Below, in pieces: positions 1 through 64,000 of a DNA stretch of 64,000 nucleotides. The translations under genes and the position numbers were made by a program. Origin of the DNA: Zoogloea sp. (lineage in GTDB: Bacteria; Pseudomonadota; Gammaproteobacteria; Burkholderiales; Rhodocyclaceae); assembly GCF_017302315.1 (NCBI RefSeq), contig NZ_JAFLDT010000003.1, positions 62,001-126,000 of the forward strand, in the 5' to 3' direction. Below the pieces are notes generated by a model, which was given only the letters and a program-made list of their open reading frames with translations, did not search any database and was not told where the DNA came from. How positions within the stretch are numbered: position 1 is the first letter of the stretch; every line of letters starts with the position of its first letter.

Positions 1-1
1 G

Positions 2-616
2 GCCGAACTCGCCGGGCAGGATCTTCAGCTTGAACGGAACAAGTGGAGCAGCGAGCTTGCCCAGCATGAGAACGCCTACGCTGCCGCCATGGCCCGGGCA
101 GACCGGACGCAACTCGTCATCAGCCAGGCACGCGCCGCTGAGGCCAGGGCCCAGCTCGCGTTGGTGGATGAGCAGCTCGGACGCATCCGTCTCGAGGCGC
201 CCTTCGATGGCGTGGTGATCCGGGGTGATCTCAGTCAGTCCCTGGGGGCACCGGTGCAGCGGGGCGATGTGCTTCTCACGGTAGCACCGCGGGATCGCTT
301 CCGAGTCATCATCGAGGTGGATGAGCGCGACATCGCCTGGATCAAGGTGGCGCAGCAGGGCAGTCTGGCGCTGTCGGCACTGCCCTGGGACACGCTGCCC
401 CTGAAGGTCGTCCGCATCACGCCGATGGCCAGCCCGATGGAGGGGCGCAACGTGTTCGAAGTCGAGGCCAACCTGGAAAGCCAGCCCGACACCCTTCGCC
501 CGGGCTTGCAGGGGGTGGCCCGGATTTCCGTGGGCGAGGCGCCTGTGTTGTGGGCCTGGACCCATCGCCTCGGCGAGTGGTTGCGGCTCAAGGCCTGGGG
601 CCTTTGGGGCGGCTAG
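2..616 (+). CDS. HlyD-family periplasmic adaptor, 5' end missing
   Basis: The reading frame is open from the left edge, so the start and N-terminus lie outside the window. What remains is the end of an alpha-helical hairpin (Ala/Gln/Glu-rich, to about residue 60), the second lipoyl half with the signature APFDGVVIRGDLSQSLG, and a beta-barrel part ending in LRPGLQGVARISVG, all typical of membrane fusion proteins. Such proteins join an inner-membrane exporter to an outer-membrane channel in the periplasm. The stop is one base before the GTG of the next gene, so the two are probably translationally coupled. The C-terminal tail (WAWTHRLGEWLRLKAWGLW) is Trp-rich and may touch the membrane. The exporter partner, if any, lies upstream of the window. 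The family is certain; the substrate is inferred from the operon to be the giant repeat protein. Confidence 0.88.
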   Translation, partial: AELAGQDLQLERNKWSSELAQHENAYAAAMARADRTQLVISQARAAEARAQLALVDEQLGRIRLEAPFDGVVIRGDLSQSLGAPVQRGDVLLTVAPRDRFRVIIEVDERDIAWIKVAQQGSLALSALPWDTLPLKVVRITPMASPMEGRNVFEVEANLESQPDTLRPGLQGVARISVGEAPVLWAWTHRLGEWLRLKAWGLWGG

Positions 617-617
617 C

Positions 618-2765
618 GTGGGCGACAGCGTCTTCAGTGCCCAGTGGTACCGTGTCGCCGGACTTCATCCCCGGCTGCGCGCCCATGTGCGCGTGACCCG
701 GCAGATCTACCGCAACGAGGTGTGGCACGTGCTGGCCGACCCGGTCAGCGGGCATTTCCATCGTATCAACGCCACGGCGTACGCCTTTGTGGGACGTTGT
801 GACGGGCGGCACTCAGTCGATGAGATCAGTGAGGCGCTGCTGGCCGGCGATCCTGACTCGGCGCTGACCCAGGACGAAATCGTGCGCCTTCTGGTCCAGC
901 TCAATCAGCACGGCCTGGTCCAGTGCGAGCTGACCCCCGACGTGGAATCGATCTTCCATCGGGAAGCGCTGGTTGAACGTCAGCGGCGGCGCCTGGCGAT
1001 CAACCCGCTGGCTTTCCGGGTTCGGCTGGGTGATCCCACGGCCATTCTGGCGCGCTTCGATCCGTGGCTGCGCACCCTCTTCGCGCGCCCCATCCTGGCC
1101 TTGTGCGTGGTGCTCATCCTGACGGGAACCCTGACTGCGGCGATGAATTTACCGGAGCTCTCGCTACAGGTTCGAACCCGGATGGGAACACCGCGCTTTC
1201 TCCTGATGGCCTGGCTCTTGTACCCCTTCATCAAGGCCGCCCACGAGTTCGCGCACGCCCTGGCCATCCGGCGGTTTGGCGGTGAGGTCCATCAAATGGG
1301 GGTGAGCTTGCTGGTACTGATGCCGGCACCCTTTGTGGACGCATCGGCCGCATCGGCCTTCCGCTATGCCTTCCAGCGCCTGGTGGTCAGCGGGGCAGGC
1401 ATCGTGGTGGAAATGGTGATCGCAGCCCTTGCGGTCATCCTGTGGGCACTCGTCGAGCCCGGTATCGTGCGCGATGCGGCCCTCGTCGTTGCCTTCGTCT
1501 GTGGCGTCTCCACGATCATCTTCAACGGCAATCCATTACTGCGCTTCGATGGCTACCATGTGCTGTGCGATGCCCTGGATCTGCCCAATCTGGCGTCTCG
1601 CAGCGTCGCCTGGTGGCGATACGTGATACTCAATCGTCGCCTGGGTCTCACCGAACACGCATCGCCCGAGCCGGGTCGGGGCGAACGCTTCTGGCTATAC
1701 ACCTACGCACCGATCTCCATGGCTTACCGACTGGTGCTTTCGATCGCCATCGTGGCCTGGATCGGTAGCTGGTCGACGCCCCTCGGGCTGCTTGCAGGTG
1801 CAGGTCTGGCCTATGCAATGGTCTTTCGTCCCGTGCTCAGGTTCTGGCGCCGTCTGCTGTCCGTGCCCCTTTCAATGCCCATGCGGCGGCGGGCACTCAG
1901 GGGGGCAGGGGCCCTGAGTCTGGCCGTGCTGGCCCTCTTCTGGGTCGTACCGCTCCCGTTTGCTACAGTGGGACAAGGCGTGGTCTGGGTACCCGAACAG
2001 GCCCAGCTTCGCACGGGCACCGACGGCTTCATCGCACACCTGGATGCCCGCCACGGTCAGCAGGTGGAGGCGGGGCAGGTCGTGGCGCACCTGTCCGACA
2101 GCCGGCTCGAAGCCGAGGCCATCAAACTGCGCAGCCAGCTGGAGGCCCTCGATGTGGACCTCTACAACGCCATGCTGCGTGACCCCCTCAAGGCTCGCAA
2201 TGTGGAGGAGGAGGTGGCGCGTATCCGCTCCGAGCTGGCCCGGATCGGAGAGCTTCAGGACCTGCTGGTGCTGCGGGCCGGCGTTTCGGGGCGCCTGGTG
2301 ATGCCCAGACAGGACGACATGGACGGGGCTTTCGTACCCCGCGGAACGCTGCTCGGGCACATTCTCACTGGCGAGGCGGCCGTGGTGCGCATCGCTGTGG
2401 AGCAGGGCGACGCTGCGCTGGTCCGCGGGGAGACGCGGGCAGTCTCGGTGCGTCTGGCGGAGATGCCGGGAGAGTCGCTGCCCGGCCGACTGCTGCGTGC
2501 CGTACCGGCGGCCACGGAGAAGCTCCCCAGTGTTGCCCTCGGTGAGCACGCGGGCGGCGACATTGCTGTTGACCCCACCGACAAGGATCATCAGCGGGCA
2601 CTGGCCCCGGTATTCATCTTCGACATCGGGGTAGGTGACAGTATTCTCGAACGGGCCGGGGGCCGGGCCTGGGTGCGTTTCGACCACGGCTGGATGCCCC
2701 TGGGCATGCAGTGGGGGCGCCATTTGAAACAACTCTTTCTGCGACAGTTCGATCCCGGCTCGTGA
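618..2765 (+). CDS. PqqD-like / M50 metalloprotease-like / HlyD fusion membrane protein
   Basis: This 715-residue protein has a GTG start directly after the preceding stop. Residues about 25-110 look like a PqqD-type winged-helix peptide-binding domain (GHFHRINATAYAFVGRCDG). Residues about 155-430 are a multi-pass membrane domain with the zinc-site motif HEFAH near residue 208 and a second metal-ligand motif NPLLRFDGYHVLCD near residue 304, as in site-2-protease (M50) relatives. Residues about 450-700 form an HlyD-like lipoyl/hairpin/lipoyl domain. Both HExxH residues and the downstream Asp are present, so proteolytic activity is possible, although relatives are often treated as exporter components. 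The context of two HlyD genes, a SecA-like ATPase and a giant surface protein suggests it recognises, processes or escorts that protein at the inner membrane. Domain calls are firm; the role is inferred. Confidence 0.85.
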   Translation: MGDSVFSAQWYRVAGLHPRLRAHVRVTRQIYRNEVWHVLADPVSGHFHRINATAYAFVGRCDGRHSVDEISEALLAGDPDSALTQDEIVRLLVQLNQHGLVQCELTPDVESIFHREALVERQRRRLAINPLAFRVRLGDPTAILARFDPWLRTLFARPILALCVVLILTGTLTAAMNLPELSLQVRTRMGTPRFLLMAWLLYPFIKAAHEFAHALAIRRFGGEVHQMGVSLLVLMPAPFVDASAASAFRYAFQRLVVSGAGIVVEMVIAALAVILWALVEPGIVRDAALVVAFVCGVSTIIFNGNPLLRFDGYHVLCDALDLPNLASRSVAWWRYVILNRRLGLTEHASPEPGRGERFWLYTYAPISMAYRLVLSIAIVAWIGSWSTPLGLLAGAGLAYAMVFRPVLRFWRRLLSVPLSMPMRRRALRGAGALSLAVLALFWVVPLPFATVGQGVVWVPEQAQLRTGTDGFIAHLDARHGQQVEAGQVVAHLSDSRLEAEAIKLRSQLEALDVDLYNAMLRDPLKARNVEEEVARIRSELARIGELQDLLVLRAGVSGRLVMPRQDDMDGAFVPRGTLLGHILTGEAAVVRIAVEQGDAALVRGETRAVSVRLAEMPGESLPGRLLRAVPAATEKLPSVALGEHAGGDIAVDPTDKDHQRALAPVFIFDIGVGDSILERAGGRAWVRFDHGWMPLGMQWGRHLKQLFLRQFDPGS

Positions 2766-4717
2766 CTCTCCCGCTGCACGCACGCATGCCCCTGCCCGGG
2801 CCGGCATGGGGAAGCTACCCCGAGCGCCGCGAGGCACCCCAGGCGCGCTGGCCTTGGTCGCGTGCCCCCTACCAGCGTCAGATCGCGGCCGTGGGGCAGG
2901 AGCGGGGTACTTGGCGGACGCTGGATGGAGTGGCGTTCGAAAGCCGCTTGCGTAGCCTGCGCGCAGCGATCGGCCGTGACGGTTTGACCCATCAGCACAC
3001 CGTGCAAGCCCTGGCGGCGGCCACCGAAGCCGCTCGCCGCGGACTTGGGTTGGAACCCTACGACACCCAGATCCATGCGGCGCTGATCATGCTGGACAAC
3101 CGCCTCGCCGAGATGGCAACGGGGGAGGGCAAGACCCTGGCCGCAGCCCTGGCAGCCAGTGTCGGCGCCCTCGCCGGGACACCGGTACACGTGCTGACCG
3201 CCAACGACTATCTTGTTGAACGGGACGCCACGGGCCTGGCCCCCCTTTACCACTGCCTGGGTCTTCGTGCCGGCTATGTCACCGGTGCCATGGACGAGGC
3301 CCAGCGGCGGGAAGCCTATGCAGCCCCGATCTGTTACGTGACCGCACGAGAGCTGGTCTTCGACTATCTGCGCGACGGTCAGCGGCGCGGCTTTGCGCGC
3401 TCGGATCTGCAGCGCCGCGCTGCCGCGTTTCATCAGAGCAACACCGTGCAGCCCTTGCTGCGTGGTCTCTGCATGGCCGTGGTGGATGAGGCCGACAGCC
3501 TGCTGATCGACGAGGCGATGATGCCCTTGATCCTATCCCGTCAGGTGGGCGACAGCGGGATGCGGGCCTTCATGTGGCAAGCTTGGTCACTGTCAGGTGA
3601 GATGTTGCCGGATGTCGATTTCAGGCTGGATGGGCCTGCGAAGCAGGTGAGCCTGACGGACCGGGGGCGGGAACGGCTGGCCGGGCGCGCAGCAAGCTTG
3701 GGGGGGCGATGGCGCTCGGCCCGCCTGCGGGATGAAGTGTTGGCCCTCGCGCTAACAGCGCGTCACGTCTATCACCGGGACGTCCACTACCTGGTTCGGG
3801 AAGGGCAGGTGGAAATCATTGACGAGATCACCGGCCGGGCTGCCCCGGGTCGGGTGTGGTCCCGGGGGCTGCACGGACTGGTGGAGCTGAAGGAAGGCTA
3901 CCGGCCGTCCCCCGCCACCGAAACCCTTGCCCAGATCACCTTCCAGCGGTTCTTCCCGCGCTATCACAGGCTCTGTGGCATGAGCGGCACGCTGCGCGAG
4001 GCTCGGGGCGAGTTGCGCGAGATCTATGGGCTGGATGTCGTGTGCATTCAGTCACGCTTGCCGGCCTCAAGGAAATCGCTGCCGAGCCGTTTATACAGGG
4101 GAAGACACGCTTTGTGGGACGCCGTTGCCAGCCGGGTCGCAGATGTCCGGCAGACAGGGCGTCCGGTGCTGATTGCCACGTCGTCAGTTGCCGATTCGGA
4201 ATTGCTTTCAGACCGACTGATCAGTGCCAGCATCGAACACCGGGTTCTCAACGCCCGTTTCGATGCCGATGAAGCGGCCATCGTGGCCTGCGCCGGTGAA
4301 CCGGGGCAGGTGACGGTAGCCACCAACATGGCAGGACGGGGTACCGATATTCCGCTTGGCGCTGGCGTGGCGGCAGCGGGGGGACTTCACGTGATGTGTT
4401 GCCAGTTCAATGCCTCGCGCCGGATTGATCGGCAACTGGAAGGACGGTGCGCACGCCAGGGGGATCCGGGCAGCGTCGAAACCTGGATCAGCCTGGATCT
4501 GCCCAGGGTGGCGGACGTGCCGCTGCTGACGCTGCTGGCGCGTCGGTATGGAACGATGCCCGAGGGTGCGGTCAGGCTGGGGTCTCGGTCGCTGCGCCTG
4601 TTGCTTGGCTGGTACCAGTGGCGCCAGGAAAGGCAGGCGCAACGGCTGCGTAGAGGCTTGTTGCAGGCGGATCGGGAGTGGGAGCGTGGGCTGTCATTTG
4701 GCGGCCCCGGGGAATGA
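2762..4717 (+). CDS. SecA-like preprotein translocase ATPase, compact variant
   Basis: The protein has the SecA helicase-type motor: Walker A MATGEGKT, the following segment VLTANDYLVERD, Walker B VVDEADSLLIDEA, and the C-terminal ATPase motifs VATNMAGRGTDI and GGLHVM. At about 650 residues it is much shorter than housekeeping SecA (about 900). It ends soon after the second ATPase domain, so the usual scaffold region is trimmed and the zinc/SecB-binding Cys tail is absent. The chosen GTG start overlaps the upstream stop (GTGA). GTG at 2711 and ATG at 2786 are alternatives. The gene is coupled to the next one by ATGA. In accessory Sec systems a second SecA exports large serine-rich adhesins, which fits the giant protein encoded two genes downstream. 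The substrate is an inference. Confidence 0.88.
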   Translation: MTLPLHARMPLPGPAWGSYPERREAPQARWPWSRAPYQRQIAAVGQERGTWRTLDGVAFESRLRSLRAAIGRDGLTHQHTVQALAAATEAARRGLGLEPYDTQIHAALIMLDNRLAEMATGEGKTLAAALAASVGALAGTPVHVLTANDYLVERDATGLAPLYHCLGLRAGYVTGAMDEAQRREAYAAPICYVTARELVFDYLRDGQRRGFARSDLQRRAAAFHQSNTVQPLLRGLCMAVVDEADSLLIDEAMMPLILSRQVGDSGMRAFMWQAWSLSGEMLPDVDFRLDGPAKQVSLTDRGRERLAGRAASLGGRWRSARLRDEVLALALTARHVYHRDVHYLVREGQVEIIDEITGRAAPGRVWSRGLHGLVELKEGYRPSPATETLAQITFQRFFPRYHRLCGMSGTLREARGELREIYGLDVVCIQSRLPASRKSLPSRLYRGRHALWDAVASRVADVRQTGRPVLIATSSVADSELLSDRLISASIEHRVLNARFDADEAAIVACAGEPGQVTVATNMAGRGTDIPLGAGVAAAGGLHVMCCQFNASRRIDRQLEGRCARQGDPGSVETWISLDLPRVADVPLLTLLARRYGTMPEGAVRLGSRSLRLLLGWYQWRQERQAQRLRRGLLQADREWERGLSFGGPGE

Positions 4718-5658
4718 CAAGAATGAACAACTGGATACTGGGTTTCGCGCTGTTGGGACTGGCCGGTCTGGCTGCTGCGGCGGCTCCACAGGCAGCAGGC
4801 AGCGCCGTGGGCGCTTCAACACCGACAAGTCTCGGCTGCCTGATCGAGCCCGACAAGGTCGCCGACCTGGGCAGTGCCGTCATTGGCGTGCTGGACACCC
4901 TGCGTGCCGAGCGCGGTGACATGGTCCGCAAGGGCCAAGTGCTGGCCGTGCTGCGCAACGACGTGGAACGGGCCACCGCCGAGGTGGCACGCACCCGCGC
5001 CACCACCGAGGCCGATTTGCGTAGCGCCGAGGCCAGTCGCGATCTCGCCCGCCAGAAGATGCGCAGAGCTGAAGACCTGGTGGCAAAGAACTTCGTCGCG
5101 CAGCAGGCCCTTGATCAGGCGCGAACCGATTTCCAGATGGCGGAGCAGAAAGTGCAGCAGACCCGCGAACAGCTCAGGGTGTGGAGTCGCGAGGTAGGGG
5201 TGGCGGAGGCCCAAGTGGGCCTGCGGACGATTCGCAGCCCTTTCGATGGCGTGGTGGTGGAACGCTATCTTTCCTTGGGCGAGCGGGTTGAAGAGAAGCC
5301 GATTTTCAAGGTTGCCAGGATTGATCCGCTACGCATTGAGGTCATCGTGCCCGCAGCCCGCTTCGGTACGATCCGGGTAGGCGAGGTGGCCAGCATCAAG
5401 CCGGATTTGCCCAATGTTGCGGCACTGGATGCCACCGTGGCCCTGGTTGATCGGGTGGTGGACGCCGCCAGCAACACGTTTCGGGTCCGCCTGACCCTGC
5501 CCAACCCCGGAAACACCCTTCCCGCAGGCCTGCGCTGCCGCATCACCTTTGGTGAAACTTCGCCCCAACCCAGGCTTGCCACTACCGGTAACCGTCTTGT
5601 GGATGGGATGCGGATGGACTCCAGTCTCGCATCGTTCAAGGAAAAGCCCCGGCGTTAG
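4714..5658 (+). CDS. HlyD/RND-type periplasmic adaptor with signal peptide
   Basis: This is a membrane fusion protein of about 314 residues. The ATG at 4714 overlaps the preceding stop (ATGA) and gives a signal peptide (MTRMNNWILGFALLGLAGL, then an Ala run). A lipoyl half (GVLDTLRAERGDMVRKGQVL) leads into a long coiled-coil hairpin (about residues 90-160), the second lipoyl half (IRSPFDGVVVERYLSLGERV), then a beta-barrel and membrane-proximal domain. No transmembrane segment other than the signal is seen, so the protein is probably periplasmic. It is the second adaptor of the operon and lies directly before the giant repeat protein gene. With the M50/HlyD fusion and the first adaptor it could form the periplasmic part of one export machine. 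Confidence 0.88.
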   Translation: MTRMNNWILGFALLGLAGLAAAAAPQAAGSAVGASTPTSLGCLIEPDKVADLGSAVIGVLDTLRAERGDMVRKGQVLAVLRNDVERATAEVARTRATTEADLRSAEASRDLARQKMRRAEDLVAKNFVAQQALDQARTDFQMAEQKVQQTREQLRVWSREVGVAEAQVGLRTIRSPFDGVVVERYLSLGERVEEKPIFKVARIDPLRIEVIVPAARFGTIRVGEVASIKPDLPNVAALDATVALVDRVVDAASNTFRVRLTLPNPGNTLPAGLRCRITFGETSPQPRLATTGNRLVDGMRMDSSLASFKEKPRR

Positions 5659-5666
5659 AAGTCCCC

Positions 5667-8600
5667 ATGAAACGCCGTCGCCATCACCGGGCGCTGATCG
5701 AGACTTTCGAGTCGCGCCTCCTCTACTCGGCCGACCCCGGGCCGGCGGGGATTGTCACGGCAGTGCTGGCTACGCCAGTACAGCTAAGTGATGACGCAAT
5801 CGGTCTGCAGGGTCAAGCCACCGAAATCGTGTTCGTCGATGCACGGACACCGGACGTTCAACAGATCATCGACGATCTTGCGGCCCAGCAGCAAGCCGGG
5901 CGACCGGTCGATGTCATCGTGGTCGGTGCCGATGAGGACGGTATTGGGCTGATTGGCAGTGCTCTTTCGGGGTGTGACGAGGTTTCCGCGATCCATCTGC
6001 TTGGCCACGGCGCCAGCGGCACCGCCCAGTTGGGCGCCAGCACCCTTGATGCCGAGTCCATCTTCCAGCGGGCAGGGGAAATTGCCGCCTGGGGTGACGC
6101 CCTCACCGGCGAAGCCGATCTGCTGCTCTATGGCTGCGATGTGGGTGACGGGGCGAGCGGTCGGTCACTGGTGGCAAGCCTGGCCCAGCTCACCGGTGCC
6201 GACGTGGCGGCCAGCGACGACCCCACGGGCAGCGCGCAGTATGGGGGCGATTGGCAGCTCGAGGTGCGTTCCGGCACCGTCGAAGCGCATCCATTTGCCT
6301 CAGCCGACTTGCAGTTCGAGTGGACGGGCACACTGGCGCTCACATCCCAGGGTTCGGAAACGCTGGTCAACACCAGTACCAGCGGCACTCAGACACTCAA
6401 CTGGTCCAGCAAGTCCGTCGCCATGGATGCCAATGGCAACTACGTCATCATCTGGATGGACGGCTCCGGTCAGAGCGATACCGGTATCGGCATTTTCGGT
6501 CAACGTTACAACGCCAGCGGTGTTGCGCAAGGTGCCCAGTTCCATGTCAACACCTTCACGTCCGACAACCAGCGCAGCCCCCAGGTGGCGATGGATGCAA
6601 GCGGTAACTTCGTGGTGGTTTGGGAAAGCGCCGGGCAGGATGGCAGCAGCAATGGCATTTACGCCCAGCGCTACAACAGCAGCGGCGTGGCCCAGGGCAG
6701 TGAGTTCCGCGTCAATTCAACCACCACCTACGATCAAATAGAGGCTGCCGTGGCGATGGATGCCAGTGGCAACTTCGTGGTTGCGTGGCAGAGCTGGAGC
6801 CAGGATCTGGCCAACTCCAACGGCATCTATGCCCAGCGATATAACAGTAGCGGCGTGGCCCAGGGCGGGGAATTCCTGGTCAACACCTATATCGCCGACA
6901 GCCAGACCGAGCCCAGTGTGGCCATGGATGCGTCGGGCAATTTCGTTATTGCCTGGCAGAGCTTCGGTCAGGATGGCAGCAATGAAGGCATCTACGCCAA
7001 GCGCTACAACAGCAGTGGCGTGGCGCAGGGCAGCGAGTTCCATGTCAGCACCTACACCACCAGCAATCAGGATCTGCCGGTGGTTGCCATGGACACGAGC
7101 GGCAACTTCGTCATTGTCTGGGAGAGTGCCCAGGACGGCAGCGGCAATGGCATATGCGGCCAGCGCTACAACAGCAGTGGCGTTGCCCAGGGCGGCGAGT
7201 TCCAGATAAACACCACAACGAGTAACCAGCAGCAGAACCCGGTTGTGACGATGCTGGCCGGCGGCGGTTTCGTCGTGACCTGGCAGAGCATGTCTCAGGA
7301 CGGCAGCTTCGACGGCGTTTACATGCGCCAATACGATTCTTCGGGCACCGCGCTTACCGGTGAAGTCCGGGTCAACACCACCACGACGGACTATCAGGAT
7401 GTACCCAGCCTGGCATCCGACGAAAAGGGGCACCTCGTTGTCGTCTGGCACGGCAATGGCCCCGGCGATACCGACGGGGTCTTCATGCAGCGCTATCTAT
7501 ACGCTGCGGCACCCGTCGTGACGCCAACCGGCTATAGCGGAACCTATGTGGAGAACGCCGCCGCCATCTACGATGCGGGCGCCACTGTTACCGATAGCGA
7601 CACCGCGGTATTCACCGGCGGCCAGCTGATCTACCAAATTACCGCCAATGGAACTGCCACCGATGAACTCGGCGTCCAAAATCAGGGGACCGGCGCCGGG
7701 CAGATAGGGTTGTCCGGAACCAACGTGACCTATGGTGGCACGACCATCGGCACTTACAGCGGAAGCTTTGGCAACGGCAGCACGCCGCTCACGGTCACCT
7801 TCAACAGCAACGCCTCCGTCGCCGCCGTGCAGGCTCTGGTACGCAACATTACCTACCGCAACACCAGCGACAGCCCCAGCACCGCCACCCGCACCATCAG
7901 CCTGACGGTATCCGACGGCACCGGCATGACGAGCACGCCGGCGGTGGTAACGATGGCGGTAACGTCGGTCAATGACGCGCCGGCGATCACCAGCGCGGCT
8001 ACGGCCAACGTTGCCGAGAACACCACGGCAGTCATGACCGTGACCGGCACGGACGCAGACCAGCCGGCGCAAACCCTGACTTACTCAATCGTAGGCGGTG
8101 CCGACGCGGCGAAGTTCGCCATCAACAGCAGCACCGGCGCGTTGAGCTTCGCGACGGCGCCCGATTTCGAAGCACCGACCGACTCAGGTGCCAACAACGT
8201 GTACGACGTGACCGTACAGGCGAGCGACGGCACCTTGAGCAGCACCAGAACCGTCTCCGTCACCGTTACCGCGGTCAATGAGAGTGCGCCGGTTATCACC
8301 AGCAATGGCGGCGGGGCATCGGCTTCGATCTCCATCGCCGAAAACACGCTGACGGTCACCTCGGTGACAGCCACCGATGCCGACCTTCCGGCAAGTAGCT
8401 TCATTTACGATATTTCCGGCGGTGTCGATGCGTCGAAATTCACCATCGATGCCAATTCGGGTGTCCTTCAGTTCGTCTCCGCACCCGACCACGAGAACCC
8501 CACCGATAGCGGTGCCAACAACGTTTATAACCTGATCGTCCGCGTCTCGGACGGCACCAATACCGACACCCAGTCCATCGCCGTGACGGTGACCAATGTC

Positions 8601-11600
8601 GCCAGCGAACTGATCGTCACCACGGCCGCGGATACCGCCGACGGCAACACCAGCAGCATTGCCAACCTTGTCGCCAACAAGGGGGCGGACGGCAAGATCT
8701 CGTTGCGTGAAGCGATTATCGCGGCCAACAACACGGCGGGCGGCGACACCATCACCTTTGCCATTGGCAGCGGCGCCCAGACCATCAACCTCAGCTCGGC
8801 CCTGCCCACGATCACCAGCGTGGTCCAGATTCACGGTGACTCTCAGGCAGGTTTCACGGGCGAGCCGCTGATCGCCCTCAACGGGGCCTCGGCCGGCGCG
8901 GGCAGTGCTGGCCTTGTCTTCAGCGGCGCCGCGGCGGCGGGTAGCTCGGTGAAATATCTGGCCATCAACAACTTCACCTCGAGCGGCATCCAGATTCTCA
9001 GCACATCCAACATCACCGTTGCTGGCAACTATCTCGGTACCAATCTGGCGGGCACGGCCGCTGCAGGTAACGAGGTCGGCGTCCTGATCTTCGATGCGGC
9101 CAACAACACGATTGGAGGCTCCACTGCAGCGACCCGCAATGTCATCTCGGGCAACACAGTGGATGGCGTGCAGATCTTCGGTGGGGGGGCCACGGGCAAT
9201 GTCGTTGCAGGCAACTACATCGGCCTCGACGCCACCGGTACGACAGACTTGGGCAATACCAACCAGGGCGTGGCGATATTCCTGGGGGCCACCTACAACA
9301 TCGTGGGCGGCACGACGGCGGGTGCGCGAAACGTCATCTCTGGCAACAACCAGGTTGGTGTGCGGATCAGCGAGTCCGGCACCAACTACAACACCATCAG
9401 CGGCAACTACATCGGTACCAATGCCGCCGGCACCGGGGCGATCGGCAATACCTTCCAGGGGGTGCAGATCGACGCGGGGAGTGCAAATCTCATCGGAGGC
9501 ACCGTTGCTGGCGCCCGAAACGTGATTTCGGGCAATCTGGACAACGGCATCCTCATCACCAATGGCGGTGTGAACAACTACGTCCAAGGCAACATCATCG
9601 GTCTGGACGCGAGCGGCAGCGGTGTGCTAGCCAACACTCAGGAAGGTATTGAGGTAACCGGCGGCGCCTATGGTACGTGGATCGGAGGTACGACCTCTGC
9701 CACCCGCAACATCATCAGCGGCAATGCTTGGCAGGGCATCGGCGTATATGGGGCGACCACGGACGGTACCGTGATCCGCGGCAACTGGATCGGTGTGGCC
9801 GCGGATGGCACCACCGCGGCAGGTAACGAGAAGCAGGGCATTCTCGTGATGGATGCCACCAACACGATGATTGGCGGGTCAAACATCGGTGAAGGCAACG
9901 TCATCGCCAATGCCCTCAATTCACATCAGGGGATCGTCATCTACGGCACCGCCACCGGTGCGGTGATGATCGGCAACAGCATTTATGCCAATGGTTCCCT
10001 GGGCATTGACGTGGGCGGCGACTGGATCAATACCAACGACGTCGGCGACACCGACACGGGGGCCAACAATCTGCAGAACACCCCGGAGCTCACCTCGGCA
10101 CTCACCTCGGGCAGCACCATCACCATCGTCGGCACCCTCAATAGCCTCGCCAGCACCAACTTCCGCATCGAGTTCTTTGCCAATCCCGTCCCGGATTCGT
10201 CCGGAAATGGAGAAGGGCAGAGCTATCTCGGTTTTGTTGATGTGGTGACCAACGCCAGCGGCAATGCCAGCTTCAGCCCGACGCTGACTGCCGCGGTGCC
10301 CACTGGGCAGGTGGTGACAGCGACGGCGACCCGACTGACATCGGGGATGGCCTTCATCGAGACTTCCGAGTTTGCTGCGAACATTTATACCAACCCTCCC
10401 TCCATCACCAGTGGAGGAGGTGGCGGCACGGCTTCGGTGTCGACTGCAGAAAACACCACGACAGTCTCCACGGTGACCGCAAGCGATCCCGACAGTGCAG
10501 CCCAGACGCTGACGTACAGCATCGCGGGTGGGGCCGACGCTGCAACGTTTGCCATCAACGGGAGCACTGGAACACTCAGTTTTCAGGTGCCACCGAATTT
10601 CGAGGCACCGACGGACAGCGACGGCAACAATACCTACAACGTCACGGTCCAGGTTGCCGATGGAACGGGTGCGGTGGATACCCAGGCCATCACCGTGAGT
10701 GTCACCAATTCCAACGATGCACCGCTCGTGACCTTTGTAGCCGGAAACACCGATTACGCCGAGAACGCCGGGCCGGTGATCGTGGCGGCCCTGGCGACGG
10801 TGGCTGACGAAGATGGGGGCGATTTCAACAATGGCAGACTGATCGTCCAGTTCACCGCCAACGGCCAGGCGGAGGATCGCATTGCCATCCGCAATCAGGG
10901 TACGGGCGTCGGGTTGATCGGGCTCGCGGGCAGCAACGTGACATACGGCGGCGTCGTCATCGGCACCTGGGCAGGCGGCACCGATGGCAACACACCGCTG
11001 ATCGTGACTTTCAACGCCAGTGCCGACGCCAGTGCTGCGCAAGCGCTCGGGCGCAACATCAACTATGAAAATGTCTCCGAGAGCCCGTCAACACTTGTCC
11101 GGACCATGGCCGGCTACGTGGAAGACGGCGATGGCGGCACGAGCAATGTCGCCAGCGGCACCGTGACCATCATACCGTCCAACGATGCACCGATCTTCAC
11201 CAGTTCTGCGGCAGTCGATGTGGCGGAGAACAGCACTGCCGTTACCACCATCACCTCCTCTGATCCGGATGGCGGAGTGTCCACATACGCCATCGTTGGC
11301 GGCGCGGACGCCGCCAAGTTCGCGATCAACAGCAGCAGCGGTGCCCTGAGCTTCCTGGCAGCCCCAGACTTCGAAGCCCCGACCGACGCGGGTGGCGACA
11401 ACGTCTACAACGTGACCGTCCAGGTGGCCGACGGCCAGGGGGGTACCAACAGCCAGGCGATCGCGGTGACGGTCACCTCCGCCAATGACAATGCCCCGGT
11501 GATCACCAGTGGGGCAACCGCCAGCGTTGCCGAGAACACCACGGCAGTGATGACCGTGACGGCCACTGACACCGACCAACCCACTCAGACGCTGAGCTTC

Positions 11601-14081
11601 AGCATCATCGGCGGTGCGGACGCCGCCAAGTTCGCGATAAATGCCAGCAGCGGTGCCCTGAGCTTCCTGGCAGCCCCAGACTTCGAAGCCCCGACCGATG
11701 CCGGTGGCGACAACGTCTACGACGTGACCGTCCAGGTATCCGACGGACAGGGCAGCACCGACAGTCAGGCCATCGCGGTGACGGTCACCTCCACCAACGA
11801 CAACGCCCCGACGATCACCAGCAGCGCCACAGCGAACGTTGCCGAGAACACCACGGCGGTCATGACCGTGACCGCGACGGACGTCGACCAGCCTGCCCAA
11901 ACCCTGAGTTATTCGATCGTTGGCGGCGCCGACGCCGCCAAATTCGCCATCAATGCCAGCACGGGAGCCCTGAGCTTCCTGGCGGCACCGGACTTCGAGA
12001 CCCCGACCGACGCTGGCGGCGACAACGTCTACGACGTGACCGTCCAGGTATCCGACGGCCAGGGCAGCACCGACAGCCTGGCCATCGCGGTGACGGTGAC
12101 CGCTGGCAACGACAATGCCCCGGTGATCACCAGCGGGGCAACCGCCAGCGTTGCCGAGAACACCACGGCAGTGATGACTGTAACGGCCACTGACACCGAC
12201 CAACCCGCTCAGACGCTGAGCTTCAGTATCACAGGTGGTGCCGACGCAGCCCGGTTTGCGATTGATGCGGTGAGCGGGGCACTACGTTTCGTTTCGCCTC
12301 CGGACTTCGAGCAATCTTCAGATGCAAATGGGGACAACGTCTACGAAGTGGTCGTGAGTGTTTCGGACGGCACACTTGATACCGCCACCAGCCTCAAGAT
12401 CAGCGTCATTGGGCTCAACGAAGCCCCCCTCGGCAGGGACGGCAGCATTCGCTTGAACGAAGACGAGAGCTACGTCTTCTCGACGGCCGATTTCGGCTTC
12501 TCGGATCCGGGTGACAACCATGCCGACCAGCTTGCAGCCGTGCAGATCGTTGGCTTACCCGCCCGGGGCACGCTCAGCCTTGACGGCCGGAGCTTGACTG
12601 ACGGTGAGTGGGTTGGAGCCGTCGACATCGCATCCGGGCTGCTGCGCTATGTTCCGCCCGCCGACGAGAACGGGTTGCCCTTCACATCGCTGGGCTTCCG
12701 GGTTCGGGACGACGGGGGTACGGCCCATGGTGGGGCCGACACTGAAACGGGGACGCATGTACTCACCATTGGCGTGACCCCGCTTTCAGACGCGCCGATG
12801 GGTACGAACGACAGCTATGTCCTCGATGAGGACGGCTTCATCCAGCTTGAAAACAGCGGTATTCTGGCCAACGACACTGATCCCGATGGATTGCCGTTGA
12901 GCGCTGAACTGGTCAGCGGCCCCGCAAACGGGCAGCTAACCTTGGAATCCAACGGAAGTTTCCGTTTCACCCCCAATGCGGACTGGAATGGCGTCGATGG
13001 CTTCAGCTATCGTCCGTCGAACGGACAGGAGGTCGGAGATATCGTTCGGGTCACCTTGACCGTTGCACCAGTCAATGATGCGCCGACCCTCGTCAAGGCT
13101 GGCTTCCCGCTTACGGCAGGCGGAACGGTGACGCTTGGTGCCAACGCCATTCAGGCAACGGATACGGATTCGCCGCAAAGTGAGCTTGTATACGAGGTCG
13201 TGAGGACCGAAAACGGGCATTTCGAACTAACATCCAACCCGGGGCAGGCGGTATCGGTGTTCTCCCATGCCGATCTGCTTGCGGGCAGGGTGGTGTTCCG
13301 CCATCAAGCGTTTGCCGATGGCCCCGTGGTAGTCCTCAGAGCCGGTGACGGGCAATCCATGGGCCCCGAATTGAAGGCCTCCGTGGCATTCAGCCCAGCC
13401 GGCTTGATTTCAACGAGTCCGCTACCGCCCAACGCAACTCAGCCGGACTCAGGGGTTGCGAACCCGTCGCAGGGCACGACTGGAGCACTCAAACCGACCG
13501 CTCGCCCCGCAACGCCGAGCGCGTTCACGCCGTTGCGGGTCGTCCCTGAAATGGCGGGGGCGGAGGAGGACGGGCATTCGCTTCATCTGGCAGATGGTTT
13601 CAAGACGGAAGCACCAGCCCGTCGCAGCTCGCTTGAATCCCTGGCGCGTTTCTCTAAGGCGCAGATTACGCTCACCCTGGGTACGCAACCCGATGGTGCT
13701 TTGTTGGAGTTCATGCTGGGCGCTCAGGATCCGGCCAAGGCAGATACGGGAAGCACGGCCTCCCGCACAGTCAGCGACCGTACCAAACCTCCCCCGCTGC
13801 CCGAGCCCTATGCAGATGTACAGCTTGTGTTGCACGCGGTGGAACTGAGCGGCATCGTCCTCACCGCGGGCGCCGTATGGTGGGCCAGCCGGGCCAGCGG
13901 CCTGATCGCCGGCCTGCTGATGGTGGCGCCCGCCTGGCGCACCTTGGATCCTCTGCCGGTGCTGGGCCCCGTCGATGACAGCGAAATGGATTGGGGAAGA
14001 CGGATGGATGACGAGATGACCCGGGACGAAATCGGCGCAGCCGATCTGTTCGATCAGGAGCGGGAAGGGTGGGTACGATGA
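5667..14081 (+). CDS. Giant repeat surface protein (DUF4347, cadherin-like, beta-helix), 2804 aa
   Basis: The start ATG follows the adaptor gene by 8 bases. The N-terminus lacks a classical signal peptide. It is basic and carries FESRLLYSADP near residue 13, a version of the LEPR-XLL type N-terminal motif of very large surface proteins. Next come a DUF4347 domain (about 50-215, with HLLGHGASG and LLLYGCDVGDG), seven to eight repeats of about 62 residues (about 225-610, core AMDASGNFVV.W / GIYAQRYNSSGVAQG), cadherin-like repeats (about 610-978), and a CSLREA-type right-handed beta-helix (about 980-1470, repeats of GNYIGT and RNVISGN). Then follow more cadherin-like repeats (to about 2250), tandem-95-like and CSPG-like domains (to about 2580), and a Pro-rich linker. 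A hydrophobic hairpin at about 2727-2762 (GIVLTAGAVWWASRASGLIAG) precedes an acidic tail. It is probably an adhesin held in the membrane by its C-terminus. Confidence 0.9.
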   Translation: MKRRRHHRALIETFESRLLYSADPGPAGIVTAVLATPVQLSDDAIGLQGQATEIVFVDARTPDVQQIIDDLAAQQQAGRPVDVIVVGADEDGIGLIGSALSGCDEVSAIHLLGHGASGTAQLGASTLDAESIFQRAGEIAAWGDALTGEADLLLYGCDVGDGASGRSLVASLAQLTGADVAASDDPTGSAQYGGDWQLEVRSGTVEAHPFASADLQFEWTGTLALTSQGSETLVNTSTSGTQTLNWSSKSVAMDANGNYVIIWMDGSGQSDTGIGIFGQRYNASGVAQGAQFHVNTFTSDNQRSPQVAMDASGNFVVVWESAGQDGSSNGIYAQRYNSSGVAQGSEFRVNSTTTYDQIEAAVAMDASGNFVVAWQSWSQDLANSNGIYAQRYNSSGVAQGGEFLVNTYIADSQTEPSVAMDASGNFVIAWQSFGQDGSNEGIYAKRYNSSGVAQGSEFHVSTYTTSNQDLPVVAMDTSGNFVIVWESAQDGSGNGICGQRYNSSGVAQGGEFQINTTTSNQQQNPVVTMLAGGGFVVTWQSMSQDGSFDGVYMRQYDSSGTALTGEVRVNTTTTDYQDVPSLASDEKGHLVVVWHGNGPGDTDGVFMQRYLYAAAPVVTPTGYSGTYVENAAAIYDAGATVTDSDTAVFTGGQLIYQITANGTATDELGVQNQGTGAGQIGLSGTNVTYGGTTIGTYSGSFGNGSTPLTVTFNSNASVAAVQALVRNITYRNTSDSPSTATRTISLTVSDGTGMTSTPAVVTMAVTSVNDAPAITSAATANVAENTTAVMTVTGTDADQPAQTLTYSIVGGADAAKFAINSSTGALSFATAPDFEAPTDSGANNVYDVTVQASDGTLSSTRTVSVTVTAVNESAPVITSNGGGASASISIAENTLTVTSVTATDADLPASSFIYDISGGVDASKFTIDANSGVLQFVSAPDHENPTDSGANNVYNLIVRVSDGTNTDTQSIAVTVTNVASELIVTTAADTADGNTSSIANLVANKGADGKISLREAIIAANNTAGGDTITFAIGSGAQTINLSSALPTITSVVQIHGDSQAGFTGEPLIALNGASAGAGSAGLVFSGAAAAGSSVKYLAINNFTSSGIQILSTSNITVAGNYLGTNLAGTAAAGNEVGVLIFDAANNTIGGSTAATRNVISGNTVDGVQIFGGGATGNVVAGNYIGLDATGTTDLGNTNQGVAIFLGATYNIVGGTTAGARNVISGNNQVGVRISESGTNYNTISGNYIGTNAAGTGAIGNTFQGVQIDAGSANLIGGTVAGARNVISGNLDNGILITNGGVNNYVQGNIIGLDASGSGVLANTQEGIEVTGGAYGTWIGGTTSATRNIISGNAWQGIGVYGATTDGTVIRGNWIGVAADGTTAAGNEKQGILVMDATNTMIGGSNIGEGNVIANALNSHQGIVIYGTATGAVMIGNSIYANGSLGIDVGGDWINTNDVGDTDTGANNLQNTPELTSALTSGSTITIVGTLNSLASTNFRIEFFANPVPDSSGNGEGQSYLGFVDVVTNASGNASFSPTLTAAVPTGQVVTATATRLTSGMAFIETSEFAANIYTNPPSITSGGGGGTASVSTAENTTTVSTVTASDPDSAAQTLTYSIAGGADAATFAINGSTGTLSFQVPPNFEAPTDSDGNNTYNVTVQVADGTGAVDTQAITVSVTNSNDAPLVTFVAGNTDYAENAGPVIVAALATVADEDGGDFNNGRLIVQFTANGQAEDRIAIRNQGTGVGLIGLAGSNVTYGGVVIGTWAGGTDGNTPLIVTFNASADASAAQALGRNINYENVSESPSTLVRTMAGYVEDGDGGTSNVASGTVTIIPSNDAPIFTSSAAVDVAENSTAVTTITSSDPDGGVSTYAIVGGADAAKFAINSSSGALSFLAAPDFEAPTDAGGDNVYNVTVQVADGQGGTNSQAIAVTVTSANDNAPVITSGATASVAENTTAVMTVTATDTDQPTQTLSFSIIGGADAAKFAINASSGALSFLAAPDFEAPTDAGGDNVYDVTVQVSDGQGSTDSQAIAVTVTSTNDNAPTITSSATANVAENTTAVMTVTATDVDQPAQTLSYSIVGGADAAKFAINASTGALSFLAAPDFETPTDAGGDNVYDVTVQVSDGQGSTDSLAIAVTVTAGNDNAPVITSGATASVAENTTAVMTVTATDTDQPAQTLSFSITGGADAARFAIDAVSGALRFVSPPDFEQSSDANGDNVYEVVVSVSDGTLDTATSLKISVIGLNEAPLGRDGSIRLNEDESYVFSTADFGFSDPGDNHADQLAAVQIVGLPARGTLSLDGRSLTDGEWVGAVDIASGLLRYVPPADENGLPFTSLGFRVRDDGGTAHGGADTETGTHVLTIGVTPLSDAPMGTNDSYVLDEDGFIQLENSGILANDTDPDGLPLSAELVSGPANGQLTLESNGSFRFTPNADWNGVDGFSYRPSNGQEVGDIVRVTLTVAPVNDAPTLVKAGFPLTAGGTVTLGANAIQATDTDSPQSELVYEVVRTENGHFELTSNPGQAVSVFSHADLLAGRVVFRHQAFADGPVVVLRAGDGQSMGPELKASVAFSPAGLISTSPLPPNATQPDSGVANPSQGTTGALKPTARPATPSAFTPLRVVPEMAGAEEDGHSLHLADGFKTEAPARRSSLESLARFSKAQITLTLGTQPDGALLEFMLGAQDPAKADTGSTASRTVSDRTKPPPLPEPYADVQLVLHAVELSGIVLTAGAVWWASRASGLIAGLLMVAPAWRTLDPLPVLGPVDDSEMDWGRRMDDEMTRDEIGAADLFDQEREGWVR
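6343..7500 (+). repeat. Tandem 62-residue repeats in the giant protein
   Basis: Seven to eight coding repeats of about 186 bp lie head to tail. Each encodes AMDASGNFVV.W..., a QDGS turn, GIYAQRYNSSGVAQG and a beta strand ending in VNT. The pattern is that of beta-propeller-like blades in large bacterial surface proteins. DNA identity between neighbouring units is high (for example the AACAGCAGTGGCGTGGC stretch recurs), so unit number could change by recombination. Confidence 0.8.
9010..9960 (+). repeat. Beta-helix repeats (GNYIGT / RNVISGN) in the giant protein
   Basis: At least six copies of a unit of about 46-50 residues carry GNYIGTNAAGT, a GN..QGV strand, IGGT and ARNVISGN. The block follows a SLREAIIAANN motif near 8700, which marks the CSLREA type of parallel beta-helix. 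The fold call rests on established family patterns; the repeats themselves are seen directly. Confidence 0.8.
11170..12420 (+). repeat. Near-identical cadherin-like repeats in the giant protein
   Basis: Four consecutive units of about 309 bp encode VAENTTAVMTVTATDTDQP, then GGADAAKFAIN, GALSFLAAPDFEAPTD, GGDNVYDVTVQVSDGQG and an NDNAP linker. The first copies of the same family lie at about 7960-8600 and 10390-10720. Adjacent units share long identical DNA stretches (for example starting at 11521 and 12142), a substrate for expansion and contraction. Confidence 0.85.
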
Positions 14082-15619
14082 GCATTGCCATCCCGACCAT
14101 CAATCCTATTGCGCGCATCGCCATCGGCTTGGTGGCCCTGTTGCTTTCACTGTTGATGGTGATGGACATGGTCTTTGGGCTGCTTCCCGACCGGGCGGAT
14201 TTCGCGCGTGAAGTCCGCCAGCAGATCAGTGAGGGCCTGGCAATCCAGTCCGCAGCGCTGCTCCAGGTCGGCGACATCCCGACCCTTCAGCGCACCTTGG
14301 GTGATGTGCTCAAGCGCAATGAGGCTCTGCGCTCCCTTGCCGTCCGGCGTCATGGTGGCGAGATCGTTGCGCGGGCCGGGGAGCATGAGCGCTACTGGCA
14401 CCCACCCGAAGATGGCTCTTCCACCGTGACTCAGGTTCGGGTTCCGGTGTTGTCGGACGGCAAGCCTTGGGGAGAGGTGGAGCTGGCCTTTCGGCCCGTG
14501 CTGCCTGAATCCCTCATCGAATGGTTCGCCTATCCACCGGTCGTGGCGCTGCTGACCATAGGCATCGGTGCGTTTTTCGCCTTTTATCTCTACATGCGGC
14601 GGGTGCTGGAGTACCTTGATCCCTCTACTGCCATCCCGGACCGGGTACGTACCGCTTTTGACACCTTGTCGGAAGGTGTGCTCATTCTGGACAAGCAGAG
14701 CAGGGTGGTGCTGGCCAATCGCGCGTTCCGGGCGCTCCATCCCCAGGCGCAGGACGAAATCACCGGTAAGCCGGTGATCGAAATGGAATGGTTGGTGGGC
14801 GGCTTCCATGTCGCGCCGGACGATCTTCCATGGTCCAAGGCAATGGCATCGCGGGCGAGCATGGGCGATGAAACCCTTGAGATCCTGCGCCCCGGGGAAG
14901 AGGAACAACCCTTGTGCACCATTGTCGGCTGTTCGCCCATTCTCGATGGGCATGGCCGCTTGCGAGGTTGCCTGGTGAGCTTCTCGGATGTCACGATGCT
15001 CCATCGCATCAATGACCAGCTACTGGTCACCCTGAGCGATCTTGAGATGTCGAAGGATGAGATCCGCCGCCAGAATGAGGAACTTCAGCGCCTCGCAACC
15101 CGAGACCCCATGACCGGCTGCCTCAACCGTCGCGCATTCTTTGGCAGCGCGGAGCCGCTATATGACCAGCTCAAGGCAGGGGGCGAGGAGGTCTGCTGCA
15201 TCATGAGCGACATTGACCACTTCAAATCTTTCAACGACCGCTATGGCCATGCCGTCGGTGACCAGGTGATCAAGTCGGTGGCGAAATGCCTGGGCTCGGA
15301 GCTGCGCGAAGTGGATCTGCTATGTCGCTATGGTGGCGAGGAGTTCTGCATCATGTTGCCTGGATCGACGCCCGAACAGGCGCTGGACGTGGCGGAACGT
15401 CTGAGGCTCAGCATCGAGAGGAATGCCGGCGCGGCGGTGCGCGACATCCCAGGCATCCGGATCACCTCCAGCTTCGGTGTGGCGTCAATCCGACTGGGCG
15501 CGAAGGATCCCGCCGAGTTGATCGATCAGGCCGACAATGCCCTCTATCAATCCAAGCAGACCGGGCGTAACAGGGTGTCCCTGTGGGCGGGAGAACGCTC
15601 CGTCGGGGCACAGAACTGA
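14078..15619 (+). CDS. Membrane-bound PAS-GGDEF diguanylate cyclase
   Basis: The start ATG overlaps the stop of the giant gene (ATGA) and has a purine-rich ribosome site (GGAAGGGTGGG), so this is the last gene of the operon. The protein of about 513 residues has a transmembrane helix at about 12-35, a periplasmic sensor part, a second helix at about 155-175, a PAS-like domain (about 195-320), a short coiled coil and a GGDEF domain. The active site reads RYGGEEF, and REVD nine residues upstream matches the product-inhibition I-site, so an active, feedback-controlled c-di-GMP synthase is expected. Its place in the operon suggests that it links the export state or surface display of the giant protein to c-di-GMP. 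That link is an inference. Confidence 0.92.
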   Translation: MSIAIPTINPIARIAIGLVALLLSLLMVMDMVFGLLPDRADFAREVRQQISEGLAIQSAALLQVGDIPTLQRTLGDVLKRNEALRSLAVRRHGGEIVARAGEHERYWHPPEDGSSTVTQVRVPVLSDGKPWGEVELAFRPVLPESLIEWFAYPPVVALLTIGIGAFFAFYLYMRRVLEYLDPSTAIPDRVRTAFDTLSEGVLILDKQSRVVLANRAFRALHPQAQDEITGKPVIEMEWLVGGFHVAPDDLPWSKAMASRASMGDETLEILRPGEEEQPLCTIVGCSPILDGHGRLRGCLVSFSDVTMLHRINDQLLVTLSDLEMSKDEIRRQNEELQRLATRDPMTGCLNRRAFFGSAEPLYDQLKAGGEEVCCIMSDIDHFKSFNDRYGHAVGDQVIKSVAKCLGSELREVDLLCRYGGEEFCIMLPGSTPEQALDVAERLRLSIERNAGAAVRDIPGIRITSSFGVASIRLGAKDPAELIDQADNALYQSKQTGRNRVSLWAGERSVGAQN

Positions 15620-15625
15620 GAGACT

Positions 15626-15655
15626 GCGGAAAGCACCGCCCGGGGTGCCTTCCGC
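15626..15655. terminator. Hairpin between convergent operon end and exbD
   Basis: A 12-bp stem with one mismatch (GCGGAAAGCACC against GGTGCCTTCCGC) and a 6-base loop lies between the GGDEF gene and the end of exbD, which faces it. There is no clear T run, so it may be a weak bidirectional terminator or an mRNA-end stabiliser. Confidence 0.55.
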
Positions 15656-15678
15656 AACCCTTCATTAACCCGGCTCCG

Positions 15679-16094
<416 letters not shown>

Positions 16095-16098
<4 letters not shown>

Positions 16099-16823
16099 TG
16101 CGCTTCCTTTCGTGCCGGCAGGGGATGGACACTGGCCGGGTTCTTGCGGACCTTGCCTCCGGTCACCAGGAAGGCGTGCAGGTCATGGGCGAAGTGCTTC
16201 AGCCGCGCCAGGATCTCCTTGTTACCGCGTACCAAGGCGTTGTAGCCCAGAACAGCGGGAATGGCCACGGCGAGACCCCCTGCGGTCATCACCAGGGACT
16301 CGCCCACCGGGCCGGCGACTTTGTCGAGGGTGGCCTGGCCGGCGGCACCGATACCAATGAGGGCGTGATAGATGCCCCACACCGTACCGAAGAGGCCGAT
16401 GAAAGGCGCGGTGGAGCCCACCGAGGCCAGGATGGACAGGCCGGACTGCAGGCGGCTGGTGGTGTCGTCGATGGATTGGCGCATGGTGCTGGTGAGCCAG
16501 TCATTGAGGTTGAGCACACCATGCAGTTCGTTCTGATGGTTGATATGGTGGGTCACGGCTTCGGTGCTGCGACTGGCCAAGTCACGGAAGGGGTTGTCCG
16601 CCTGTTCCGGCTGGAGTGCAGCCATACCTTCGTCAAAGCTGGTGCTGTGCCAGAACTGCTTGGCTGCGGCACTCATGCGACGCAATTGCATCAGGCTCCA
16701 CGCCTTGATCAGGATGACCGACCAGGAGGCAAGGGACATGACGATCAGGATGATGGCCACGGCATGGGAGACGCTGTCTCCTTGGGACCAGATCTGCCCG
16801 AGGCTGAAAGTGTTTTCGTTCAT
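16095..16823 (-). CDS. exbB: ExbB, TonB-complex proton channel subunit
   Basis: A 242-residue MotA/TolQ/ExbB-family protein. A first transmembrane helix lies at about 15-40 and a cytoplasmic loop follows. Two further helices carry the family signature LASVGSTAPFIGLFGTVWGI and the run through VGESLVMTAGGLAVAIPAVLGYN. It lies 33 bases after tonB and overlaps exbD by 4 bases, so the three are one transcription unit. ExbB forms the pentameric channel that holds ExbD. Confidence 0.95.
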
Positions 16824-16856
16824 GGGGGTTCCTTTGGGGAAATAGTGGAGAAGGGG

Positions 16857-17630
16857 TCAGGAGTTCAGGGAGAAATCGATGGGTACCCGGACAGTGCCTG
16901 CCACGGCCTGTTCACCCTGACGGGCGGGGACGAAGCGCCAACTACGCAGGACTGTCTCCCGGGCAACCTCGTCAAGACGGGCATATCCGCTGCTCTTGGC
17001 GATGGTCACCTCCAGAGGCTTGCCATCGGCACCGACATGAACCCGCAGCATCACCCGGCCTTCTTCACCCATGCGACGGGAAAGGCGGGGGTATTCAGGT
17101 ACAGGGTTGGAGAGGTAGGCCGCATCGAAGCGGGGCGCACTCACGGCGACCGGGGCTTCGCGGGCCACCGTGGGCGTCGCCGCCGGAGTCGGGGGCGCAG
17201 GCGCTGCGGGCGCAGTGGATTCGGCCGGATTGTTGTTTGTAGCAGCCGAGGTGATCACCGGGGGCGTGTTGGGTTGCACGCGCGGCGTCGGGGCCACTTT
17301 TGGCTTGATCGTGGGCTTGAGCGTCTTCTCGGGCGTCTTGACGGGCTCCGGGCGGGGTGATGGAGCGGGTTTCTGGGTATCCGGCGTGATCAGGCTGACC
17401 GTCATCAGGGGCTGAGGCGGCGTGATCGGCGGGCTGCTCTGACTGATCCCGTGGGCGATGATCGCCAGCAGCCCCACGTGCAGCAGGGTGGCAAGACCGA
17501 CCCCGGCTGCCGTGCGGCGGCGAGTGCGGCCTGTCGAACCGGCGATGCGGTGCCCAAGCAGGAAAGGGGCGGGCAGATCAAACCCGGCAGGCCCCTGCGT
17601 GTTGAGGGCTAGATTCATGTCGATATCCAT
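16857..17630 (-). CDS. tonB: TonB energy transducer
   Basis: An N-terminal transmembrane anchor (GLATLLHVGLLAIIAHGI) is followed by a long Pro/Lys/Ala-rich periplasmic spacer (KPAPSPRPEPVKTPEKTL) and a C-terminal TonB domain with NPVPEYPRLSRRMGEEGRV and a final beta strand. The frame stays open up to 17747, but a start there would sit inside the Fur-like palindrome. I therefore prefer ATG 17630, with 17666 and 17618 as alternatives; none has a strong ribosome site. TonB carries energy from ExbBD to outer-membrane receptors such as the one encoded divergently at 17873. Confidence 0.9.
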   Translation of the reverse strand: MDIDMNLALNTQGPAGFDLPAPFLLGHRIAGSTGRTRRRTAAGVGLATLLHVGLLAIIAHGISQSSPPITPPQPLMTVSLITPDTQKPAPSPRPEPVKTPEKTLKPTIKPKVAPTPRVQPNTPPVITSAATNNNPAESTAPAAPAPPTPAATPTVAREAPVAVSAPRFDAAYLSNPVPEYPRLSRRMGEEGRVMLRVHVGADGKPLEVTIAKSSGYARLDEVARETVLRSWRFVPARQGEQAVAGTVRVPIDFSLNS

Positions 17631-17735
17631 CCAGTAAAAGGGGTGTTCCTGGCTGGCTTGCGACATGCTCTGGCTGGCAAGTAGCTGGCTGGCTGAGAGT
17701 GGCACCGCTGCACGTACAATAAAACGCGCAAATAC

Positions 17736-17756
17736 AAATGCGAACAATTCGCATTT
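17736..17756. promoter_or_regulatory. Fur-box-like perfect palindrome between tonB and receptor
   Basis: AAATGCGAA, a 3-base centre CAA, and TTCGCATTT form a perfect inverted repeat. It resembles the Fur operator AATGAGAATCATTCTCATT with G-to-C changes in the arms. It lies in the region shared by the divergent tonB and TonB-dependent receptor genes, where an iron-controlled operator would be expected. Confidence 0.65.
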
Positions 17757-17872
17757 TATTGACGTTGTTGCGACGCGTCAAGAACTGGATGAGTGGGTCG
17801 GGAACTTCTCCCATGGTGAAGGCAAGCGCGCCTCGGTAGGCTTATCGCCATACAAGAATCCGGAGACTGTCC

Positions 17873-20386
17873 ATGCAAAGCCACCCGTCGTCCTCATCCC
17901 GCACCTCGACACCCCGCGTCCATCCGCTCGTGCTGGCCCTTGCGGCGGCGTTCGCTTCCGGCGCCTACGCGGAAGAGGCCGTCTACTCCGTCGCACCAAC
18001 CGTGACCGTCGTCGGTCAGACGCCGCTCCCCGGCCTCGAGCAGCCCTTGAGCCACATCGCGGCACCAGTCCAGACATCCACTGCACGGGATATCGAGCAG
18101 AGCATGGCACTGGACATTTCCGCTTTCATGAATCGCCGTCTGAACAGCGTGCACGTGAACGAAACCCAGAACAATCCGTTCCAGCCGGATGTGAACTATC
18201 GCGGGTTTACGGCCTCTCCGCTCCTCGGTACGCCCCAGGGTCTCTCGGTTTACTTTGACGGGGTCCGCATCAACCAGCCTTTCGGCGATGTGGTGAGCTG
18301 GGATCTGATCCCCCGCTCAGCGATTGCATCGATGAACATGATGCCGGGCTCCAACCCCTTGTTTGGTCTCAACACTCTGGGCGGAGCCCTGGCCATCCAG
18401 ACCAAGGAAGGGCGTACCCACGCGGGAACCTCTGTCCAGGTCAGCGGGGGATCCTACGGGCGCCGCGCCGTGGAGTTCGAGCATGGCGGGTTCAATGATC
18501 AGGGGCTGGAGTGGTTCATCACCGCCAACCACTTTCATGAGAACGGATGGCGTACCAATTCACCGTCGGATCTGCGCCAGGTCTTCGGCAAGTTCGGCTG
18601 GCAGAATGCCCGCACCGATCTTGATCTGAGCGTTGCCTACGCGGACAACCGGATGAATGGCAACGGCCTGCAGGAAAAGCGGCTCCTCGAGCAGGATTAC
18701 AGCAGCATCTACACCCAGCCTGACATCACGAAGAACCGCTCCCTGTTCCTGAATCTGACCGGAAAACACAGCCTGAGCGACAGGGCCCTGCTGTCGGGCA
18801 ACGTGTACTACCGCAAGATCACGGGCACAACCTACAACGGCGACATCAACGAAAGCGCCCTGGAAAACTCGATCTACCAACCCAATTCAGACGAGCGGGA
18901 TGCCCTGGCCGCCGCCGGCTACAGTGGCTTTCCCACCAGCGGTGCAAATGCCGCCAACACCCCGTTTCCGTACTGGCGATGCCTGGCAAACACGCTGCTG
19001 GCGGACGAGCCCAACGAAAAGTGTTCCGGCTTGATCAACCGCTCCCGTACCGATCAAGAGAACTTCGGACTCGCGGGCCAGTTGTCGGTGGCAGGCGAGC
19101 TGGCCGGACGAAAGAACCTCTTCATCGTTGGGGCGGGATACGACCAGAGCAATCTGCATTTCCAGCAGTCGGGGCAGTACGGCTATATCAATCCTGACCG
19201 TAGCGTGACGCCGGTGGATGCCTGGGCCGATGGCAGCCAGAATGCCGGGGAGGGCGAAGTAGCACTGGATTCGCGGGTCAGTCTCAACGGACGTACCCGA
19301 ACGGTCAGCGTCTTTGCCACCGATACCCTTTCCCTCAATCAACACTGGCACGCTACGGTTTCGGGGCGCTACAACCGCAGTACGGTTAAGAACCGCGACA
19401 ACCTGAATCCGGGCGGGGGCGCCGATTCCCTGGACGGCAATCACAGCTTCAACCGCTTCAATCCCGCGGTGGGCATCACCTTCACCCCATCTCGTAGCTG
19501 GAACGCTTACGCGGGTTACAACGAAGGCAGCCGTACTCCGACCGCCATCGAACTGGGCTGTGCAAATCCGGAGAATCCCTGCAAGCTGCCCAATGCCATG
19601 GCGGGCGACCCGCCGCTGAAGCAGGTGGTGACCAAGACCTGGGATCTGGGGCTGCGGGGGCAGCTCAATGCCACCAGCCGCTGGAACCTGGGTATTTTCC
19701 GCGCCACCAGTCATGACGACATCCTGTTCGTGGCGGACGAACAATTGGGCTATGGGTACTTCAAGAACTTCGGCAAGACCCGCCGCCAGGGGGTCGAAGC
19801 CGGTGCAAGTACGGCCCTGGGGGCCTTGAGCCTCGCCTTCAACTACACCTGGCTTGATGCCACCTATCGTTCGGCAGAGGAGGTGGGCGGCACCGGCAAC
19901 AGCACCAATGAGGAAGGCCCGGGGCTGGAGGGCACCATCGATATCAAGAAGGGGGATCGCATTCCCCTGATCCCCCGGCATCTGTTCAAGGCCTCAGCTG
20001 ACTACCGCTTCACCCCGGCCTTCTCGATGGGGGCCGACCTGATCGCCGTGTCGGGCTCCTACGCCCGGGGCAACGAGAACAACCAGCATCAACCCGATGG
20101 TACTTACTATCTGGGCTCCGGGCGCTCGGGTGGCTACGCGGTGATGAACCTCAGCGCACGCTACACGATGACCCGGAACGTGCAGGTCTTCGGGCAGATC
20201 AACAACCTCTTCGACCGGGAATATGCAAGCGGTGCCCAGCTCGGCTCCACGGCCTTCTCGGCTTCCGGGGGGGTTCTGGCTCGTCCCTTTGGGGAGGTCA
20301 ATGGCGACTATCCCCAGGTTGGCTCCACCTTCTACGCGCCGGGGGCACCCCGCACGCTGTGGGTCGGGGTGCGTTACAGTCTCTGA
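17873..20386 (+). CDS. TonB-dependent outer-membrane receptor
   Basis: An 837-residue protein with a signal peptide (hydrophobic [14 protein letters not shown]). The plug domain (about 50-190) contains [19 protein letters not shown] and [21 protein letters not shown] 22-strand barrel follows, ending in the usual aromatic C-terminus WVGVRYSL. A TonB box may lie in APTVTVVGQ near residue 42. It probably imports an iron siderophore or another chelate; I cannot tell the ligand. It is divergent from tonB-exbB-exbD across a Fur-like palindrome and is followed 58 bases later by a sensor kinase and regulator on the same strand. Confidence 0.92.
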
Positions 20387-20403
20387 AACCGGTTGGTGAT
20401 GCG

Positions 20404-20419
20404 GGCCTCTTCGGAGGCC
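20404..20419 (+). promoter_or_regulatory. UUCG-type hairpin between receptor and kinase genes
   Basis: GGCCTC, the loop TTCG and GAGGCC form a perfect stem with a very stable tetraloop, extended by GC pairs on each side. No T run follows, so it is more likely an mRNA-stabilising or attenuating hairpin than a full terminator. It sits between the receptor stop and the kinase start. Confidence 0.55.
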
Positions 20420-20444
20420 TGCCAATTTCCTGGAGCGGCCGCTG

Positions 20445-21779
20445 GTGGACATGACAAGTCTGTTGATGCGTCGTTCGGCCTGGATCTTCCTGGCCTGCTT
20501 CAGCGTGGCGCTGGCGCTGGCCGTTTTGCGTGCCCAGGGGGATATTCGCCGGGAGAGCCAGGGTGCGGACCAGATGGCGCGCTTTGTCGAGGAACTGTCG
20601 GCCTTGCAGAACATCGCACCGGACGCGGTTGAACGGCAGGTGGACAGGCTTCGGGACATACGCCGCTCGGGCAGTCTGCGCCATCTCGACTTCCAACTCG
20701 AAGACGGCACCGGCAAGATCCTCATTCCCGCCGTGCCCTCTGCAGCCGAGGCGATTTCCGGGCGTACCCGTCTTGTGCTGCATCGCCCGGACGGCACCCG
20801 CTTCCTCGCCACACTGATCGCCGACACAGCCAGCGAGAAAGAGGAAGCAGTCTTCGATATCGCCGGAATGGCGGGGCTCTTTCTGATCTATGGGCTTGCC
20901 ATGCTGGCCGGACTGTACTGGGCGGTTCGCTACGCCTTCGGCCCCCTGCGGGGCATCGTCGGCGCCATTGCGGCCTTCCGCAAGCAGGATTTCAGTGCCC
21001 GGCTACCGCGGCTGCCGGTAAGGGAACTGGATCATATAGCCGGGGCGCTGAATCACCTGGCTGAAGCACTTGCCGAGGCCCAGTCTCGCCAAAAGCACCT
21101 ATCGCTGCAGATGGCAAGCCTGCAAGAGGATGAGCGCGCCCGGCTGGCCATCGAAGTTCACGAGCATTTCGGGCAAGGCCTCACCGCGCTGCGCGCCAAT
21201 ATTGCCTACTTGCTGCGTCAGACGTCCGAAACCCCTCGTCTTCAGGCAGCGGTTCGCGACATGGAAGCCCAGACCGCCGAAATCCACCAGGAGGTAAGGG
21301 CCTTGTTGCGCCGGTTGCAACCGGACGGCGGCGATGCCAACGGACAGGAACCGCTTGGCCTGCAGATCCTGCTGCACGAGCTGGTCAAGAGCTGGCAGGA
21401 TGCGGACGGTAACAACACCCTGTACCGGCTTGACGTGGATCCGATAGATTTGCGCCTGCCTCGAGAAACCAGCCTGATCGTATATCGGATGACCCAGGAA
21501 GCCCTTGCAAACATTGCCCGACATGCCCGTGCCAGGAGAGTCGATATCAGCGTCCGCATTGATTCGGACGAGCCTTCCATGCTGTGCTGGCGGGTGGCTG
21601 ACGACGGGGTCGGCATCGCCTCTCCAGAGTCGGCGATAAGCCATGGCAACGGTCTTGCCGGCATCCGCGAGCGAGTCTGGGGGCGTGGCGGCAGCTTGCA
21701 GATCGGTGCGGCATCGGCAGACAGTGCGCGCCCGGGGCTCTGCCTGTCGGTGCGCCTGCCTCGCGGTGATGCACCATGA
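20445..21779 (+). CDS. NarX/UhpB-type sensor histidine kinase
   Basis: About 444 residues: a transmembrane helix at about 10-28, a periplasmic sensor part, a second helix near 145-170, a HAMP-like segment, and a HisKA_3 dimerisation domain with the phospho-acceptor His in EVHEHFGQGL. An HATPase domain follows, with the N box EALANIARHA and G box ADDGVGI. GTG 20445 has a GGAG site at good distance; ATG 20451 is the alternative. The gene overlaps the response regulator by 4 bases. Its place behind a TonB-dependent receptor suggests that it controls receptor expression or responds to the same nutrient, which is an inference. Confidence 0.92.
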   Translation: MDMTSLLMRRSAWIFLACFSVALALAVLRAQGDIRRESQGADQMARFVEELSALQNIAPDAVERQVDRLRDIRRSGSLRHLDFQLEDGTGKILIPAVPSAAEAISGRTRLVLHRPDGTRFLATLIADTASEKEEAVFDIAGMAGLFLIYGLAMLAGLYWAVRYAFGPLRGIVGAIAAFRKQDFSARLPRLPVRELDHIAGALNHLAEALAEAQSRQKHLSLQMASLQEDERARLAIEVHEHFGQGLTALRANIAYLLRQTSETPRLQAAVRDMEAQTAEIHQEVRALLRRLQPDGGDANGQEPLGLQILLHELVKSWQDADGNNTLYRLDVDPIDLRLPRETSLIVYRMTQEALANIARHARARRVDISVRIDSDEPSMLCWRVADDGVGIASPESAISHGNGLAGIRERVWGRGGSLQIGAASADSARPGLCLSVRLPRGDAP

Positions 21780-22432
21780 TTGCGTCAACGGCTTTGCCGG
21801 TACGTCTGCGGGTCGTTCTGGCCGATGATCACGCGGTCGTTCGAACCGGCTACCGGCGTTTGCTCGAGCTTGAGGAGGACATGGAAGTGGTGGCCGATTT
21901 CAGCGACAGCGATTCAACCTGCCAGTGGTTCTCGGGCAATGAGGCTGATGTGCTGGTGCTTGATCTCTCCATGCCGGGACGCGGAGGCCTGGAAACCCTG
22001 GCCCGTGTCAAAGCCCGCCAGAGCGGGTTGAAGGTATTGATCTTCTCGATGCACGACAACCCGGCCATGGTCGCCCAGGCCTTGAGGGCGGGTGCCGACG
22101 GCTACCTGACCAAGAGTTCCGAACCGGACGCATTGATTGATGCCGTGCGCCGCGTTGCACGGGGGGAGCGGGCCCTGTCAGCGGATCTCATCAACGCCTT
22201 GGCAGGGGAGGGCGGGCGGGCAGCGCATCTGACTCTGTCACCCCGTGAGTTCGAGATCTTTCGCCTGCTCGCCGCCGGCCGTTCGGTGGATGAAATTGCT
22301 TCCCGCCTGTTTCTCAGCACCAAGACGGTGGCCAATTATCAAACCGGGATCCGGCAGAAAACGGGGTTGGCCACCACCCTCGACATGTACCGCCACGCCG
22401 AAGCTCACAAGCTGCTGGACGGAAGCGAGTAG
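21776..22432 (+). CDS. NarL/LuxR-family response regulator
   Basis: A 218-residue regulator. The receiver domain (about 10-125) has the acidic pair ADDHAVV, phospho-acceptor Asp in VLDLSMPGRGG, and the conserved Lys in GYLTKSS. A C-terminal LuxR helix-turn-helix follows (LSPREFEIFRLLAAGRSVDEIA, here split by function; TKTVANY recognition helix). The ATGA overlap with the kinase gene makes them a cognate pair. Targets are not visible in the window. Confidence 0.93.
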   Translation: MIASTALPVRLRVVLADDHAVVRTGYRRLLELEEDMEVVADFSDSDSTCQWFSGNEADVLVLDLSMPGRGGLETLARVKARQSGLKVLIFSMHDNPAMVAQALRAGADGYLTKSSEPDALIDAVRRVARGERALSADLINALAGEGGRAAHLTLSPREFEIFRLLAAGRSVDEIASRLFLSTKTVANYQTGIRQKTGLATTLDMYRHAEAHKLLDGSE

Positions 22433-22441
22433 GGCAGCCGG

Positions 22442-22459
22442 CGCCACGCTTCAGTGGCG
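22442..22459. terminator. Short hairpin at convergent gene ends
   Basis: CGCCAC, a 6-base loop and GTGGCG overlap the stop codon of lplT and follow the regulator stop by 9 bases. The stem is short and has no T run, so termination strength is uncertain. Confidence 0.4.
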
Positions 22460-23713
22460 GACGTCTTCGAGTTCGCCGACCGAATCGAACTCCCTCTGGT
22501 TGGCGTCGTGGCGGCGCTTGACCATGTACATGGTTCCCGCCACAAACAGGCCGAAGGCGACCACCACCGTATTGATTGATACGCCGGAACTGATCAGGAA
22601 GGCGTATAGGCCGGTCATGATCAGGATGGAGAGGTTTTCATTGAAGTTCTGCACCGCGATGGAATGGCCCGCCCCCATCAGGATGTGACCACGGTGCTGG
22701 AGCAAGGCGTTCATGGGTACGACAAAGAACCCCGACAGACCACCGATGAGCACCATCAGTGCCATGGCCAGGCTCATGTCGGTGACAAAGATCATCACGT
22801 TTACGATCACACCCATGGCGATGCCGAGGGGGATCACCTTGACCGACGAGCGCATGGACACCATGCGGGCTGCAAGGATCGCGCCGACCGCCACGCCCAC
22901 GGCCACCACGCCCTGCAACATCGAAGCCTTGGAGAGGTCCAGGTGAAGGGCCTGTTCGGCCCATTTGATCACAATGAACTGCAGGGTCGCGCCCGCCCCC
23001 CAGAAAAGCGTGGTGGTGGCCAGGGAGATCTGGCCAAGCTTGTCCCGCCACAGGAGTTTGAGGCAGTGGGTGAAGTCGTGAATCAGATAGACCGGGTTCT
23101 TCTTGAGGACCTTGTGATCCACACCGGTGTCGGGCACCTTGAGGTTGAACAGGGCAGCCATCACATAGAGCACGGTGATCACGCATAAGGCCATCTCGGG
23201 CACCGTGTCGATACCGGTGTCGAGCAGCGGAAAATCGAAGCCCAGCAGGGCCTGGGAGAAAGAAGGCTTGATGAGCATGCCACCCACCAGCGTGCCGAGA
23301 ATGATGGCACCGACCGTGAGCCCCTCGATCCAGCCGTTGGCCACCACCAGCAGGCGGTGAGGAAGATACTCGGTGAGGATGCCATACTTGGCTGGCGAGT
23401 AGGCCGCCGCGCCCAACCCGACGATGGCGTAGGCAATCAGCGGATGCACACCGAAGAACATCAGGGAACAGCCAACTATCTTGATGGTGTTGCTGATCAG
23501 CATCACACGCCACTTGGGCATGGAGTCTGCAAAGGCGCCGACAAAAGCCGCAAGCAACACATAGGAAAGCGTGAAGAACAGCTTCAATAGCGGTTCGTAT
23601 TCCTGGGGGGCCTGCATCTCCCTGAGCACATAGATGGAGGCGATCAACAGGGCATTGTCGGCCAGCGCAGAGAAGAACTGCGCCGCCATGATCATGTAGA
23701 AACCGAAGGGCAT
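22451..23713 (-). CDS. lplT: Lysophospholipid transporter LplT (MFS)
   Basis: A 420-residue protein with about twelve membrane helices. It has the family start FYMIMAAQFFSALADNALLIAS, the segment YSPAKYGILTEYLP, and FVVPMNALLQHRGHILMGAGHSIAVQNFNEN, all characteristic of LplT. The family flips lysophospholipids across the inner membrane for re-acylation; in enterobacteria it is paired with Aas. Here it stands alone, divergent from a LysR regulator and close to alr and radA, an order common in betaproteobacteria. No aas gene is seen nearby. Confidence 0.9.
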   Translation of the reverse strand: MPFGFYMIMAAQFFSALADNALLIASIYVLREMQAPQEYEPLLKLFFTLSYVLLAAFVGAFADSMPKWRVMLISNTIKIVGCSLMFFGVHPLIAYAIVGLGAAAYSPAKYGILTEYLPHRLLVVANGWIEGLTVGAIILGTLVGGMLIKPSFSQALLGFDFPLLDTGIDTVPEMALCVITVLYVMAALFNLKVPDTGVDHKVLKKNPVYLIHDFTHCLKLLWRDKLGQISLATTTLFWGAGATLQFIVIKWAEQALHLDLSKASMLQGVVAVGVAVGAILAARMVSMRSSVKVIPLGIAMGVIVNVMIFVTDMSLAMALMVLIGGLSGFFVVPMNALLQHRGHILMGAGHSIAVQNFNENLSILIMTGLYAFLISSGVSINTVVVAFGLFVAGTMYMVKRRHDANQREFDSVGELEDVRH

Positions 23714-23838
23714 CGCAGGGAGATGGAAGCTCGGTGAATTTGACGGACCGCGCTTTATACCACGAAGGTCATGTCGGTTCTGGCGGACGGATCAATGTTG
23801 TGATTCAATGGGGTACTCATAAACCGGATTTATGAACC

Positions 23839-24753
23839 ATGGCCGATCGACGTCTGCAGGTTTTTCACGCGGTGGCGAGGCACGGGTCCTTCACCCGGGC
23901 CGCCGAAGCCTTGTTCATGACCCAGCCCGCGGTCACCTTCCAGATCAAGCAACTGGAAGAGCAGTTCAACACCCGGCTGTTTGATCGGGGCCATGGGCGG
24001 GTCACGCTGACTTCGGCCGGCGAGCTGGTCATGGCCTACGCCGAACGCATCCTCGGCCTCAGCGAGGAGCTCGAGTCCCGGGTGTCGGAACTAACCGACG
24101 AGCTGTCGGGCATCCTTCACCTGGGCACCAGCACCACCATTGCCAGCTATTGGCTGCCCCATCTGCTTGAGGGGTTCAAGCGTCGCTATCCCCGGGTGAT
24201 CCCCCGGGTTTCGGTGGGGAATTCCCAGCTCATTGAAACCCGCGTGATGGACCGGAATCTGGACGTCGGACTGATTGAGATCATTACCGAACAGCCCACC
24301 CTCGACCGCCGCAGTGCAGGACGGGATGAGCTCCAGTTGATCGTCCCGCCGGATCATCCCCTGGCCGGCGCCCGCTCCGTGCGGGCCGAGCAACTCGTGT
24401 CCTATCCGCTGCTGCACCGGGAGCCGGGCAATGCGATCCGGGATCTGGTCGATCAGTTCTTTGCCTCCGCCGGCATCCCCTTCGAGGATCTCAATGTGGC
24501 AGCCGAGCTGGGTAGTCTTTCTGCCGTCAAGCACTTGGCGGCCCAGGGCTTCGGCATTGCGATCGCCTCCGCTGCGGCCATCCGCAGGGCGGTCGAGGCG
24601 GGTCGATTGGTGGGCGTTCCCTTGTCGCCGCGCCTGTATACGCCCCTTGAGGTCATTCTTCTGAAAGACAAATTCCGCTCTCGCCTGGTCAACACCTTCG
24701 CCGATTTCGTCACCGAGGAAATCGGCCGCATGTGTGCCACTGAAAAAGCCTGA
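23839..24753 (+). CDS. LysR-family transcriptional regulator
   Basis: A 304-residue regulator with an N-terminal winged helix-turn-helix (HGSFTRAAEALFMTQPAVTF) and a periplasmic-binding-protein-like effector domain (about 90-295). The overall pattern is like the CbbR/CysB-type branch. It is divergent from lplT with a 125-bp gap and lies 5 bp before alr, so it may share a transcript with alr. LysR proteins often control the divergent neighbour, making lplT a candidate target. The effector is unknown. Confidence 0.9.
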   Translation: MADRRLQVFHAVARHGSFTRAAEALFMTQPAVTFQIKQLEEQFNTRLFDRGHGRVTLTSAGELVMAYAERILGLSEELESRVSELTDELSGILHLGTSTTIASYWLPHLLEGFKRRYPRVIPRVSVGNSQLIETRVMDRNLDVGLIEIITEQPTLDRRSAGRDELQLIVPPDHPLAGARSVRAEQLVSYPLLHREPGNAIRDLVDQFFASAGIPFEDLNVAAELGSLSAVKHLAAQGFGIAIASAAAIRRAVEAGRLVGVPLSPRLYTPLEVILLKDKFRSRLVNTFADFVTEEIGRMCATEKA

Positions 24754-24758
24754 ATTCC

Positions 24759-25838
24759 ATGCCTCGTCCGATTCGTGCCTCCATCGATCTGGAGGCCTTG
24801 CGTCACAACTATCTCGTCGCCCGCAGCCGGGCCGGGCAGGCCCGCACCTTTGCGGTGGTCAAGGCCAACGCCTATGGGCACGGGCTCACCCAGGCCATTC
24901 GCGCCCTGGGGCCGGTCGCCGACGGCTTCGCCCTGCTTGACCTGGCAGAAGCCCGGGCCCTGCGTGAAGCGGGGCTGAGCCAGCCCATCGCCCTGCTGGA
25001 GGGCTTCTTCGAACCCGCCGATCTGACCACGGTCGTCGAGCTCGGGCTCACCCCGACCATCCACAACGAGGGCCAGCTCACCATGCTGGAGCAGGCCGGG
25101 CTGGCAACGCCCATCGACGTGATGCTGAAGATCAACTCGGGCATGAATCGCCTCGGTTTTTCCGACGCCACTTTCGGCGCCGCCTTGGCGCGCCTGCGTG
25201 CGCTCGCCTGCGTACGTCAGATCACCTTGATGACGCACTTCGCACGCGCCGATGACGAGGTGGGCATCGCTGCCCAAATGGCACTTTTCAGGACGCTCAC
25301 CAGCGGTCTCGGACTTCCTCTGAGCCTTGCCAATTCGGCGGCGCTGCTGCGCTTTCCGGAGGCCACCGGGGATCTCGTCCGGCCGGGCATCATGCTCTAT
25401 GGCGGCTCGCCCATGCCAGACATGTCCAGCGCGGAAGATCTCGGCCTGAAACCGGTGATGACCCTGAGCAGCGAAATCATCGCCGTCCAGGCTCTCGCCG
25501 CTGGTGAGCGTGTCGGTTATGGCGGCACCTTCGAGGCCCCCGGCCCGATGCGTATCGGCGTCGTCGCCTGCGGCTATGCGGATGGTTATCCCCGCCATGC
25601 ACCGACAGGCACCCCCATTCTGGTCGGTGGGCGCCGGACCCGGACCCTGGGAAGGGTCTCGATGGACATGCTGGCCTGCGATTTGACCCACCTGGAGGAG
25701 GCGGGCGTCGGCTCGCCCGTCACCCTGTGGGGGCGCGGGCTGGCCGCCGATGAGGTGGCAACGGCGGCTGGAACCATCAGCTACGAGTTGTTTTGCGCTC
25801 TGGCTGCCCGGGTGCCGGTCAGCGTGCTGGGGGGCTAA
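24759..25838 (+). CDS. alr: Alanine racemase
   Basis: A 359-residue PLP enzyme that interconverts L- and D-alanine for peptidoglycan. The PLP lysine is in VVKANAYGHGL near residue 34. The catalytic Tyr is in GYGGTF near residue 250. VRPGIMLYGGSP, CGYADGYPRH and GRVSMDML complete the signature set. The length fits the family. It lies between the LysR gene and radA with gaps of only 5-6 bp, suggesting co-transcription. Confidence 0.95.
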   Translation: MPRPIRASIDLEALRHNYLVARSRAGQARTFAVVKANAYGHGLTQAIRALGPVADGFALLDLAEARALREAGLSQPIALLEGFFEPADLTTVVELGLTPTIHNEGQLTMLEQAGLATPIDVMLKINSGMNRLGFSDATFGAALARLRALACVRQITLMTHFARADDEVGIAAQMALFRTLTSGLGLPLSLANSAALLRFPEATGDLVRPGIMLYGGSPMPDMSSAEDLGLKPVMTLSSEIIAVQALAAGERVGYGGTFEAPGPMRIGVVACGYADGYPRHAPTGTPILVGGRRTRTLGRVSMDMLACDLTHLEEAGVGSPVTLWGRGLAADEVATAAGTISYELFCALAARVPVSVLGG

Positions 25839-25844
25839 GGCGAT

Positions 25845-27221
25845 ATGGCCAAGGCGAGGACGGAGCACGTGTGCTCCGAATGCGGTGGCAGATCGCCCCG
25901 CTGGCAGGGCCAATGCCCCCATTGCAAGGCCTGGAACACCCTCGTTGAATCGGTGGTCGAGCCGGAAGCGCCGGTGGCCAAGCGTTTCAGCGCTCTGGCA
26001 GGCGAGACCGGGCGCCTGCAGACCCTGGCAGAGATCAGTCCACGGGAATCTCCCCGCGTGCCCACCGGCATTGCCGAGTTTGACCGGGTGCTGGGCGGTG
26101 GTTTGGTTCCGGGGGGAGTCGTACTGATCGGGGGCGACCCCGGCATCGGGAAGTCGACCTTGCTGCTGCAGGCGCTGTCACTCCTCTCGGGCCACCTTCA
26201 GGCCTTGTATGTGAGCGGCGAAGAATCGGCGGAGCAAGTGGCGCTGAGGGCAGGGCGCCTGCAGCTGGATGCGCGAAACCTGCAGCTTCTGCCGGAGATC
26301 AATCTCGAGCGCATTCTTTCCACTCTTCGGGCAGTCAAGCCCGACGTGGCGGTGATCGACTCGATCCAGACTGTCTATTCCGAGACGCTGGGCTCGGCTC
26401 CGGGTTCGGTGGCCCAGGTGCGCGAATGTGCCGCCCAACTCACCCGCTTTGCCAAGCAGAGCGGAACCACGCTGGTCATGGTGGGGCATGTGACCAAGGA
26501 CGGCGCTCTGGCCGGGCCACGGGTGCTGGAGCACATTGTCGATACGGTGCTGTATTTCGAGGGTGATACCCACTCCAGCTTCCGCCTTGTCCGGGCGTTC
26601 AAGAACCGCTTCGGCGCAGTCAATGAACTGGGCGTGTTCGCCATGACCGAGAAGGGGTTGAAAGGCGTCTCCAATCCCTCGGCGATTTTCCTGTCCCAGC
26701 ATGGTCAGCAGGTGGCCGGCTCCTGCGTCCTGGTCACCCAGGAGGGCACCCGTCCGCTGCTCGTGGAGATCCAGGCCCTGGTGGACAGCGCCCATAGCCC
26801 CAGCCCCCGTCGTCTTTCGGTTGGCCTGGAGCAGAACCGGCTGGCCATGTTGCTTGCGGTCCTGCATCGCCACGCGGGTGTCGTGTGCTTCGATCAGGAC
26901 GTGTTCGTGAACGCCGTCGGGGGGGTGAAGATTGCCGAACCCGCTGCTGATCTCGCTGTTCTGCTGGCGATCGTTTCGTCTCTCACCAACCGCCCCCTGC
27001 CACGGGAGCTGGTAGTCTTCGGAGAGGTCGGCCTGGCTGGCGAAATACGCCCTGCGCCACGCGGTCAGGAGCGCCTGAAGGAATCGGCCAAACTGGGATT
27101 CAGCCTTGCCCTGGTGCCCCGTGCCAACGCGCCAAAGCAGGAAATTTCCGGAATGCGGGTGATTCCCGTGGAACGCATCGAGGAGGCTCTGGCACGCATA
27201 CGGGAGCTTGCGGACGGCTGA
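25845..27221 (+). CDS. radA: DNA repair protein RadA
   Basis: A 458-residue protein. It has an N-terminal four-Cys zinc finger (CSECGGRSPRWQGQCPHC), a RecA-like ATPase with Walker A GGDPGIGKST, Walker B VAVIDSIQT and the RadA-specific KNRFG motif near residue 250, and a C-terminal Lon-protease-like domain (about 290-450). RadA drives branch migration in recombination. It starts 6 bp after alr, with which it is probably co-transcribed. Confidence 0.96.
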   Translation: MAKARTEHVCSECGGRSPRWQGQCPHCKAWNTLVESVVEPEAPVAKRFSALAGETGRLQTLAEISPRESPRVPTGIAEFDRVLGGGLVPGGVVLIGGDPGIGKSTLLLQALSLLSGHLQALYVSGEESAEQVALRAGRLQLDARNLQLLPEINLERILSTLRAVKPDVAVIDSIQTVYSETLGSAPGSVAQVRECAAQLTRFAKQSGTTLVMVGHVTKDGALAGPRVLEHIVDTVLYFEGDTHSSFRLVRAFKNRFGAVNELGVFAMTEKGLKGVSNPSAIFLSQHGQQVAGSCVLVTQEGTRPLLVEIQALVDSAHSPSPRRLSVGLEQNRLAMLLAVLHRHAGVVCFDQDVFVNAVGGVKIAEPAADLAVLLAIVSSLTNRPLPRELVVFGEVGLAGEIRPAPRGQERLKESAKLGFSLALVPRANAPKQEISGMRVIPVERIEEALARIRELADG

Positions 27222-27401
27222 TTTATGCCTTTTGTTCTGCAACTCGCCCGAAATGCCCGGAAAACCTTGAGATTCGCGCCACAGGCGGAAAAGAGCAGGG
27301 TAAGCTAATGCCCGCGGGTGTTGTAGCGCGCTTGAGGCGCAAAGCGTCACCTGCCTCAGCTCCTGTATCCACCCATTTTTATCACCTATCAATTACGAGC
27401 T

Positions 27402-27677
27402 ATGAACAAGACTGAACTGATCGATGCGCTGGCAGGCAAGAGTGGTTTGACCAAGGCCGATGCCGGCCGCGCCGTTGACGGCGTGATGGAAATCATCACC
27501 GCAGCCCTGGCCAAGGGCGAAAGCGTGACTCTCGTTGGTTTCGGCACTTTCGCCGTTGGCGAACGTGCCGCCCGCGTCGGTCGCAACCCGCAGACGGGTG
27601 CCGAGATCCAGATCGCGGCATCCAAACAGCCCAAGTTCTCCGCTGGCTCCAAGCTGAAGGATGCGGTGAATAGCTGA
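27402..27677 (+). CDS. hupB: Nucleoid protein HU-beta
   Basis: A 91-residue HU/IHF-family protein starting [11 protein letters not shown] and carrying the DNA-binding signature [21 protein letters not shown], with the Pro that intercalates between base pairs. The 180-bp upstream region has no other gene and should carry its promoter. Two strong hairpins follow the stop. HU compacts and bends chromosomal DNA as a homo- or heterodimer. Confidence 0.97.
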
Positions 27678-27694
27678 ATCCCGCTCGACGGGAA

Positions 27695-27717
27695 ATGCCC
27701 GGTGCCTCACCGGGCAT
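27695..27717 (+). terminator. Hairpin after hupB
   Basis: A 10-bp perfect stem (ATGCCCGGTG against CACCGGGCAT) with a 3-base loop lies 18 bases after the hupB stop. It is the first of two hairpins; the second has the better T-rich tail. Confidence 0.65.
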
Positions 27718-27724
27718 GAATCAA

Positions 27725-27752
27725 AAATGGCGATCCTTCCGGGTCGCCATTT
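27725..27752 (+). terminator. Rho-independent terminator after hupB
   Basis: AAATGGCGA pairs with TCGCCATTT around an inner loop, followed by GCTTTT. The A-rich 5' arm and T-rich 3' end suit bidirectional termination and separate hupB from the next gene. Confidence 0.7.
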
Positions 27753-27915
27753 GCTTTTCAGGGGTGAAGTGCGATGTCCGTGGTGATTGTCACATGGGCT
27801 TACAGGACCGACTTGGTTCTGTCATACGGTAACGTTAGAATTCGCACCCCGTGACGCGACTGTTTCGCCCCGGGATTGCCCTAGTTTCACGGGCTCATCA
27901 CCGGAATTACCCCTC

Positions 27916-28371
27916 ATGTCCACCCCTGTTCTTGATCCGGCATCTGAATCGACACTGCGCCAACGTAGCTGTGCCGGCGTTTTGCGCTGTGCCCTCCTGG
28001 GCAATCTCCAGGATGCCGCAGAAGCCATCGGTCGATGTGTTGCCGGCCACGACAGGGACACCGTGCTTGCCCTGCCGGCACTGCGGGAAGAAATAATGAC
28101 CTCCCTGGAGGTCATGCGCGAAAGCGTGATGGCCTTGCCCGAGGCGGACAAGGCCGACATGCCCGACGTGCCGTGGGCCGCATGGGAGGGCATGCGCCTG
28201 GTCGTAGGCGGATCGGCGCGAGAATGGCGTGATCAGGTGTGGGCCGTGATCCACGAGCTTGTACCGACAACCTTGCAAGGTGTCACGCGCCACCTCGGCC
28301 TGCTCAATGGCAGGCCGACGGTAAATCGCAACAGCCCGCCCGGCAAGCTGCCGCCCGAACGGGTGTCCTGA
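27916..28371 (+). CDS. Hypothetical protein, 151 aa
   Basis: No family is recognised. The frame is open from 27787, but the ATG at 27916 gives a more ordinary soluble protein (MSTPVLDPASES...). The composition is Ala/Glu/Arg-rich with predicted helices, a Trp-rich middle (VPWAAWEGMRLVVGG, WRDQVWAVIHELVP) and a basic, Pro-rich tail. No signal peptide or membrane helix is seen. It ends one base before the convergent prc stop. Ribosome-site support is weak, so the start is uncertain, but codon use is like that of its neighbours. Confidence 0.6.
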   Translation: MSTPVLDPASESTLRQRSCAGVLRCALLGNLQDAAEAIGRCVAGHDRDTVLALPALREEIMTSLEVMRESVMALPEADKADMPDVPWAAWEGMRLVVGGSAREWRDQVWAVIHELVPTTLQGVTRHLGLLNGRPTVNRNSPPGKLPPERVS

Positions 28372-30504
28372 TCAGCGAAGCGTTTCCGCCGACTGCAAGC
28401 CCGACTTTTGGGCCAGCTGCGGACGCGCATTGATGATTTCGGCCTCGTCGGCCACGATGCGGGCAGCCTCATCCAGAAGAACATCCTTTACGTCCTTGCG
28501 GGCTTTTTCAGCGGCAAGGTCGGCAGCGAGGCTGCGTTCTCCCGTCTGCAGTCCGTCGTCGCGCAGGGCTGCAGCCAGCTTGTCCTTGCCATCAATCTTC
28601 TCCCTGGCCTTCAGGCGTGCCTCACGCGCCTCCTTTTCCTTGCGCCGTTCAGCCTCGTTGAGGGAAATGGTGCGGGTTTCACGCAGCCGCTTGACCTCGG
28701 CAACGTCGTCGAGCAAAGCCTGAAAGCTCTTGTCCTTTGCGATGCGCGCCTGATGCCGACTCTGCAGGGCCGGCACGACCTCTTTCAAGGTGCCGACCGG
28801 CCGGAAGCTGGCGGCGTCAATCTGGGTCCAGGGCAGGGCATTGTCATAGCTGGACTCACCCTGGGCGTCGGGGTCGGCAACCGACGGGAAGCGGATATCG
28901 GGCATCACGCCTTTTAGCTGCGTGGTTCCCCCATTTACCCGGAAAAACTGGGCCACGGTCATCTTCAGATCGCCAAACTTGGGTTTGTCGTTCTTGGCCA
29001 CATCATCGAGGTTGATCAGGGTCTGCACCGTACCCTTGCCAAAGCTCTGCTCGCCGAGTATCGGGGCACGGCCGTAGTCCTGGAGCGCCGCCGCGAAGAT
29101 CTCCGAAGCCGAAGCAGAGCCCCGGTTGATCAGCACCGCCATCGGGCCGGCCCAGGCTACACCCGGGTTCTCATCGCTCTCCACGCCAATGCGGCCGTCG
29201 GGACGGCGCTGCTGAACCACCGGCCCCTTGTCGATGAACAGTCCGGTGAGTTCAACCGCCTCCCGCAGGGAGCCACCACCGTTGTTGCGCAGATCCATCA
29301 GCAGGCCGTCGACCTTGTCCTTCTTCAACTCGTCGATCAACCGCACCACATCCCGGCTGGCACTGCGAAAATCCTTGTCACCACGGCGCCGGCCTTCGAA
29401 ATCCTCGTAGAACGCGGGGAGGGTGATCACACCAATCTTGCGCAGGGTAGGGCCTTCGCCAATGCGGATCACCGATTTTCGCGCGGCCTGCTCCTCGAGC
29501 TTGATCTTGTCCCGTATCAGGGGCACCTGCTTGTGCTTGCCGTCGGGGCCAGCCTCAGCGGGCAGGATGTCGAGCACGACGCGCGTGTCCTTGGTGCCGC
29601 GGATCAGTTTGACGACCTCATCCACGCGCGCGCCGACCACATCGGCAACCGCCCCCTCGGCCTGACCGACGCCCACGATGCGGTCACCCACGGCGAGTTT
29701 CCCCGACTTGGCCGCCGGGCCGCCCGGCACCAATTCCCTGATGGTGATGTACTCGTCGCGCTCCTGCAGCACGGCGCCGATCCCCACCAGGGAGAGGCGC
29801 ATGGAGATATCGAAATCGTCGGATGCGCTGCGCCCCAGATAGTTGGTATGGGGCTCGATGGACATGGCATACGCGTTCATGAATATCTGGAACACGTCAT
29901 CGCTCTTGTTGCGTGCTGACCGGGCCAGATAGTTGTCGTAGCGCTTTTCAAGGGTCTCGCGGATGAGCTTGTCGTCCTTGCCGGCCAGCTTGAGACGCAG
30001 CCAATCGTTCTTCACGCGCTTGCGCCACAGGTCGCGGACTTCCGCGTCGTCCTTAGGCCAGGGCGCCTTCTCGCGCATGTAGGGGTAGCTTTCCCGGGTG
30101 TCGAATTCGAAACCCTGCTTCAGAACCTCTCTGGCGTGGGTCAGCCGTTCGACAGTGCGTTGCTCGTAACGCTGGAAAATGGCAAACGGGATGGCCAGAT
30201 TACCCCGCTGGATCGCGTCATCAAGGCGCGTGCGGGCGTCCGAAAAGCTGTCGATGTCGGCCTGGGTGAAGAACAGCCGCTCCGGGTCGAGCGCTTTGAG
30301 ATAGCGTTCGAAGATCTTCTCCGACATGGCGTCGTCAAGGGGCTGGGTCTTGTAGTGGTAACGTCCCAGCAGTTGAGCGCTCAGGTAAGCCGTCTGGGCA
30401 TGTTCAACGGTCGGTGCAAGACGGGCGGGCGCAGGCGCCTCCAGCGAGGCGGCAGGTGCGGCAAAAGCGGTTGCCACCAGAGCCCAGATCAACCTTTTGT
30501 TCAC
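28372..30504 (-). CDS. prc: Carboxy-terminal processing protease Prc/Tsp
   Basis: A 710-residue periplasmic protease with a signal peptide (MNKRLIWALVATAFAAPAAS). An N-terminal helical domain is followed by a PDZ domain (about 230-330, starting at VGIGAVLQERDEYITIRELV) and the S41 catalytic domain. The nucleophile Ser is in NRGSASASEIFA and the general-base Lys in GEQSFGKGTVQ, the Ser/Lys dyad of the family. A charged C-terminal DUF3340 region (about 560-700) follows. Prc trims or degrades periplasmic proteins from their C-termini. It stands alone and faces the hypothetical gene. Confidence 0.95.
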   Translation of the reverse strand: MNKRLIWALVATAFAAPAASLEAPAPARLAPTVEHAQTAYLSAQLLGRYHYKTQPLDDAMSEKIFERYLKALDPERLFFTQADIDSFSDARTRLDDAIQRGNLAIPFAIFQRYEQRTVERLTHAREVLKQGFEFDTRESYPYMREKAPWPKDDAEVRDLWRKRVKNDWLRLKLAGKDDKLIRETLEKRYDNYLARSARNKSDDVFQIFMNAYAMSIEPHTNYLGRSASDDFDISMRLSLVGIGAVLQERDEYITIRELVPGGPAAKSGKLAVGDRIVGVGQAEGAVADVVGARVDEVVKLIRGTKDTRVVLDILPAEAGPDGKHKQVPLIRDKIKLEEQAARKSVIRIGEGPTLRKIGVITLPAFYEDFEGRRRGDKDFRSASRDVVRLIDELKKDKVDGLLMDLRNNGGGSLREAVELTGLFIDKGPVVQQRRPDGRIGVESDENPGVAWAGPMAVLINRGSASASEIFAAALQDYGRAPILGEQSFGKGTVQTLINLDDVAKNDKPKFGDLKMTVAQFFRVNGGTTQLKGVMPDIRFPSVADPDAQGESSYDNALPWTQIDAASFRPVGTLKEVVPALQSRHQARIAKDKSFQALLDDVAEVKRLRETRTISLNEAERRKEKEAREARLKAREKIDGKDKLAAALRDDGLQTGERSLAADLAAEKARKDVKDVLLDEAARIVADEAEIINARPQLAQKSGLQSAETLR

Positions 30505-30655
30505 TCAATCACTCCACGACGTTCATTGATAGCTCGATCCGCGGGAAGCTACATGCTTCCGGCTTCCCAGTCGACAGCTAAATAGTGTGAACGTGCGTCA
30601 GAGTTTCCATGCCCGAGTGACAAACGCGCTGCCGCCCGGGCGCGGGTATCCGGGG

Positions 30656-31036
30656 TCAATCGAAGGCAGGCAGACTGGGCTTGGCAACGGGCCGGCCGGC
30701 CGCCGCCCAAGTGTCGAATCCACCGGCCAGGGACTGCACGTGCAGATAGCCCATTTCCTGCAGGGAGCGGGCGGCCAGCGCGGCACGGCCTCCGGTCTTG
30801 CAGTACAACACGATCTTCAGATCACGATTGCTCAGCTCGGGTGTTCCCCCAAGCTTGAACTCCAGCATCCCCCGGGAAACGTGAACGGCGCCGGGCAGGT
30901 GACCCGCTGCAAACTCGTCAGCTTCTCTTACATCCAGCAATACATCAGCGTCACGGATAGCTTGCTCGGCCTCATCGAGGGAGACTTCGCGGATGAGGGC
31001 CTTGGCGGCCATGACCAGATCGTGGGGCGTTTTCAT
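30656..31036 (-). CDS. Single-domain rhodanese-like protein
   Basis: A protein of about 126 residues forming one rhodanese domain, with LLDVREADEFAAGHLPGAVHV and the active-site loop CKTGGRA (catalytic Cys followed by a typical loop). Such proteins transfer sulfane sulfur or act in sulfur handling. ATG 31036 has a GAGGA site in front and removes a 20-residue extension that would be poor in protein-like features. It is divergent from the riboswitch-controlled nrd operon, with no visible link to it. Confidence 0.85.
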   Translation of the reverse strand: MKTPHDLVMAAKALIREVSLDEAEQAIRDADVLLDVREADEFAAGHLPGAVHVSRGMLEFKLGGTPELSNRDLKIVLYCKTGGRAALAARSLQEMGYLHVQSLAGGFDTWAAAGRPVAKPSLPAFD

Positions 31037-31309
31037 GGGAATCCTCTTGTGTTGATATCGAGCGGCCGAATGACCACGAGCGCAGAATATTAGCAAATAA
31101 TGATTTATTCTTTGGCCGATTACGACCGCAGCCTTGCACGAGGATAGATGTCAGGGGTTCGGGACGAGCCCATCATCTCCGACTTTCCTGCATTCCCGAC
31201 GCTGAGCGCGAAACGGCGTGCGCGGCATATATAGTTAGAATCCGGAAATATTGAACTATATGTAGTGCGGTTGTTGACGAAACGGGGGGCCCATCTGCAT
31301 ACTGCAGGC

Positions 31310-31492
31310 GTTGTTGGTTCCCACTACCAAGGGGATTAAAAGGGAATCCGGTGCCAGGTTCAGACCTGTAACCCGGAGCTGCCCCCGCAACTGTCATCGG
31401 TGAGTGCACCACTCCCACTTTGCCACTGGACGGCGGTATGTGTCCGGGAAGGCTGGTGGTGCATGCTGACCCGAGAGCCAGGAGACCTGCCA
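31310..31492 (+). ncRNA. Cobalamin (B12) riboswitch
   Basis: The conserved blocks appear in the right order: AGGGAATCCGGTG at about 31341, AGCTGCCCCCGCAACTGT at 31377, GGGAAGGC at 31446, GACCCGAGAGCC at about 31468, and the B12 box AGCCAGGAGACCTGCC at 31476-31491. It lies upstream of nrdA. In known cases adenosylcobalamin represses class I ribonucleotide reductase genes when a B12-dependent class II enzyme can serve. The 5' boundary is approximate. Confidence 0.93.
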
Positions 31493-31630
31493 CAACCTTC
31501 TTTGCAACAATGGGGCGGGGTGTCCCTGGCGAAAGGTGTGAGCATGTCGAGTTTTTCCGAATGCAGCAGGTCGTCCCCGGGCACGGTGCCGTTTCCGTGC
31601 CGGCGCGGCCTCGCGTTGCCCCTCTGCGCT

Positions 31631-31660
31631 GGACTCTCCGCCCTCCGAACCGGAGAGTCC
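31631..31660 (+). promoter_or_regulatory. Candidate riboswitch expression platform hiding the nrdA ribosome site
   Basis: GGACTCTCCG and CGGAGAGTCC form a perfect 10-bp stem with a 10-base loop. The 3' arm holds GGAGAG, which would be the ribosome-binding site of a TTG start at 31663. The stem could therefore block translation when cobalamin is bound. CTTTGTCC follows, too weak a T run for a clear terminator. Confidence 0.6.
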
Positions 31661-31662
31661 CT

Positions 31663-34428
31663 TTGTCCTCGAACGTCCTAGCCCTCAATGCAGGCACCGA
31701 GCCCTCGCTCGTAGCCTTCCAGGTAATTCGTCGCAACGCCGCCGTCGTCGCCTTCGATCCGGAGAAGATCTCCGTGGCGATGACCAAGGCTTTCCTCGCC
31801 GTGGAGGGAAGCCAGAGTGCCGGCTCTTCCCGCGTGCGGGAAGTCGTGGCGCGCCTTACCGACGTGGTGGTGCGCTCCCTGACCCGGCGCCTGCCCGACG
31901 GGGGCACCGTGCACATCGAGGACATCCAGGACCAGGTGGAACTGGCCCTGATGCGCTCCGGCGAGCACGATGTAGCCCGTGCCTACGTCCTTTACCGGGA
32001 GCGCCGTGCCGAGGAACGGGCCGCCCGATTAGTGGCGACCGTCCCAACTTCCGTATTGCACGTGATGGAGAACGGAGACAGACGCCCCCTCGATGTCGCC
32101 GGTCTGCGAGCGGTATGCGCAGCCGCCTGTATCGGGCTGGAGGAGAGCGTATCGGCAGATCTGATCCTTGAGCACGCCCTGCGCAATCTGTACGACGGGG
32201 TCGCGGTGGAGGAAGTCACCCAGGCCCTGATCCTGTCGGCCCGCAGTCTCATCGAGACGGACCCGGGCTACGACTACGCCACCGCGCGCCTGCTGCTGGC
32301 AAGGCTGGTGCAGGAGGTGCTGGGTCGTCCGGTGCCCACCGAACAGATGGGCGCCGCCTGCACGGACTATCTTCCCCACTTCATCCGGAAAGGGATCGGG
32401 GCAGAGCTGCTCGACCCGCGCCTTGCCGAGTTCGATCTGGACCGGCTCGCCGCCGCGATCCGACCCGAGCGGGATCGGCTCTTCGGCTACCTGGGCCTTC
32501 AGACCCTCTACGACCGCTACTTCCTGCACATCGACGGCCAGCGCATCGAGCTGCCGCAGATCTTCTTCATGCGTGTGGCCATGGGGCTGGCCCTCGGCGA
32601 GATCGACCGGGAGGCGCGGGCCATCGAGTTCTACGACCTGATCTCGAGCTTCGATTTCATGTGCTCCACGCCGACCCTATTCAACAGCGGCACCCTGCAT
32701 TCCCAGCTGTCCTCCTGCTACCTGACCACGGTGGCCGACGATCTGGAAGGCATCTACCAGTCCATCAAGGAAAACGCCTTGCTGCAGAAGTACGCCGGTG
32801 GCCTGGGCAACGACTGGACACCGGTGCGCGCCCTGGGGAGCCGCATCAAGGGTACCAACGGCCAGAGCCAGGGGGTGATTCCCTTCCTCAAGGTGGTCAA
32901 TGACACCGCGGTGGCGGTGAATCAGGGCGGCAAGCGCAAGGGGGCCGTGTGTGCCTATCTGGAAACCTGGCACCTGGACATCGAGGAGTTCCTGGAGCTG
33001 CGCAAGAACACCGGCGACGAGCGCCGCCGCACCCACGACATGAACACCGCCAACTGGATTCCCGACCTCTTCATGAAGCGGGTCCACGAGAACGCGGAGT
33101 GGACGCTCTTCTCGCCGTCGGACGTACCCGACCTGCACGACAAATACGGGCAGACCTTCGAAACCGCCTACCTTGCCTACGAAGCCCGTGCCGAGGCCGG
33201 CGAGATCCGCCTCTTCAAGAAGCTGCCCGCCGTCCAGCTGTGGCGCAAGATGCTGACCATGCTGTTCGAGACCGGGCATCCCTGGATCACCTTCAAGGAC
33301 CCGTGCAATCTGCGTTCGCCCCAGCAGCACGTGGGCGTGGTGCACAGTTCCAACCTGTGCACCGAGATCACCCTCAACACCTCCGATGCCGAGACCGCCG
33401 TGTGCAACCTGGGCTCGGTGAACCTGCTCGCCCATCTCACGGACGGCCAGCTCGACCAGGCCAAGCTGGCGCGGACGGTGCAGACCGCCATGCGCATGCT
33501 CGACAACGTGGTGGACATCAACTTCTACGCCACCCCCAAGGCCCGCAACGCCAACCTGCGCCATCGCCCGGTCGGGCTCGGGATCATGGGCTTTGCCGAC
33601 TGCCTGTACCGGCTGGGCATTCCCTACGCCTCGCCTGCCGCGGTGGAGTTTGCCGACGCCAGCATGGAAGCCGTGTGCTTCCAGGCCTACTGGGCGTCGG
33701 CCGAACTGGCGCGGGAGCGGGGGGCTTACTCCAGCTTCCGCGGCAGCCTGTGGGACAAGGGCGTGCTGCCCCATGAATCCCTCGCCATCCTGGGCGCCGC
33801 CCGGGGCGGCTACCTGGAAACCAACCCGGACGTCCGCCTCGACTGGAGCGCCCTCAAGGCCCACATTGCCCGCCATGGCATGCGCAACTCCAACTGCGTG
33901 GCCATTGCCCCCACCGCCACCATCTCCAACATCATCGGCGTGTCAGCCAGCATCGAGCCTGCGTACCAGAACCTCTACGTCAAATCGAACCTGTCCGGCG
34001 AATTCACGGTGGTCAATGAGGCCCTGGTCCGCGACCTGAAGGCCCTCGGCCTGTGGGATCCGGTGATGATCTCCGACCTGAAATACTTCGACGGCTCCCT
34101 GGCGCGCATCGAGCGGGTACCCGACGAACTCAAGGCCCGCTACGCCACCGCCTTCGAGATCGACCCCCGCTGGCTGATCGAGGCCGCCGCCCGGCGCCAG
34201 AAGTGGATCGACCAGGCCCAGTCCCTCAACCTCTACCTGGCCCTGCCGTCCGGCAAAAAGCTCGACAAGCTCTACAAACTGGCCTGGATCCGCGGGCTCA
34301 AGACCACCTACTACCTGCGCACCCTGGGTGCCAGCCAGATGGAAAAGACGGGTGGCACCGAAAGCGGGGGAGGGGAGGAGCCCCGCTTCTGCAGCATCGA
34401 CAATCCGGAATGCGAGGCCTGCCAATGA
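31663..34428 (+). CDS. nrdA: Class Ia ribonucleotide reductase, alpha subunit
   Basis: It reduces ribonucleoside diphosphates to deoxy forms. The N-terminus has an ATP-cone (FQVIRRNAAVVAFDPEKISVA), with a second cone-like segment at about 125-210. The catalytic core shows the redox Cys in SSCYL, the active-site NLCTE (Asn, Cys, Glu), the second Cys in ETAVCNLGS, the tyrosine pair in TTYYLRT for radical transfer, and the C-terminal redox pair CEAC. The TTG at 31663 follows GGAGAG; in-frame ATG codons at 31510 and 31561 would put the hairpin inside the gene, so I prefer TTG. It overlaps the BtuF-like gene by ATGA and lies under a B12 riboswitch. Confidence 0.92.
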   Translation: MSSNVLALNAGTEPSLVAFQVIRRNAAVVAFDPEKISVAMTKAFLAVEGSQSAGSSRVREVVARLTDVVVRSLTRRLPDGGTVHIEDIQDQVELALMRSGEHDVARAYVLYRERRAEERAARLVATVPTSVLHVMENGDRRPLDVAGLRAVCAAACIGLEESVSADLILEHALRNLYDGVAVEEVTQALILSARSLIETDPGYDYATARLLLARLVQEVLGRPVPTEQMGAACTDYLPHFIRKGIGAELLDPRLAEFDLDRLAAAIRPERDRLFGYLGLQTLYDRYFLHIDGQRIELPQIFFMRVAMGLALGEIDREARAIEFYDLISSFDFMCSTPTLFNSGTLHSQLSSCYLTTVADDLEGIYQSIKENALLQKYAGGLGNDWTPVRALGSRIKGTNGQSQGVIPFLKVVNDTAVAVNQGGKRKGAVCAYLETWHLDIEEFLELRKNTGDERRRTHDMNTANWIPDLFMKRVHENAEWTLFSPSDVPDLHDKYGQTFETAYLAYEARAEAGEIRLFKKLPAVQLWRKMLTMLFETGHPWITFKDPCNLRSPQQHVGVVHSSNLCTEITLNTSDAETAVCNLGSVNLLAHLTDGQLDQAKLARTVQTAMRMLDNVVDINFYATPKARNANLRHRPVGLGIMGFADCLYRLGIPYASPAAVEFADASMEAVCFQAYWASAELARERGAYSSFRGSLWDKGVLPHESLAILGAARGGYLETNPDVRLDWSALKAHIARHGMRNSNCVAIAPTATISNIIGVSASIEPAYQNLYVKSNLSGEFTVVNEALVRDLKALGLWDPVMISDLKYFDGSLARIERVPDELKARYATAFEIDPRWLIEAAARRQKWIDQAQSLNLYLALPSGKKLDKLYKLAWIRGLKTTYYLRTLGASQMEKTGGTESGGGEEPRFCSIDNPECEACQ

Positions 34429-35288
34429 CACCGGTACCGCACGCACGCCCGCCCATGAACAGAATGTGGGCATGGCGCGGGATGGCGTCCCGGCATCTTC
34501 GCCTGCTGCTCCTGTGCGTGCTGTGCTCGCCAGGCCTGCTCCAGGCAGCAGAATGCCCGCGCATCATCAGCCAGTCCCCTTATATCAGCCGTGTCGTCGA
34601 CTGGCTGGGGCTGGCACGCTGCATCGTCGGCGTCAGCCGCTACGACGCCATGCCGCTGCCCCATACCGGCGGCGTGATCGACCCGGACGCCCCGGCCATT
34701 GCCGACCTGGAGCCGGATCTGCTCATCTTCTCGGAATGGACGAGCGAGGACGTGGCCCGCAAGGCCACCCCGCCCGGCGCAGCATCGATACGCGTCGGCG
34801 GGTTTCGGGGCATCGCCGGGATGGAGGAGATGATGCGGGATGTCGGCCGGGCTATCGGCGTAAGCGATATCGACCGACGGCTTGCCGCTTTCGATACCGA
34901 CTGGCGCGCAGCAGCCAAGATGGACAGCCGGGGGCGGCGGGTACTGATCCTGTCGGCCTGCGGTCCGGCGCCGTACTCCTACGGCAAGGGCACAACGCTG
35001 CATGAACTGATCTCTGCCGCCGGTTTCCAGGTGGTCGCCGACCACGACAGCATCCGCAACTTCAAGCCCGGCGCCCCCAACGGTGATGTGGCCGCATGGA
35101 TCACCGCCAGGGAGCCCGAGCTCATCCTGGCGCTGCAGGACCGCCGCGCCACCTCCTGCAATCCCGCCGTCGCCAAACCGGGCATTCCCATCCTGCCCCT
35201 GGCTGCCGAGCACTTCACGCACCCGGGCCCCGACTTCCTGGCCGGACTGCGTGAGCTGAGAGAGAAGATCGCCACCTATGGCGAATGA
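34425..35288 (+). CDS. BtuF-like periplasmic cobalamin-binding protein
   Basis: A 287-residue substrate-binding protein of the BtuF/FepB fold. An N-terminal signal (HLRLLLLCVLCSPGLLQAAE) is followed by the two-lobe domain with RIISQSPYISRVVDWLGLARCIVGVSRYD, split here by lobes, plus PDLLIFSEWTSED and a C-terminal lobe. ATG 34425 overlaps the nrdA stop; ATG 34455 is an alternative closer to the signal peptide. It sits between nrdA and nrdB under a cobalamin riboswitch, which strongly suggests a B12 or corrinoid ligand. No BtuC or BtuD partner is encoded nearby. Confidence 0.8.
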   Translation: MTPVPHARPPMNRMWAWRGMASRHLRLLLLCVLCSPGLLQAAECPRIISQSPYISRVVDWLGLARCIVGVSRYDAMPLPHTGGVIDPDAPAIADLEPDLLIFSEWTSEDVARKATPPGAASIRVGGFRGIAGMEEMMRDVGRAIGVSDIDRRLAAFDTDWRAAAKMDSRGRRVLILSACGPAPYSYGKGTTLHELISAAGFQVVADHDSIRNFKPGAPNGDVAAWITAREPELILALQDRRATSCNPAVAKPGIPILPLAAEHFTHPGPDFLAGLRELREKIATYGE

Positions 35289-35303
35289 CCTGGACCCAAG
35301 AAC

Positions 35304-36443
35304 ATGAGTGCCTTCCGTTTCGACGACTGGGAAACCGCCGCCCCAGCCGCTATTGCCCCCTTACCCGGTCAGCCTGCGGCCCCAGCCCCTGCTACGCCCG
35401 CGGGCCACAGTGACGGCAACCCTCCCTCCGCCCATTCCCTGGCCCCGGTGAATGCTGCCGACAAGCGCATCGTCGGTGGCAAGACCGACATCAACCAGCT
35501 GGCGCCCTTCAAGTATCCCTGGGCCTGGGAGTTCTTCCTCAAGGCCAACCGCAACCACTGGACGCCCCTGGAGATCTCCATGGCCCAGGACGTGCACGAC
35601 TACCACCACAAGCTCAACGGCGCCGAACGCCACGTCTTCGAGAACGTGCTGGCCTACCTCACCACCTCCGACATCCTGGCCATGCGCAACATCGGCCTGG
35701 CGGTGATGGAGAAGATGAGCGCCCCCGAGCTGCAGATCTACCAGGCCCGCCAGGTGTATGAGGAAGCCCTGCACACCTGGACCTACCAGCACTGCATCGA
35801 GAGCATCGGCCTCGACCAGCAGGAGATCTATAACCGCTACCGCGTGGTGCCGGCCATCCACGGCAAGATCGCCCTGGCCAACCGGCGCCTGGAACGGGTC
35901 ATGCGCCCCGACTTCGACCTGGCTGACCGGGACAACCTGCACGAATTCGCTCTTTCCTATTTCTTCTTCGCGGCGATCTTCGAAGGCTGCTGGTTCTACA
36001 ACGGCTTCACCCCCATCTTCGCCCTGCAGCGCCGCGGCCTGATGAAGGGCGCCGCCGAACAGCTGCAGTACATCATGCGCGACGAGGTGCTGCACTGCGC
36101 CTTCGGCATCCGGGTGGTGCGCGAACTGCTCAAGGAAGAGAACCTGAGCTTCGACCCGTCCGCCCTGAAGGCCCTGTGGGACGAAGCCGAAGCCGCCGAG
36201 GCCGCTTACGCCGCCTACATCCTGCGTGACCCCATCCTGGGCTACAACGCCGACCTGCACACCCGCCAGTTCCGCTTCATGGCCAACCGCCGGGCCCGCC
36301 AGGTCGGCCTCGCCGAACCCTTCCCCGGTGCCGAGAACGTCCTGCCCTGGCTCGACGAACAGGCCAACCTGCGCAAGGAGAAGAACTTCTTCGAGACGCG
36401 GGTCACCGAGTACCAGACGGGAGGTGCACTGGCCTGGGAGTAG
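35304..36443 (+). CDS. nrdB: Class Ia ribonucleotide reductase, beta (radical) subunit
   Basis: A 379-residue NrdB. The iron ligands and radical Tyr are visible in YEEALHTWTYQHCIESIG, where E-x-x-H is followed by Tyr four residues later as in the E. coli enzyme. Further ligands lie in FFFAAIFEGCWFYNGF and MRDEVLHCAFGIRV. A Pro/Ala-rich N-terminal extension (about 1-50) precedes the core. It follows the BtuF-like gene by 15 bp and shares the riboswitch-controlled transcript with nrdA. Confidence 0.95.
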   Translation: MSAFRFDDWETAAPAAIAPLPGQPAAPAPATPAGHSDGNPPSAHSLAPVNAADKRIVGGKTDINQLAPFKYPWAWEFFLKANRNHWTPLEISMAQDVHDYHHKLNGAERHVFENVLAYLTTSDILAMRNIGLAVMEKMSAPELQIYQARQVYEEALHTWTYQHCIESIGLDQQEIYNRYRVVPAIHGKIALANRRLERVMRPDFDLADRDNLHEFALSYFFFAAIFEGCWFYNGFTPIFALQRRGLMKGAAEQLQYIMRDEVLHCAFGIRVVRELLKEENLSFDPSALKALWDEAEAAEAAYAAYILRDPILGYNADLHTRQFRFMANRRARQVGLAEPFPGAENVLPWLDEQANLRKEKNFFETRVTEYQTGGALAWE

Positions 36444-36453
36444 GGTGGGGCCC

Positions 36454-37863
36454 TCAATCCTGGCGATAGGGCTCGAAGTAGCTGCGGTCGGCGTCGATGG
36501 ACAGGCTCCGCCCCATCGCCGGGAAGGCCCGCTGCGAGCAGTGATCCCGCTCGCACACCTTGCAGCCGGCGCCGATGGGCGTGGCGGCCTCGGGGGTGTT
36601 GAGGTCCAACCCGCGGGAGTAGATCAGCCGGTCCGCGTGGCGCAGGTCGCAGCCCAGGCCAATGGAGAAGGTCTTCTCCGGAGCGCCATAGGCGCCGGCT
36701 TCCCGGGAAGTGGTGCGGGCGATCCACAGGTAACGGCGACCGTCGGGCATGGCGGCAATCTGGGTGAAGATGCGCCCCGGTGAGGTGAAGGCCTCGTACA
36801 CGTTCCACAGGGGGCAGGTGCCGCCGATGCGCGAGAAGTGGAAATCGGTGGCGGATTGACGTTTGGAGATGTTGCCGGCCCGGTCCACGCGGATGAAAAA
36901 GAAGGGTACGCCGCGGGCAGCAGGGCGCTGGAGGGTGGACAGGCGGTGGCAGACCGTCTCGAAGCCCACGCCAAACTGCCTTTCCAGCAGGCCAATGTCG
37001 TAGCGGAGCGTCTCGGCGGCCTTCAGGAAGCGGCTGTAGGGCAGCACCAGCGCGCCGGCAAAGTAGCTGGCGAGGCCGATGCGGGCGAGGGCGCGGGATT
37101 CTTCCAGGGCAAAGCTGCTTTCGCTCGCCAGTCCGTCGATGAGGCTGCCGGCCTCGAGAAAGGCGATCTGGGTGGCGAGCTGGAAGGCCTGCTGCCCCCA
37201 CTGGAGGCGCGAGGACAGGCGCAGCACCCGGGCGGCGCTGTCATAGCTGCGCTGGGCGCCACCGTCGTCCTTGTCGATGGCGACCCGCACCCCGTGCCCG
37301 GACTCCAGGCGCTGGGTGAGGGCGGCGACCAGATCCCTGCCTTCGCCACAGGATTCAAAGATCGATTCGGCCAGGCGGTCGAGTTCGTCGATGTGGTTGT
37401 GGCGGGCGTAGAAGAAATCCCGCACCTCCTCGTAGGGCATGGGGGCCGGGCGAAACGTGCCGCTGCGATCATCGCCGAGCCGGATGGACAGTGCCTCGGT
37501 GCGCTCGCGCTGGTCCCGCAGGCCCCGATCCAGGGCGATCAGCGTGCGCGCCACGGCGGGCATGTTGGCCGCCAGCTCGCGGATCTCGGCGGTGGACACC
37601 GGAGTCTCGCCGGGGGCGGACAGGAAGACTTCGCGCAGGTCTGCGATGAGACGGGCTTCGTCGTCCTCGGAGAACTGCTGGACATCGACGCCGAACACGG
37701 CGTTGAGCTTGAGCAGCACCGGCACGCTGAGGGGGCGCTGGTTCTGCTCGAGCTGATTGAGGTAGCTGGGGGAGAGCTCGAGGGCCCGGGCCAGGGCAAC
37801 CTGGGTGAGGCCCCGCTCTTCACGAAAGCGTCGCAGACGGATGCCCATGAAGGTCTTCTTCAC
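36454..37863 (-). CDS. XRE/IrrE-type short-chain acyl-CoA regulator of propionate genes
   Basis: A 469-residue protein. The N-terminal HTH (about 8-65, LTQVALARALELSPSYLNQL) is followed by a long region containing an IrrE/ImmA-like part (RHNHIDELDRLAE and QLATQIAFLE), and a C-terminal DUF2083-type domain with Cys motifs (GGTCPLWNVYEAF, GCKVCERDHCSQRAFP). This architecture is that of RamB/ScfR/PrpQ regulators, which sense acyl-CoA and control acetate or propionate genes. It is divergent from prpC with a 174-bp gap full of TTCGCAA repeats, so activation or repression of prpC-acnD-prpF-prpB is the natural inference. Confidence 0.88.
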   Translation of the reverse strand: MKKTFMGIRLRRFREERGLTQVALARALELSPSYLNQLEQNQRPLSVPVLLKLNAVFGVDVQQFSEDDEARLIADLREVFLSAPGETPVSTAEIRELAANMPAVARTLIALDRGLRDQRERTEALSIRLGDDRSGTFRPAPMPYEEVRDFFYARHNHIDELDRLAESIFESCGEGRDLVAALTQRLESGHGVRVAIDKDDGGAQRSYDSAARVLRLSSRLQWGQQAFQLATQIAFLEAGSLIDGLASESSFALEESRALARIGLASYFAGALVLPYSRFLKAAETLRYDIGLLERQFGVGFETVCHRLSTLQRPAARGVPFFFIRVDRAGNISKRQSATDFHFSRIGGTCPLWNVYEAFTSPGRIFTQIAAMPDGRRYLWIARTTSREAGAYGAPEKTFSIGLGCDLRHADRLIYSRGLDLNTPEAATPIGAGCKVCERDHCSQRAFPAMGRSLSIDADRSYFEPYRQD

Positions 37864-37898
37864 CGGGTGCTCCTCTCTTGAGTTTGGATGAATGGCAT

Positions 37899-37990
37899 GT
37901 TCGCAATATTCGCAATTTCGCAGGATCGTGTTCGCAACGCTTCGCCTTTTTAGTTCTCGTCACTGCGGTCAGGGTGCGTATATTGCGAAC
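37899..37990. promoter_or_regulatory. TTCGCAA operator array between regulator and prpC
   Basis: GTTCGCAAT at 37899, ATTCGCAAT at 37908, TTTCGCAGG near 37916, GTTCGCAAC at 37930, GCTTCGCC at 37939 and the inverted ATTGCGAAC at 37982 lie in the shared promoter region. RamB/PrpQ-type regulators are known to bind TTTGCAAA-like motifs, so these are probable sites for the divergent regulator. A run of direct copies plus one inverted copy suggests cooperative binding. Confidence 0.65.
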
Positions 37991-38037
37991 TCCTCAAGAC
38001 AAGCGCAAGCCCTAGCCGGATTGCATAGGAGACAGGA

Positions 38038-39192
38038 ATGAACACACCACAAGAGTCCTCATTCAAGCCCAAGAAGTCGGTGGCCCTCTCGGGCATCACC
38101 GCCGGCAACACCGCCCTGTGCACCGTGGGCAAGAGCGGAAATGACCTGCACTACCGGGGTTACGACATCCTCGACATCGCCGAGCGCTGCCAGTTCGAAG
38201 AGGTGGCCCACCTGCTGGTGCATGGCAAGCTGCCGACCCGGGCGGAGCTGAAGGCCTACAAAGCCAAGCTCAAGGCCATGCGCGGACTGCCGACGAACGT
38301 CAAGGAGGCCCTGGAATGCCTGCCGGCGTCTGCCCATCCGATGGACGTGATGCGCACCGGGGTATCTGCGCTGGGCTGCGCCCTGCCGGAGAAAGACGAC
38401 CACAACATCCCGGGCGCTCGGGACATCGCCGATCGCCTGATGGCCTCCCTGGGGTCCATGCTGCTCTACTGGTACCACTGGTCCACCAACGGCAAGCGCA
38501 TCGATGTGGAGACGGACGACGACTCCATCGGCGCGCATTTCCTGCACCTGCTGCACGGGCAGAAGCCCTCGGCCCTGTGGGAGCGTGCCATGCACACCTC
38601 CCTGATCCTCTACGCCGAGCACGAATTCAACGCATCCACCTTCACCGGCCGGGTCATCGCCGGTACAGGGTCGGACATCTACTCGGCCATCACCGGCGCC
38701 ATCGGCGCGCTGCGCGGCCCCAAGCACGGGGGCGCCAACGAGGTGGCCTTCGAGATCCAGAAGCGTTACGACAGCCCGGATGAAGCCGAGGCCGACATCC
38801 GTCGCCGCGTGGAGGCCAAGGAGGTGGTGATTGGTTTCGGCCACCCGGTCTATACCGTGTCCGACCCCCGTAACGAGGTGATCAAGGGGGTCGCGGCCGA
38901 ACTGTCGGTGGATGCAGGCTCCACCAAGATGTACGACATCGCCGCCCGCCTGGAAGCCGTGATGTGGGAAGTCAAGCAGATGTTCCCCAACCTGGACTGG
39001 TTCAGCGCCGTGAGCTACCACATGATGGGCGTCCCGACGGCCATGTTCACCCCGCTCTTCGTGATCGCCCGCACCTCTGGCTGGGCGGCACACATCATCG
39101 AGCAGCGCATCGACAACAAGATCATCCGACCGAGCGCGAACTATGTCGGGCCGGAAGACCGGGTCTTCGTGCCCATTGAGCAGCGCCAGTAA
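38038..39192 (+). CDS. prpC: 2-Methylcitrate synthase
   Basis: A 384-residue enzyme of the citrate synthase family that condenses propionyl-CoA and oxaloacetate. Motifs include the N-terminal GLAGITAG-like segment ([16 protein letters not shown]), the catalytic His in the GPKHGGANE region, a second His in FGHPVYT, and the Asp/Arg region near [15 protein letters not shown]. The short length and SGITAG start are typical of PrpC rather than GltA. It is the first gene of the methylcitrate operon. Confidence 0.93.
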
Positions 39193-39205
39193 GGGCCAGG
39201 TCACC

Positions 39206-41824
39206 ATGAACACTGCTTACCGCAAATTCCTGCCCGGCACCCGGCTGGACTACTTCGACACCCGTGCCGCCATCGACGCCATCCGCCCGGGCGCCTATGA
39301 CGGGCTGCCCTATGTCGCCCGCGTTCTGGCGGAACAACTGGTCCGCCGCTGCGACCCGGCCATGCTGACCGATGCGCTGGTGCAGATCATCGAGGGCCGG
39401 CGTGACATGGACTTCCCCTGGTACCCGGCCCGGGTGGTCTGCCATGACATCCTCGGCCAGACCGCGCTGGTGGACCTCGCTGGCCTGCGCGACGCCATTG
39501 CAGACCAGGGTGGCGATCCGGCCAAGGTCAATCCGGTGGTGCCCACCCAGCTCATCGTCGATCACTCTCTGGCGGTAGAATACGGCGGCTTCGATCCGGA
39601 GGCCTTCGCCAAGAACCGGGCGGTGGAAGACCGTCGCAATGAAGACCGCTTCCATTTCATCGAATGGACCAAGCGGTCCTTCGAGAATGTGGATGTGATC
39701 CCGGCGGGCAACGGCATCATGCACCAGATCAACCTGGAGAAAATGTCGCCGGTGATCCAGGTCCGGGACGGGGTCGCCTTTCCCGACACCTGTGTGGGCA
39801 CCGACAGTCATACGCCCCATGTGGACGCCCTGGGTGTGATCGCCATCGGCGTAGGGGGCCTCGAAGCGGAGACCGTCATGCTGGGCCGGGCGTCGATGAT
39901 GCGCCTGCCCGATATCGTCGGGGTGAGGCTGACGGGTACCCGTCAGCCCGGCATCACCGCCACCGACATCGTGCTGGCGCTCACCGAGTTCCTGCGCCAG
40001 GAGCGGGTCGTCGGTGCGTGGGTGGAGTTTTTTGGCGAAGGGGCCGACAGCCTGTCCATCGGCGACCGGGCCACCATCTCCAACATGTGCCCGGAGTACG
40101 GCGCCACCGCCGCCATGTTCTACATCGATGCGCAGACCATCGACTACCTGAAGCTGACCGGCCGCACGCCGGAGCAGGTTGCGCTGGTCGAGCTGTACGC
40201 AAAGACCACCGGCCTGTGGGCCGAAGCGCTGAAGACGGCGGAGTACGAGCGGGTGCTGGAGTTCGACTTGACGTCGGTGGTGCGCAACATGGCCGGGCCG
40301 TCCAACCCCCACAAACGCCTGCCGACCTCGGCACTGACGCAGCGTGGCATCGCTGGCCCGGTCAAGCTGGAAATGGCTCGGGCGGAAGAATATGAGGGCC
40401 TGCTGCCCGACGGCGCGGTGATCATCGCCGCCATCACCAGCTGCACCAACACGTCCAACCCGCGTAACGTGGTCGCCGCCGGCTTGCTGGCCCGTAACGC
40501 CAACGCTCTGGGCCTTGTCCGCAAGCCCTGGGTCAAGACTTCCTTTGCGCCGGGCTCAAAGGTGGCCAGGCTGTATCTGGAAGAGGCGGGCCTGCTCTCC
40601 GAACTCGAGAAGCTCGGCTTCGGCATCGTCGGCTACGCCTGCACCACCTGCAACGGCATGTCCGGGGCCCTGGATCCGGCGATCCAGCGGGAGATCATCG
40701 AGCGCGACCTCTACGCCACCGCCGTATTGTCCGGCAACCGCAACTTCGACGGGCGCATCCACCCCTATGCCAAGCAAGCCTTCCTGGCCTCGCCGCCCCT
40801 GGTGGTGGCCTACGCCATTGCCGGCACGATGCGCTTCGACATCGAGCAGGATGTGCTCGCCGTGGTGGACGGCAGGGAGATCCGCCTGAAGGAGCTGTGG
40901 CCATCCGACGAGGAGATCGACGCCATCGTCGCCCGCGCCGTCAAGCCCGAGCAGTTCCGCCAGACCTACGAACCGATGTTTGCCCCCCGCCGGAATGAGG
41001 GCACGGCCATCAGCCCCCTCTACGCCTGGCGCCCACGGTCCACCTACATCCGCCGCCCGCCCTACTGGGAGGGCATGCTGGCCGCCGAGCGGACCCTGCA
41101 GGGCATGCGGCCCCTGGCCATCCTGCCGGACAACATCACCACCGACCATCTGTCGCCGTCCAACGCCATTCTTCCCGATTCGGCGGCCGGCGAATACCTG
41201 GCGAAGATGGGCCTGCCGGAGGAGGACTTCAACTCCTACGCCACCCATCGGGGCGATCACATGACCGCCCAGCGTGCCACCTTTGCCAACCCGACCCTCA
41301 GGAACGAGATGGTGCGCAATGCCGATGGCAGCGTCCGCGCGGGCTCTCTGGCGCGGGTCGAGCCGGAAGGGCAGGTGATGCGCATGTGGGAAGCCATCGA
41401 AACCTACATGCTGCGCCTGCAGCCCCTGATCATCATCGCCGGGGCCGACTATGGCCAGGGCTCGTCCCGGGACTGGGCGGCCAAGGGCGTACGCCTGGCC
41501 GGGGTGGAGGCCATCGTGGCGGAAGGCTTCGAACGCATCCACCGGACCAATCTGGTGGGCATGGGCGTGCTGCCGCTGGAGTTCAAGCCCGGCACCACCC
41601 GCCTGACGCTGGGCCTGGATGGCACCGAAACCTATGATGTGGTCGGCGTGCGCCAGCCACGCACCGACCTGACCCTGGTGATCCACCGCCGGAACGGGCA
41701 GACCATCGAGCTGCCCGTCACCTGCCGGCTGGACACGGCCGAGGAAGTCTCGATCTACGAAGCCGGCGGCGTCCTGCAGCGTTTCGCCCAGGACTTCCTG
41801 GCTACTGAAAAGGAAACCGCCTGA
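39206..41824 (+). CDS. acnD: Fe/S-dependent 2-methylisocitrate dehydratase AcnD
   Basis: An 872-residue aconitase-family protein. The Fe-S ligand cysteines are in ITSCTNTSNP and YACTTCNG. FPDTCVGTDSHTPH and the C-terminal swivel motif GADYGQGSSRDWAAKG are also present. AcnD dehydrates 2-methylcitrate to an isomer of 2-methylaconitate that needs PrpF. The ATG at 39206 follows AAGGGCCAGG and is preferred over an upstream extension inside prpC. The adjacent prpF, overlapping by one base, fixes the identity as AcnD. Confidence 0.93.
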   Translation: MNTAYRKFLPGTRLDYFDTRAAIDAIRPGAYDGLPYVARVLAEQLVRRCDPAMLTDALVQIIEGRRDMDFPWYPARVVCHDILGQTALVDLAGLRDAIADQGGDPAKVNPVVPTQLIVDHSLAVEYGGFDPEAFAKNRAVEDRRNEDRFHFIEWTKRSFENVDVIPAGNGIMHQINLEKMSPVIQVRDGVAFPDTCVGTDSHTPHVDALGVIAIGVGGLEAETVMLGRASMMRLPDIVGVRLTGTRQPGITATDIVLALTEFLRQERVVGAWVEFFGEGADSLSIGDRATISNMCPEYGATAAMFYIDAQTIDYLKLTGRTPEQVALVELYAKTTGLWAEALKTAEYERVLEFDLTSVVRNMAGPSNPHKRLPTSALTQRGIAGPVKLEMARAEEYEGLLPDGAVIIAAITSCTNTSNPRNVVAAGLLARNANALGLVRKPWVKTSFAPGSKVARLYLEEAGLLSELEKLGFGIVGYACTTCNGMSGALDPAIQREIIERDLYATAVLSGNRNFDGRIHPYAKQAFLASPPLVVAYAIAGTMRFDIEQDVLAVVDGREIRLKELWPSDEEIDAIVARAVKPEQFRQTYEPMFAPRRNEGTAISPLYAWRPRSTYIRRPPYWEGMLAAERTLQGMRPLAILPDNITTDHLSPSNAILPDSAAGEYLAKMGLPEEDFNSYATHRGDHMTAQRATFANPTLRNEMVRNADGSVRAGSLARVEPEGQVMRMWEAIETYMLRLQPLIIIAGADYGQGSSRDWAAKGVRLAGVEAIVAEGFERIHRTNLVGMGVLPLEFKPGTTRLTLGLDGTETYDVVGVRQPRTDLTLVIHRRNGQTIELPVTCRLDTAEEVSIYEAGGVLQRFAQDFLATEKETA

Positions 41825-43011
41825 TGAGCGCTGCCCCCCAGATCCGCATTCCAGCCACCTACATGCGCGGTGGCACCAGCAAGGGAGTGTTCTTCCGGCT
41901 GGACGACCTGCCGGAATCCTGTCGCGTGCCGGGCAAGGCCCGTGACCGCCTGTTCCAGCGCGTGATCGGCAGCCCCGACCCCTATGCCACCCATATCGAC
42001 GGCATGGGCGGGGCCACCTCAAGCACCAGCAAGTGCGTGATCCTGTCCCGCAGCACACGGCCGGATCACGATGTGGACTACCTCTATGGGCAGGTCTCCA
42101 TCGACAAGGACTTTGTAGACTGGAGCGGTAACTGCGGCAACCTGTCCACCGCCGCCGGCGCCTTCGCCCTCCACGCCGGGCTGATGGATCCGGCGCGCGT
42201 CCCCCACGACGGCGTCTGCGTGGTGAAGATCTGGCAAGCCAACATCGGCAAGACCATCATCGCCCACGTGCCGGTGAGGGCGGGGCAGGTCCAGGAAACG
42301 GGCGATTTCGAGCTCGACGGGGTGAGTTTTCCCGCCGCCGAGATCGTGCTGGAGTTCGTCGATCCGTCAGATGAGGGGGAGGAGGGCGGTGCCCTGTTCC
42401 CCACCGGCAGGACCGTGGATGAGCTGGAAGTACCGGGCGTCGGCAGCTTCAAGGCAACGATGATCTCGGCCGGCATTCCGACCGTGTTCGTCAATGCCGC
42501 CGAGATCGGCCACACCGGCACCGAGCTGCGCGAAGCCATCAATGGCGACCCGGCTGCCCTGGCCCGCTTCGAGGCGATCCGTGTGGCCGGCGCCCTGCGC
42601 ATGGGTCTGATCAAGACGCCCGAAGAGGCTGCCACCCGCCAGCACACCCCCAAGATCGCCTTCGTCGCGCCCCCCCGGGACTACGTTTCCTCATCGGGCA
42701 GGTCGATCAAGGCCGACGAGGTGGACCTGCTGGTGCGCGCCCTGTCGATGGGCAAGCTGCACCACGCGATGATGGGGACGGCCGCGGTCGCCATCGGCAC
42801 GGCGGCAGCCATCCCCGGCACCCTGGTCAATCTGGCGGCCGGCGGGGGGGAGCGCACCGCCGTGCGCTTCGGCCACCCCTCCGGCACCCTGCGCGTGGGC
42901 GCCGAAGCCCGTCTGGTGGACGGCACATGGACAGTCACCAAGGCCATCATGAGCCGCAGTGCGCGGATTCTGATGGAAGGCTGGGTCCGCGTGCCCGGCG
43001 ACGCATTCTGA
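41824..43011 (+). CDS. prpF: 2-Methylaconitate cis-trans isomerase PrpF
   Basis: A 395-residue PrpF-family protein beginning IPATYMRGGTSKGVFF, with DWSGNCGNLSTAAGAFA and the C-terminal GHPSGTLRVGAEA, all characteristic. It isomerises the AcnD product so that it can be hydrated to 2-methylisocitrate. TGATG links it to acnD, indicating translational coupling. Confidence 0.94.
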   Translation: MSAAPQIRIPATYMRGGTSKGVFFRLDDLPESCRVPGKARDRLFQRVIGSPDPYATHIDGMGGATSSTSKCVILSRSTRPDHDVDYLYGQVSIDKDFVDWSGNCGNLSTAAGAFALHAGLMDPARVPHDGVCVVKIWQANIGKTIIAHVPVRAGQVQETGDFELDGVSFPAAEIVLEFVDPSDEGEEGGALFPTGRTVDELEVPGVGSFKATMISAGIPTVFVNAAEIGHTGTELREAINGDPAALARFEAIRVAGALRMGLIKTPEEAATRQHTPKIAFVAPPRDYVSSSGRSIKADEVDLLVRALSMGKLHHAMMGTAAVAIGTAAAIPGTLVNLAAGGGERTAVRFGHPSGTLRVGAEARLVDGTWTVTKAIMSRSARILMEGWVRVPGDAF

Positions 43012-43025
43012 GCAAGGATTTCAAC

Positions 43026-43886
43026 ATGTCTTCCCGCAAGAAACTCAAGGAACTGGTGGCCGCCAAGCGTGGCGTCATCGTCCCCGGTGCTTTCAATGCC
43101 CTTTCGGCACGCGTCATCGCCGACCTGGGCTTCGAAGCCCTCTACATCACCGGCGCCGGCGTGACCAACATGTGGTTCGGCATGCCCGACCAGGGCTTCA
43201 TGGGCCTGGCCGAAATTGCCGACCACACCGCGCGCATCCGCGATGCCGTCGAGCTACCGCTGCTGGTGGATGCCGATACCGGCTTTGGCAACGCCCTCAA
43301 CGTGTATCACACGGTGCGCACCCTGGAGCGTGCCGGCGCCGACTGCATCCAGCTCGAAGACCAGGTGGCGCCCAAGCGTTGCGGGCACTTTGCCGGCAAA
43401 GACGTGATCTCCACCGAAGAGGCGGTGAGCAAGATCAAGGCTGCCGTGGATGCGCGCCGGGATCCGGATTTTCTGGTCATGGCACGCACCGACGCCGCCG
43501 CCGTCCATGGCTTCGAGGCCGCGGTGGAGCGGGCCCAGCAGTTCGCCGAGGCCGGTGCCGACATCCTGTTTGTCGAGGCAGTCACCACAGCCGAAGAGAT
43601 CCGGGCCCTCCCGCAGCGCCTGGCTACGCCGCAGCTGATGAACATGGTCATTGGCGGCAGGACGCCGATCTTCAACGCCGCGGAGCTCGGCGAGCTCGGC
43701 TTCGGCATCGTCCTCTACGCCAACGCCGCGCTGCAGGGCGCGGTGATGGGCATGCAGAAAGCCCTGGGCGTGCTGCGTGACGACAAGGAGATCCTTGAAT
43801 CCGGCGGCCTGGTGACACCCTTTGCAGAGCGCCAGCGCCTGGTGGGCAAACCGGGCTGGGACAAGCTCGAAAAACGCTACATCTGA
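43026..43886 (+). CDS. prpB: Methylisocitrate lyase (isocitrate lyase/PEP mutase superfamily)
   Basis: A 286-residue enzyme with the superfamily motifs PLLVDADTGFGN, QLEDQVAPKRCGH (active-site Cys in KRCGH) and VMARTDAAAV. It would split 2-methylisocitrate to pyruvate and succinate. In many operons prpB comes first; here it is last, 14 bp after prpF. Sequence alone cannot fully exclude a related lyase such as dimethylmalate lyase, but no other prpB is in the operon. Confidence 0.8.
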   Translation: MSSRKKLKELVAAKRGVIVPGAFNALSARVIADLGFEALYITGAGVTNMWFGMPDQGFMGLAEIADHTARIRDAVELPLLVDADTGFGNALNVYHTVRTLERAGADCIQLEDQVAPKRCGHFAGKDVISTEEAVSKIKAAVDARRDPDFLVMARTDAAAVHGFEAAVERAQQFAEAGADILFVEAVTTAEEIRALPQRLATPQLMNMVIGGRTPIFNAAELGELGFGIVLYANAALQGAVMGMQKALGVLRDDKEILESGGLVTPFAERQRLVGKPGWDKLEKRYI

Positions 43887-43891
43887 TCGCA

Positions 43892-43925
43892 GCGGATTGC
43901 CGGGTGATCGAGCCCGGCAATCCGC
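43892..43925 (+). terminator. Strong hairpin after the prp operon
   Basis: GCGGATTGCCGGG and CCCGGCAATCCGC form a perfect 13-bp stem with an 8-base loop, beginning 5 bases after the prpB stop. There is no T run, so it may work with Rho or protect the mRNA end. Confidence 0.7.
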
Positions 43926-44013
43926 AAATCGATCCACGGTTTCGCCGCCGAACCAATTTCTTCTCTCCCTAGCGGGTCTCTCCAGGACCTGGGTTCGTGC
44001 GGCTCTTTTGTTC

Positions 44014-44049
44014 GCTCCTTCCGAAGGGGATCAGCCATTCGGAAGGAGC
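44014..44049 (+). promoter_or_regulatory. Hairpin enclosing the ribosome site of the GntR gene
   Basis: GCTCCTTCCGAA and TTCGGAAGGAGC form a perfect 12-bp inverted repeat with a 12-base loop. The 3' arm contains GGAAGGAG, which ends about 14 bases before ATG 44063. It may be a GntR operator (inverted repeat), a translational control hairpin, or both. Confidence 0.5.
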
Positions 44050-44062
44050 AGGGTGCCAGAAA

Positions 44063-44608
44063 ATGGGAATCAAGATGACCACGCCGGAGATTGAATCCAT
44101 TCCACGTCCGAAAGCGCTATTTGAGGCCATCGCTGATCGATTGCGTAGTCGGATCCTGAGTCACGAGATCCCTCCCGGCGCCGCGATTGATGAAAGCGCG
44201 GTGGCCCGAGAGCTTGGAGTCAGCCGCACACCCGTACGGGAGGCCATCAAAGTACTGGCCCGGGATGGCCTCGTCACCGTCGCCCACAGACGATCCAACC
44301 ACTGCTTGGTCACCGAGTTCAGTGCATGCGAGCTGGGAGATCTGCTCAGGATCACGGAGCACCTCGAAGCGTTCCATCATGACTGGGAGACCAATCCCTT
44401 CGTGCAGGAACTGTTGCAGCGCATGACGGACAAGATCCACCTTGCCCTTGGCCCGAGCTTCCTGATGGCGGATCTCGATGCGAAGCAGGCGCTGCACCGG
44501 AAAGGTGCCGACACCCCTCCGGCAGCCCATGCGTCCAAAAAGGCACTGGCCGACTACTTCGCGTGGCGACGACTTGAAGTCGCAAAGCGCGTGATGAAGA
44601 CCCCCTGA
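44063..44608 (+). CDS. GntR-family regulator with short effector domain
   Basis: About 181 residues. The N-terminal GntR winged helix (about 15-80: LFEAIADRLRSRILSHEIPPG, with ELGVSRTPVREAIKVL as recognition helix region) is typical of the FadR branch. The C-terminal part is only about 90 residues, shorter than the usual FCD domain, and ends in a basic tail. ATG 44063 or 44075 is likelier than the upstream 43997. The gene is the last host gene before the prophage. Its position after prp may be chance, because a strong hairpin separates them. Confidence 0.8.
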   Translation: MGIKMTTPEIESIPRPKALFEAIADRLRSRILSHEIPPGAAIDESAVARELGVSRTPVREAIKVLARDGLVTVAHRRSNHCLVTEFSACELGDLLRITEHLEAFHHDWETNPFVQELLQRMTDKIHLALGPSFLMADLDAKQALHRKGADTPPAAHASKKALADYFAWRRLEVAKRVMKTP

Positions 44609-44790
44609 GCACCGGGGCTATCCGGCACGGCGCGGAACACCTGCAAAGGATCGCTCGCTGGATCAATCGGACCACGCGCATTACCGGATCGCTCGATCAA
44701 GCATGTCGGTACATAAGGGTAGTGCAACGGATATCGGCGCCCTGAGCACAGGATTGATCATGAAGGGAGCCAGGAGGCTTATTTCACCCG
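44609..44790. other. Host intergenic region before prophage 1
   Basis: There is no credible gene or RNA. GGATCGCTCG occurs twice (near 44648 and 44688). The right end leads into the left host half of the attachment site. Confidence 0.6.
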
Positions 44791-45177
44791 TTACTTCAAC
44801 TTCTGAAAATTACTGGGTGCAGATTGTTGATAGGGCATGCTCTGAGAGGCGCTAGCCTCCTGGCTTTGCCCCGTATCAATAACCATTGCGCATGCCGTAA
44901 TACTGGATGCCGCCATTCTAGCGGCGATCCTCTCCCATGCTCTCCGGGTCTCCGGAGTCTTGGCGCGAGCTGCGCCACACTCCGCTAGGACTTCCCCCGC
45001 CTCGACCCCCAAAAGCTCGGCAAGCCTGACTGCTTGATCGTCGTCTGGTGCTCGCCTTCCTACTCTCCAGTCTGAAACTGCTGCTCTCGTTACGCCTATT
45101 TTCCGGGCGGTTTCGCTGTCGTTCTTCGATAGTCCGCGGTTTATCGCGTCGTCAAGGTATCGGCTGATGGGCTTCAT
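44791..45177 (-). CDS. Prophage 1 HTH repressor-type protein (DUF3693-like)
   Basis: 128 residues. The N-terminal helix-turn-helix (about 15-60, TARKIGVTRAAVSDWRVG) is followed by an Ala/Arg-rich region (TRRAWERIAARMAAS) and a weakly hydrophobic stretch. It parallels the prophage 2 protein at 52501 in arrangement and in the ETRRAWERIA / EARRNYWRAL segment, as in DUF3693-type inovirus proteins. ATG 45177 has GGAGGC in front. The last residues APSNFQKLK are encoded by the att core and 10 bases of host DNA, so the tail depends on integration. It is leftward, opposite to all other phage 1 genes, and faces an operator region. Confidence 0.82.
   Translation of the reverse strand: MKPISRYLDDAINRGLSKNDSETARKIGVTRAAVSDWRVGRRAPDDDQAVRLAELLGVEAGEVLAECGAARAKTPETRRAWERIAARMAASSITACAMVIDTGQSQEASASQSMPYQQSAPSNFQKLK
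44801..44818. other. Attachment core 1 (host / prophage 1 left junction)
   Basis: TTCTGAAAATTACTGGGT, identical over 18 bp to core 2. To its left, host sequence TTCAAC extends the left arm to match the inverse of the sequence right of core 3. It lies inside the 3' end of the prophage 1 repressor gene. Confidence 0.8.
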
Positions 45178-45204
45178 GCTGCCTCCGTTGGTCATAGGTC
45201 GACA

Positions 45205-45280
45205 GTATTTTGTACGCGGCCTATTGACAAGTTGTCCGCGGTGCGCGTACCGTTCGGACTGTACGCACTCCGCGTACTTT
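45205..45280. promoter_or_regulatory. Prophage 1 repressor/early gene operator region
   Basis: GTACGCGG at 45212, GCGTAC at 45245 and the perfect pair GTACGC / GCGTAC (45261-45277, 5-base gap) lie between divergent genes. A TTGACA hexamer at about 45224 could be the -35 of the rightward promoter. The repeats are likely binding sites of the adjacent HTH protein. Confidence 0.55.
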
Positions 45281-45294
45281 CGATGGGAGTCGAT

Positions 45295-45444
45295 ATGTAC
45301 AAAATTTTCATCCGGGAACTTCGGGACCGCGAAGAGGTGCGGCGTCTTAAGCACTTTCGCATGGTCGCTTATGCGGAACGTGGTCTTAATGACAATCTCC
45401 GAGAGGATCTTTTTGCCCTTGGTGGCATGGCGGCCGAGTGGTAA
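45295..45444 (+). CDS. Prophage 1 small early protein, 49 aa
   Basis: No family is recognised. It is a short, charged, helical protein (MYKIFIRELRDREEVRRLKH...) with GGGAG directly before the ATG; ATG 45283 is a longer alternative. It is the first rightward gene after the operator and lies 2 bases before the next one. Confidence 0.55.
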   Translation: MYKIFIRELRDREEVRRLKHFRMVAYAERGLNDNLREDLFALGGMAAEW

Positions 45445-45446
45445 TC

Positions 45447-45740
45447 ATGTCCTCCAAAAAATCTATTGCTGAACAGCGCCTGCTTGATGCCTTTTCCGTC
45501 GCGAGAGAGAGAGTTATCAAGCGTTATTCCAAGTCCGATTTCACGACGCGGCAGGAACTCCCCATGCTTCCCCCTGGCATGCCTGTCGCGTCACCCCTCT
45601 TTACCTTCGTTTCCATTCCGGAGAATTTCGTTTCCGCTGTGAATGAAGCGCATGCGGTCTATTGCCTCGAAAGCGGCGAAAACATGCCCCTTCATGAATT
45701 CCTCGGCCTCGTGGTTATTGCTGGATTGGAGGACTTCTAA
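45447..45740 (+). CDS. Prophage 1 early protein, 97 aa, unknown
   Basis: A soluble protein (MSSKKSIAEQRLLDAF...) with a Pro-rich middle (LPMLPPGMPVASPLF) and a helical C-terminus. No family is recognised. GTG 45438 is an alternative start. Its stop overlaps the next ATG by one base, so it belongs to the early operon of replication genes. Confidence 0.6.
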   Translation: MSSKKSIAEQRLLDAFSVARERVIKRYSKSDFTTRQELPMLPPGMPVASPLFTFVSIPENFVSAVNEAHAVYCLESGENMPLHEFLGLVVIAGLEDF

Positions 45741-46318
45741 TGGCTCGTAAAACTTACTATCGTTTTGCGCCGGCTCAACCTGGCGAATCCGCCGTCGCCG
45801 TGTTGTTTGCTCGCGAGCGGTCCGAATATTTCAGCTTGCCCGAATGTGACGTCTGGCCGCGTTCTCGCGATGCTCGCAATTACGCGGGGCATCTCCCTGT
45901 TATTGCGCACCCGCCCTGTCGTGGTTGGGGTCGCCTTCGGCATCTGGCAAAGCCTGTCGTCGGTGAACGCCATCTGGCGATTTTCGCCGTTGAGCAAGTT
46001 CGTCGTTGCGGTGGTGTCCTTGAACATCCGGCAGGCTCCACTCTTTGGGATGTGCTCTCTCTTCCTCGACCTGGTGATTCTGACCTCGTTGGTGGTCGTA
46101 CTGTTTCGGTCTACCAAGGGCATTTTGGCCATCGTGCTCCTAAACACACTTGGCTATATATCGTTGGCGCGCCTTCTATTCCACCGATTCCGGACGGTCC
46201 TTTGCCTGAAGGGCGTGTCGAGCTGATGGGCCAGCAAGAGCGCGAAAGAACGCCGTTGCTTTTCGCCAGGTGGCTTGTCGAGCTGGCGAAGTCCTGCGAG
46301 GTGCTCCATGGCGCGTAA
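45740..46318 (+). CDS. Prophage 1 protein with HPPCRGWG motif, 192 aa
   Basis: The protein contains VIAHPPCRGWGRLRHLAKP near residue 55, then GGVLEHPAGSTLW and a C-terminal GRVELMGQQERERTPLLFARW. The Pro-Pro-Cys core resembles the catalytic loop of C5 cytosine methyltransferases, and similar short proteins occur in phages. No clear SAM-binding motif I is visible, so methyltransferase activity is not established. It overlaps the initiator gene by 11 bases. Confidence 0.6.
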   Translation: MARKTYYRFAPAQPGESAVAVLFARERSEYFSLPECDVWPRSRDARNYAGHLPVIAHPPCRGWGRLRHLAKPVVGERHLAIFAVEQVRRCGGVLEHPAGSTLWDVLSLPRPGDSDLVGGRTVSVYQGHFGHRAPKHTWLYIVGAPSIPPIPDGPLPEGRVELMGQQERERTPLLFARWLVELAKSCEVLHGA

Positions 46319-47603
46319 ATCCCGGCCGGTCGAGCTGTCGCATGTCCGCGAGTCTGAAGCTAATTCGCGCCTCTCGTCTGAGAAGATCGAACGGCTTGAA
46401 TTTGATGTGGCTGCGGCGTTGCGCGGGCGCGACGCAGGAGCGCACGGGCACGGCGCAGCTAAAGTGGGCTTTGCCCCCCCCTCACTAACAGGGGGGGAAC
46501 ATCACGAGGAAACCGCGGAATGCGTCGAACTCATGATGGACGGCGGGCAAGTCAAGATCGTCGTGAAGCGCACGGGTCCTGACGGCGGGCAGGCTTTTAT
46601 TGACTGGATCAATTTCACGTGTCACGAGGATACAGCCCATAAGGTGGGATATCCCGGCTCGACGCTCACTGATTCGGACATCGTTAAAGCAATGTCATAT
46701 GCTGTTGAAGGCATCTTCGGCTTCGGTATTACGTCTCAGTGTGACCGCGGCCGTAACTTCTACCGCCGTGCTTATGAGCTTGGCGAGGATGGATATGGTT
46801 TTGTGGCCCATGGCGGTCAACGTCACACGGTGATGGTGTCTATATCTGGCACGGGCCTCGCGGCAGCAAAGGTGGGGTGGGAATACCGTTTAAGGCATTT
46901 CTGCGAAAACATCGCAGTTAATCCAAAGCTGACACGCGTTGATGTTGCCCATGACTGTTTCAACGGCGAATACACTCCGATGCAGGCGTCCATCGATTAC
47001 GACGATGGAATGTTTAAGCTTCCAAAGTCCCCTTCAAATCCTGCGTGGGAAGAGCGGGGGGACTGGAAAGCCGAAAGGGCGGGGCGTAATACGCGAGGTA
47101 TCACGGCATATATCGGCGTTCGCACCTCGGGCAAGTTTTGTCGCGTCTATGAAAAGGGTCGTCAGCTTGGCGACAAGGATTCTAAGTGGGTCCGCGTGGA
47201 AGTCGAGTTCAAGTCGGTTGATCGCATCCTGCCGTTCGACATTCTCACCGCACCTGGCGCTTATCTTACGGGTGCTTATCCGGCATTCGGGTGGATCAGC
47301 GAAAAGCAAGAGCGCATTACGACTATCCGCGAAACAAAGATCGCAGAAAAGCGCAAGAAGGAAGAGTGGATCACGTCCGTTGCAGGTCCTGACCTGGCGG
47401 TCCTTGTCGAGCTTGAGCCGGGCGAAACGGATTCTGAGCGGGCGCTGAACTTGATCAATCGAATCAAAAACGAATCGAAGCTTCCCAAGTGGGCGAAGCT
47501 CCCCGATTACCGTTTTTGTCCTGCTGCTATTCATCAGCCTGAGTTGTCCGCCGGGGCAACGGAAGAGGCTATCTATACCCGGCTTGAAAGAATGGAGATT
47601 TAA
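46308..47603 (+). CDS. Prophage 1 replication initiation protein (Rep_trans type)
   Basis: About 431 residues. The replication-initiation-factor core (about 85-340) has FIDWINFTCHED, the strand LTRVDVAHDCFNGEYT, TAYIGVRTSGKFCRVYEKGRQ (in two parts) and WVRVEVEFKSVDRILPFDIL, typical of pT181-RepC-like and inovirus gpII-equivalent proteins. It should nick the plus origin and start rolling-circle replication. A C8/G7 hairpin lies inside the gene at 46474-46497. ATG 46308 overlaps the previous gene; 46275 is the longest frame. Confidence 0.88.
   Translation: MARKSRPVELSHVRESEANSRLSSEKIERLEFDVAAALRGRDAGAHGHGAAKVGFAPPSLTGGEHHEETAECVELMMDGGQVKIVVKRTGPDGGQAFIDWINFTCHEDTAHKVGYPGSTLTDSDIVKAMSYAVEGIFGFGITSQCDRGRNFYRRAYELGEDGYGFVAHGGQRHTVMVSISGTGLAAAKVGWEYRLRHFCENIAVNPKLTRVDVAHDCFNGEYTPMQASIDYDDGMFKLPKSPSNPAWEERGDWKAERAGRNTRGITAYIGVRTSGKFCRVYEKGRQLGDKDSKWVRVEVEFKSVDRILPFDILTAPGAYLTGAYPAFGWISEKQERITTIRETKIAEKRKKEEWITSVAGPDLAVLVELEPGETDSERALNLINRIKNESKLPKWAKLPDYRFCPAAIHQPELSAGATEEAIYTRLERMEI
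46474..46497 (+). other. Candidate plus-strand origin hairpin inside prophage 1 rep gene
   Basis: CCCCCCCT, loop CACTAAC and AGGGGGGG form a perfect 8-bp stem in the 5' quarter of the rep gene. In pT181-type replicons the double-strand origin lies inside the rep gene and includes a hairpin, so this is the best origin candidate for prophage 1. Confidence 0.45.
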
Positions 47604-47605
47604 AA

Positions 47606-47908
47606 ATGCAATTCGATACCGTTGCCAATGTTACCGGCATTAAGCGTTTCAAGGATACCGTCGAGGGCAAAGCCTACGACAGCACGACGGTGTTTGCTGA
47701 GGTCGCCATGGATGAAAAATCCGGCAATGCAAAGGGCGTTGCCAGTCAGCCGTTCGGCTGGGGCACGTCGGAAAACTTCTCCCGAATTGCACATCTCCCG
47801 TTTCCGTTTCAAGCCAAGCTAACCTTTGAGATGGTTACGAATGGCAAGGGCTCCGGCAAACAGGTACTTATTGATCTCAAGCCGTTGCAGCCGGCTCCGA
47901 AGGCGTAA
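47606..47908 (+). CDS. Prophage 1 probable ssDNA-binding protein (gpV position)
   Basis: 100 residues, mostly beta-strand-like (FDTVANVTGIKRFKDTVEG, FPFQAKLTFEMVTNGKG) with a Pro/Lys tail. It follows the initiator gene by 2 bases, where filamentous phages encode the small single-strand DNA-binding protein. No sequence motif proves the function; the call rests on position, size and composition. Confidence 0.6.
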   Translation: MQFDTVANVTGIKRFKDTVEGKAYDSTTVFAEVAMDEKSGNAKGVASQPFGWGTSENFSRIAHLPFPFQAKLTFEMVTNGKGSGKQVLIDLKPLQPAPKA

Positions 47909-47910
47909 AC

Positions 47911-48114
47911 ATGAATCGGGAAATGGTTCAGGTCTTCGTTATTCAGTGCGCTTCTACGGGCGAATTTTTGACAGAGGATTTGAATTATTCCCGGTCCCTC
48001 AAACGCGCGGGTCGTCTCTATGACGTTCAGGAAGCTGCGGAAACTGCGCAATTTAACCTCGATCACGATTACGAGATCAGCACGTTTTTCGAATACACGA
48101 AGTTGAGGAAATAA
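47911..48114 (+). CDS. Prophage 1 small protein, 67 aa, unknown
   Basis: A soluble acidic/basic mixed protein (MNREMVQVFVIQCASTGEF...). No family is recognised. It lies 2 bases from each neighbour in the replication-to-coat operon, which supports it as a real gene. Confidence 0.55.
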   Translation: MNREMVQVFVIQCASTGEFLTEDLNYSRSLKRAGRLYDVQEAAETAQFNLDHDYEISTFFEYTKLRK

Positions 48115-48116
48115 AA

Positions 48117-48251
48117 ATGAGTCCAGAGGTGCAAACGGCTTTGCAGGAAATAGCGCTAGTGGGCGTCCTGGCTCCAGCCGTGGCGCTTCTGGTATTCATG
48201 GTTCATGTTTATATCAAAACCACCGGCCTTTTCCGCAAGAATTTTTTTTAG
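48117..48251 (+). CDS. Prophage 1 small single-span membrane protein, 44 aa
   Basis: The ATG at 48117 opens MSPEVQTALQEIALVGV, followed by a hydrophobic helix (LAPAVALLVFMVHVYI) and a basic tail (TTGLFRKN). A short acidic N-terminus, one helix and a positive C-terminus are the design of filamentous phage minor coat proteins (pVII/pIX). It sits 2 bases after the previous gene and just before the major coat gene. Confidence 0.6.
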   Translation: MSPEVQTALQEIALVGVLAPAVALLVFMVHVYIKTTGLFRKNFF

Positions 48252-48314
48252 TTGTTCGGCCGAATTGACCCATCGGCCGGATATTTCATCGGGTCTTTTT
48301 TTTGGAGAATCAAA

Positions 48315-48521
48315 ATGCAAATGATCAAATCTGCTCGTCGTTCCTTCGCCGCTGCTGGTGCTCTGGTTGCCGGTTCGATTTCCGCCGCGCATGCGGCCCT
48401 GCCGTCCGGCGTTGAATCCGCCCTTACCACGGCCGGTGATGACGCCAAGCTCGTTGGCGTTGCTGTTTTCGTCGTGCTGGTCGGCATTTTCGCCATCAAG
48501 CTGATGCGTCGCGGTCTGTAA
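48315..48521 (+). CDS. Prophage 1 major coat protein (pVIII type)
   Basis: 68 residues. The signal peptide runs MQMIKSARRSFAAAGALVAG... and is cut after SAAHA. The mature part of about 42 residues is a short acidic segment (ALPSGVESALTTAGDDAKL), a membrane helix (VGVAVFVVLVGIFAIKL) and a basic end (MRRGL). This is the classic pVIII plan: acidic surface, hydrophobic middle, basic DNA-facing end. GGAG precedes the ATG by 8 bases. Confidence 0.88.
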   Translation: MQMIKSARRSFAAAGALVAGSISAAHAALPSGVESALTTAGDDAKLVGVAVFVVLVGIFAIKLMRRGL

Positions 48522-49075
48522 TGCGTACCCGCCTGCTCCTTGCATTTCTGCTTGCGCTGATTGGTTCGGCGCAGGCGGGTTATTACGCAACCGCAACGGT
48601 TGTTGTATCTCCTTTTGGATCGCTTGTGCAGGGTGTTAATAGCTCCTGCTATTTGACGCCGTCCATGGCTATTGCCGGTCTCGCGCAGATGGCCGGTAAC
48701 TCTCCTGCATTTGTTAAGACCATTGATACGACTTCCGCTACGTTTGAGGCGTATTACTATGATGTGAGCCCAATTCGGCTTTTTACGGGCACGATTGCCC
48801 AGTGCGTGGCTAATCCGGCCGTTACGACGTTGCCCACGTTTATCGGTGGTGCGACTGACCCAGCAATTCAGGGCGGCTCTATTTTTACGGGCTCTGGTGG
48901 CGGTGGCGGTGGTGGCGGATCATCTACTGTTTCCGGGACGGTGACGATGACGCCATATGTTCCAACTGAGGCGGAAAAGCTTTCCGCTGTTCAAGATGGC
49001 GCGCTCGCGGGCGGTATGATTTTTACCGCAATGGTGGGAGCGTATGCTTTCGTCTTGATGAGGCGGGCTCTCTGA
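48521..49075 (+). CDS. Prophage 1 secreted protein with Gly linker and C-terminal helix
   Basis: 184 residues: a signal peptide (MRTRLLLAFLLALIGSAQA), a domain with two Cys, a poly-Gly linker (GSGGGGGGGG) and a C-terminal membrane helix followed by LMRRAL, almost the same end as the major coat protein (LMRRGL). It overlaps the coat gene by one base. It may be a minor virion protein; no family is recognised. Confidence 0.65.
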   Translation: MRTRLLLAFLLALIGSAQAGYYATATVVVSPFGSLVQGVNSSCYLTPSMAIAGLAQMAGNSPAFVKTIDTTSATFEAYYYDVSPIRLFTGTIAQCVANPAVTTLPTFIGGATDPAIQGGSIFTGSGGGGGGGGSSTVSGTVTMTPYVPTEAEKLSAVQDGALAGGMIFTAMVGAYAFVLMRRAL

Positions 49076-49137
49076 TGCTCTATCAGATTGTGTTCGTGTT
49101 GCTCGTTATTTCTCTATCTGCCGTGGTGCTGAAATGA
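49075..49137 (+). CDS. Prophage 1 tiny membrane peptide, 20 aa
   Basis: The ATG overlaps the previous stop (TGATG) and encodes MLYQIVFVLLVISLSAVVLK, almost all hydrophobic with a Lys at the end. Its stop overlaps the next ATG (ATGA). Translational coupling on both sides argues for a real gene. It is a candidate pVII/pIX-type end-cap protein, shorter than those of M13 (32-33 residues). Confidence 0.5.
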   Translation: MLYQIVFVLLVISLSAVVLK

Positions 49138-49205
49138 TCCTCGATCAATGGTTTATCGTTGGGCTTCTCGCGGTAATTCTTCCCATGTGGGTCATATTCA
49201 AATGA
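49134..49205 (+). CDS. Prophage 1 tiny membrane peptide, 23 aa
   Basis: It starts inside the stop of the preceding peptide (ATGA) and encodes MILDQWFIVGLLAVILPMWV plus IFK: a short polar start, a hydrophobic helix and a basic end. Its stop overlaps the pIII-like gene start (ATGA). A 24-residue peptide occupies the same place before the adhesin gene in prophage 2. Confidence 0.55.
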   Translation: MILDQWFIVGLLAVILPMWVIFK

Positions 49206-50515
49206 GATATTTCATTGTCTCGTTGCTGCTTACTATTGCAGTCGGTTACGCGTTTGCGGGGGATCGTTACTCTTCTGATTCGTATACTTCGGTTGTGGAT
49301 AAATGCACGGCTCTGCGGCCGAATTGGCAAACGCCGTGCGCAATTGTTGGCGCTGCGTGTCCGGCTACGCAGAATGGCGGTTCGTGTTCGGAGGCTGCTA
49401 CCGGTGTTTTTATCAGTGTTGACGGTGTTTCGACTGCGCCAATTAATGCCTATATCCAGTGGGATTATTGCTCCGATGCGTTCCCAATCCGTAGCGGTAA
49501 CACGTGCGTTGTGGATGATCCGTGCAGGCGTAAAGCTGGTCTTGCCGTCGATGATGGGACCGTCGGTCCTGGTAATACCAAGCTTTCGATGGCGTTTCCG
49601 GTTCGCCCCGATGGCATATATACCGGTCAAGTCTTTTGTTCCGGCGGTTGCAAAGCGGCGGTCACGAAGGACGTAACTAGCGTCGGTATCGGTGCGGGTG
49701 GCAATTACTACGGCCAATTCAACGCCAATTTTTCCGGCCAGTCCTGCGATCCTCCCGCTGTTAATGTCGGCCCGGATTCGAGCCCCGTCAAGCTGGTCGC
49801 TGGCAACAGTAAAGAATATGACTGTTTGGCGTCCGGTAGGACATACGGATACGTTAATGGCGCTGTCCATTGCCTAGACAATGCCTCAGAAAAAAAGGGT
49901 AATGCTACCCAAACAAAAGAGCAGAAAAATCCGGACGGCACGACCACGAAAACCACCGTTGAAAAAAACGTGTCTTGTACGGGTGCAGGGTCGTGTGTAA
50001 CGACGACAACGACTACGACCACGATTATCGGCGCGGACGGCACGCAGCAAAGCACCAAATCTGAGCAGACAAAAGAGACGAGCGAGACCGGCAACCCGAG
50101 CGGATCGTCATTCTGCAAGGATAATTCATCCTCGCCGATTTGCAAATCGTCGTCATTCTCCGGCGATTGCCTCTCTGGATTTTCGTGTGACGGCGATAGC
50201 GTGGGCTGTGCGACGGCTAAAGCGTCCTGGATGCGCTATTGCGACTCGAAATGGATGAAGCCCGGTAATCCGTCCGCTTCGACTACGGCGCTTACTGAAA
50301 AGAAGGTTCTTCCTCAGTCCGGAATAACGCCCGTTTCGATTTCGGAGAATGGCCAGTGTCCCGCGGATAGGTCGTTCTCTATTGCCGGTAGAACGGTGAC
50401 GTTTTCATATTCCACGTTTTGTCAGTTTCTGGGAATGATAAGGCCAGTGATTATTGCGGCGGGGTGGCTTGTCGCGGCATATATCGTTTTCGGTCTTGGT
50501 CAAAAGTCTGAATAG
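49202..50515 (+). CDS. Prophage 1 pIII-like adsorption/minor coat protein
   Basis: 437 residues: a signal peptide (MRYFIVSLLLTIAVGYAFAG), a Cys-rich N-terminal region, a Lys/Thr-rich spacer (KTTVEKN... and a run of eight Thr), a second Cys-rich region, and a C-terminal membrane helix (PVIIAAGWLVAAYIVFGLG). The N-terminal secreted domains, flexible linker and C-terminal anchor are the layout of pIII, which binds the host pilus and ends virion extrusion. The sequence is not like Ff pIII, so the receptor is unknown. Confidence 0.72.
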   Translation: MRYFIVSLLLTIAVGYAFAGDRYSSDSYTSVVDKCTALRPNWQTPCAIVGAACPATQNGGSCSEAATGVFISVDGVSTAPINAYIQWDYCSDAFPIRSGNTCVVDDPCRRKAGLAVDDGTVGPGNTKLSMAFPVRPDGIYTGQVFCSGGCKAAVTKDVTSVGIGAGGNYYGQFNANFSGQSCDPPAVNVGPDSSPVKLVAGNSKEYDCLASGRTYGYVNGAVHCLDNASEKKGNATQTKEQKNPDGTTTKTTVEKNVSCTGAGSCVTTTTTTTTIIGADGTQQSTKSEQTKETSETGNPSGSSFCKDNSSSPICKSSSFSGDCLSGFSCDGDSVGCATAKASWMRYCDSKWMKPGNPSASTTALTEKKVLPQSGITPVSISENGQCPADRSFSIAGRTVTFSYSTFCQFLGMIRPVIIAAGWLVAAYIVFGLGQKSE

Positions 50516-50606
50516 AGACGGATAAAGTCTTTATTTAAACGTTTCAATTTATACGTATTAATTGAAACGCATAACGTATTAAAATAAACGTTTAGAATGG
50601 AATGCC
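50516..50606. repeat. AT-rich gap with near-perfect 30-bp palindrome
   Basis: The only real gap in the prophage 1 late operon. CGTTTCAATT (50540) and AATTGAAACG (50560) enclose ATACGTAT, itself a palindrome; only two central positions break full symmetry. AACGTTTA recurs near 50585. It may be a terminator, a processing site or a protein-binding site. Confidence 0.55.
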
Positions 50607-50891
50607 ATGTTCGATAATCTCTTCGATTGGATTGATTCGAGTCTCGGTGCTTGGGCGAAAAAAGTACTTTCGTCACTCGGTATTGGTTGGCTGTCGTTTG
50701 AGGGAATCACCGAATTAGCGTCCCAGCTTAAAGATCAGTTCCTGGCGTCCTGGGGCGGTATTCCGCAGGACGTTGTTAATATCCTCTCGATGGCTGGCTT
50801 TGGCGTTGCCTTCGGCGTGATTTTTGGCGCGATTACGTATCGTGCCGTAATGTCGGCATTCGGGCGGCTTGGCAAGGTGATAGTGGGATGA
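50607..50891 (+). CDS. Prophage 1 pVI-like membrane protein (DUF2523 type)
   Basis: 94 residues with an amphipathic N-terminus (MFDNLFDWIDSSLGAWAKKV) and a C-terminal hydrophobic helix (ILSMAGFGVAFGVIFGAITY). DUF2523-type proteins lie directly before Zot genes in inoviruses and correspond to pVI, which caps the virion with pIII. It overlaps the Zot gene by ATGA. Confidence 0.75.
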   Translation: MFDNLFDWIDSSLGAWAKKVLSSLGIGWLSFEGITELASQLKDQFLASWGGIPQDVVNILSMAGFGVAFGVIFGAITYRAVMSAFGRLGKVIVG

Positions 50892-52033
50892 CCCTGCGCA
50901 TTGTCACCGGTACGCCCGGTGCCGGTAAAACGGCAATGGTCGTGGCTGATTTGATGCAGCCGGAATTCTCGGACCGTCCGCTTTTTGTGATGGGCATTTC
51001 CGGACTGACACTCGATCATTCCCCCGTTCCGCCCGTTGCGGAATGGACCAAACTGGTCCCGAATAAAGACGATCCAACGATCCTGGAACCAGAATTCACT
51101 TTTCCGCCGCGGTCCATCATTGTCATTGACGAGGCGCAGCGGGTTTTTCGCCCTCGTGCATCGGGTAGTAAAGTGCCAGATCACGTTGCTGCCATGGAAA
51201 AGCATCGTCATGGTGGTGTTGATTTTTGGCTGATGACCCAAAAGCCCGGGTTGCTCGACGCCAATATCCGGGATTTGTGCGGGTGTCATGTGCACCTGCG
51301 GCAGACCGCTATCGGTCGTTGGCGGTATGAGTGGCCGGAGATGGCGGACCCGAAAAGTAAGAATGATCGCGATATTGCCAGCCGTCGCCGTTACAAGCTT
51401 CCGAAGGAAGCTTTTGATAAGTACGTCTCGAGCAAGCATCACATTGTGCATAAGCATGCACTACCTAATTCGGTGATTATGCTCGCTGTTGTTGCGGTCG
51501 CTGTCTGCGCTCTCGGCTGGTATCTCTACGGCCGATATAATCAGGTCCGGGCGGAACTCTCCGGTGAAGCTCCGCGGCCCGGTGTAACTGTACCCGGTGA
51601 ACCAGGTGCAAAAGGGCAGGGGGCTCCTGTTCCTCCGCCTGACCCGGTTGCGACGTACCTTGCCGCAAACAAGCCGCGCTTGGATGGCTATGTTCATACG
51701 GCCCCGGCTTACGATGGTTTGACCCAGCCGACGGAAGTTCCTGTTCCGGCAGGGTGTGTGTCCAATAAGACCCAGTGCAAGTGCTATACGCAACAGGCCA
51801 CACCTTACGCCTTGCCGGAGTCGGAATGTCGGCACATCGCGGCCCATGGGCTATTCTTGGCCTTCAATCCATCTGGCATTAAACAACAACAACAGGCGCA
51901 GCAGCCCCAGCAGCGCCAGCAGCAGCCACAACAGCCACCCCAGCAGGTTGCGCAAGCCTCGTTCCCCGGCTTCCCCGCAAAGGACGTCTTTGTCGGTCCC
52001 GGAACAAAGCCTGTGCCCCTCGTTTCGGACTGA
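50888..52033 (+). CDS. Prophage 1 Zot/pI-type assembly ATPase
   Basis: 381 residues. The N-terminal Zot domain has Walker A GTPGAGKT and Walker B IIVIDEAQRVF, then a single membrane helix near 198-216 (VIMLAVVAVAVCALGWYLYG) and a periplasmic part ending in a Gln-rich run. This is the inner-membrane motor for filamentous virion extrusion. The periplasmic part should dock on a secretin, but prophage 1 encodes none. Confidence 0.92.
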   Translation: MTLRIVTGTPGAGKTAMVVADLMQPEFSDRPLFVMGISGLTLDHSPVPPVAEWTKLVPNKDDPTILEPEFTFPPRSIIVIDEAQRVFRPRASGSKVPDHVAAMEKHRHGGVDFWLMTQKPGLLDANIRDLCGCHVHLRQTAIGRWRYEWPEMADPKSKNDRDIASRRRYKLPKEAFDKYVSSKHHIVHKHALPNSVIMLAVVAVAVCALGWYLYGRYNQVRAELSGEAPRPGVTVPGEPGAKGQGAPVPPPDPVATYLAANKPRLDGYVHTAPAYDGLTQPTEVPVPAGCVSNKTQCKCYTQQATPYALPESECRHIAAHGLFLAFNPSGIKQQQQAQQPQQRQQQPQQPPQQVAQASFPGFPAKDVFVGPGTKPVPLVSD

Positions 52034-52324
52034 CCATGGTCTTTCTGTCCGTGCTCTCATCAAACCATCTTCCTGCTGCCAAACATCACGAGTTGTCAGT
52101 CATTGCTTGTCGTTGTCGCAGCAGCGCGTGACGTAAGCCCAGTATTTGACCATTTGATAGCTGCATACTCACCCGCAAATAAACCACAAAAGCATAAACG
52201 TAGAGGTGTGGCGGGAGGCCGAACGCAGCGTAGGCGGAGTTCGGCGAATCGACACGGTTAGTCACCTATGGCGCAAAGCGCCTATTGCTTTTATCTAGAG
52301 GGGCGCAGCCCCGGGGGGTGTGGG
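52034..52324. other. Prophage 1 non-coding region with hairpins
   Basis: There is no credible gene. GCCGAAC (52218) pairs with GTTCGGC (52239) inside a longer imperfect stem closed by GTGT / ACAC (52206-52255). GGCGC AAA GCGCC follows at about 52270, and GGGGCGCAGCCCC at about 52301. As the only large non-coding stretch after the pI gene, it is the likely place for the packaging signal and complementary-strand origin. Confidence 0.5.
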
Positions 52325-52561
52325 TTGAAGCCGTGGCAACTCTGTGAACAGTGGCACTATGCCTTCGGACGGCGTTTGCTTTTTGTCTCGAGGCGGTGCC
52401 GTGTTTCCCTTGTGGATCTCTCGAGGCGTTCCGGTGTCCCTTACTCAACCCTGCACGGCTATATTTCCAATGGCCGCCGGGTTCCGGCCTATGTAGTCGT
52501 TCAGTTGTCCAGGGCGCTTGGCGTGCAAGTCTCTGAACTTCTTGAGGATTCGCAGCAGTAG
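52325..52561 (+). CDS. Prophage 1 terminal small HTH protein
   Basis: About 78 residues. A helix-turn-helix (VSLVDLSRRSGVPYSTLHGYI) follows a short KPWQLCEQWHYAFG start that matches APWELEEQFYQSMG in the prophage 2 counterpart. The TTG at 52325 after a G-rich ribosome site is therefore preferred over the longer ATG 52268. It lies at the right end next to att core 2 and overlaps the convergent prophage 2 repressor by 61 bases. It could be a second regulator or a recombination directionality factor. Confidence 0.68.
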   Translation: MKPWQLCEQWHYAFGRRLLFVSRRCRVSLVDLSRRSGVPYSTLHGYISNGRRVPAYVVVQLSRALGVQVSELLEDSQQ

Positions 52562-52974
52562 TTCAGCAAGGCGACGATGAGCGCGGTTCTGAAAATTACT
52601 GGGTTCTGAATGAGAATTGTTCTCATCTCATTGTTTGCCGTTTGTGCATGCGCTGCACCGTCGTTGATCTTGTCTCCAGCAAGGGCGAAAAAACACACTG
52701 TCACCCCTGCGCCCACCTTCCGAGACAAAGCCCGCCAGTAGTTCCGGCGGGCTTCGTTTTTCTCCGTCTCCGCCTCGATCTGGGCAAGTAGTTGGATCGG
52801 GTCAATCTTCAGAGCGTCAGCTAGCCGCATGCAGGCGTAAGCGTCAGGAATTCGTTTTCCACGTCGCCATTCGGCAATATAACCGTTTGATATTTCAAGA
52901 TATTTTGCGAGCTTGTAATCTGAATCAATACCAAGCTCTGCCTTTGCGTCGTCTAAGACTTTAGATATATCCAT
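52501..52974 (-). CDS. Prophage 2 HTH repressor-type protein (DUF3693-like)
   Basis: 157 residues. The helix-turn-helix (about 18-55, KLAKYLEISNGYIAEWRRGKR) is followed by AEIEAETEKNEARRNYWRAL, split here as a helix, and a hydrophobic segment (VGAGVTVCFFALAG) that may anchor it in the membrane. ATG 52974 has CAGGAG in front. The att core encodes NPVIFR; the last 28 residues (TALIVALLNYCCESSRSS...) are read from the right end of prophage 1, so the present tail reflects the tandem insertion. It faces three CTCCA/TGGAG operators. Confidence 0.82.
   Translation of the reverse strand: MDISKVLDDAKAELGIDSDYKLAKYLEISNGYIAEWRRGKRIPDAYACMRLADALKIDPIQLLAQIEAETEKNEARRNYWRALSRKVGAGVTVCFFALAGDKINDGAAHAQTANNEMRTILIQNPVIFRTALIVALLNYCCESSRSSETCTPSALDN
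52587..52604. other. Attachment core 2 (prophage 1 / prophage 2 junction)
   Basis: The same 18-mer as core 1, between the terminal HTH gene of prophage 1 and the body of prophage 2. It lies inside the 3' part of the prophage 2 repressor gene, in a different frame from core 1. Confidence 0.8.
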
Positions 52975-53007
52975 GGTGGCTCTCCTGTAGTGCTGGCGTG
53001 ACTTTAA

Positions 53008-53072
53008 CTCCATTTTGGAGCTTGACGAAGAACTCCAAAATGGAGTTACATTCGAATCGCTCCATTTTGGAG
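53008..53072. promoter_or_regulatory. Three palindromic operators of prophage 2
   Basis: CTCCATTTTGGAG at 53008, CTCCAAAATGGAG at 53033 and CTCCATTTTGGAG at 53060 share the arms CTCCA and TGGAG around a T3/A3 centre, 25 and 27 bp apart. A TTGACG hexamer at 53022 places the middle operator between the -35 and -10 of the rightward promoter. The adjacent HTH protein is the probable ligand. Confidence 0.75.
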
Positions 53073-53101
53073 CCATTTCTAGCACAGCTTTCGGAGATCA
53101 C

Positions 53102-53407
53102 ATGGCAACGGAAAACAAGCCTCTTGGCATGGGCGAAGCCCGCTTGACGGGTCGCCTTCTCAAGGTCACGAAGAAAAACGACCTTTTCATCCATCTGATG
53201 GTGCTCCCCGCACCTGATGCCTACACCAGTCCGAGCACGGTGGAGATCCTTTCCAAAACCCGCATCGGCCAGGCTCAAGATGACATCAGTTGCTGTGTGC
53301 GCATCACGGGATACCGCCGCACCTACAACCAGACTGACCGCGAAACTGGCGAAACTCGTCAGGTGCAAACCGCGGATGTTCGCTTGTCTTTTATCGAGGA
53401 TCGTTGA
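53102..53407 (+). CDS. Prophage 2 probable ssDNA-binding protein (gpV position)
   Basis: 101 residues, beta-rich (ARLTGRLLKVTKKNDLFIHL, ISCCVRITGYRRTYNQTDR), compatible with an OB-like single-strand DNA-binding fold. It is the first rightward gene after the operator array. ATG 53102 is used because an earlier frame start would run through the operators. The assignment rests on size, composition and position. Confidence 0.62.
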   Translation: MATENKPLGMGEARLTGRLLKVTKKNDLFIHLMVLPAPDAYTSPSTVEILSKTRIGQAQDDISCCVRITGYRRTYNQTDRETGETRQVQTADVRLSFIEDR

Positions 53408-53408
53408 G

Positions 53409-53600
53409 ATGCTTGATCAGCAGAAGTTACGCCATGACCTCGAAGTTAAGTTGCCGGACGTTCGCCGTACTTGCACCATTTGCACGGCTTTTGGTGACAT
53501 TTATCTCGATGGTGATGACGCCCGGCTCGTTGCAGACCTTGTTCGGCTTATTTTGCTTCGTGACTATATTTCGTCACCTGACGTCAATCAGGCTGGCTGA
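53409..53600 (+). CDS. Prophage 2 small protein, 63 aa, unknown
   Basis: MLDQQKLRHDLEVKLPDVRR..., with a single CTIC pair and an acidic, helical C-terminus. No family is recognised. It lies 1 base from both neighbours, supporting a coupled early operon. Confidence 0.5.
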   Translation: MLDQQKLRHDLEVKLPDVRRTCTICTAFGDIYLDGDDARLVADLVRLILLRDYISSPDVNQAG

Positions 53601-53601
53601 T

Positions 53602-53898
53602 ATGCCTTACCGGCTCATCGTTCTGACCTCGACCGGTCCTGCCGAAGGGCCGGTCTATCGCTCGTACCTGGATGCCCTGGGTGAAGCCGTCGCGGCCCTC
53701 CGCAACGGCATTACCTTCCCTCAGATCATCCTGGACGGTTCTGGCGAGATCGTGAAGCGGATCGAACCCGAAGGTCGCCGCGTGAAGTTGCGGCCGGTTT
53801 TTGGTGAGGGGTTGGAGTCCGGGTCCGTTGTGACACCCGGACTTAGTCTAACGGGTTGGACTTTTGACCCTTCGCGCACCATTTTGGGGCGTTCCTGA
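53602..53898 (+). CDS. Prophage 2 small protein, 98 aa, overlaps candidate origin
   Basis: MPYRLIVLTSTGPAEGPVYR..., a soluble protein with no recognised family. Its 3' part encodes GLESGSVVTPGLSLTGW across an M13-like hairpin at 53816-53843, so part of the sequence may be constrained by DNA function rather than by protein. It lies 1 base before the next gene. Confidence 0.5.
   Translation: MPYRLIVLTSTGPAEGPVYRSYLDALGEAVAALRNGITFPQIILDGSGEIVKRIEPEGRRVKLRPVFGEGLESGSVVTPGLSLTGWTFDPSRTILGRS
53811..53846 (+). other. Candidate M13-like plus-strand origin in prophage 2
   Basis: AGTCCGGGT (53816) and ACCCGGACT (53835) form a perfect 9-bp stem with a 10-base loop, preceded by GTTGG. The M13 origin has the same GTTGGAGTCC start and AGTCCAC / GTGGACT arms around a 10-base loop with the gpII nick. 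The initiator of this prophage is of the gpII family, which fits. Confidence 0.55.
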
Positions 53899-53899
53899 A

Positions 53900-54469
53900 A
53901 TGGCTCGAAGAGTCGCTTTTCCCTCTCCGTTTCGTGGTCTGGTGCCCGATGTTTTCCGGTCGCCGGATCTCGAAATTCCGTCCGTGTTCACCGCCCGCGG
54001 TCGGTGGCGCTCGGGAGCCCTCCACACCTTCTGCGACGACTACCGCCAAGAATTCTTCTGGCGTCGCCCTGAAGAAGGTTTGCTTGTGGCGTTGGCTGCC
54101 GGATCGTGCACCGCGCCCGACTTTACGGTCTGGACCGATGATCCTTCCGAATGGGCGGCCTATCAAGTGTGGCGCTCGGCCCTGGTTGCCTCCTACTGGC
54201 AGTCGCACGGCGTGGATGTGCTGCCCGTCGTTACGTTTGCCGGGTCGCCTGGTCGTTTCGTTCGCCCCGGCTCCGCTTGGGCGGTTCGCGGCCCGACAGT
54301 GGCCGACGACATGTTCATGTCCTCGATTGCCTCATGGGCTGAACAGTGCCGGCCCGGCCTTCTGGTCGTGTTCGGGCGTCCTATCCCTGACTTCGGAGTA
54401 CCCATGGTGAAGCGGGCGCTGTTTGCCGGCATGTGTTTGAGTGCTGCACAAAAAGAGGTGAGGCAATAA
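53900..54469 (+). CDS. Prophage 2 DUF4417-like protein
   Basis: 189 residues. The N-terminal GALHTFCDDYRQEFFWRRPEEG and middle VTFAGSPGRFV match the general pattern of DUF4417 proteins found in phages and plasmids, of unknown function. ATG 53900 follows the previous stop by 1 base. The 3' end contains an 18-bp sequence repeated at 60800. It overlaps the next ATG by one base. Confidence 0.65.
   Translation: MARRVAFPSPFRGLVPDVFRSPDLEIPSVFTARGRWRSGALHTFCDDYRQEFFWRRPEEGLLVALAAGSCTAPDFTVWTDDPSEWAAYQVWRSALVASYWQSHGVDVLPVVTFAGSPGRFVRPGSAWAVRGPTVADDMFMSSIASWAEQCRPGLLVVFGRPIPDFGVPMVKRALFAGMCLSAAQKEVRQ
54441..54458 (+). repeat. 18-bp repeat, copy 1
   Basis: GTGCTGCACAAAAAGAGG, identical to 60800-60817. 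The first copy is inside the DUF4417-like gene, the second in the non-coding region after the secretin gene. Confidence 0.8.
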
Positions 54470-54675
54470 TGGGTGGTCGGTCAGAAAAGCCCCGCATCTC
54501 CGATTCAGGCGCATGGATCACGGAAGTGTCTGATTCCCGCCTTGAGTCCTACTCCCGTCTCACGGTTTCGGGCGGTTTCGGATCTCGCGCCACGGGGGAT
54601 ACACGGTCACATGATCAGCAGTTGTACTTCCGCGACCTCGTGTCAAAGGAAAAGACCCGGCGGGGGCTCAAGTGA
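54469..54675 (+). CDS. Prophage 2 small protein, 68 aa, unknown
   Basis: A polar, basic protein (MGGRSEKPRISDSGAWITEV...) with no recognised family and no membrane segment. It is coupled on both sides: its ATG overlaps the previous stop and its stop overlaps the GTG of the initiator gene. Confidence 0.5.
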   Translation: MGGRSEKPRISDSGAWITEVSDSRLESYSRLTVSGGFGSRATGDTRSHDQQLYFRDLVSKEKTRRGLK

Positions 54676-55700
54676 TCGACTGGATGACCCTTCGCTATCC
54701 CTTGCGGTCGCTCCCTGGTGCCATCTCAGACCGCATTCGCGAGTCTCTGGGCTCCATCATCATGTTTGGCCCTGATGGCGTCTCCAAGTGGGAGAAGTCA
54801 GTTCTTGACTTCGAAGCCCTGCGCTCTGACACCCCCGGGCTGTGTTGGACCGTCACCGGCAACAGTGAAGGGGAACAGATGCTCACCATCGGCGCATCGC
54901 CGGCTTTCTTGGCCTACGGCAATAACGTTTTCGGTCCTGGTTGTCCTCGCCAGGGCGCGGCCGTCCTGGTGCGCTTCGCTCAAAAGTGCCTTGCAGCGAT
55001 TCTTCCTCCGCCGGAAAAGTGGGAGTGTCGCCGGATCGACGTCACGGAAAACTATGCGCTCGGCTCCGTCCGTGAAGTCAAACAATTCCTACGGCAACTC
55101 ATGACGGCGGATGCAGGCCGGGCTAAAGCGACATCCGGCGGCGGAGATTCGGTTTATTGGAATAAGGGCAGTGATCTTCGAAAAGGCAAGGCATACGCCA
55201 AAGGTCCGCAATTGCGGCACCTTCTCAAACAAAACAAACTGGAAATATCTGATGATCTTCTGGAGCTTGTGGACAGATTGGCGCGGCTTGAACTCACGCT
55301 AGGCGCGCGGTGGTTCCGGCGACTGGAAGAGGCCGGCCGGCATTGGTGGGATTTGACGGAAAGCGAATTACAGGAACAGCACGCGGAATATTTTGGACGT
55401 TTTGTCGGAAGCCAAGAGGTAACGGATATGGGAACTCTTCTCGAGGAATTGGAAAAGGTGGCGCCTACGCCTGGTCGCGCTTTGGCTGCACATCGCACCT
55501 GGGCAATGATTCGTGCCATTGGTTATGAGCTTGCGCGGGAGTCTATGCCGCGTGCAACGTGGTATCTCCACATGAAGTATTTGCGTGCTGCCGGCCTCTC
55601 CGATGCCGATATCGGTGCAGGTAACGTTCTGCTCTTTCGTCGTCGGGAGATCTGCATCGCTCAACCCGTCCGTTCCTGGGCTGATTTGAGGGTGGCTTAA
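54672..55700 (+). CDS. Prophage 2 replication initiation protein, gpII/X (Phage_CRI) family
   Basis: 342 residues resembling Ff gpII throughout: the start MIDWMTLRYPL, the segment GASPAFLAYGNNVFG (M13 has KASPAKVLQGHNVFG), CRRIDVTENYAL, GDSVYWNKGSDLRKGKAYAK (M13 has TVTWNETSRHRTLVAYLK), RLARLELTLGARWFRRL and the C-terminal ATWYLHMKYLRAAGLS. It nicks the plus origin for rolling-circle synthesis. The GTG start overlaps the previous stop. This is a different initiator family from that of prophage 1. Confidence 0.9.
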   Translation: MIDWMTLRYPLRSLPGAISDRIRESLGSIIMFGPDGVSKWEKSVLDFEALRSDTPGLCWTVTGNSEGEQMLTIGASPAFLAYGNNVFGPGCPRQGAAVLVRFAQKCLAAILPPPEKWECRRIDVTENYALGSVREVKQFLRQLMTADAGRAKATSGGGDSVYWNKGSDLRKGKAYAKGPQLRHLLKQNKLEISDDLLELVDRLARLELTLGARWFRRLEEAGRHWWDLTESELQEQHAEYFGRFVGSQEVTDMGTLLEELEKVAPTPGRALAAHRTWAMIRAIGYELARESMPRATWYLHMKYLRAAGLSDADIGAGNVLLFRRREICIAQPVRSWADLRVA

Positions 55701-55957
55701 TGTCAGCCTGTGTTCTTCTTAATCCTGACGGCACCTTGACGCCTCTTGTTGATCCTGTTGGGCAATGCACGGGTTTTGTTTTGCTTGAGGCGGGCGAGTG
55801 GCAATTAGCTGAATTCATGGTCGGGTTGACGTCTATTCCCCCCGCATCGGATTTGCTTCAAGTCTTCTCTTATGGCGTCACCATTCCTATGGTTTTTGGA
55901 TTTATCGGCTGGGGTGTTGGTCTTGTCTTTAGATTTTTTCGTCACGATGACGAATAA
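55700..55957 (+). CDS. Prophage 2 small membrane protein, 85 aa
   Basis: The ATG overlaps the initiator stop (TAATG). A soluble N-terminal half (MSACVLLNPDGTLTPLVDPV) is followed by a membrane helix (GVTIPMVFGFIGWGVGLVF) and a charged tail. It lies upstream of the major coat gene, like the 44-residue membrane protein of prophage 1, and could be a minor coat or assembly protein. Confidence 0.6.
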   Translation: MSACVLLNPDGTLTPLVDPVGQCTGFVLLEAGEWQLAEFMVGLTSIPPASDLLQVFSYGVTIPMVFGFIGWGVGLVFRFFRHDDE

Positions 55958-56043
55958 GGGATTCGCGGGTTTTCCGCAAATTGGCCGGGGGGGGTTGGCG
56001 TGTCTTCCTGGTCATATTATCAAGCGCCTGGAGGTGTTGAATC

Positions 56044-56298
56044 ATGAATGAAACTCGTAACCGTTTGGCTGTCGGTCTGCGTTCGGTCATGACCAAGGGT
56101 CGTGTTGCGGCTCTTGCGCTGGTTGTGCCCGGTGTTGCTCTGGCGCAAACCGCGCCGGATTACAGCGATCTGACGGACGCCATCACCACTGCTGTTGGCG
56201 GCATCACGGCGCTGATTCTGGCCGTTGCTGCGATCAAAGCCGGTCCGGCTGTTCTGCAATGGGCCATTGGCCGCGTTCTTTCCATGTTTGGTCGTTAA
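56044..56298 (+). CDS. Prophage 2 major coat protein (pVIII type)
   Basis: 84 residues: a long basic signal peptide cut after VALA or ALAQ, an acidic segment (APDYSDLTDAITTAVGG), a hydrophobic helix (ITALILAVAAIKAGPAVLQW) and a basic end (AIGRVLSMFGR). This is the pVIII plan. A strong terminator follows within 25 bases, as after gene VIII in Ff phages, which boosts coat mRNA relative to later genes. Confidence 0.87.
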   Translation: MNETRNRLAVGLRSVMTKGRVAALALVVPGVALAQTAPDYSDLTDAITTAVGGITALILAVAAIKAGPAVLQWAIGRVLSMFGR

Positions 56299-56315
56299 CT
56301 AGCGGCCTGTTTCAA

Positions 56316-56350
56316 GAAAAAGGGGGGCGCGTTCGCCTCCCTTTTTTTTG
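56316..56350 (+). terminator. Rho-independent terminator after the prophage 2 coat gene
   Basis: AAAAAGGGGGGCG, loop CGTT and CGCCTCCC followed by eight T make a strong intrinsic terminator. Some read-through must occur for the downstream adhesin and assembly genes unless they have their own promoter. Confidence 0.9.
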
Positions 56351-56365
56351 CTTGAGGGTTTAATC

Positions 56366-56440
56366 ATGCTTTGGCTCATTGTCTTTTTTTTCGCCGGTCT
56401 TATTGGTGGTTACTGTGGATGGCGGGGGTTGAGCCAATGA
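56366..56440 (+). CDS. Prophage 2 tiny membrane peptide, 24 aa
   Basis: MLWLIVFFFAGLIGGYCGWR plus GLSQ: one hydrophobic helix and a small polar end. The stop overlaps the ATG of the adhesin gene (ATGA), exactly as the 23-residue peptide does in prophage 1. It is a candidate pVII/pIX-type virion tip protein. Confidence 0.55.
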   Translation: MLWLIVFFFAGLIGGYCGWRGLSQ

Positions 56441-58053
56441 GGTTACTTTTTTTTGTTGTTTTGTTTTTTTCCATTCCGGCTTCGGCGCATCATTTATGCC
56501 GTACTGGTTATTGTTCGTATGGGTCATCCTGTAGTTCTGGGCTCCCTGTTGCTAGTGCTCGAACTCATTGTGATGCGTTCGGGGGTTTTAAGAGTTGTTC
56601 TTGTCCTGCTGTTCCTATCCCTTGTCTTTATGCGCCAAGCAAGACGAACGGAAAATGTTACATGGACCCGTGGTCAGGTCCTGGTGGTGCTGACGATACA
56701 AAACCTGGTGAAAGTTGGGATGCTGATAATCCGTCGCCTGATAAACCTAAATGTGATGCGGGCGGCGGTTTCGGTGGTCTTATTTGTCGCGGCGGGCGGT
56801 TATATAAGTGTGAAGCTTCGGTTGAAGGTCCTAGCGGAACATGTGTCAGTGGGTTGTGCAAACCCTTAGAAAGTTCTTGGTCGGCTGGTGGTGAGTTGTG
56901 CAGACCTATCCAGCCTGATGATGGGCGCGGTTGTCCAGTTGGAGAAACTGAGGTCGGCGGCGGTTGTCGTTGTGAATTGCCGAAACATTACGATGACAAT
57001 GGTGTTTGCGTTGTGGGTGGTGTGGTTCTTCCTGGTGGTGATTCCGGTTCGGGTTCTGGGTCTGGTGGGTCAGGTGGCGGTTCGGGTTCTGGTGGTGATT
57101 CTGGTTCTGGATCTGGTGGATCTGGTGGATCTGGTGGCGGTGCTGGCGGTGGTTCGGGCGGTGGATCTGGTGACGGATCTGGTGATGGTTCGGGCGGCGG
57201 TACTGGTGGCGGTACTGGTGGCGGTACTGGCGGTAGTTCGGGCGGTGGTACTGGTGGCGGTACTGGGACAGGTTCGGGCGGTGGTACTGGCGGTGGAACT
57301 GGCGGGGGCACTGGCGGCGGCACTGGCGGCGGTACTGGGTCCGGTGATGATATTGGTGATACGCCTCTGGATTGTGATATCGCCTTGCCTGGGTTGCAGC
57401 CGTGTTCCGGTGATGGGAGCGGCGATGGGAACGGCGACGGAAGCGGCGACGGAAGCGGCGACGGAAGCGGCGACGGAAGCGGCGATGGGAACGGTGATGG
57501 GAACGGTGATGGGAACGGTGATGGGAACGGCGATGGGAACGGCGATGGGAATGGCGATGGGAATGGTGATGGTCAGGGCGATGGTCAGGGCGATGGTCAG
57601 GGCGATCCTTTGGCTGGTGATCGTGGCAGGTGTCCTGTTTGTTATGTTGAGCAGGTTTGGTTCCAGTCCTATTTCTGTGTTCCTGATCCCACTCCGCCTG
57701 CGTCGTGCTCTGGTTCTGGTAATCCGGGAAATAATGATGGTTCGCCGGGAAGTGCGAATGGCGATTTGACGGACAAATGGGGCGAAGCTTCGCTGGAAAA
57801 GTCTTTGACTGATTTTAAGGTCAAAGTTGCCTCGTCTAGTTTTGCTCGTTCTGCTTCTGGTTTTTTCGGTTTCGGTCCTGTTGGTGAGTGTCCTACATAT
57901 AACCTTTCTGTAGATACTCCGTTGCTTAAATTTGACGTGGATTCGAGCGTTGTTTTCTGCGGTCCTACTGCGCAATTCATTTATACGGCTGTTGCTGCCG
58001 TTACGATTTTGAGTGCGTTATATGGTGCTTGGTGGATTATATTTATTTTGTGA
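56437..58053 (+). CDS. Prophage 2 pIII-like adsorption protein with Gly-rich linkers
   Basis: 538 residues: a signal peptide (MRLLFFVVLFFSIPASA), a Cys-rich N-terminal domain, a Gly/Ser then Gly/Thr linker (about 198-303), a short Cys segment, a linker of about sixteen G-D-G-x units (about 325-390), a C-terminal domain with Cys pairs, and a membrane helix at the end (AVAAVTILSALYGAWWIIFIL). Two Gly-rich linkers between domains and a C-terminal anchor are the layout of Ff pIII (N1-linker-N2-linker-CT). It should bind the host receptor and release the finished virion. Confidence 0.8.
   Translation: MRLLFFVVLFFSIPASAHHLCRTGYCSYGSSCSSGLPVASARTHCDAFGGFKSCSCPAVPIPCLYAPSKTNGKCYMDPWSGPGGADDTKPGESWDADNPSPDKPKCDAGGGFGGLICRGGRLYKCEASVEGPSGTCVSGLCKPLESSWSAGGELCRPIQPDDGRGCPVGETEVGGGCRCELPKHYDDNGVCVVGGVVLPGGDSGSGSGSGGSGGGSGSGGDSGSGSGGSGGSGGGAGGGSGGGSGDGSGDGSGGGTGGGTGGGTGGSSGGGTGGGTGTGSGGGTGGGTGGGTGGGTGGGTGSGDDIGDTPLDCDIALPGLQPCSGDGSGDGNGDGSGDGSGDGSGDGSGDGNGDGNGDGNGDGNGDGNGDGNGDGNGDGQGDGQGDGQGDPLAGDRGRCPVCYVEQVWFQSYFCVPDPTPPASCSGSGNPGNNDGSPGSANGDLTDKWGEASLEKSLTDFKVKVASSSFARSASGFFGFGPVGECPTYNLSVDTPLLKFDVDSSVVFCGPTAQFIYTAVAAVTILSALYGAWWIIFIL
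57411..57606 (+). repeat. 12-bp tandem repeats (GDGxGDG) in the pIII-like gene
   Basis: About sixteen units of 12 bp of the type GGCGACGGAAGC or GGTGATGGGAAC encode Gly-Asp-Gly-Ser/Asn, ending with GDGQ units. A second low-complexity block (57030-57345) encodes Gly/Ser and Gly/Thr. Slippage could change linker length. Confidence 0.85.
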
Positions 58054-58063
58054 GGTGTTTTTT

Positions 58064-58375
58064 ATGGAATGGCTAACCGAATTAACGGAATGGTTTGCAT
58101 CGCTTTTTCAATCTGCAATTGAGATTATTGTCAATGCTTTGCTTTGGATTTTGGCTTTTGTGGTGGATGTTCTTGGAACTGTTATTGCTGCTGGTCTTAA
58201 CATGATTTCGATTCCTGGCGACTGGGCGGCTTATGGTTTGTCGGGCTTGGTTGCTGTTGTTCCTGGTGCTGGCTATTTTCTTAATCGGCTGGGGGTTTAT
58301 ACGTGTATCAGTATTCTTGGCACGGCGACCCTTATTCGGTTGCTGAGAAAAGCAATCACGTTGTTCCAATGGTGA
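58064..58375 (+). CDS. Prophage 2 pVI-like membrane protein (DUF2523 type)
   Basis: 103 residues with an amphipathic acidic start (MEWLTELTEWFASLF) and three hydrophobic stretches, the last ending in LIRLLRKAITLFQW. It lies directly before the pI/Zot gene, the usual place of pVI-type proteins. GAGG precedes the ATG by 8 bases. Confidence 0.72.
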   Translation: MEWLTELTEWFASLFQSAIEIIVNALLWILAFVVDVLGTVIAAGLNMISIPGDWAAYGLSGLVAVVPGAGYFLNRLGVYTCISILGTATLIRLLRKAITLFQW

Positions 58376-58379
58376 AACC

Positions 58380-59474
58380 ATGATCATTTTTCATTCTGGG
58401 CTTCCGCGGTCTGGCAAGAGTCATGGAGCAATTAAAGACGTAATTATTCCGGCAATTAAAAGTGGGCGTAAGTGTCAAGGGTATATCGCGGGTTTGAATG
58501 TAGAGGGCCTGTCATTGGCGGCGGACCTCGATCAAGAGATTATTTCCGGTTTATTGGATATTCGGCAGCGTGAGGATGTGCCGGACGTGTGGCGCTGGGC
58601 TGAAAAGGATTCGCTTATCTTCTTGGACGAGATTCAGAATTTCTTCCCGTCCGGCCGGGAAAAGCTATCTCCTGAGATGACGGAATTCATTAGTGAACAT
58701 GGCCATCTTGGCATTGATCTTTTGATCATCGGCCAGGATATGAAGGACGTTCACGCGCTTTGGCGCCGTCGTGTTTCCCAGCTCGTCACTTTTCAGCAAA
58801 TGGATGCGATTGGTGCCTCGACTAGGTATCGTGAGATTGTAAAAAAGGCAACGGCTCCGGAAAAGTTTGTGCATGTCAGCAGTTCTATCAAGAATTATGA
58901 TCCTTTAATCTTTGCTTGTTATAAAAGTCACGAGGATGGCGTTTTAAATAAAGCTTCTTATAACGATGAACGCGCCAATATTTTAAAGTCGCCGTTAATT
59001 CGTTATGGTGTTCCTGGCGCATTGGCTGTTTTTCTGTTTGCGGGTTTTTATGTGTATCAGCAGATTGCGGGCGGCGGCATTGCCAAGGATGTGACCACGA
59101 AAAAGCCTAATTCTGTTACTCCTGAGCCTGCTGTGGCTCACGCTCCTGCTATTTCTTCTCGATATACGAAGCGCGATGATTCGGCGGTTCAGAGAAAGCC
59201 CTTCGATACATTGTTCGATCATCTTGAAAAGGGCGATGCCCGGATTGTTTATTTTGCGCTGAATGTTCATCAGCCTGGGGGCGTGGAGATTTGGATAGAA
59301 GTTCGGCGGGAAGGGCAGATTGAATTCCTAACTCTTAATGGTTTGCGTAATGCGGGTTTTACGGTGTCTTATGATCGGATCGGGCGGGAGCGTTTTGTTT
59401 TGATCAGGGATTCTGAGCGTATGGTTTTAATCAATGAGGCTAGGCAATGGGTAAGAACTACGCAGTTGCAATAA
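58380..59474 (+). CDS. Prophage 2 Zot/pI-type assembly ATPase
   Basis: 364 residues: an N-terminal Zot domain with Walker A GLPRSGKSHG and Walker B SLIFLDEIQNFF, a membrane helix near 212-230 (GVPGALAVFLFAGFYVY), then a periplasmic domain. It is clearly diverged from the prophage 1 pI (GTPGAGKT), in keeping with separate ancestry. Its 3' end overlaps the secretin gene by 28 bases, and the periplasmic domain should contact that secretin. Confidence 0.9.
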   Translation: MIIFHSGLPRSGKSHGAIKDVIIPAIKSGRKCQGYIAGLNVEGLSLAADLDQEIISGLLDIRQREDVPDVWRWAEKDSLIFLDEIQNFFPSGREKLSPEMTEFISEHGHLGIDLLIIGQDMKDVHALWRRRVSQLVTFQQMDAIGASTRYREIVKKATAPEKFVHVSSSIKNYDPLIFACYKSHEDGVLNKASYNDERANILKSPLIRYGVPGALAVFLFAGFYVYQQIAGGGIAKDVTTKKPNSVTPEPAVAHAPAISSRYTKRDDSAVQRKPFDTLFDHLEKGDARIVYFALNVHQPGGVEIWIEVRREGQIEFLTLNGLRNAGFTVSYDRIGRERFVLIRDSERMVLINEARQWVRTTQLQ

Positions 59475-60649
59475 TGCTTTTTCTCTCATCTCACGTTTTT
59501 GCTAGTGAGTTGAATTCCAGTATTGATATGGTCGGTGCGGATCTGCATACAGTTGGGCGCGTTGTTCTGGGCGAACTCAATCTGATGGGTTATGAATTGC
59601 CAGATGATTTGGCTAAGCTGGATACGGTTACGATTAAGTGGCGAGAGTTGAGCCCGTCGCGAGCATGGGCGCACTATCAGCGGTTGTTAGCCCCTCATGG
59701 CTACGTTTTGGAGAAACACCACGATGTGGCAGTTGTGCGGCGCAGGTGGGAAACGCAGCAGGTGTTCACGGCTCAGCGTCGGGCATTGACTGAGATCCTG
59801 GAGCAATTGCGGGGCTGGCCTGGTGTTAAGGTTGGCGCTGTGGTTTCACACCCTGAACCGGCGAAGGATGGATCGGAAGAGGTTGTGCAGGCTGTCACCT
59901 CGGGTAACGTCAATCAATCGGCTGTAGTGGTGGGTGATCCTCAGCGCATTACGGAATGGGTTCACGAGGCGCGTAAGCTTGATGTCCTTCCTGGTGAGAT
60001 CCAGATTCAAGCGGCGCTTTTTGAGGTTAGGGACGAAGAATCGGACGTCGACGCCCTGGGCGTTGCGGTGTCGGCCCTTGGCGATCGTTTCAAGATCTCG
60101 GCGGGTAGTTTGACGCCTGCATCCCTTAGCGTGTCGATAGGGCAGGGCGCCTTTAGGCTGGCGGTGGGCGCTTTAGAATCGGATATCCGTTTTCGTCTTT
60201 TGAGTCGTCCTGTCATACGTGTGCAGGCCGGTCAGAAAGCGAGTTTGTCTGTTGGTCAGAATGTTCCGGTACTTGGCCAGACCAACACCACGCAGGCCGG
60301 GCAGAATCAGCAGTCGATCAGGTATCAGCAGACAGGGGTGATTCTCGATATCACGCCGTTGATCCGTGGCGATGTCCTCGAGATGCAAGTTACTCAGGAA
60401 GTCTCCGGGATTCAGAGCATATCCGGTGGAGTAGCGGGTAATCCCGTTTTCAGTTCGCGGAAGGTTTCTACTAGGCTGACGGCTCGCTCTGGTGAGCTCG
60501 TTGCTTTTGCGGGTTTGGATGATTCTGAAGTTAACGATACGGCTTCGGGTCTTTCCTGGTGGCGTGCGTTGGGTCGCTCTGAGCGTGCCAGGAAGAGGGG
60601 TCAGATTGTTCTGTTTATTGAGGCGTTACGCCTCGACCAGTCCAGTTAG
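59447..60649 (+). CDS. Prophage 2 pIV-type secretin
   Basis: 400 residues: a signal peptide (YAVAIMLFLSSHVFA), an N0/N1-like periplasmic part (about 20-190, with KLDVLPGEIQIQAALFEV at its end) and the secretin core with the gate motif QNVPVLGQTN, GVILDITPLI and the closing IVLFIEALRL. It forms the outer-membrane channel for virion exit. CTX-type phages lack this gene and use a host secretin; here only prophage 2 has one. Confidence 0.92.
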   Translation: MGKNYAVAIMLFLSSHVFASELNSSIDMVGADLHTVGRVVLGELNLMGYELPDDLAKLDTVTIKWRELSPSRAWAHYQRLLAPHGYVLEKHHDVAVVRRRWETQQVFTAQRRALTEILEQLRGWPGVKVGAVVSHPEPAKDGSEEVVQAVTSGNVNQSAVVVGDPQRITEWVHEARKLDVLPGEIQIQAALFEVRDEESDVDALGVAVSALGDRFKISAGSLTPASLSVSIGQGAFRLAVGALESDIRFRLLSRPVIRVQAGQKASLSVGQNVPVLGQTNTTQAGQNQQSIRYQQTGVILDITPLIRGDVLEMQVTQEVSGIQSISGGVAGNPVFSSRKVSTRLTARSGELVAFAGLDDSEVNDTASGLSWWRALGRSERARKRGQIVLFIEALRLDQSS

Positions 60650-60699
60650 GCAATGGGCAGCCGGCTTGCCGGCGCCCCTTGCCTTCTGGACTGGTCGAG
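60632..60699 (+). other. Long hairpin after the secretin gene, candidate packaging signal
   Basis: CTCGACCAGTCCAG (60632) and CTGGACTGGTCGAG (60686) form a perfect 14-bp stem. Inside it GGCAA/TTGCC, GGGC/GCCC and CCGGC/GCCGG continue the stem with small bulges around a TT loop, giving about 28 pairs. In Ff phages the packaging signal is a hairpin directly after gene IV, the same place as here. It overlaps the last codons of the secretin gene. Confidence 0.65.
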
Positions 60700-60799
60700 C
60701 GAAGCTCAATTCAAACAATTTGCCTTTGGGTGCTTTTCGCGTTTTCCGCAGCCGTTCGGTGTGTGGTTCCTGACGCATTCCAGCACGGGACGCGATAGC

Positions 60800-60817
60800 G
60801 TGCTGCACAAAAAGAGG
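60800..60817 (+). repeat. 18-bp repeat, copy 2
   Basis: Identical to 54441-54458. It lies directly after a CAGCACG / CGTGCTG hairpin (60781-60805) and before a bidirectional terminator. Confidence 0.8.
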
Positions 60818-60824
60818 GCGTAAA

Positions 60825-60848
60825 AAAACCCGGCTGAACCGGGTTTTG
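60825..60848. terminator. Bidirectional terminator between secretin region and cargo
   Basis: AAAACCCGG, loop CTGAA and CCGGGTTTT. On the minus strand the stem is followed by seven T, so it ends the leftward cargo transcripts well; on the plus strand four T follow. Confidence 0.8.
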
Positions 60849-60898
60849 GTGACAGGTTCTTCCGGCGCCGACCCTGGCCAGGGGCGCCGTTGTCGCCA

Positions 60899-61204
60899 TC
60901 ACAACAGTTTGATGATGGCCGCAACGGCTGCCATACCCGCAAAGATTGCCGCGAGTGTCCAACGTTGAGTATCGGCGATAGCCTTCATCACGTTGGTTTC
61001 CGACTTGGCTACCTCGATGCGTACACGCTCCAGTTCGGCCCGTACTTTCTCCACGTCGCCGCTTGTTGCCAACTGACGGGAGTGGATTGCATAGCGCTTG
61101 TCGATGGCATCCACCACGGACTCGGCTGCCGCGGTGGCTCTTTCATCATCCACACCGGCCGACTTCAAGGCCTGGTAGATGGACAGTTCAACGGATGTGG
61201 ACAT
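60899..61204 (-). CDS. Cargo coiled-coil protein with C-terminal membrane anchor
   Basis: 101 residues. A helical N-terminus (SVELSIYQALKSAGVDDERA), a coiled coil (about 45-80, DVEKVRAELERVRIEVAKSE) and a C-terminal helix (WTLAAIFAGMAAVAAIIKLL) resemble DUF1640-type tail-anchored proteins. GAGGAA precedes the ATG. It is the last gene of the leftward cargo and overlaps the 3' end of the preceding gene by 17 bases. Function unknown. Confidence 0.65.
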   Translation of the reverse strand: MSTSVELSIYQALKSAGVDDERATAAAESVVDAIDKRYAIHSRQLATSGDVEKVRAELERVRIEVAKSETNVMKAIADTQRWTLAAIFAGMAAVAAIIKLL

Positions 61205-61697
61205 GGTGGCTTTCCTCGATTGGTGACGCCTGCAGCTCCAGGTTAAGCGGATCTGTCACCACGGCGGAGTTTAGCGTATTGGTGACAGGGGCGCTTGAGC
61301 TCGAGCTGCCGGCGTCACCACTCGGGCGCGGTGCCATGCGCTCCAGGTCGGTGATCAGCGTTTGCATCTGCCAGCTCACCCGTTCAAGTTCTCGGCTCGC
61401 CCACCTGGTCTGCCGGTCCAACTCGTCAAATTTCCGCGCATTCTCGACCTTCTGCAGGGTTTCTTTGATTCGATCCGAGTTAGCGCCGATGTATTCCCTT
61501 ACCCGCTTTCCATCCTGATCGCGCCCGGGGTGCAGCAAGTACAGGTACTTCCCGTCACGCCAATGGGGGGTAGCGTAGATCCGGCCAGCATCATCCAGAA
61601 CCTTCATTCGGCTGGTGTTGAAGCTCACCTCCTGAATCGCGGCCAGTAGGTGACTTTTCAGTGCGTTGGCGTGCTCGATGATCTCGGCGGCGTCCAT
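61188..61697 (-). CDS. Cargo protein, about 169 aa, unknown
   Basis: The N-terminal part (MDAAEIIEHANALKSHLLAA) leads to a segment with strands and Tyr/Trp (GRIYATPHWRDGKYLYLLHP, then GRDQDGKRVREYIG). This is like the small domain some plasmid and transposon proteins use to recognise coding-type repeats. A helical region (about 75-120) and a Ser-rich tail (GDAGSSSSSAPVTNT) follow. ATG 61697 has GGGG at the best distance; 61703 overlaps the KfrA-like stop. No family is assigned with confidence. Confidence 0.55.
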   Translation of the reverse strand: MDAAEIIEHANALKSHLLAAIQEVSFNTSRMKVLDDAGRIYATPHWRDGKYLYLLHPGRDQDGKRVREYIGANSDRIKETLQKVENARKFDELDRQTRWASRELERVSWQMQTLITDLERMAPRPSGDAGSSSSSAPVTNTLNSAVVTDPLNLELQASPIEESHHVHIR

Positions 61698-61699
61698 GT

Positions 61700-62383
61700 T
61701 CATTCCCCTTCATTGGTGACAGATCCGCAACCTGGTACGCCGCCGGCGTCACCATTTCCCGCGGTTGTGGAGGAGGGCGCAACTTTAGTTTTTTTCGCCG
61801 ATGCCCGGGAAGGCGCTTTTTCGGGCCGCAGGGCGTCGATAACCTGTTCCAGAGCATCCACCCTACCCGCAAGCCTGTAAGCCTGCTCTTGAGCCGATTT
61901 GGTGGCTTCCTGAGCCTTTGCCGTTTCAGCCTTCCGTTCTTCGGCTAACTGCATCAGTCCATGTTGCTGGATCTTGCTTTGCTCAAGCTCCGCCTTGAGG
62001 GCGTCCAGCTCGGCCCGCATGGCGTCCATGCCAGCTTCCGCGAGGTCAGCAATCTTGATGGCTTCCGCGCGGTCCTGCTCAAGCTCCGCCTTGACCAATG
62101 CCCAAGCGATGCGCTCCTCTTCCAGTCTCTCTTCGGCATACCGCGTCGCGAGGGCGAACAAGTCCGCGCCGGCCTGGCTGACACGATCCTCGAACTCTTG
62201 GGGCAGGGCGGGGATCTCTGAGGCTTCATCGTGGAATGGCTCCGTCCATTCCTTCAGCGCTGCCGTGATCGTGGTGTAGCTTCCGGTTCCAAGGCGCTTT
62301 CGGATCTCTACCGCGGTCGGCTTGTCGCCTGCCGCGTTGATCTCGTTTGCCACACGCCATACGTCTTGTTTGGTGATTGCCAT
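61700..62383 (-). CDS. Cargo KfrA-like DNA-binding coiled-coil protein
   Basis: About 227 residues. The N-terminal domain (ITKQDVWRVANEINAAGDKP, then TAVEIRKRLGTGSYTTITAAL) matches the KfrA N-terminal DNA-binding domain, and a very long coiled coil (about 60-190) follows, as in KfrA of IncP plasmids. The tail is basic and Ala/Ser-rich. KfrA proteins bind their own operator and aid plasmid stability. An array of GTAAT motifs lies directly upstream, consistent with autoregulation. Its presence in a filamentous prophage is unusual. Confidence 0.8.
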   Translation of the reverse strand: MAITKQDVWRVANEINAAGDKPTAVEIRKRLGTGSYTTITAALKEWTEPFHDEASEIPALPQEFEDRVSQAGADLFALATRYAEERLEEERIAWALVKAELEQDRAEAIKIADLAEAGMDAMRAELDALKAELEQSKIQQHGLMQLAEERKAETAKAQEATKSAQEQAYRLAGRVDALEQVIDALRPEKAPSRASAKKTKVAPSSTTAGNGDAGGVPGCGSVTNEGE

Positions 62384-62389
62384 CATGAC

Positions 62390-62443
62390 CCCCTATGTAA
62401 TGTAGTGTAATGTAAAACTGTAATTACGTAATTACGTTACAGA
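62390..62443. promoter_or_regulatory. Operator-like GTAAT array before the KfrA-like gene
   Basis: GTAATTAC occurs twice head to tail at 62420-62435, forming a perfect 16-bp palindrome, with further GTAATGTA and GTAATGTAA copies at 62397 and 62407 and GTTAC at 62436. The AT-rich block lies between the cargo genes, upstream of the leftward kfrA-like gene. Confidence 0.65.
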
Positions 62444-62724
62444 ATCCAACCCTTGCGACGCCCTATCTCGACCCATGCGAGGCGCGCGTCTTCGTCGTTT
62501 TTCCTGTGGACTATGAATTCCAGCGTCTCCAGTTCGTACCCCTCGAACCGTCGTTCAGCATCGGCCACCATCCCCCGGCGCCGGACCTGATCTGCGTTCC
62601 GCTTTGCCTGATAGCGTGCCTGGCGCTGGGCGCCCGTCAGGGCGCCATCCTTACGTGGCCGGCCACGGCCACGCCTCACCTCGAAAAGCTCCCCTGTCAC
62701 CTTGTCTTCCAACTGTCTGGCCAT
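62437..62724 (-). CDS. Cargo small basic protein with AT-hook-like motif, 95 aa
   Basis: MARQLEDKVTGELFEVRRGR followed by GRPRKDG gives an AT-hook-like RGRGRPRK core, then a basic helix (QRQARYQAKRNADQVRRRG) and an acidic/hydrophobic C-terminus. GGAGG precedes the ATG. It is the first gene of the leftward cargo. A DNA-binding role is plausible; no family is recognised. Confidence 0.6.
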   Translation of the reverse strand: MARQLEDKVTGELFEVRRGRGRPRKDGALTGAQRQARYQAKRNADQVRRRGMVADAERRFEGYELETLEFIVHRKNDEDARLAWVEIGRRKGWIL

Positions 62725-63109
62725 TCCACACCCTCCAGGTTTGACACCACCGGGCCACTAGATCCGAGCCCATCGTGGGTTTTGGTTTGATACCGGGAAA
62801 GTCGTTTTCCTTTCCCCGTTCCGCTGAGTCCTCGCCCTGGAGGAAGAGGGCGACGGGCTGACAGGTTCTGCAAGGCGTGCGCAGCACCCCGCAGGGCTTG
62901 GCCTTGCAGGTTCTGGCGGACTGGCGCTCGATGAACGGAAGGGAGAGGGCGAAGTGGTACGGGGAAAGGCGTTCCGGTAGCTCAGAACCGCCGGGCCGGC
63001 AGGCCCTCCAACGGCAAAGCCGTTGTCATGCTAGATTTTGGTTTTGCGCTCAAAAATGGTGACTGCGTTGGTTCTGGCCAACACGGGCGCCGGGAAAACC
63101 TGTCACCAA
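62725..63109. other. Prophage 2 non-coding region with inverted repeats
   Basis: I see no credible gene. GGGAAAG/CTTTCCC (62795-62816), TGCAAGGC/GCCTTGCA (62869-62908, with CAGGTTCTG repeated on both sides) and AACGGC AAA GCCGTT (63010-63024) could form hairpins on phage single strands. This region and the one after the secretin are the likely sites of the complementary-strand origin and of promoters for the flanking divergent genes. Confidence 0.5.
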
Positions 63110-63373
63110 ATGGCACCTTGGGAACTTGAAGAACAGTTTTACCAAAGCATGGGTAAGGTCATCGTCCGTCACATGGGAAAACGTCAGATGACAACATATA
63201 AACTGTCCAGACAATCCGGCGTCTCGTTTGTCCAGCTTGACCGCTACATACGACAAGGCCGGCGGATGCCGGCCTTTGCGCTCTACAGGATCGCTAACGC
63301 TCTAGGCGTAACAGTCGCGGAACTGATGCCTGACAAGGCCGAAGAGCCGGAACAGTTGAGCTTTGATCTTTAG
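63110..63373 (+). CDS. Prophage 2 terminal small HTH protein
   Basis: About 87 residues with a clear helix-turn-helix (MTTYKLSRQSGVSFVQLDRY, then IRQGRRMPAFALYRIANALG). ATG 63110 gives MAPWELEEQFYQSMG, matching the start of the prophage 1 counterpart, so it is preferred over 63038. It ends 8 bases before att core 3. In the circular phage it would lie convergent to the repressor gene, as its counterpart does at core 2. Confidence 0.72.
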   Translation: MAPWELEEQFYQSMGKVIVRHMGKRQMTTYKLSRQSGVSFVQLDRYIRQGRRMPAFALYRIANALGVTVAELMPDKAEEPEQLSFDL

Positions 63374-63381
63374 GTATCGTC

Positions 63382-63403
63382 TTCTGAAAATTACTGTTTT
63401 CAG
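63382..63403. other. Attachment core 3 (prophage 2 / host right junction)
   Basis: TTCTGAAAATTACTG (15 bp shared with cores 1 and 2) is followed by TTTTCAGAAG, so here the core is a palindrome: CTTCTGAAAA, centre TTACTG, then TTTTCAGAAG. The right half is host DNA. Confidence 0.8.
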
Positions 63404-63612
63404 AAGTTGAAAGGTAACTCACCTTTCTGCCCTTTCTATCTGTTATTTAACAACAACAAGTTTCGCAAAACGTCTCAAACCCGCCCTCCGACGTGCATGT
63501 GCACGGTGGTACGAGTCAAGACGTGTTCTTCTGTCCCACGATCTGATTCCGGACCCAGGCTGCTGATGACCCGCTTCTGCAAGTGATCCGCAGTCCGGAG
63601 CACAACGGAAAT
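63404..63612. other. Host region right of the prophages
   Basis: No gene or RNA is recognised. The sequence returns to host-like GC content after the AT-rich first 60 bases. GTGCATGTGCAC near 63500 is a short palindrome. Confidence 0.5.
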
Positions 63613-64000
63613 TCAGCCCTTTTTCTTCAGCATGCCCAGCTCTGCCAGGGCTTCGGCCAGCGTCGCCTCGGCCCGCTGGGCCCGTGCAGTTTCGGCAAGC
63701 CGGACTTCCTCGACTGCGCGGGCCCGCGCCTCGGCGGCTGCCACGGCAGACTCCTTGCCGTGGGCGGCCTCGCTGGCAGTCTTGAGTTGGGCCTGCAGGC
63801 GCTCGATACGCCCTTCGGCCGCTGCAAGAGAGGTTTCCACCTGGCGCGCCCGCGAGACGGCCTCCCGCAGGGCCGCCTTCGCCTCTTCGGTCTGCTCCCT
63901 CTGCCGGGCTTCCCGTTCTTCGCGATTGGCCAACTGCTGGCGCATGGCGGTGATCTCGGCGAGTTTTTCCTGACGGGCCTGATCGATCTGCTTCATCAGC
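63613..64000 (-). CDS. Coiled-coil protein, partial at the window edge
   Basis: The frame is open to the right edge, so only the C-terminal 129 or so residues are visible. They form one long coiled coil rich in Ala, Glu, Arg and Gln (AEITAMRQQLANREEREARQ, then QREQTEEAKAALREAVSRA) and end in LGMLKKKG. The composition resembles KfrA-type or other plasmid-style coiled-coil proteins, but the diagnostic N-terminus is outside the window. GC content is host-like. Confidence 0.7.
   Translation of the reverse strand, partial: LMKQIDQARQEKLAEITAMRQQLANREEREARQREQTEEAKAALREAVSRARQVETSLAAAEGRIERLQAQLKTASEAAHGKESAVAAAEARARAVEEVRLAETARAQRAEATLAEALAELGMLKKKG

Follow-up and report, generated by a model that had tools for sequence, protein, structure and literature searches.

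Type I secretion (HlyB/HlyD/TolC) is one of the described systems closest to the locus presented here. LapA-type giants are type I cargo, and the likeness extends to the HlyD adaptors, the giant, adhesin-like cargo and a cyclic-di-GMP enzyme encoded nearby. The operon described here, however, contains no ABC exporter, and its likely cargo carries an N-terminal tag and no GGxGxD repeats. Accessory Sec (SecA2/SecY2) likewise combines a large repeat protein with a neighbouring second SecA-like ATPase, whereas here no second SecY was found in 12 genomes, the SecA-like protein lacks SecA_SW, and the locus includes adaptors and an M50-type protease. The M50 proteases of RiPP clusters (daptide, NF041824; YydH/LiaK, NF058609) resemble one fusion protein of the operon by profile match, but this protein is joined to an adaptor, its cargo would be thousands of residues long, and its scores lie below the cut-offs of the models. 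LEPR-XLL proteins (NF012209) share with the giant of this operon an N-terminal tag that scores over the cut-off, and this tag is all that the NF012209 model describes. The surveyed bacteria contain tagged open frames of 5,000-14,000 codons.

The machinery itself is not new. A four-gene SecA_DEAD/M50/HlyD locus was described by Kamneva, Poudel and Ward in 2015 (PMC4452313), with SecA already proposed as a motor replacing the ABC protein and the M50 protein as a pore. The M50 similarity was called 'weak', OEP proteins were reported in some such loci, the substrate was not named, and the main text mentions neither PqqD, LEPR, DUF4347 or cadherin nor a giant protein. Their Secondary SecA_DEAD locus has the same make-up as the one presented here: GAF-HlyD, M50-HlyD, HlyD, and a SecA_DEAD protein without SecA_SW. 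Methylorubrum extorquens AM1 is one strain for which that paper describes the operon. The compact SecA-like protein analysed here is a SecA_DEAD protein of this kind, and its neighbours are GAF-HlyD, M50-HlyD and HlyD proteins, the GAF match lying just under its cut-off and the M50 assignment coming from motifs and NCBIfam, not from Pfam. New with respect to that work are the cargo family, the pairing of tag and machinery, and a sister class of the machinery. In a limited search of mainly open-access journal papers, no paper joining the machinery to LEPR-tagged giants was recognised.

The window, i.e., the whole stretch of DNA that was analysed, comprises 64,000 nucleotides (bases 62001-126000 of contig C89) of a draft genome of 4.5 Mb. 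The operon is intact, with all six frames present, and a Pfam/NCBIfam scan named HlyD, PqqD, SecA, DUF4347, cadherin and GGDEF in it. Its features are the following.

2..616, plus strand: 3' part of the gene for the GAF-HlyD adaptor (whole protein 449 aa; gene start at L005:15267, left of the window)
618..2765, plus strand: PqqD-M50-HlyD fusion, 715 aa (Pfam/NCBIfam; AlphaFold mean pLDDT 83.8, pTM 0.61)
726..920, plus strand: PqqD-like domain (aa 37-101), proposed tag reader (Pfam PqqD, E=1.5e-7)
1242..1256, plus strand: HEFAH zinc-binding motif (aa 209-213; alignment of relatives)
1524..1553, plus strand: NGNPLLRFDG, second M50 motif (aa 303-312; alignment of relatives)
1950..2699, plus strand: membrane-fusion (adaptor) part, about aa 445-694, with a helical hairpin at 495-548 (Foldseek, AlphaFold helices)
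2762..4717, plus strand: compact SecA-like ATPase, 651 aa (Pfam/NCBIfam; model mean pLDDT 86.4, pTM 0.86)
3119..3136, plus strand: Walker A motif TGEGKT (sequence motif; DEAD, AGRGTDI and GRCARQGD also occur in this protein)
4714..5658, plus strand: HlyD2, an HlyD/RND-type periplasmic adaptor with an N-terminal hydrophobic segment (Pfam/NCBIfam)
5667..14081, plus strand: giant of 2804 aa with tag, DUF4347, cadherin/Ig-like repeats and C-terminal hydrophobic segment (Pfam/NCBIfam)
5706..5735, plus strand: N-terminal tag FESRLLYSAD (aa 14-23), inside the LEPR-XLL (NF012209) match
5826..6335, plus strand: DUF4347 domain (aa 54-223; Pfam E=7.7e-46)
13824..13964, plus strand: C-terminal hydrophobic segment, then PAWRTLDPLPVL (aa 2720-2766), followed by an acidic tail (sequence inspection)
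14078..15619, plus strand: membrane diguanylate cyclase, accessory (GGEEF and RxxD site; Pfam GGDEF)

The frames and junctions bear out the original prediction of a compact six-gene operon with 4-base overlaps and gaps of 1-8 bases. GAF-HlyD and the fusion are separated by 1 base (616/618), the fusion and the SecA-like gene overlap by GTGA (2762/2765), HlyD2 and the giant lie 8 bases apart (5658/5667), and an ATGA overlap is found both between the SecA-like gene and HlyD2 (4714/4717) and between the giant and the diguanylate cyclase (14078/14081). Left of base 1, read for a possible TolC or ABC partner, the start of the first HlyD gene is followed by a quinone-oxidoreductase-like frame on the opposite strand (translation judged by eye); no ABC exporter or TolC gene adjoins the operon in the window or in the sequence left of it. 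Two LssB-type ABC exporters of type I are encoded far off in the genome (G000:C84:5119 and C109:14535; L293, L294), both adjoining a frame of their own that exceeds 2200 aa and lacks the LEPR pattern. With no ABC gene adjacent and two elsewhere, type I ABC export was rejected as the operon's own motor. Accessory Sec was rejected too, as a second SecY was found in none of 12 genomes (exactly one was found in 10 of the 12, and none in the drafts G000 and G081). As had been claimed, the system fits neither type I ABC export nor SecA2/SecY2.

The GAF match of the first adaptor (E=2.6e-4, 22.0 bits) falls just under the cut-off of 22.4, and that of a relative (L129) exceeds it. In the AlphaFold model of the fusion, the PqqD-like start has three strands followed by three helices (aa 25-97), and a helical membrane domain stands between it and the adaptor end, for which the best Foldseek matches are MexA, MacA and AcrA. 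Pfam Peptidase_M50 gives no match to the fusion protein of the window. The 'M50' label is used because the HExxH and N..P....D motifs are invariant, an NCBIfam match exists below cut-off, and sister proteins match Pfam M50. Residues H209, E210 and H213, as well as N303 and D311, are invariant in 22/22 relatives spanning both classes of the machinery (class 1, that of the window, and the sister class 2) and in 32/32 of another set. The HExxH motif and the distal Asp of an active M50 (site-2-type) protease are therefore present, and the fusion is a predicted protease.

The NCBIfam model matched by the M50 part, and its best match, is that of a daptide-cluster metalloprotease (aa 18-413, E=1.7e-47, 162 bits, below the model cut-off of 300). 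This match, together with the two LssB-type exporters of the genome, could suggest that the machinery only trims or modifies the N-terminus of the giant, as a RiPP-like leader peptidase with adaptors would, while exit takes place elsewhere, e.g., through type I exporters. Such a division of labour is distinctly improbable: three adaptor-type proteins, plus a TolC in most class-2 loci, argue for a conduit, each LssB exporter adjoins its own large frame lacking the LEPR pattern, and the giant contains no GGxGxD repeats (0).

The model of the compact SecA-like protein has the SecA fold, with a top TM-score, among the 50 matches listed, of 0.84 to SecY-engaged SecA (6itc_A), and of 0.82 to 5eul_A, but it stops after a single long helix (aa 608-644). 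Pfam recognises SecA_DEAD, P-loop_SecA, SecA_PP_bind and DEAD only, and no SecA_SW. The part absent from the compact protein presumably includes the wing and the two-helix finger of SecA; given the one-helix end and the lack of SecA_SW, wing and finger should be absent and SecA-style pushing at SecY would be impossible. The ATPase motifs are intact: 34/34 SecA-like sequences agree in Walker A, in DExD and in almost the whole of AGRGTDI (T120-T125, D242, E243, D245, A524-G527, D529, I530 and R562).

The occurrence of the compact SecA was surveyed in 28 of 35 genomes with an M50 relative (21 of class 1 and seven of class 2). It is present in 17/21 class-1 and 0/7 class-2 genomes, a count in which the sole hit of G193, a frame of 637 aa that scores in the canonical range, was taken as canonical SecA. 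It was not found in four draft genomes with class-1 machinery (G190, G206, G293, G326), nor in G052 and G094, but in these two the M50 gene lies at a contig end. Three operons without a SecA-like gene (L116, L124, L130) were rejected as evidence against a motor, because their genomes hold a compact SecA elsewhere; both genomes with a SecA-less operon that were inspected (G324, G282) contain a complete second operon.

Whether the SecA-like protein is the export motor is, in our view, evenly balanced. The main points against are the missing SecA_SW region, the existence of a SecA-free sister machinery, and the four drafts without compact SecA. These same points would fit an arrangement in which the M50/HlyD proteins export, the SecA-like protein is a cytosolic chaperone or targeting factor, and transport draws its energy from canonical SecA/SecYEG or from the proton gradient; class 2 indeed keeps M50, two HlyD and, in 16/20 loci, TolC, with no SecA-like gene. 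We nevertheless consider this arrangement unlikely, since the catalytic motifs are invariant throughout the 34 sequences, and since compact SecA is kept in 17/21 class-1 genomes, even where one operon is without it. If the motor role is true, the locus would represent an ABC-free export route, driven outside SecYEG by a motor derived from SecA.

The gene order is conserved among relatives. A set of 80 named loci was collected, from alpha-, beta-, gamma- and delta-proteobacteria, Nitrospira, Myxococcales and Omnitrophota, and the closest relatives of the M50 protein among these 80 kept loci come from five Zoogloea genomes (65-79% identity). Enough flank for gene-order counts (2.5 kb upstream, 3.5 kb downstream) is available for 53 of them, where GAF-HlyD is found in 53/53, the SecA-like gene in 49/53 (E<1e-40) and HlyD2 in 49/53. 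One locus counted without a SecA-like gene at this threshold (L151) carries a weaker SecA-like frame of 545 aa, and a weaker frame also occurs in L165. Relatives of the class-2 TolC are found beside class-1 loci in 0/53 of the flanked named loci, and close relatives of the diguanylate cyclase in 4/80 named loci.

The association of machinery and tag was examined in a class sample of 274 genomes. In 35 of these, an M50 relative was found (E<=1e-20). The 21 genomes at E<=4.2e-74 form class 1, and the other 14 have weaker hits, mostly to the sister machinery; the split between the classes was made by hand from the E-values, and one genome weak to both (G177) was placed in class 2. LEPR tags were counted with NF012209 at E<=0.01, a cut-off chosen because matches above 0.01 often give short frames. 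The genome-wide co-occurrence expected from the original prediction is strongly confirmed: tags are present in 16/21 class-1 genomes, against 3/14 with weaker hits and 4/239 without an M50 hit. The Fisher p-value for class 1 versus genomes without M50 is about 7e-18, with related genomes counted as independent. Among the five class-1 genomes without a counted tag, G094 shows a weaker match (E=0.0153) on a contig that also bears an M50 fragment, and G258, G264 and G265 have adjacent giants starting with QERRILFSAD, VEPRLLFSAG and LEERRLFSGG. In G008, also of class 1, no tag was seen at E<=0.01. In the other direction, G213, rated 100% complete, carries an LEPR frame of 7373 aa (C57:21725; L072, L096) and has no M50 hit at E<=1e-20.

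Support also comes from named loci whose own stretch bears no tag. Fifty of the 80 were used; 22 had a tag nearby and were left out, as were two (L170, L181) in which the adjacent DUF4347 giant bears a variant tag, and L123, L147, L154, L156, L167 and L168 are also outside this set. An LEPR tag occurs elsewhere in the genome in 43/50 cases, on frames of up to 14,414 aa, and is missing at E<=0.01 in 7/50; at least one of the named-locus genomes repeats the class sample (L118 is G009, with the same LEPR hits). Tagged giants frequently adjoin the machinery, sometimes ending just upstream of the operon, at or beyond the edge of the stretch (G317:C1, G304:C5:1833457), and others lie far from it (for example G304:C5:912107, about 0.9 Mb off). 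Giants with an N-terminal LEPR-type tag are thus, judging from sequence, the likely cargo of the four-gene machinery. Since related genomes were counted as independent and L118 duplicates G009, the link could in principle merely reflect shared ancestry and the lifestyle of large-genome, surface-attached bacteria, with no working pair behind it. This is highly improbable, as the 21 class-1 genomes are spread over 18 families, the tag type changes with the machinery type, and tagged giants often lie beside the machinery. We are rather confident that machinery and giant form a dedicated exporter/cargo pair, and with a machinery tied to a recognisable address tag, the exit of such giants becomes experimentally testable. 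LEPR-tagged open frames in G296:C24, G308:C11 and G240:C84 reach about 14,000 codons.

The sister machinery (class 2) consists of an M50 protein and two HlyD proteins, mostly with OEP/TolC and without a SecA-like gene. Sister-type M50 relatives occur in 75/299 genomes of a phylum sample at E<=1e-60. Among 20 class-2 loci, the first HlyD is found in 20/20, the second in 19/20, TolC in 16/20 and a SecA-like gene in 0/20, and Pfam recognises no ATPase among ten proteins from four such loci. Both classes are present in the genome analysed here, which carries a TolC-containing class-2 M50/HlyD system (G000:C161:1-13837, L103) beside a cadherin-like giant; no LEPR tag was found on this giant, whose frame may have a broken start or begin beyond the contig.

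The tag type tracks the machinery type, S-type tags going with class 1 and D-type tags with class 2. A tag pattern, run on 100 class-1 and 31 class-2 loci, found 29 and 13 tags, respectively, with S in 27/29 and D in 13/13; the exceptions are L045, which has A, and L134, which was misread, its real tag being LEPRVLYSAD. For DUF4347-type giants starting inside the locus, S-type tags account for 27/28 in class 1 (one A) and D-type tags for 12/12 in class 2. The DUF4347-type tags missed by the pattern are MEPRLLYSAD, LESRVLYSTD and QERRILFSAD in class 1, and LERRIAFDAA and LEQRIAFDAA (twice) in class 2. G177, whose M50 fits either class poorly, has the tag LEDRILLDAN.

Two parallel versions of the machinery, each with its own tag, lead to the proposal that the tag is a code sorting giants between exporters. 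The locus would then belong to a secretion system of its own kind, in which an inner-membrane gate, made of a site-2-type protease fused to a leader-peptide reader and an adaptor, reads the LEPR address and exports proteins with lengths up to about 14,000 residues; one version would use a private SecA-like motor and S-type tags (SAD), the other usually its own TolC and D-type tags (DGA). This broader reading is tentative, and we place it slightly below an even chance. A switch of tags between the two machineries would constitute a built-in specificity test. In another genome (G060:C215; L222:7602-11446), an M50 relative adjoins a SecA-like frame of 573 aa (31% identity), with no HlyD hit nearby; it is possibly a third machinery type.

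The LEPR-XLL match of the giant (21.5 bits against a cut-off of 17; 23 bits in the genome search) is the only one in the genome at E<=1. This N-terminal tag is proposed as the giant's address, and no ordinary signal peptide is evident. The mean hydropathy over 15 residues reaches 2.0 in the tag regions of 0/33 giants (a hand-picked sample of 21/29 class-1 and 12/13 class-2 tagged giants), with 1.83 and 1.87 for two class-2 tags and 2.27 for HlyD2 as a control; the exclusion of a signal peptide by this measure is weak, because a TonB receptor with a normal signal peptide reaches just 1.90. The adhesin-like features of the giant are its repeat domains only (Pfam). Its C-terminal end has similar counterparts in L099, L105, L115, L123, L166, L231 and L241, with L158 as a variant. 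Giants outside the loci were compared over 40 C-terminal regions, 12 of which run off contig ends and one of which (L268) seems to be read in the wrong frame; of the 28 closed ends, only two (L231, L241) show the PAWR end. The C-terminal type is not general, because other giants have different ends, for example W..xFV then PNAxL[RK][VI] in L243, L250, L257, L262 and L263. A universal C-terminal sorting signal was rejected, several types having been found.

The export route that we infer would start with the SecA-like ATPase, holding and threading the unfolded chain of the giant. The PqqD-like domain of the fusion would bind the tag; RiPP leader peptides are bound by PqqD-type domains, and this analogy strongly suggests tag reading. 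The M50 membrane domain would take up the chain and may clip the tag, and the HlyD parts of three proteins (the M50 fusion, GAF-HlyD and HlyD2) would build a periplasmic tube, probably meeting a TolC-like channel whose gene lies elsewhere. Transfer would stop at the C-terminal hydrophobic segment, so that the giant is proposed to stay anchored in the inner membrane, its body spanning the envelope and presumably reaching the surface, and the GAF and diguanylate cyclase parts may tune the use of the system. That the operon is a dedicated exporter with its cargo, working by this full mechanism, seems moderately probable.

Upstream of the operon, formate-dehydrogenase-like and NuoE/NuoF-like frames are found (L005:2034-7277; translations judged by eye). 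Right after it, at window positions 15679-20386, the minus strand carries ExbB/ExbD/TonB-like genes and the plus strand a gene for a TonB-dependent receptor, as judged from their translations.
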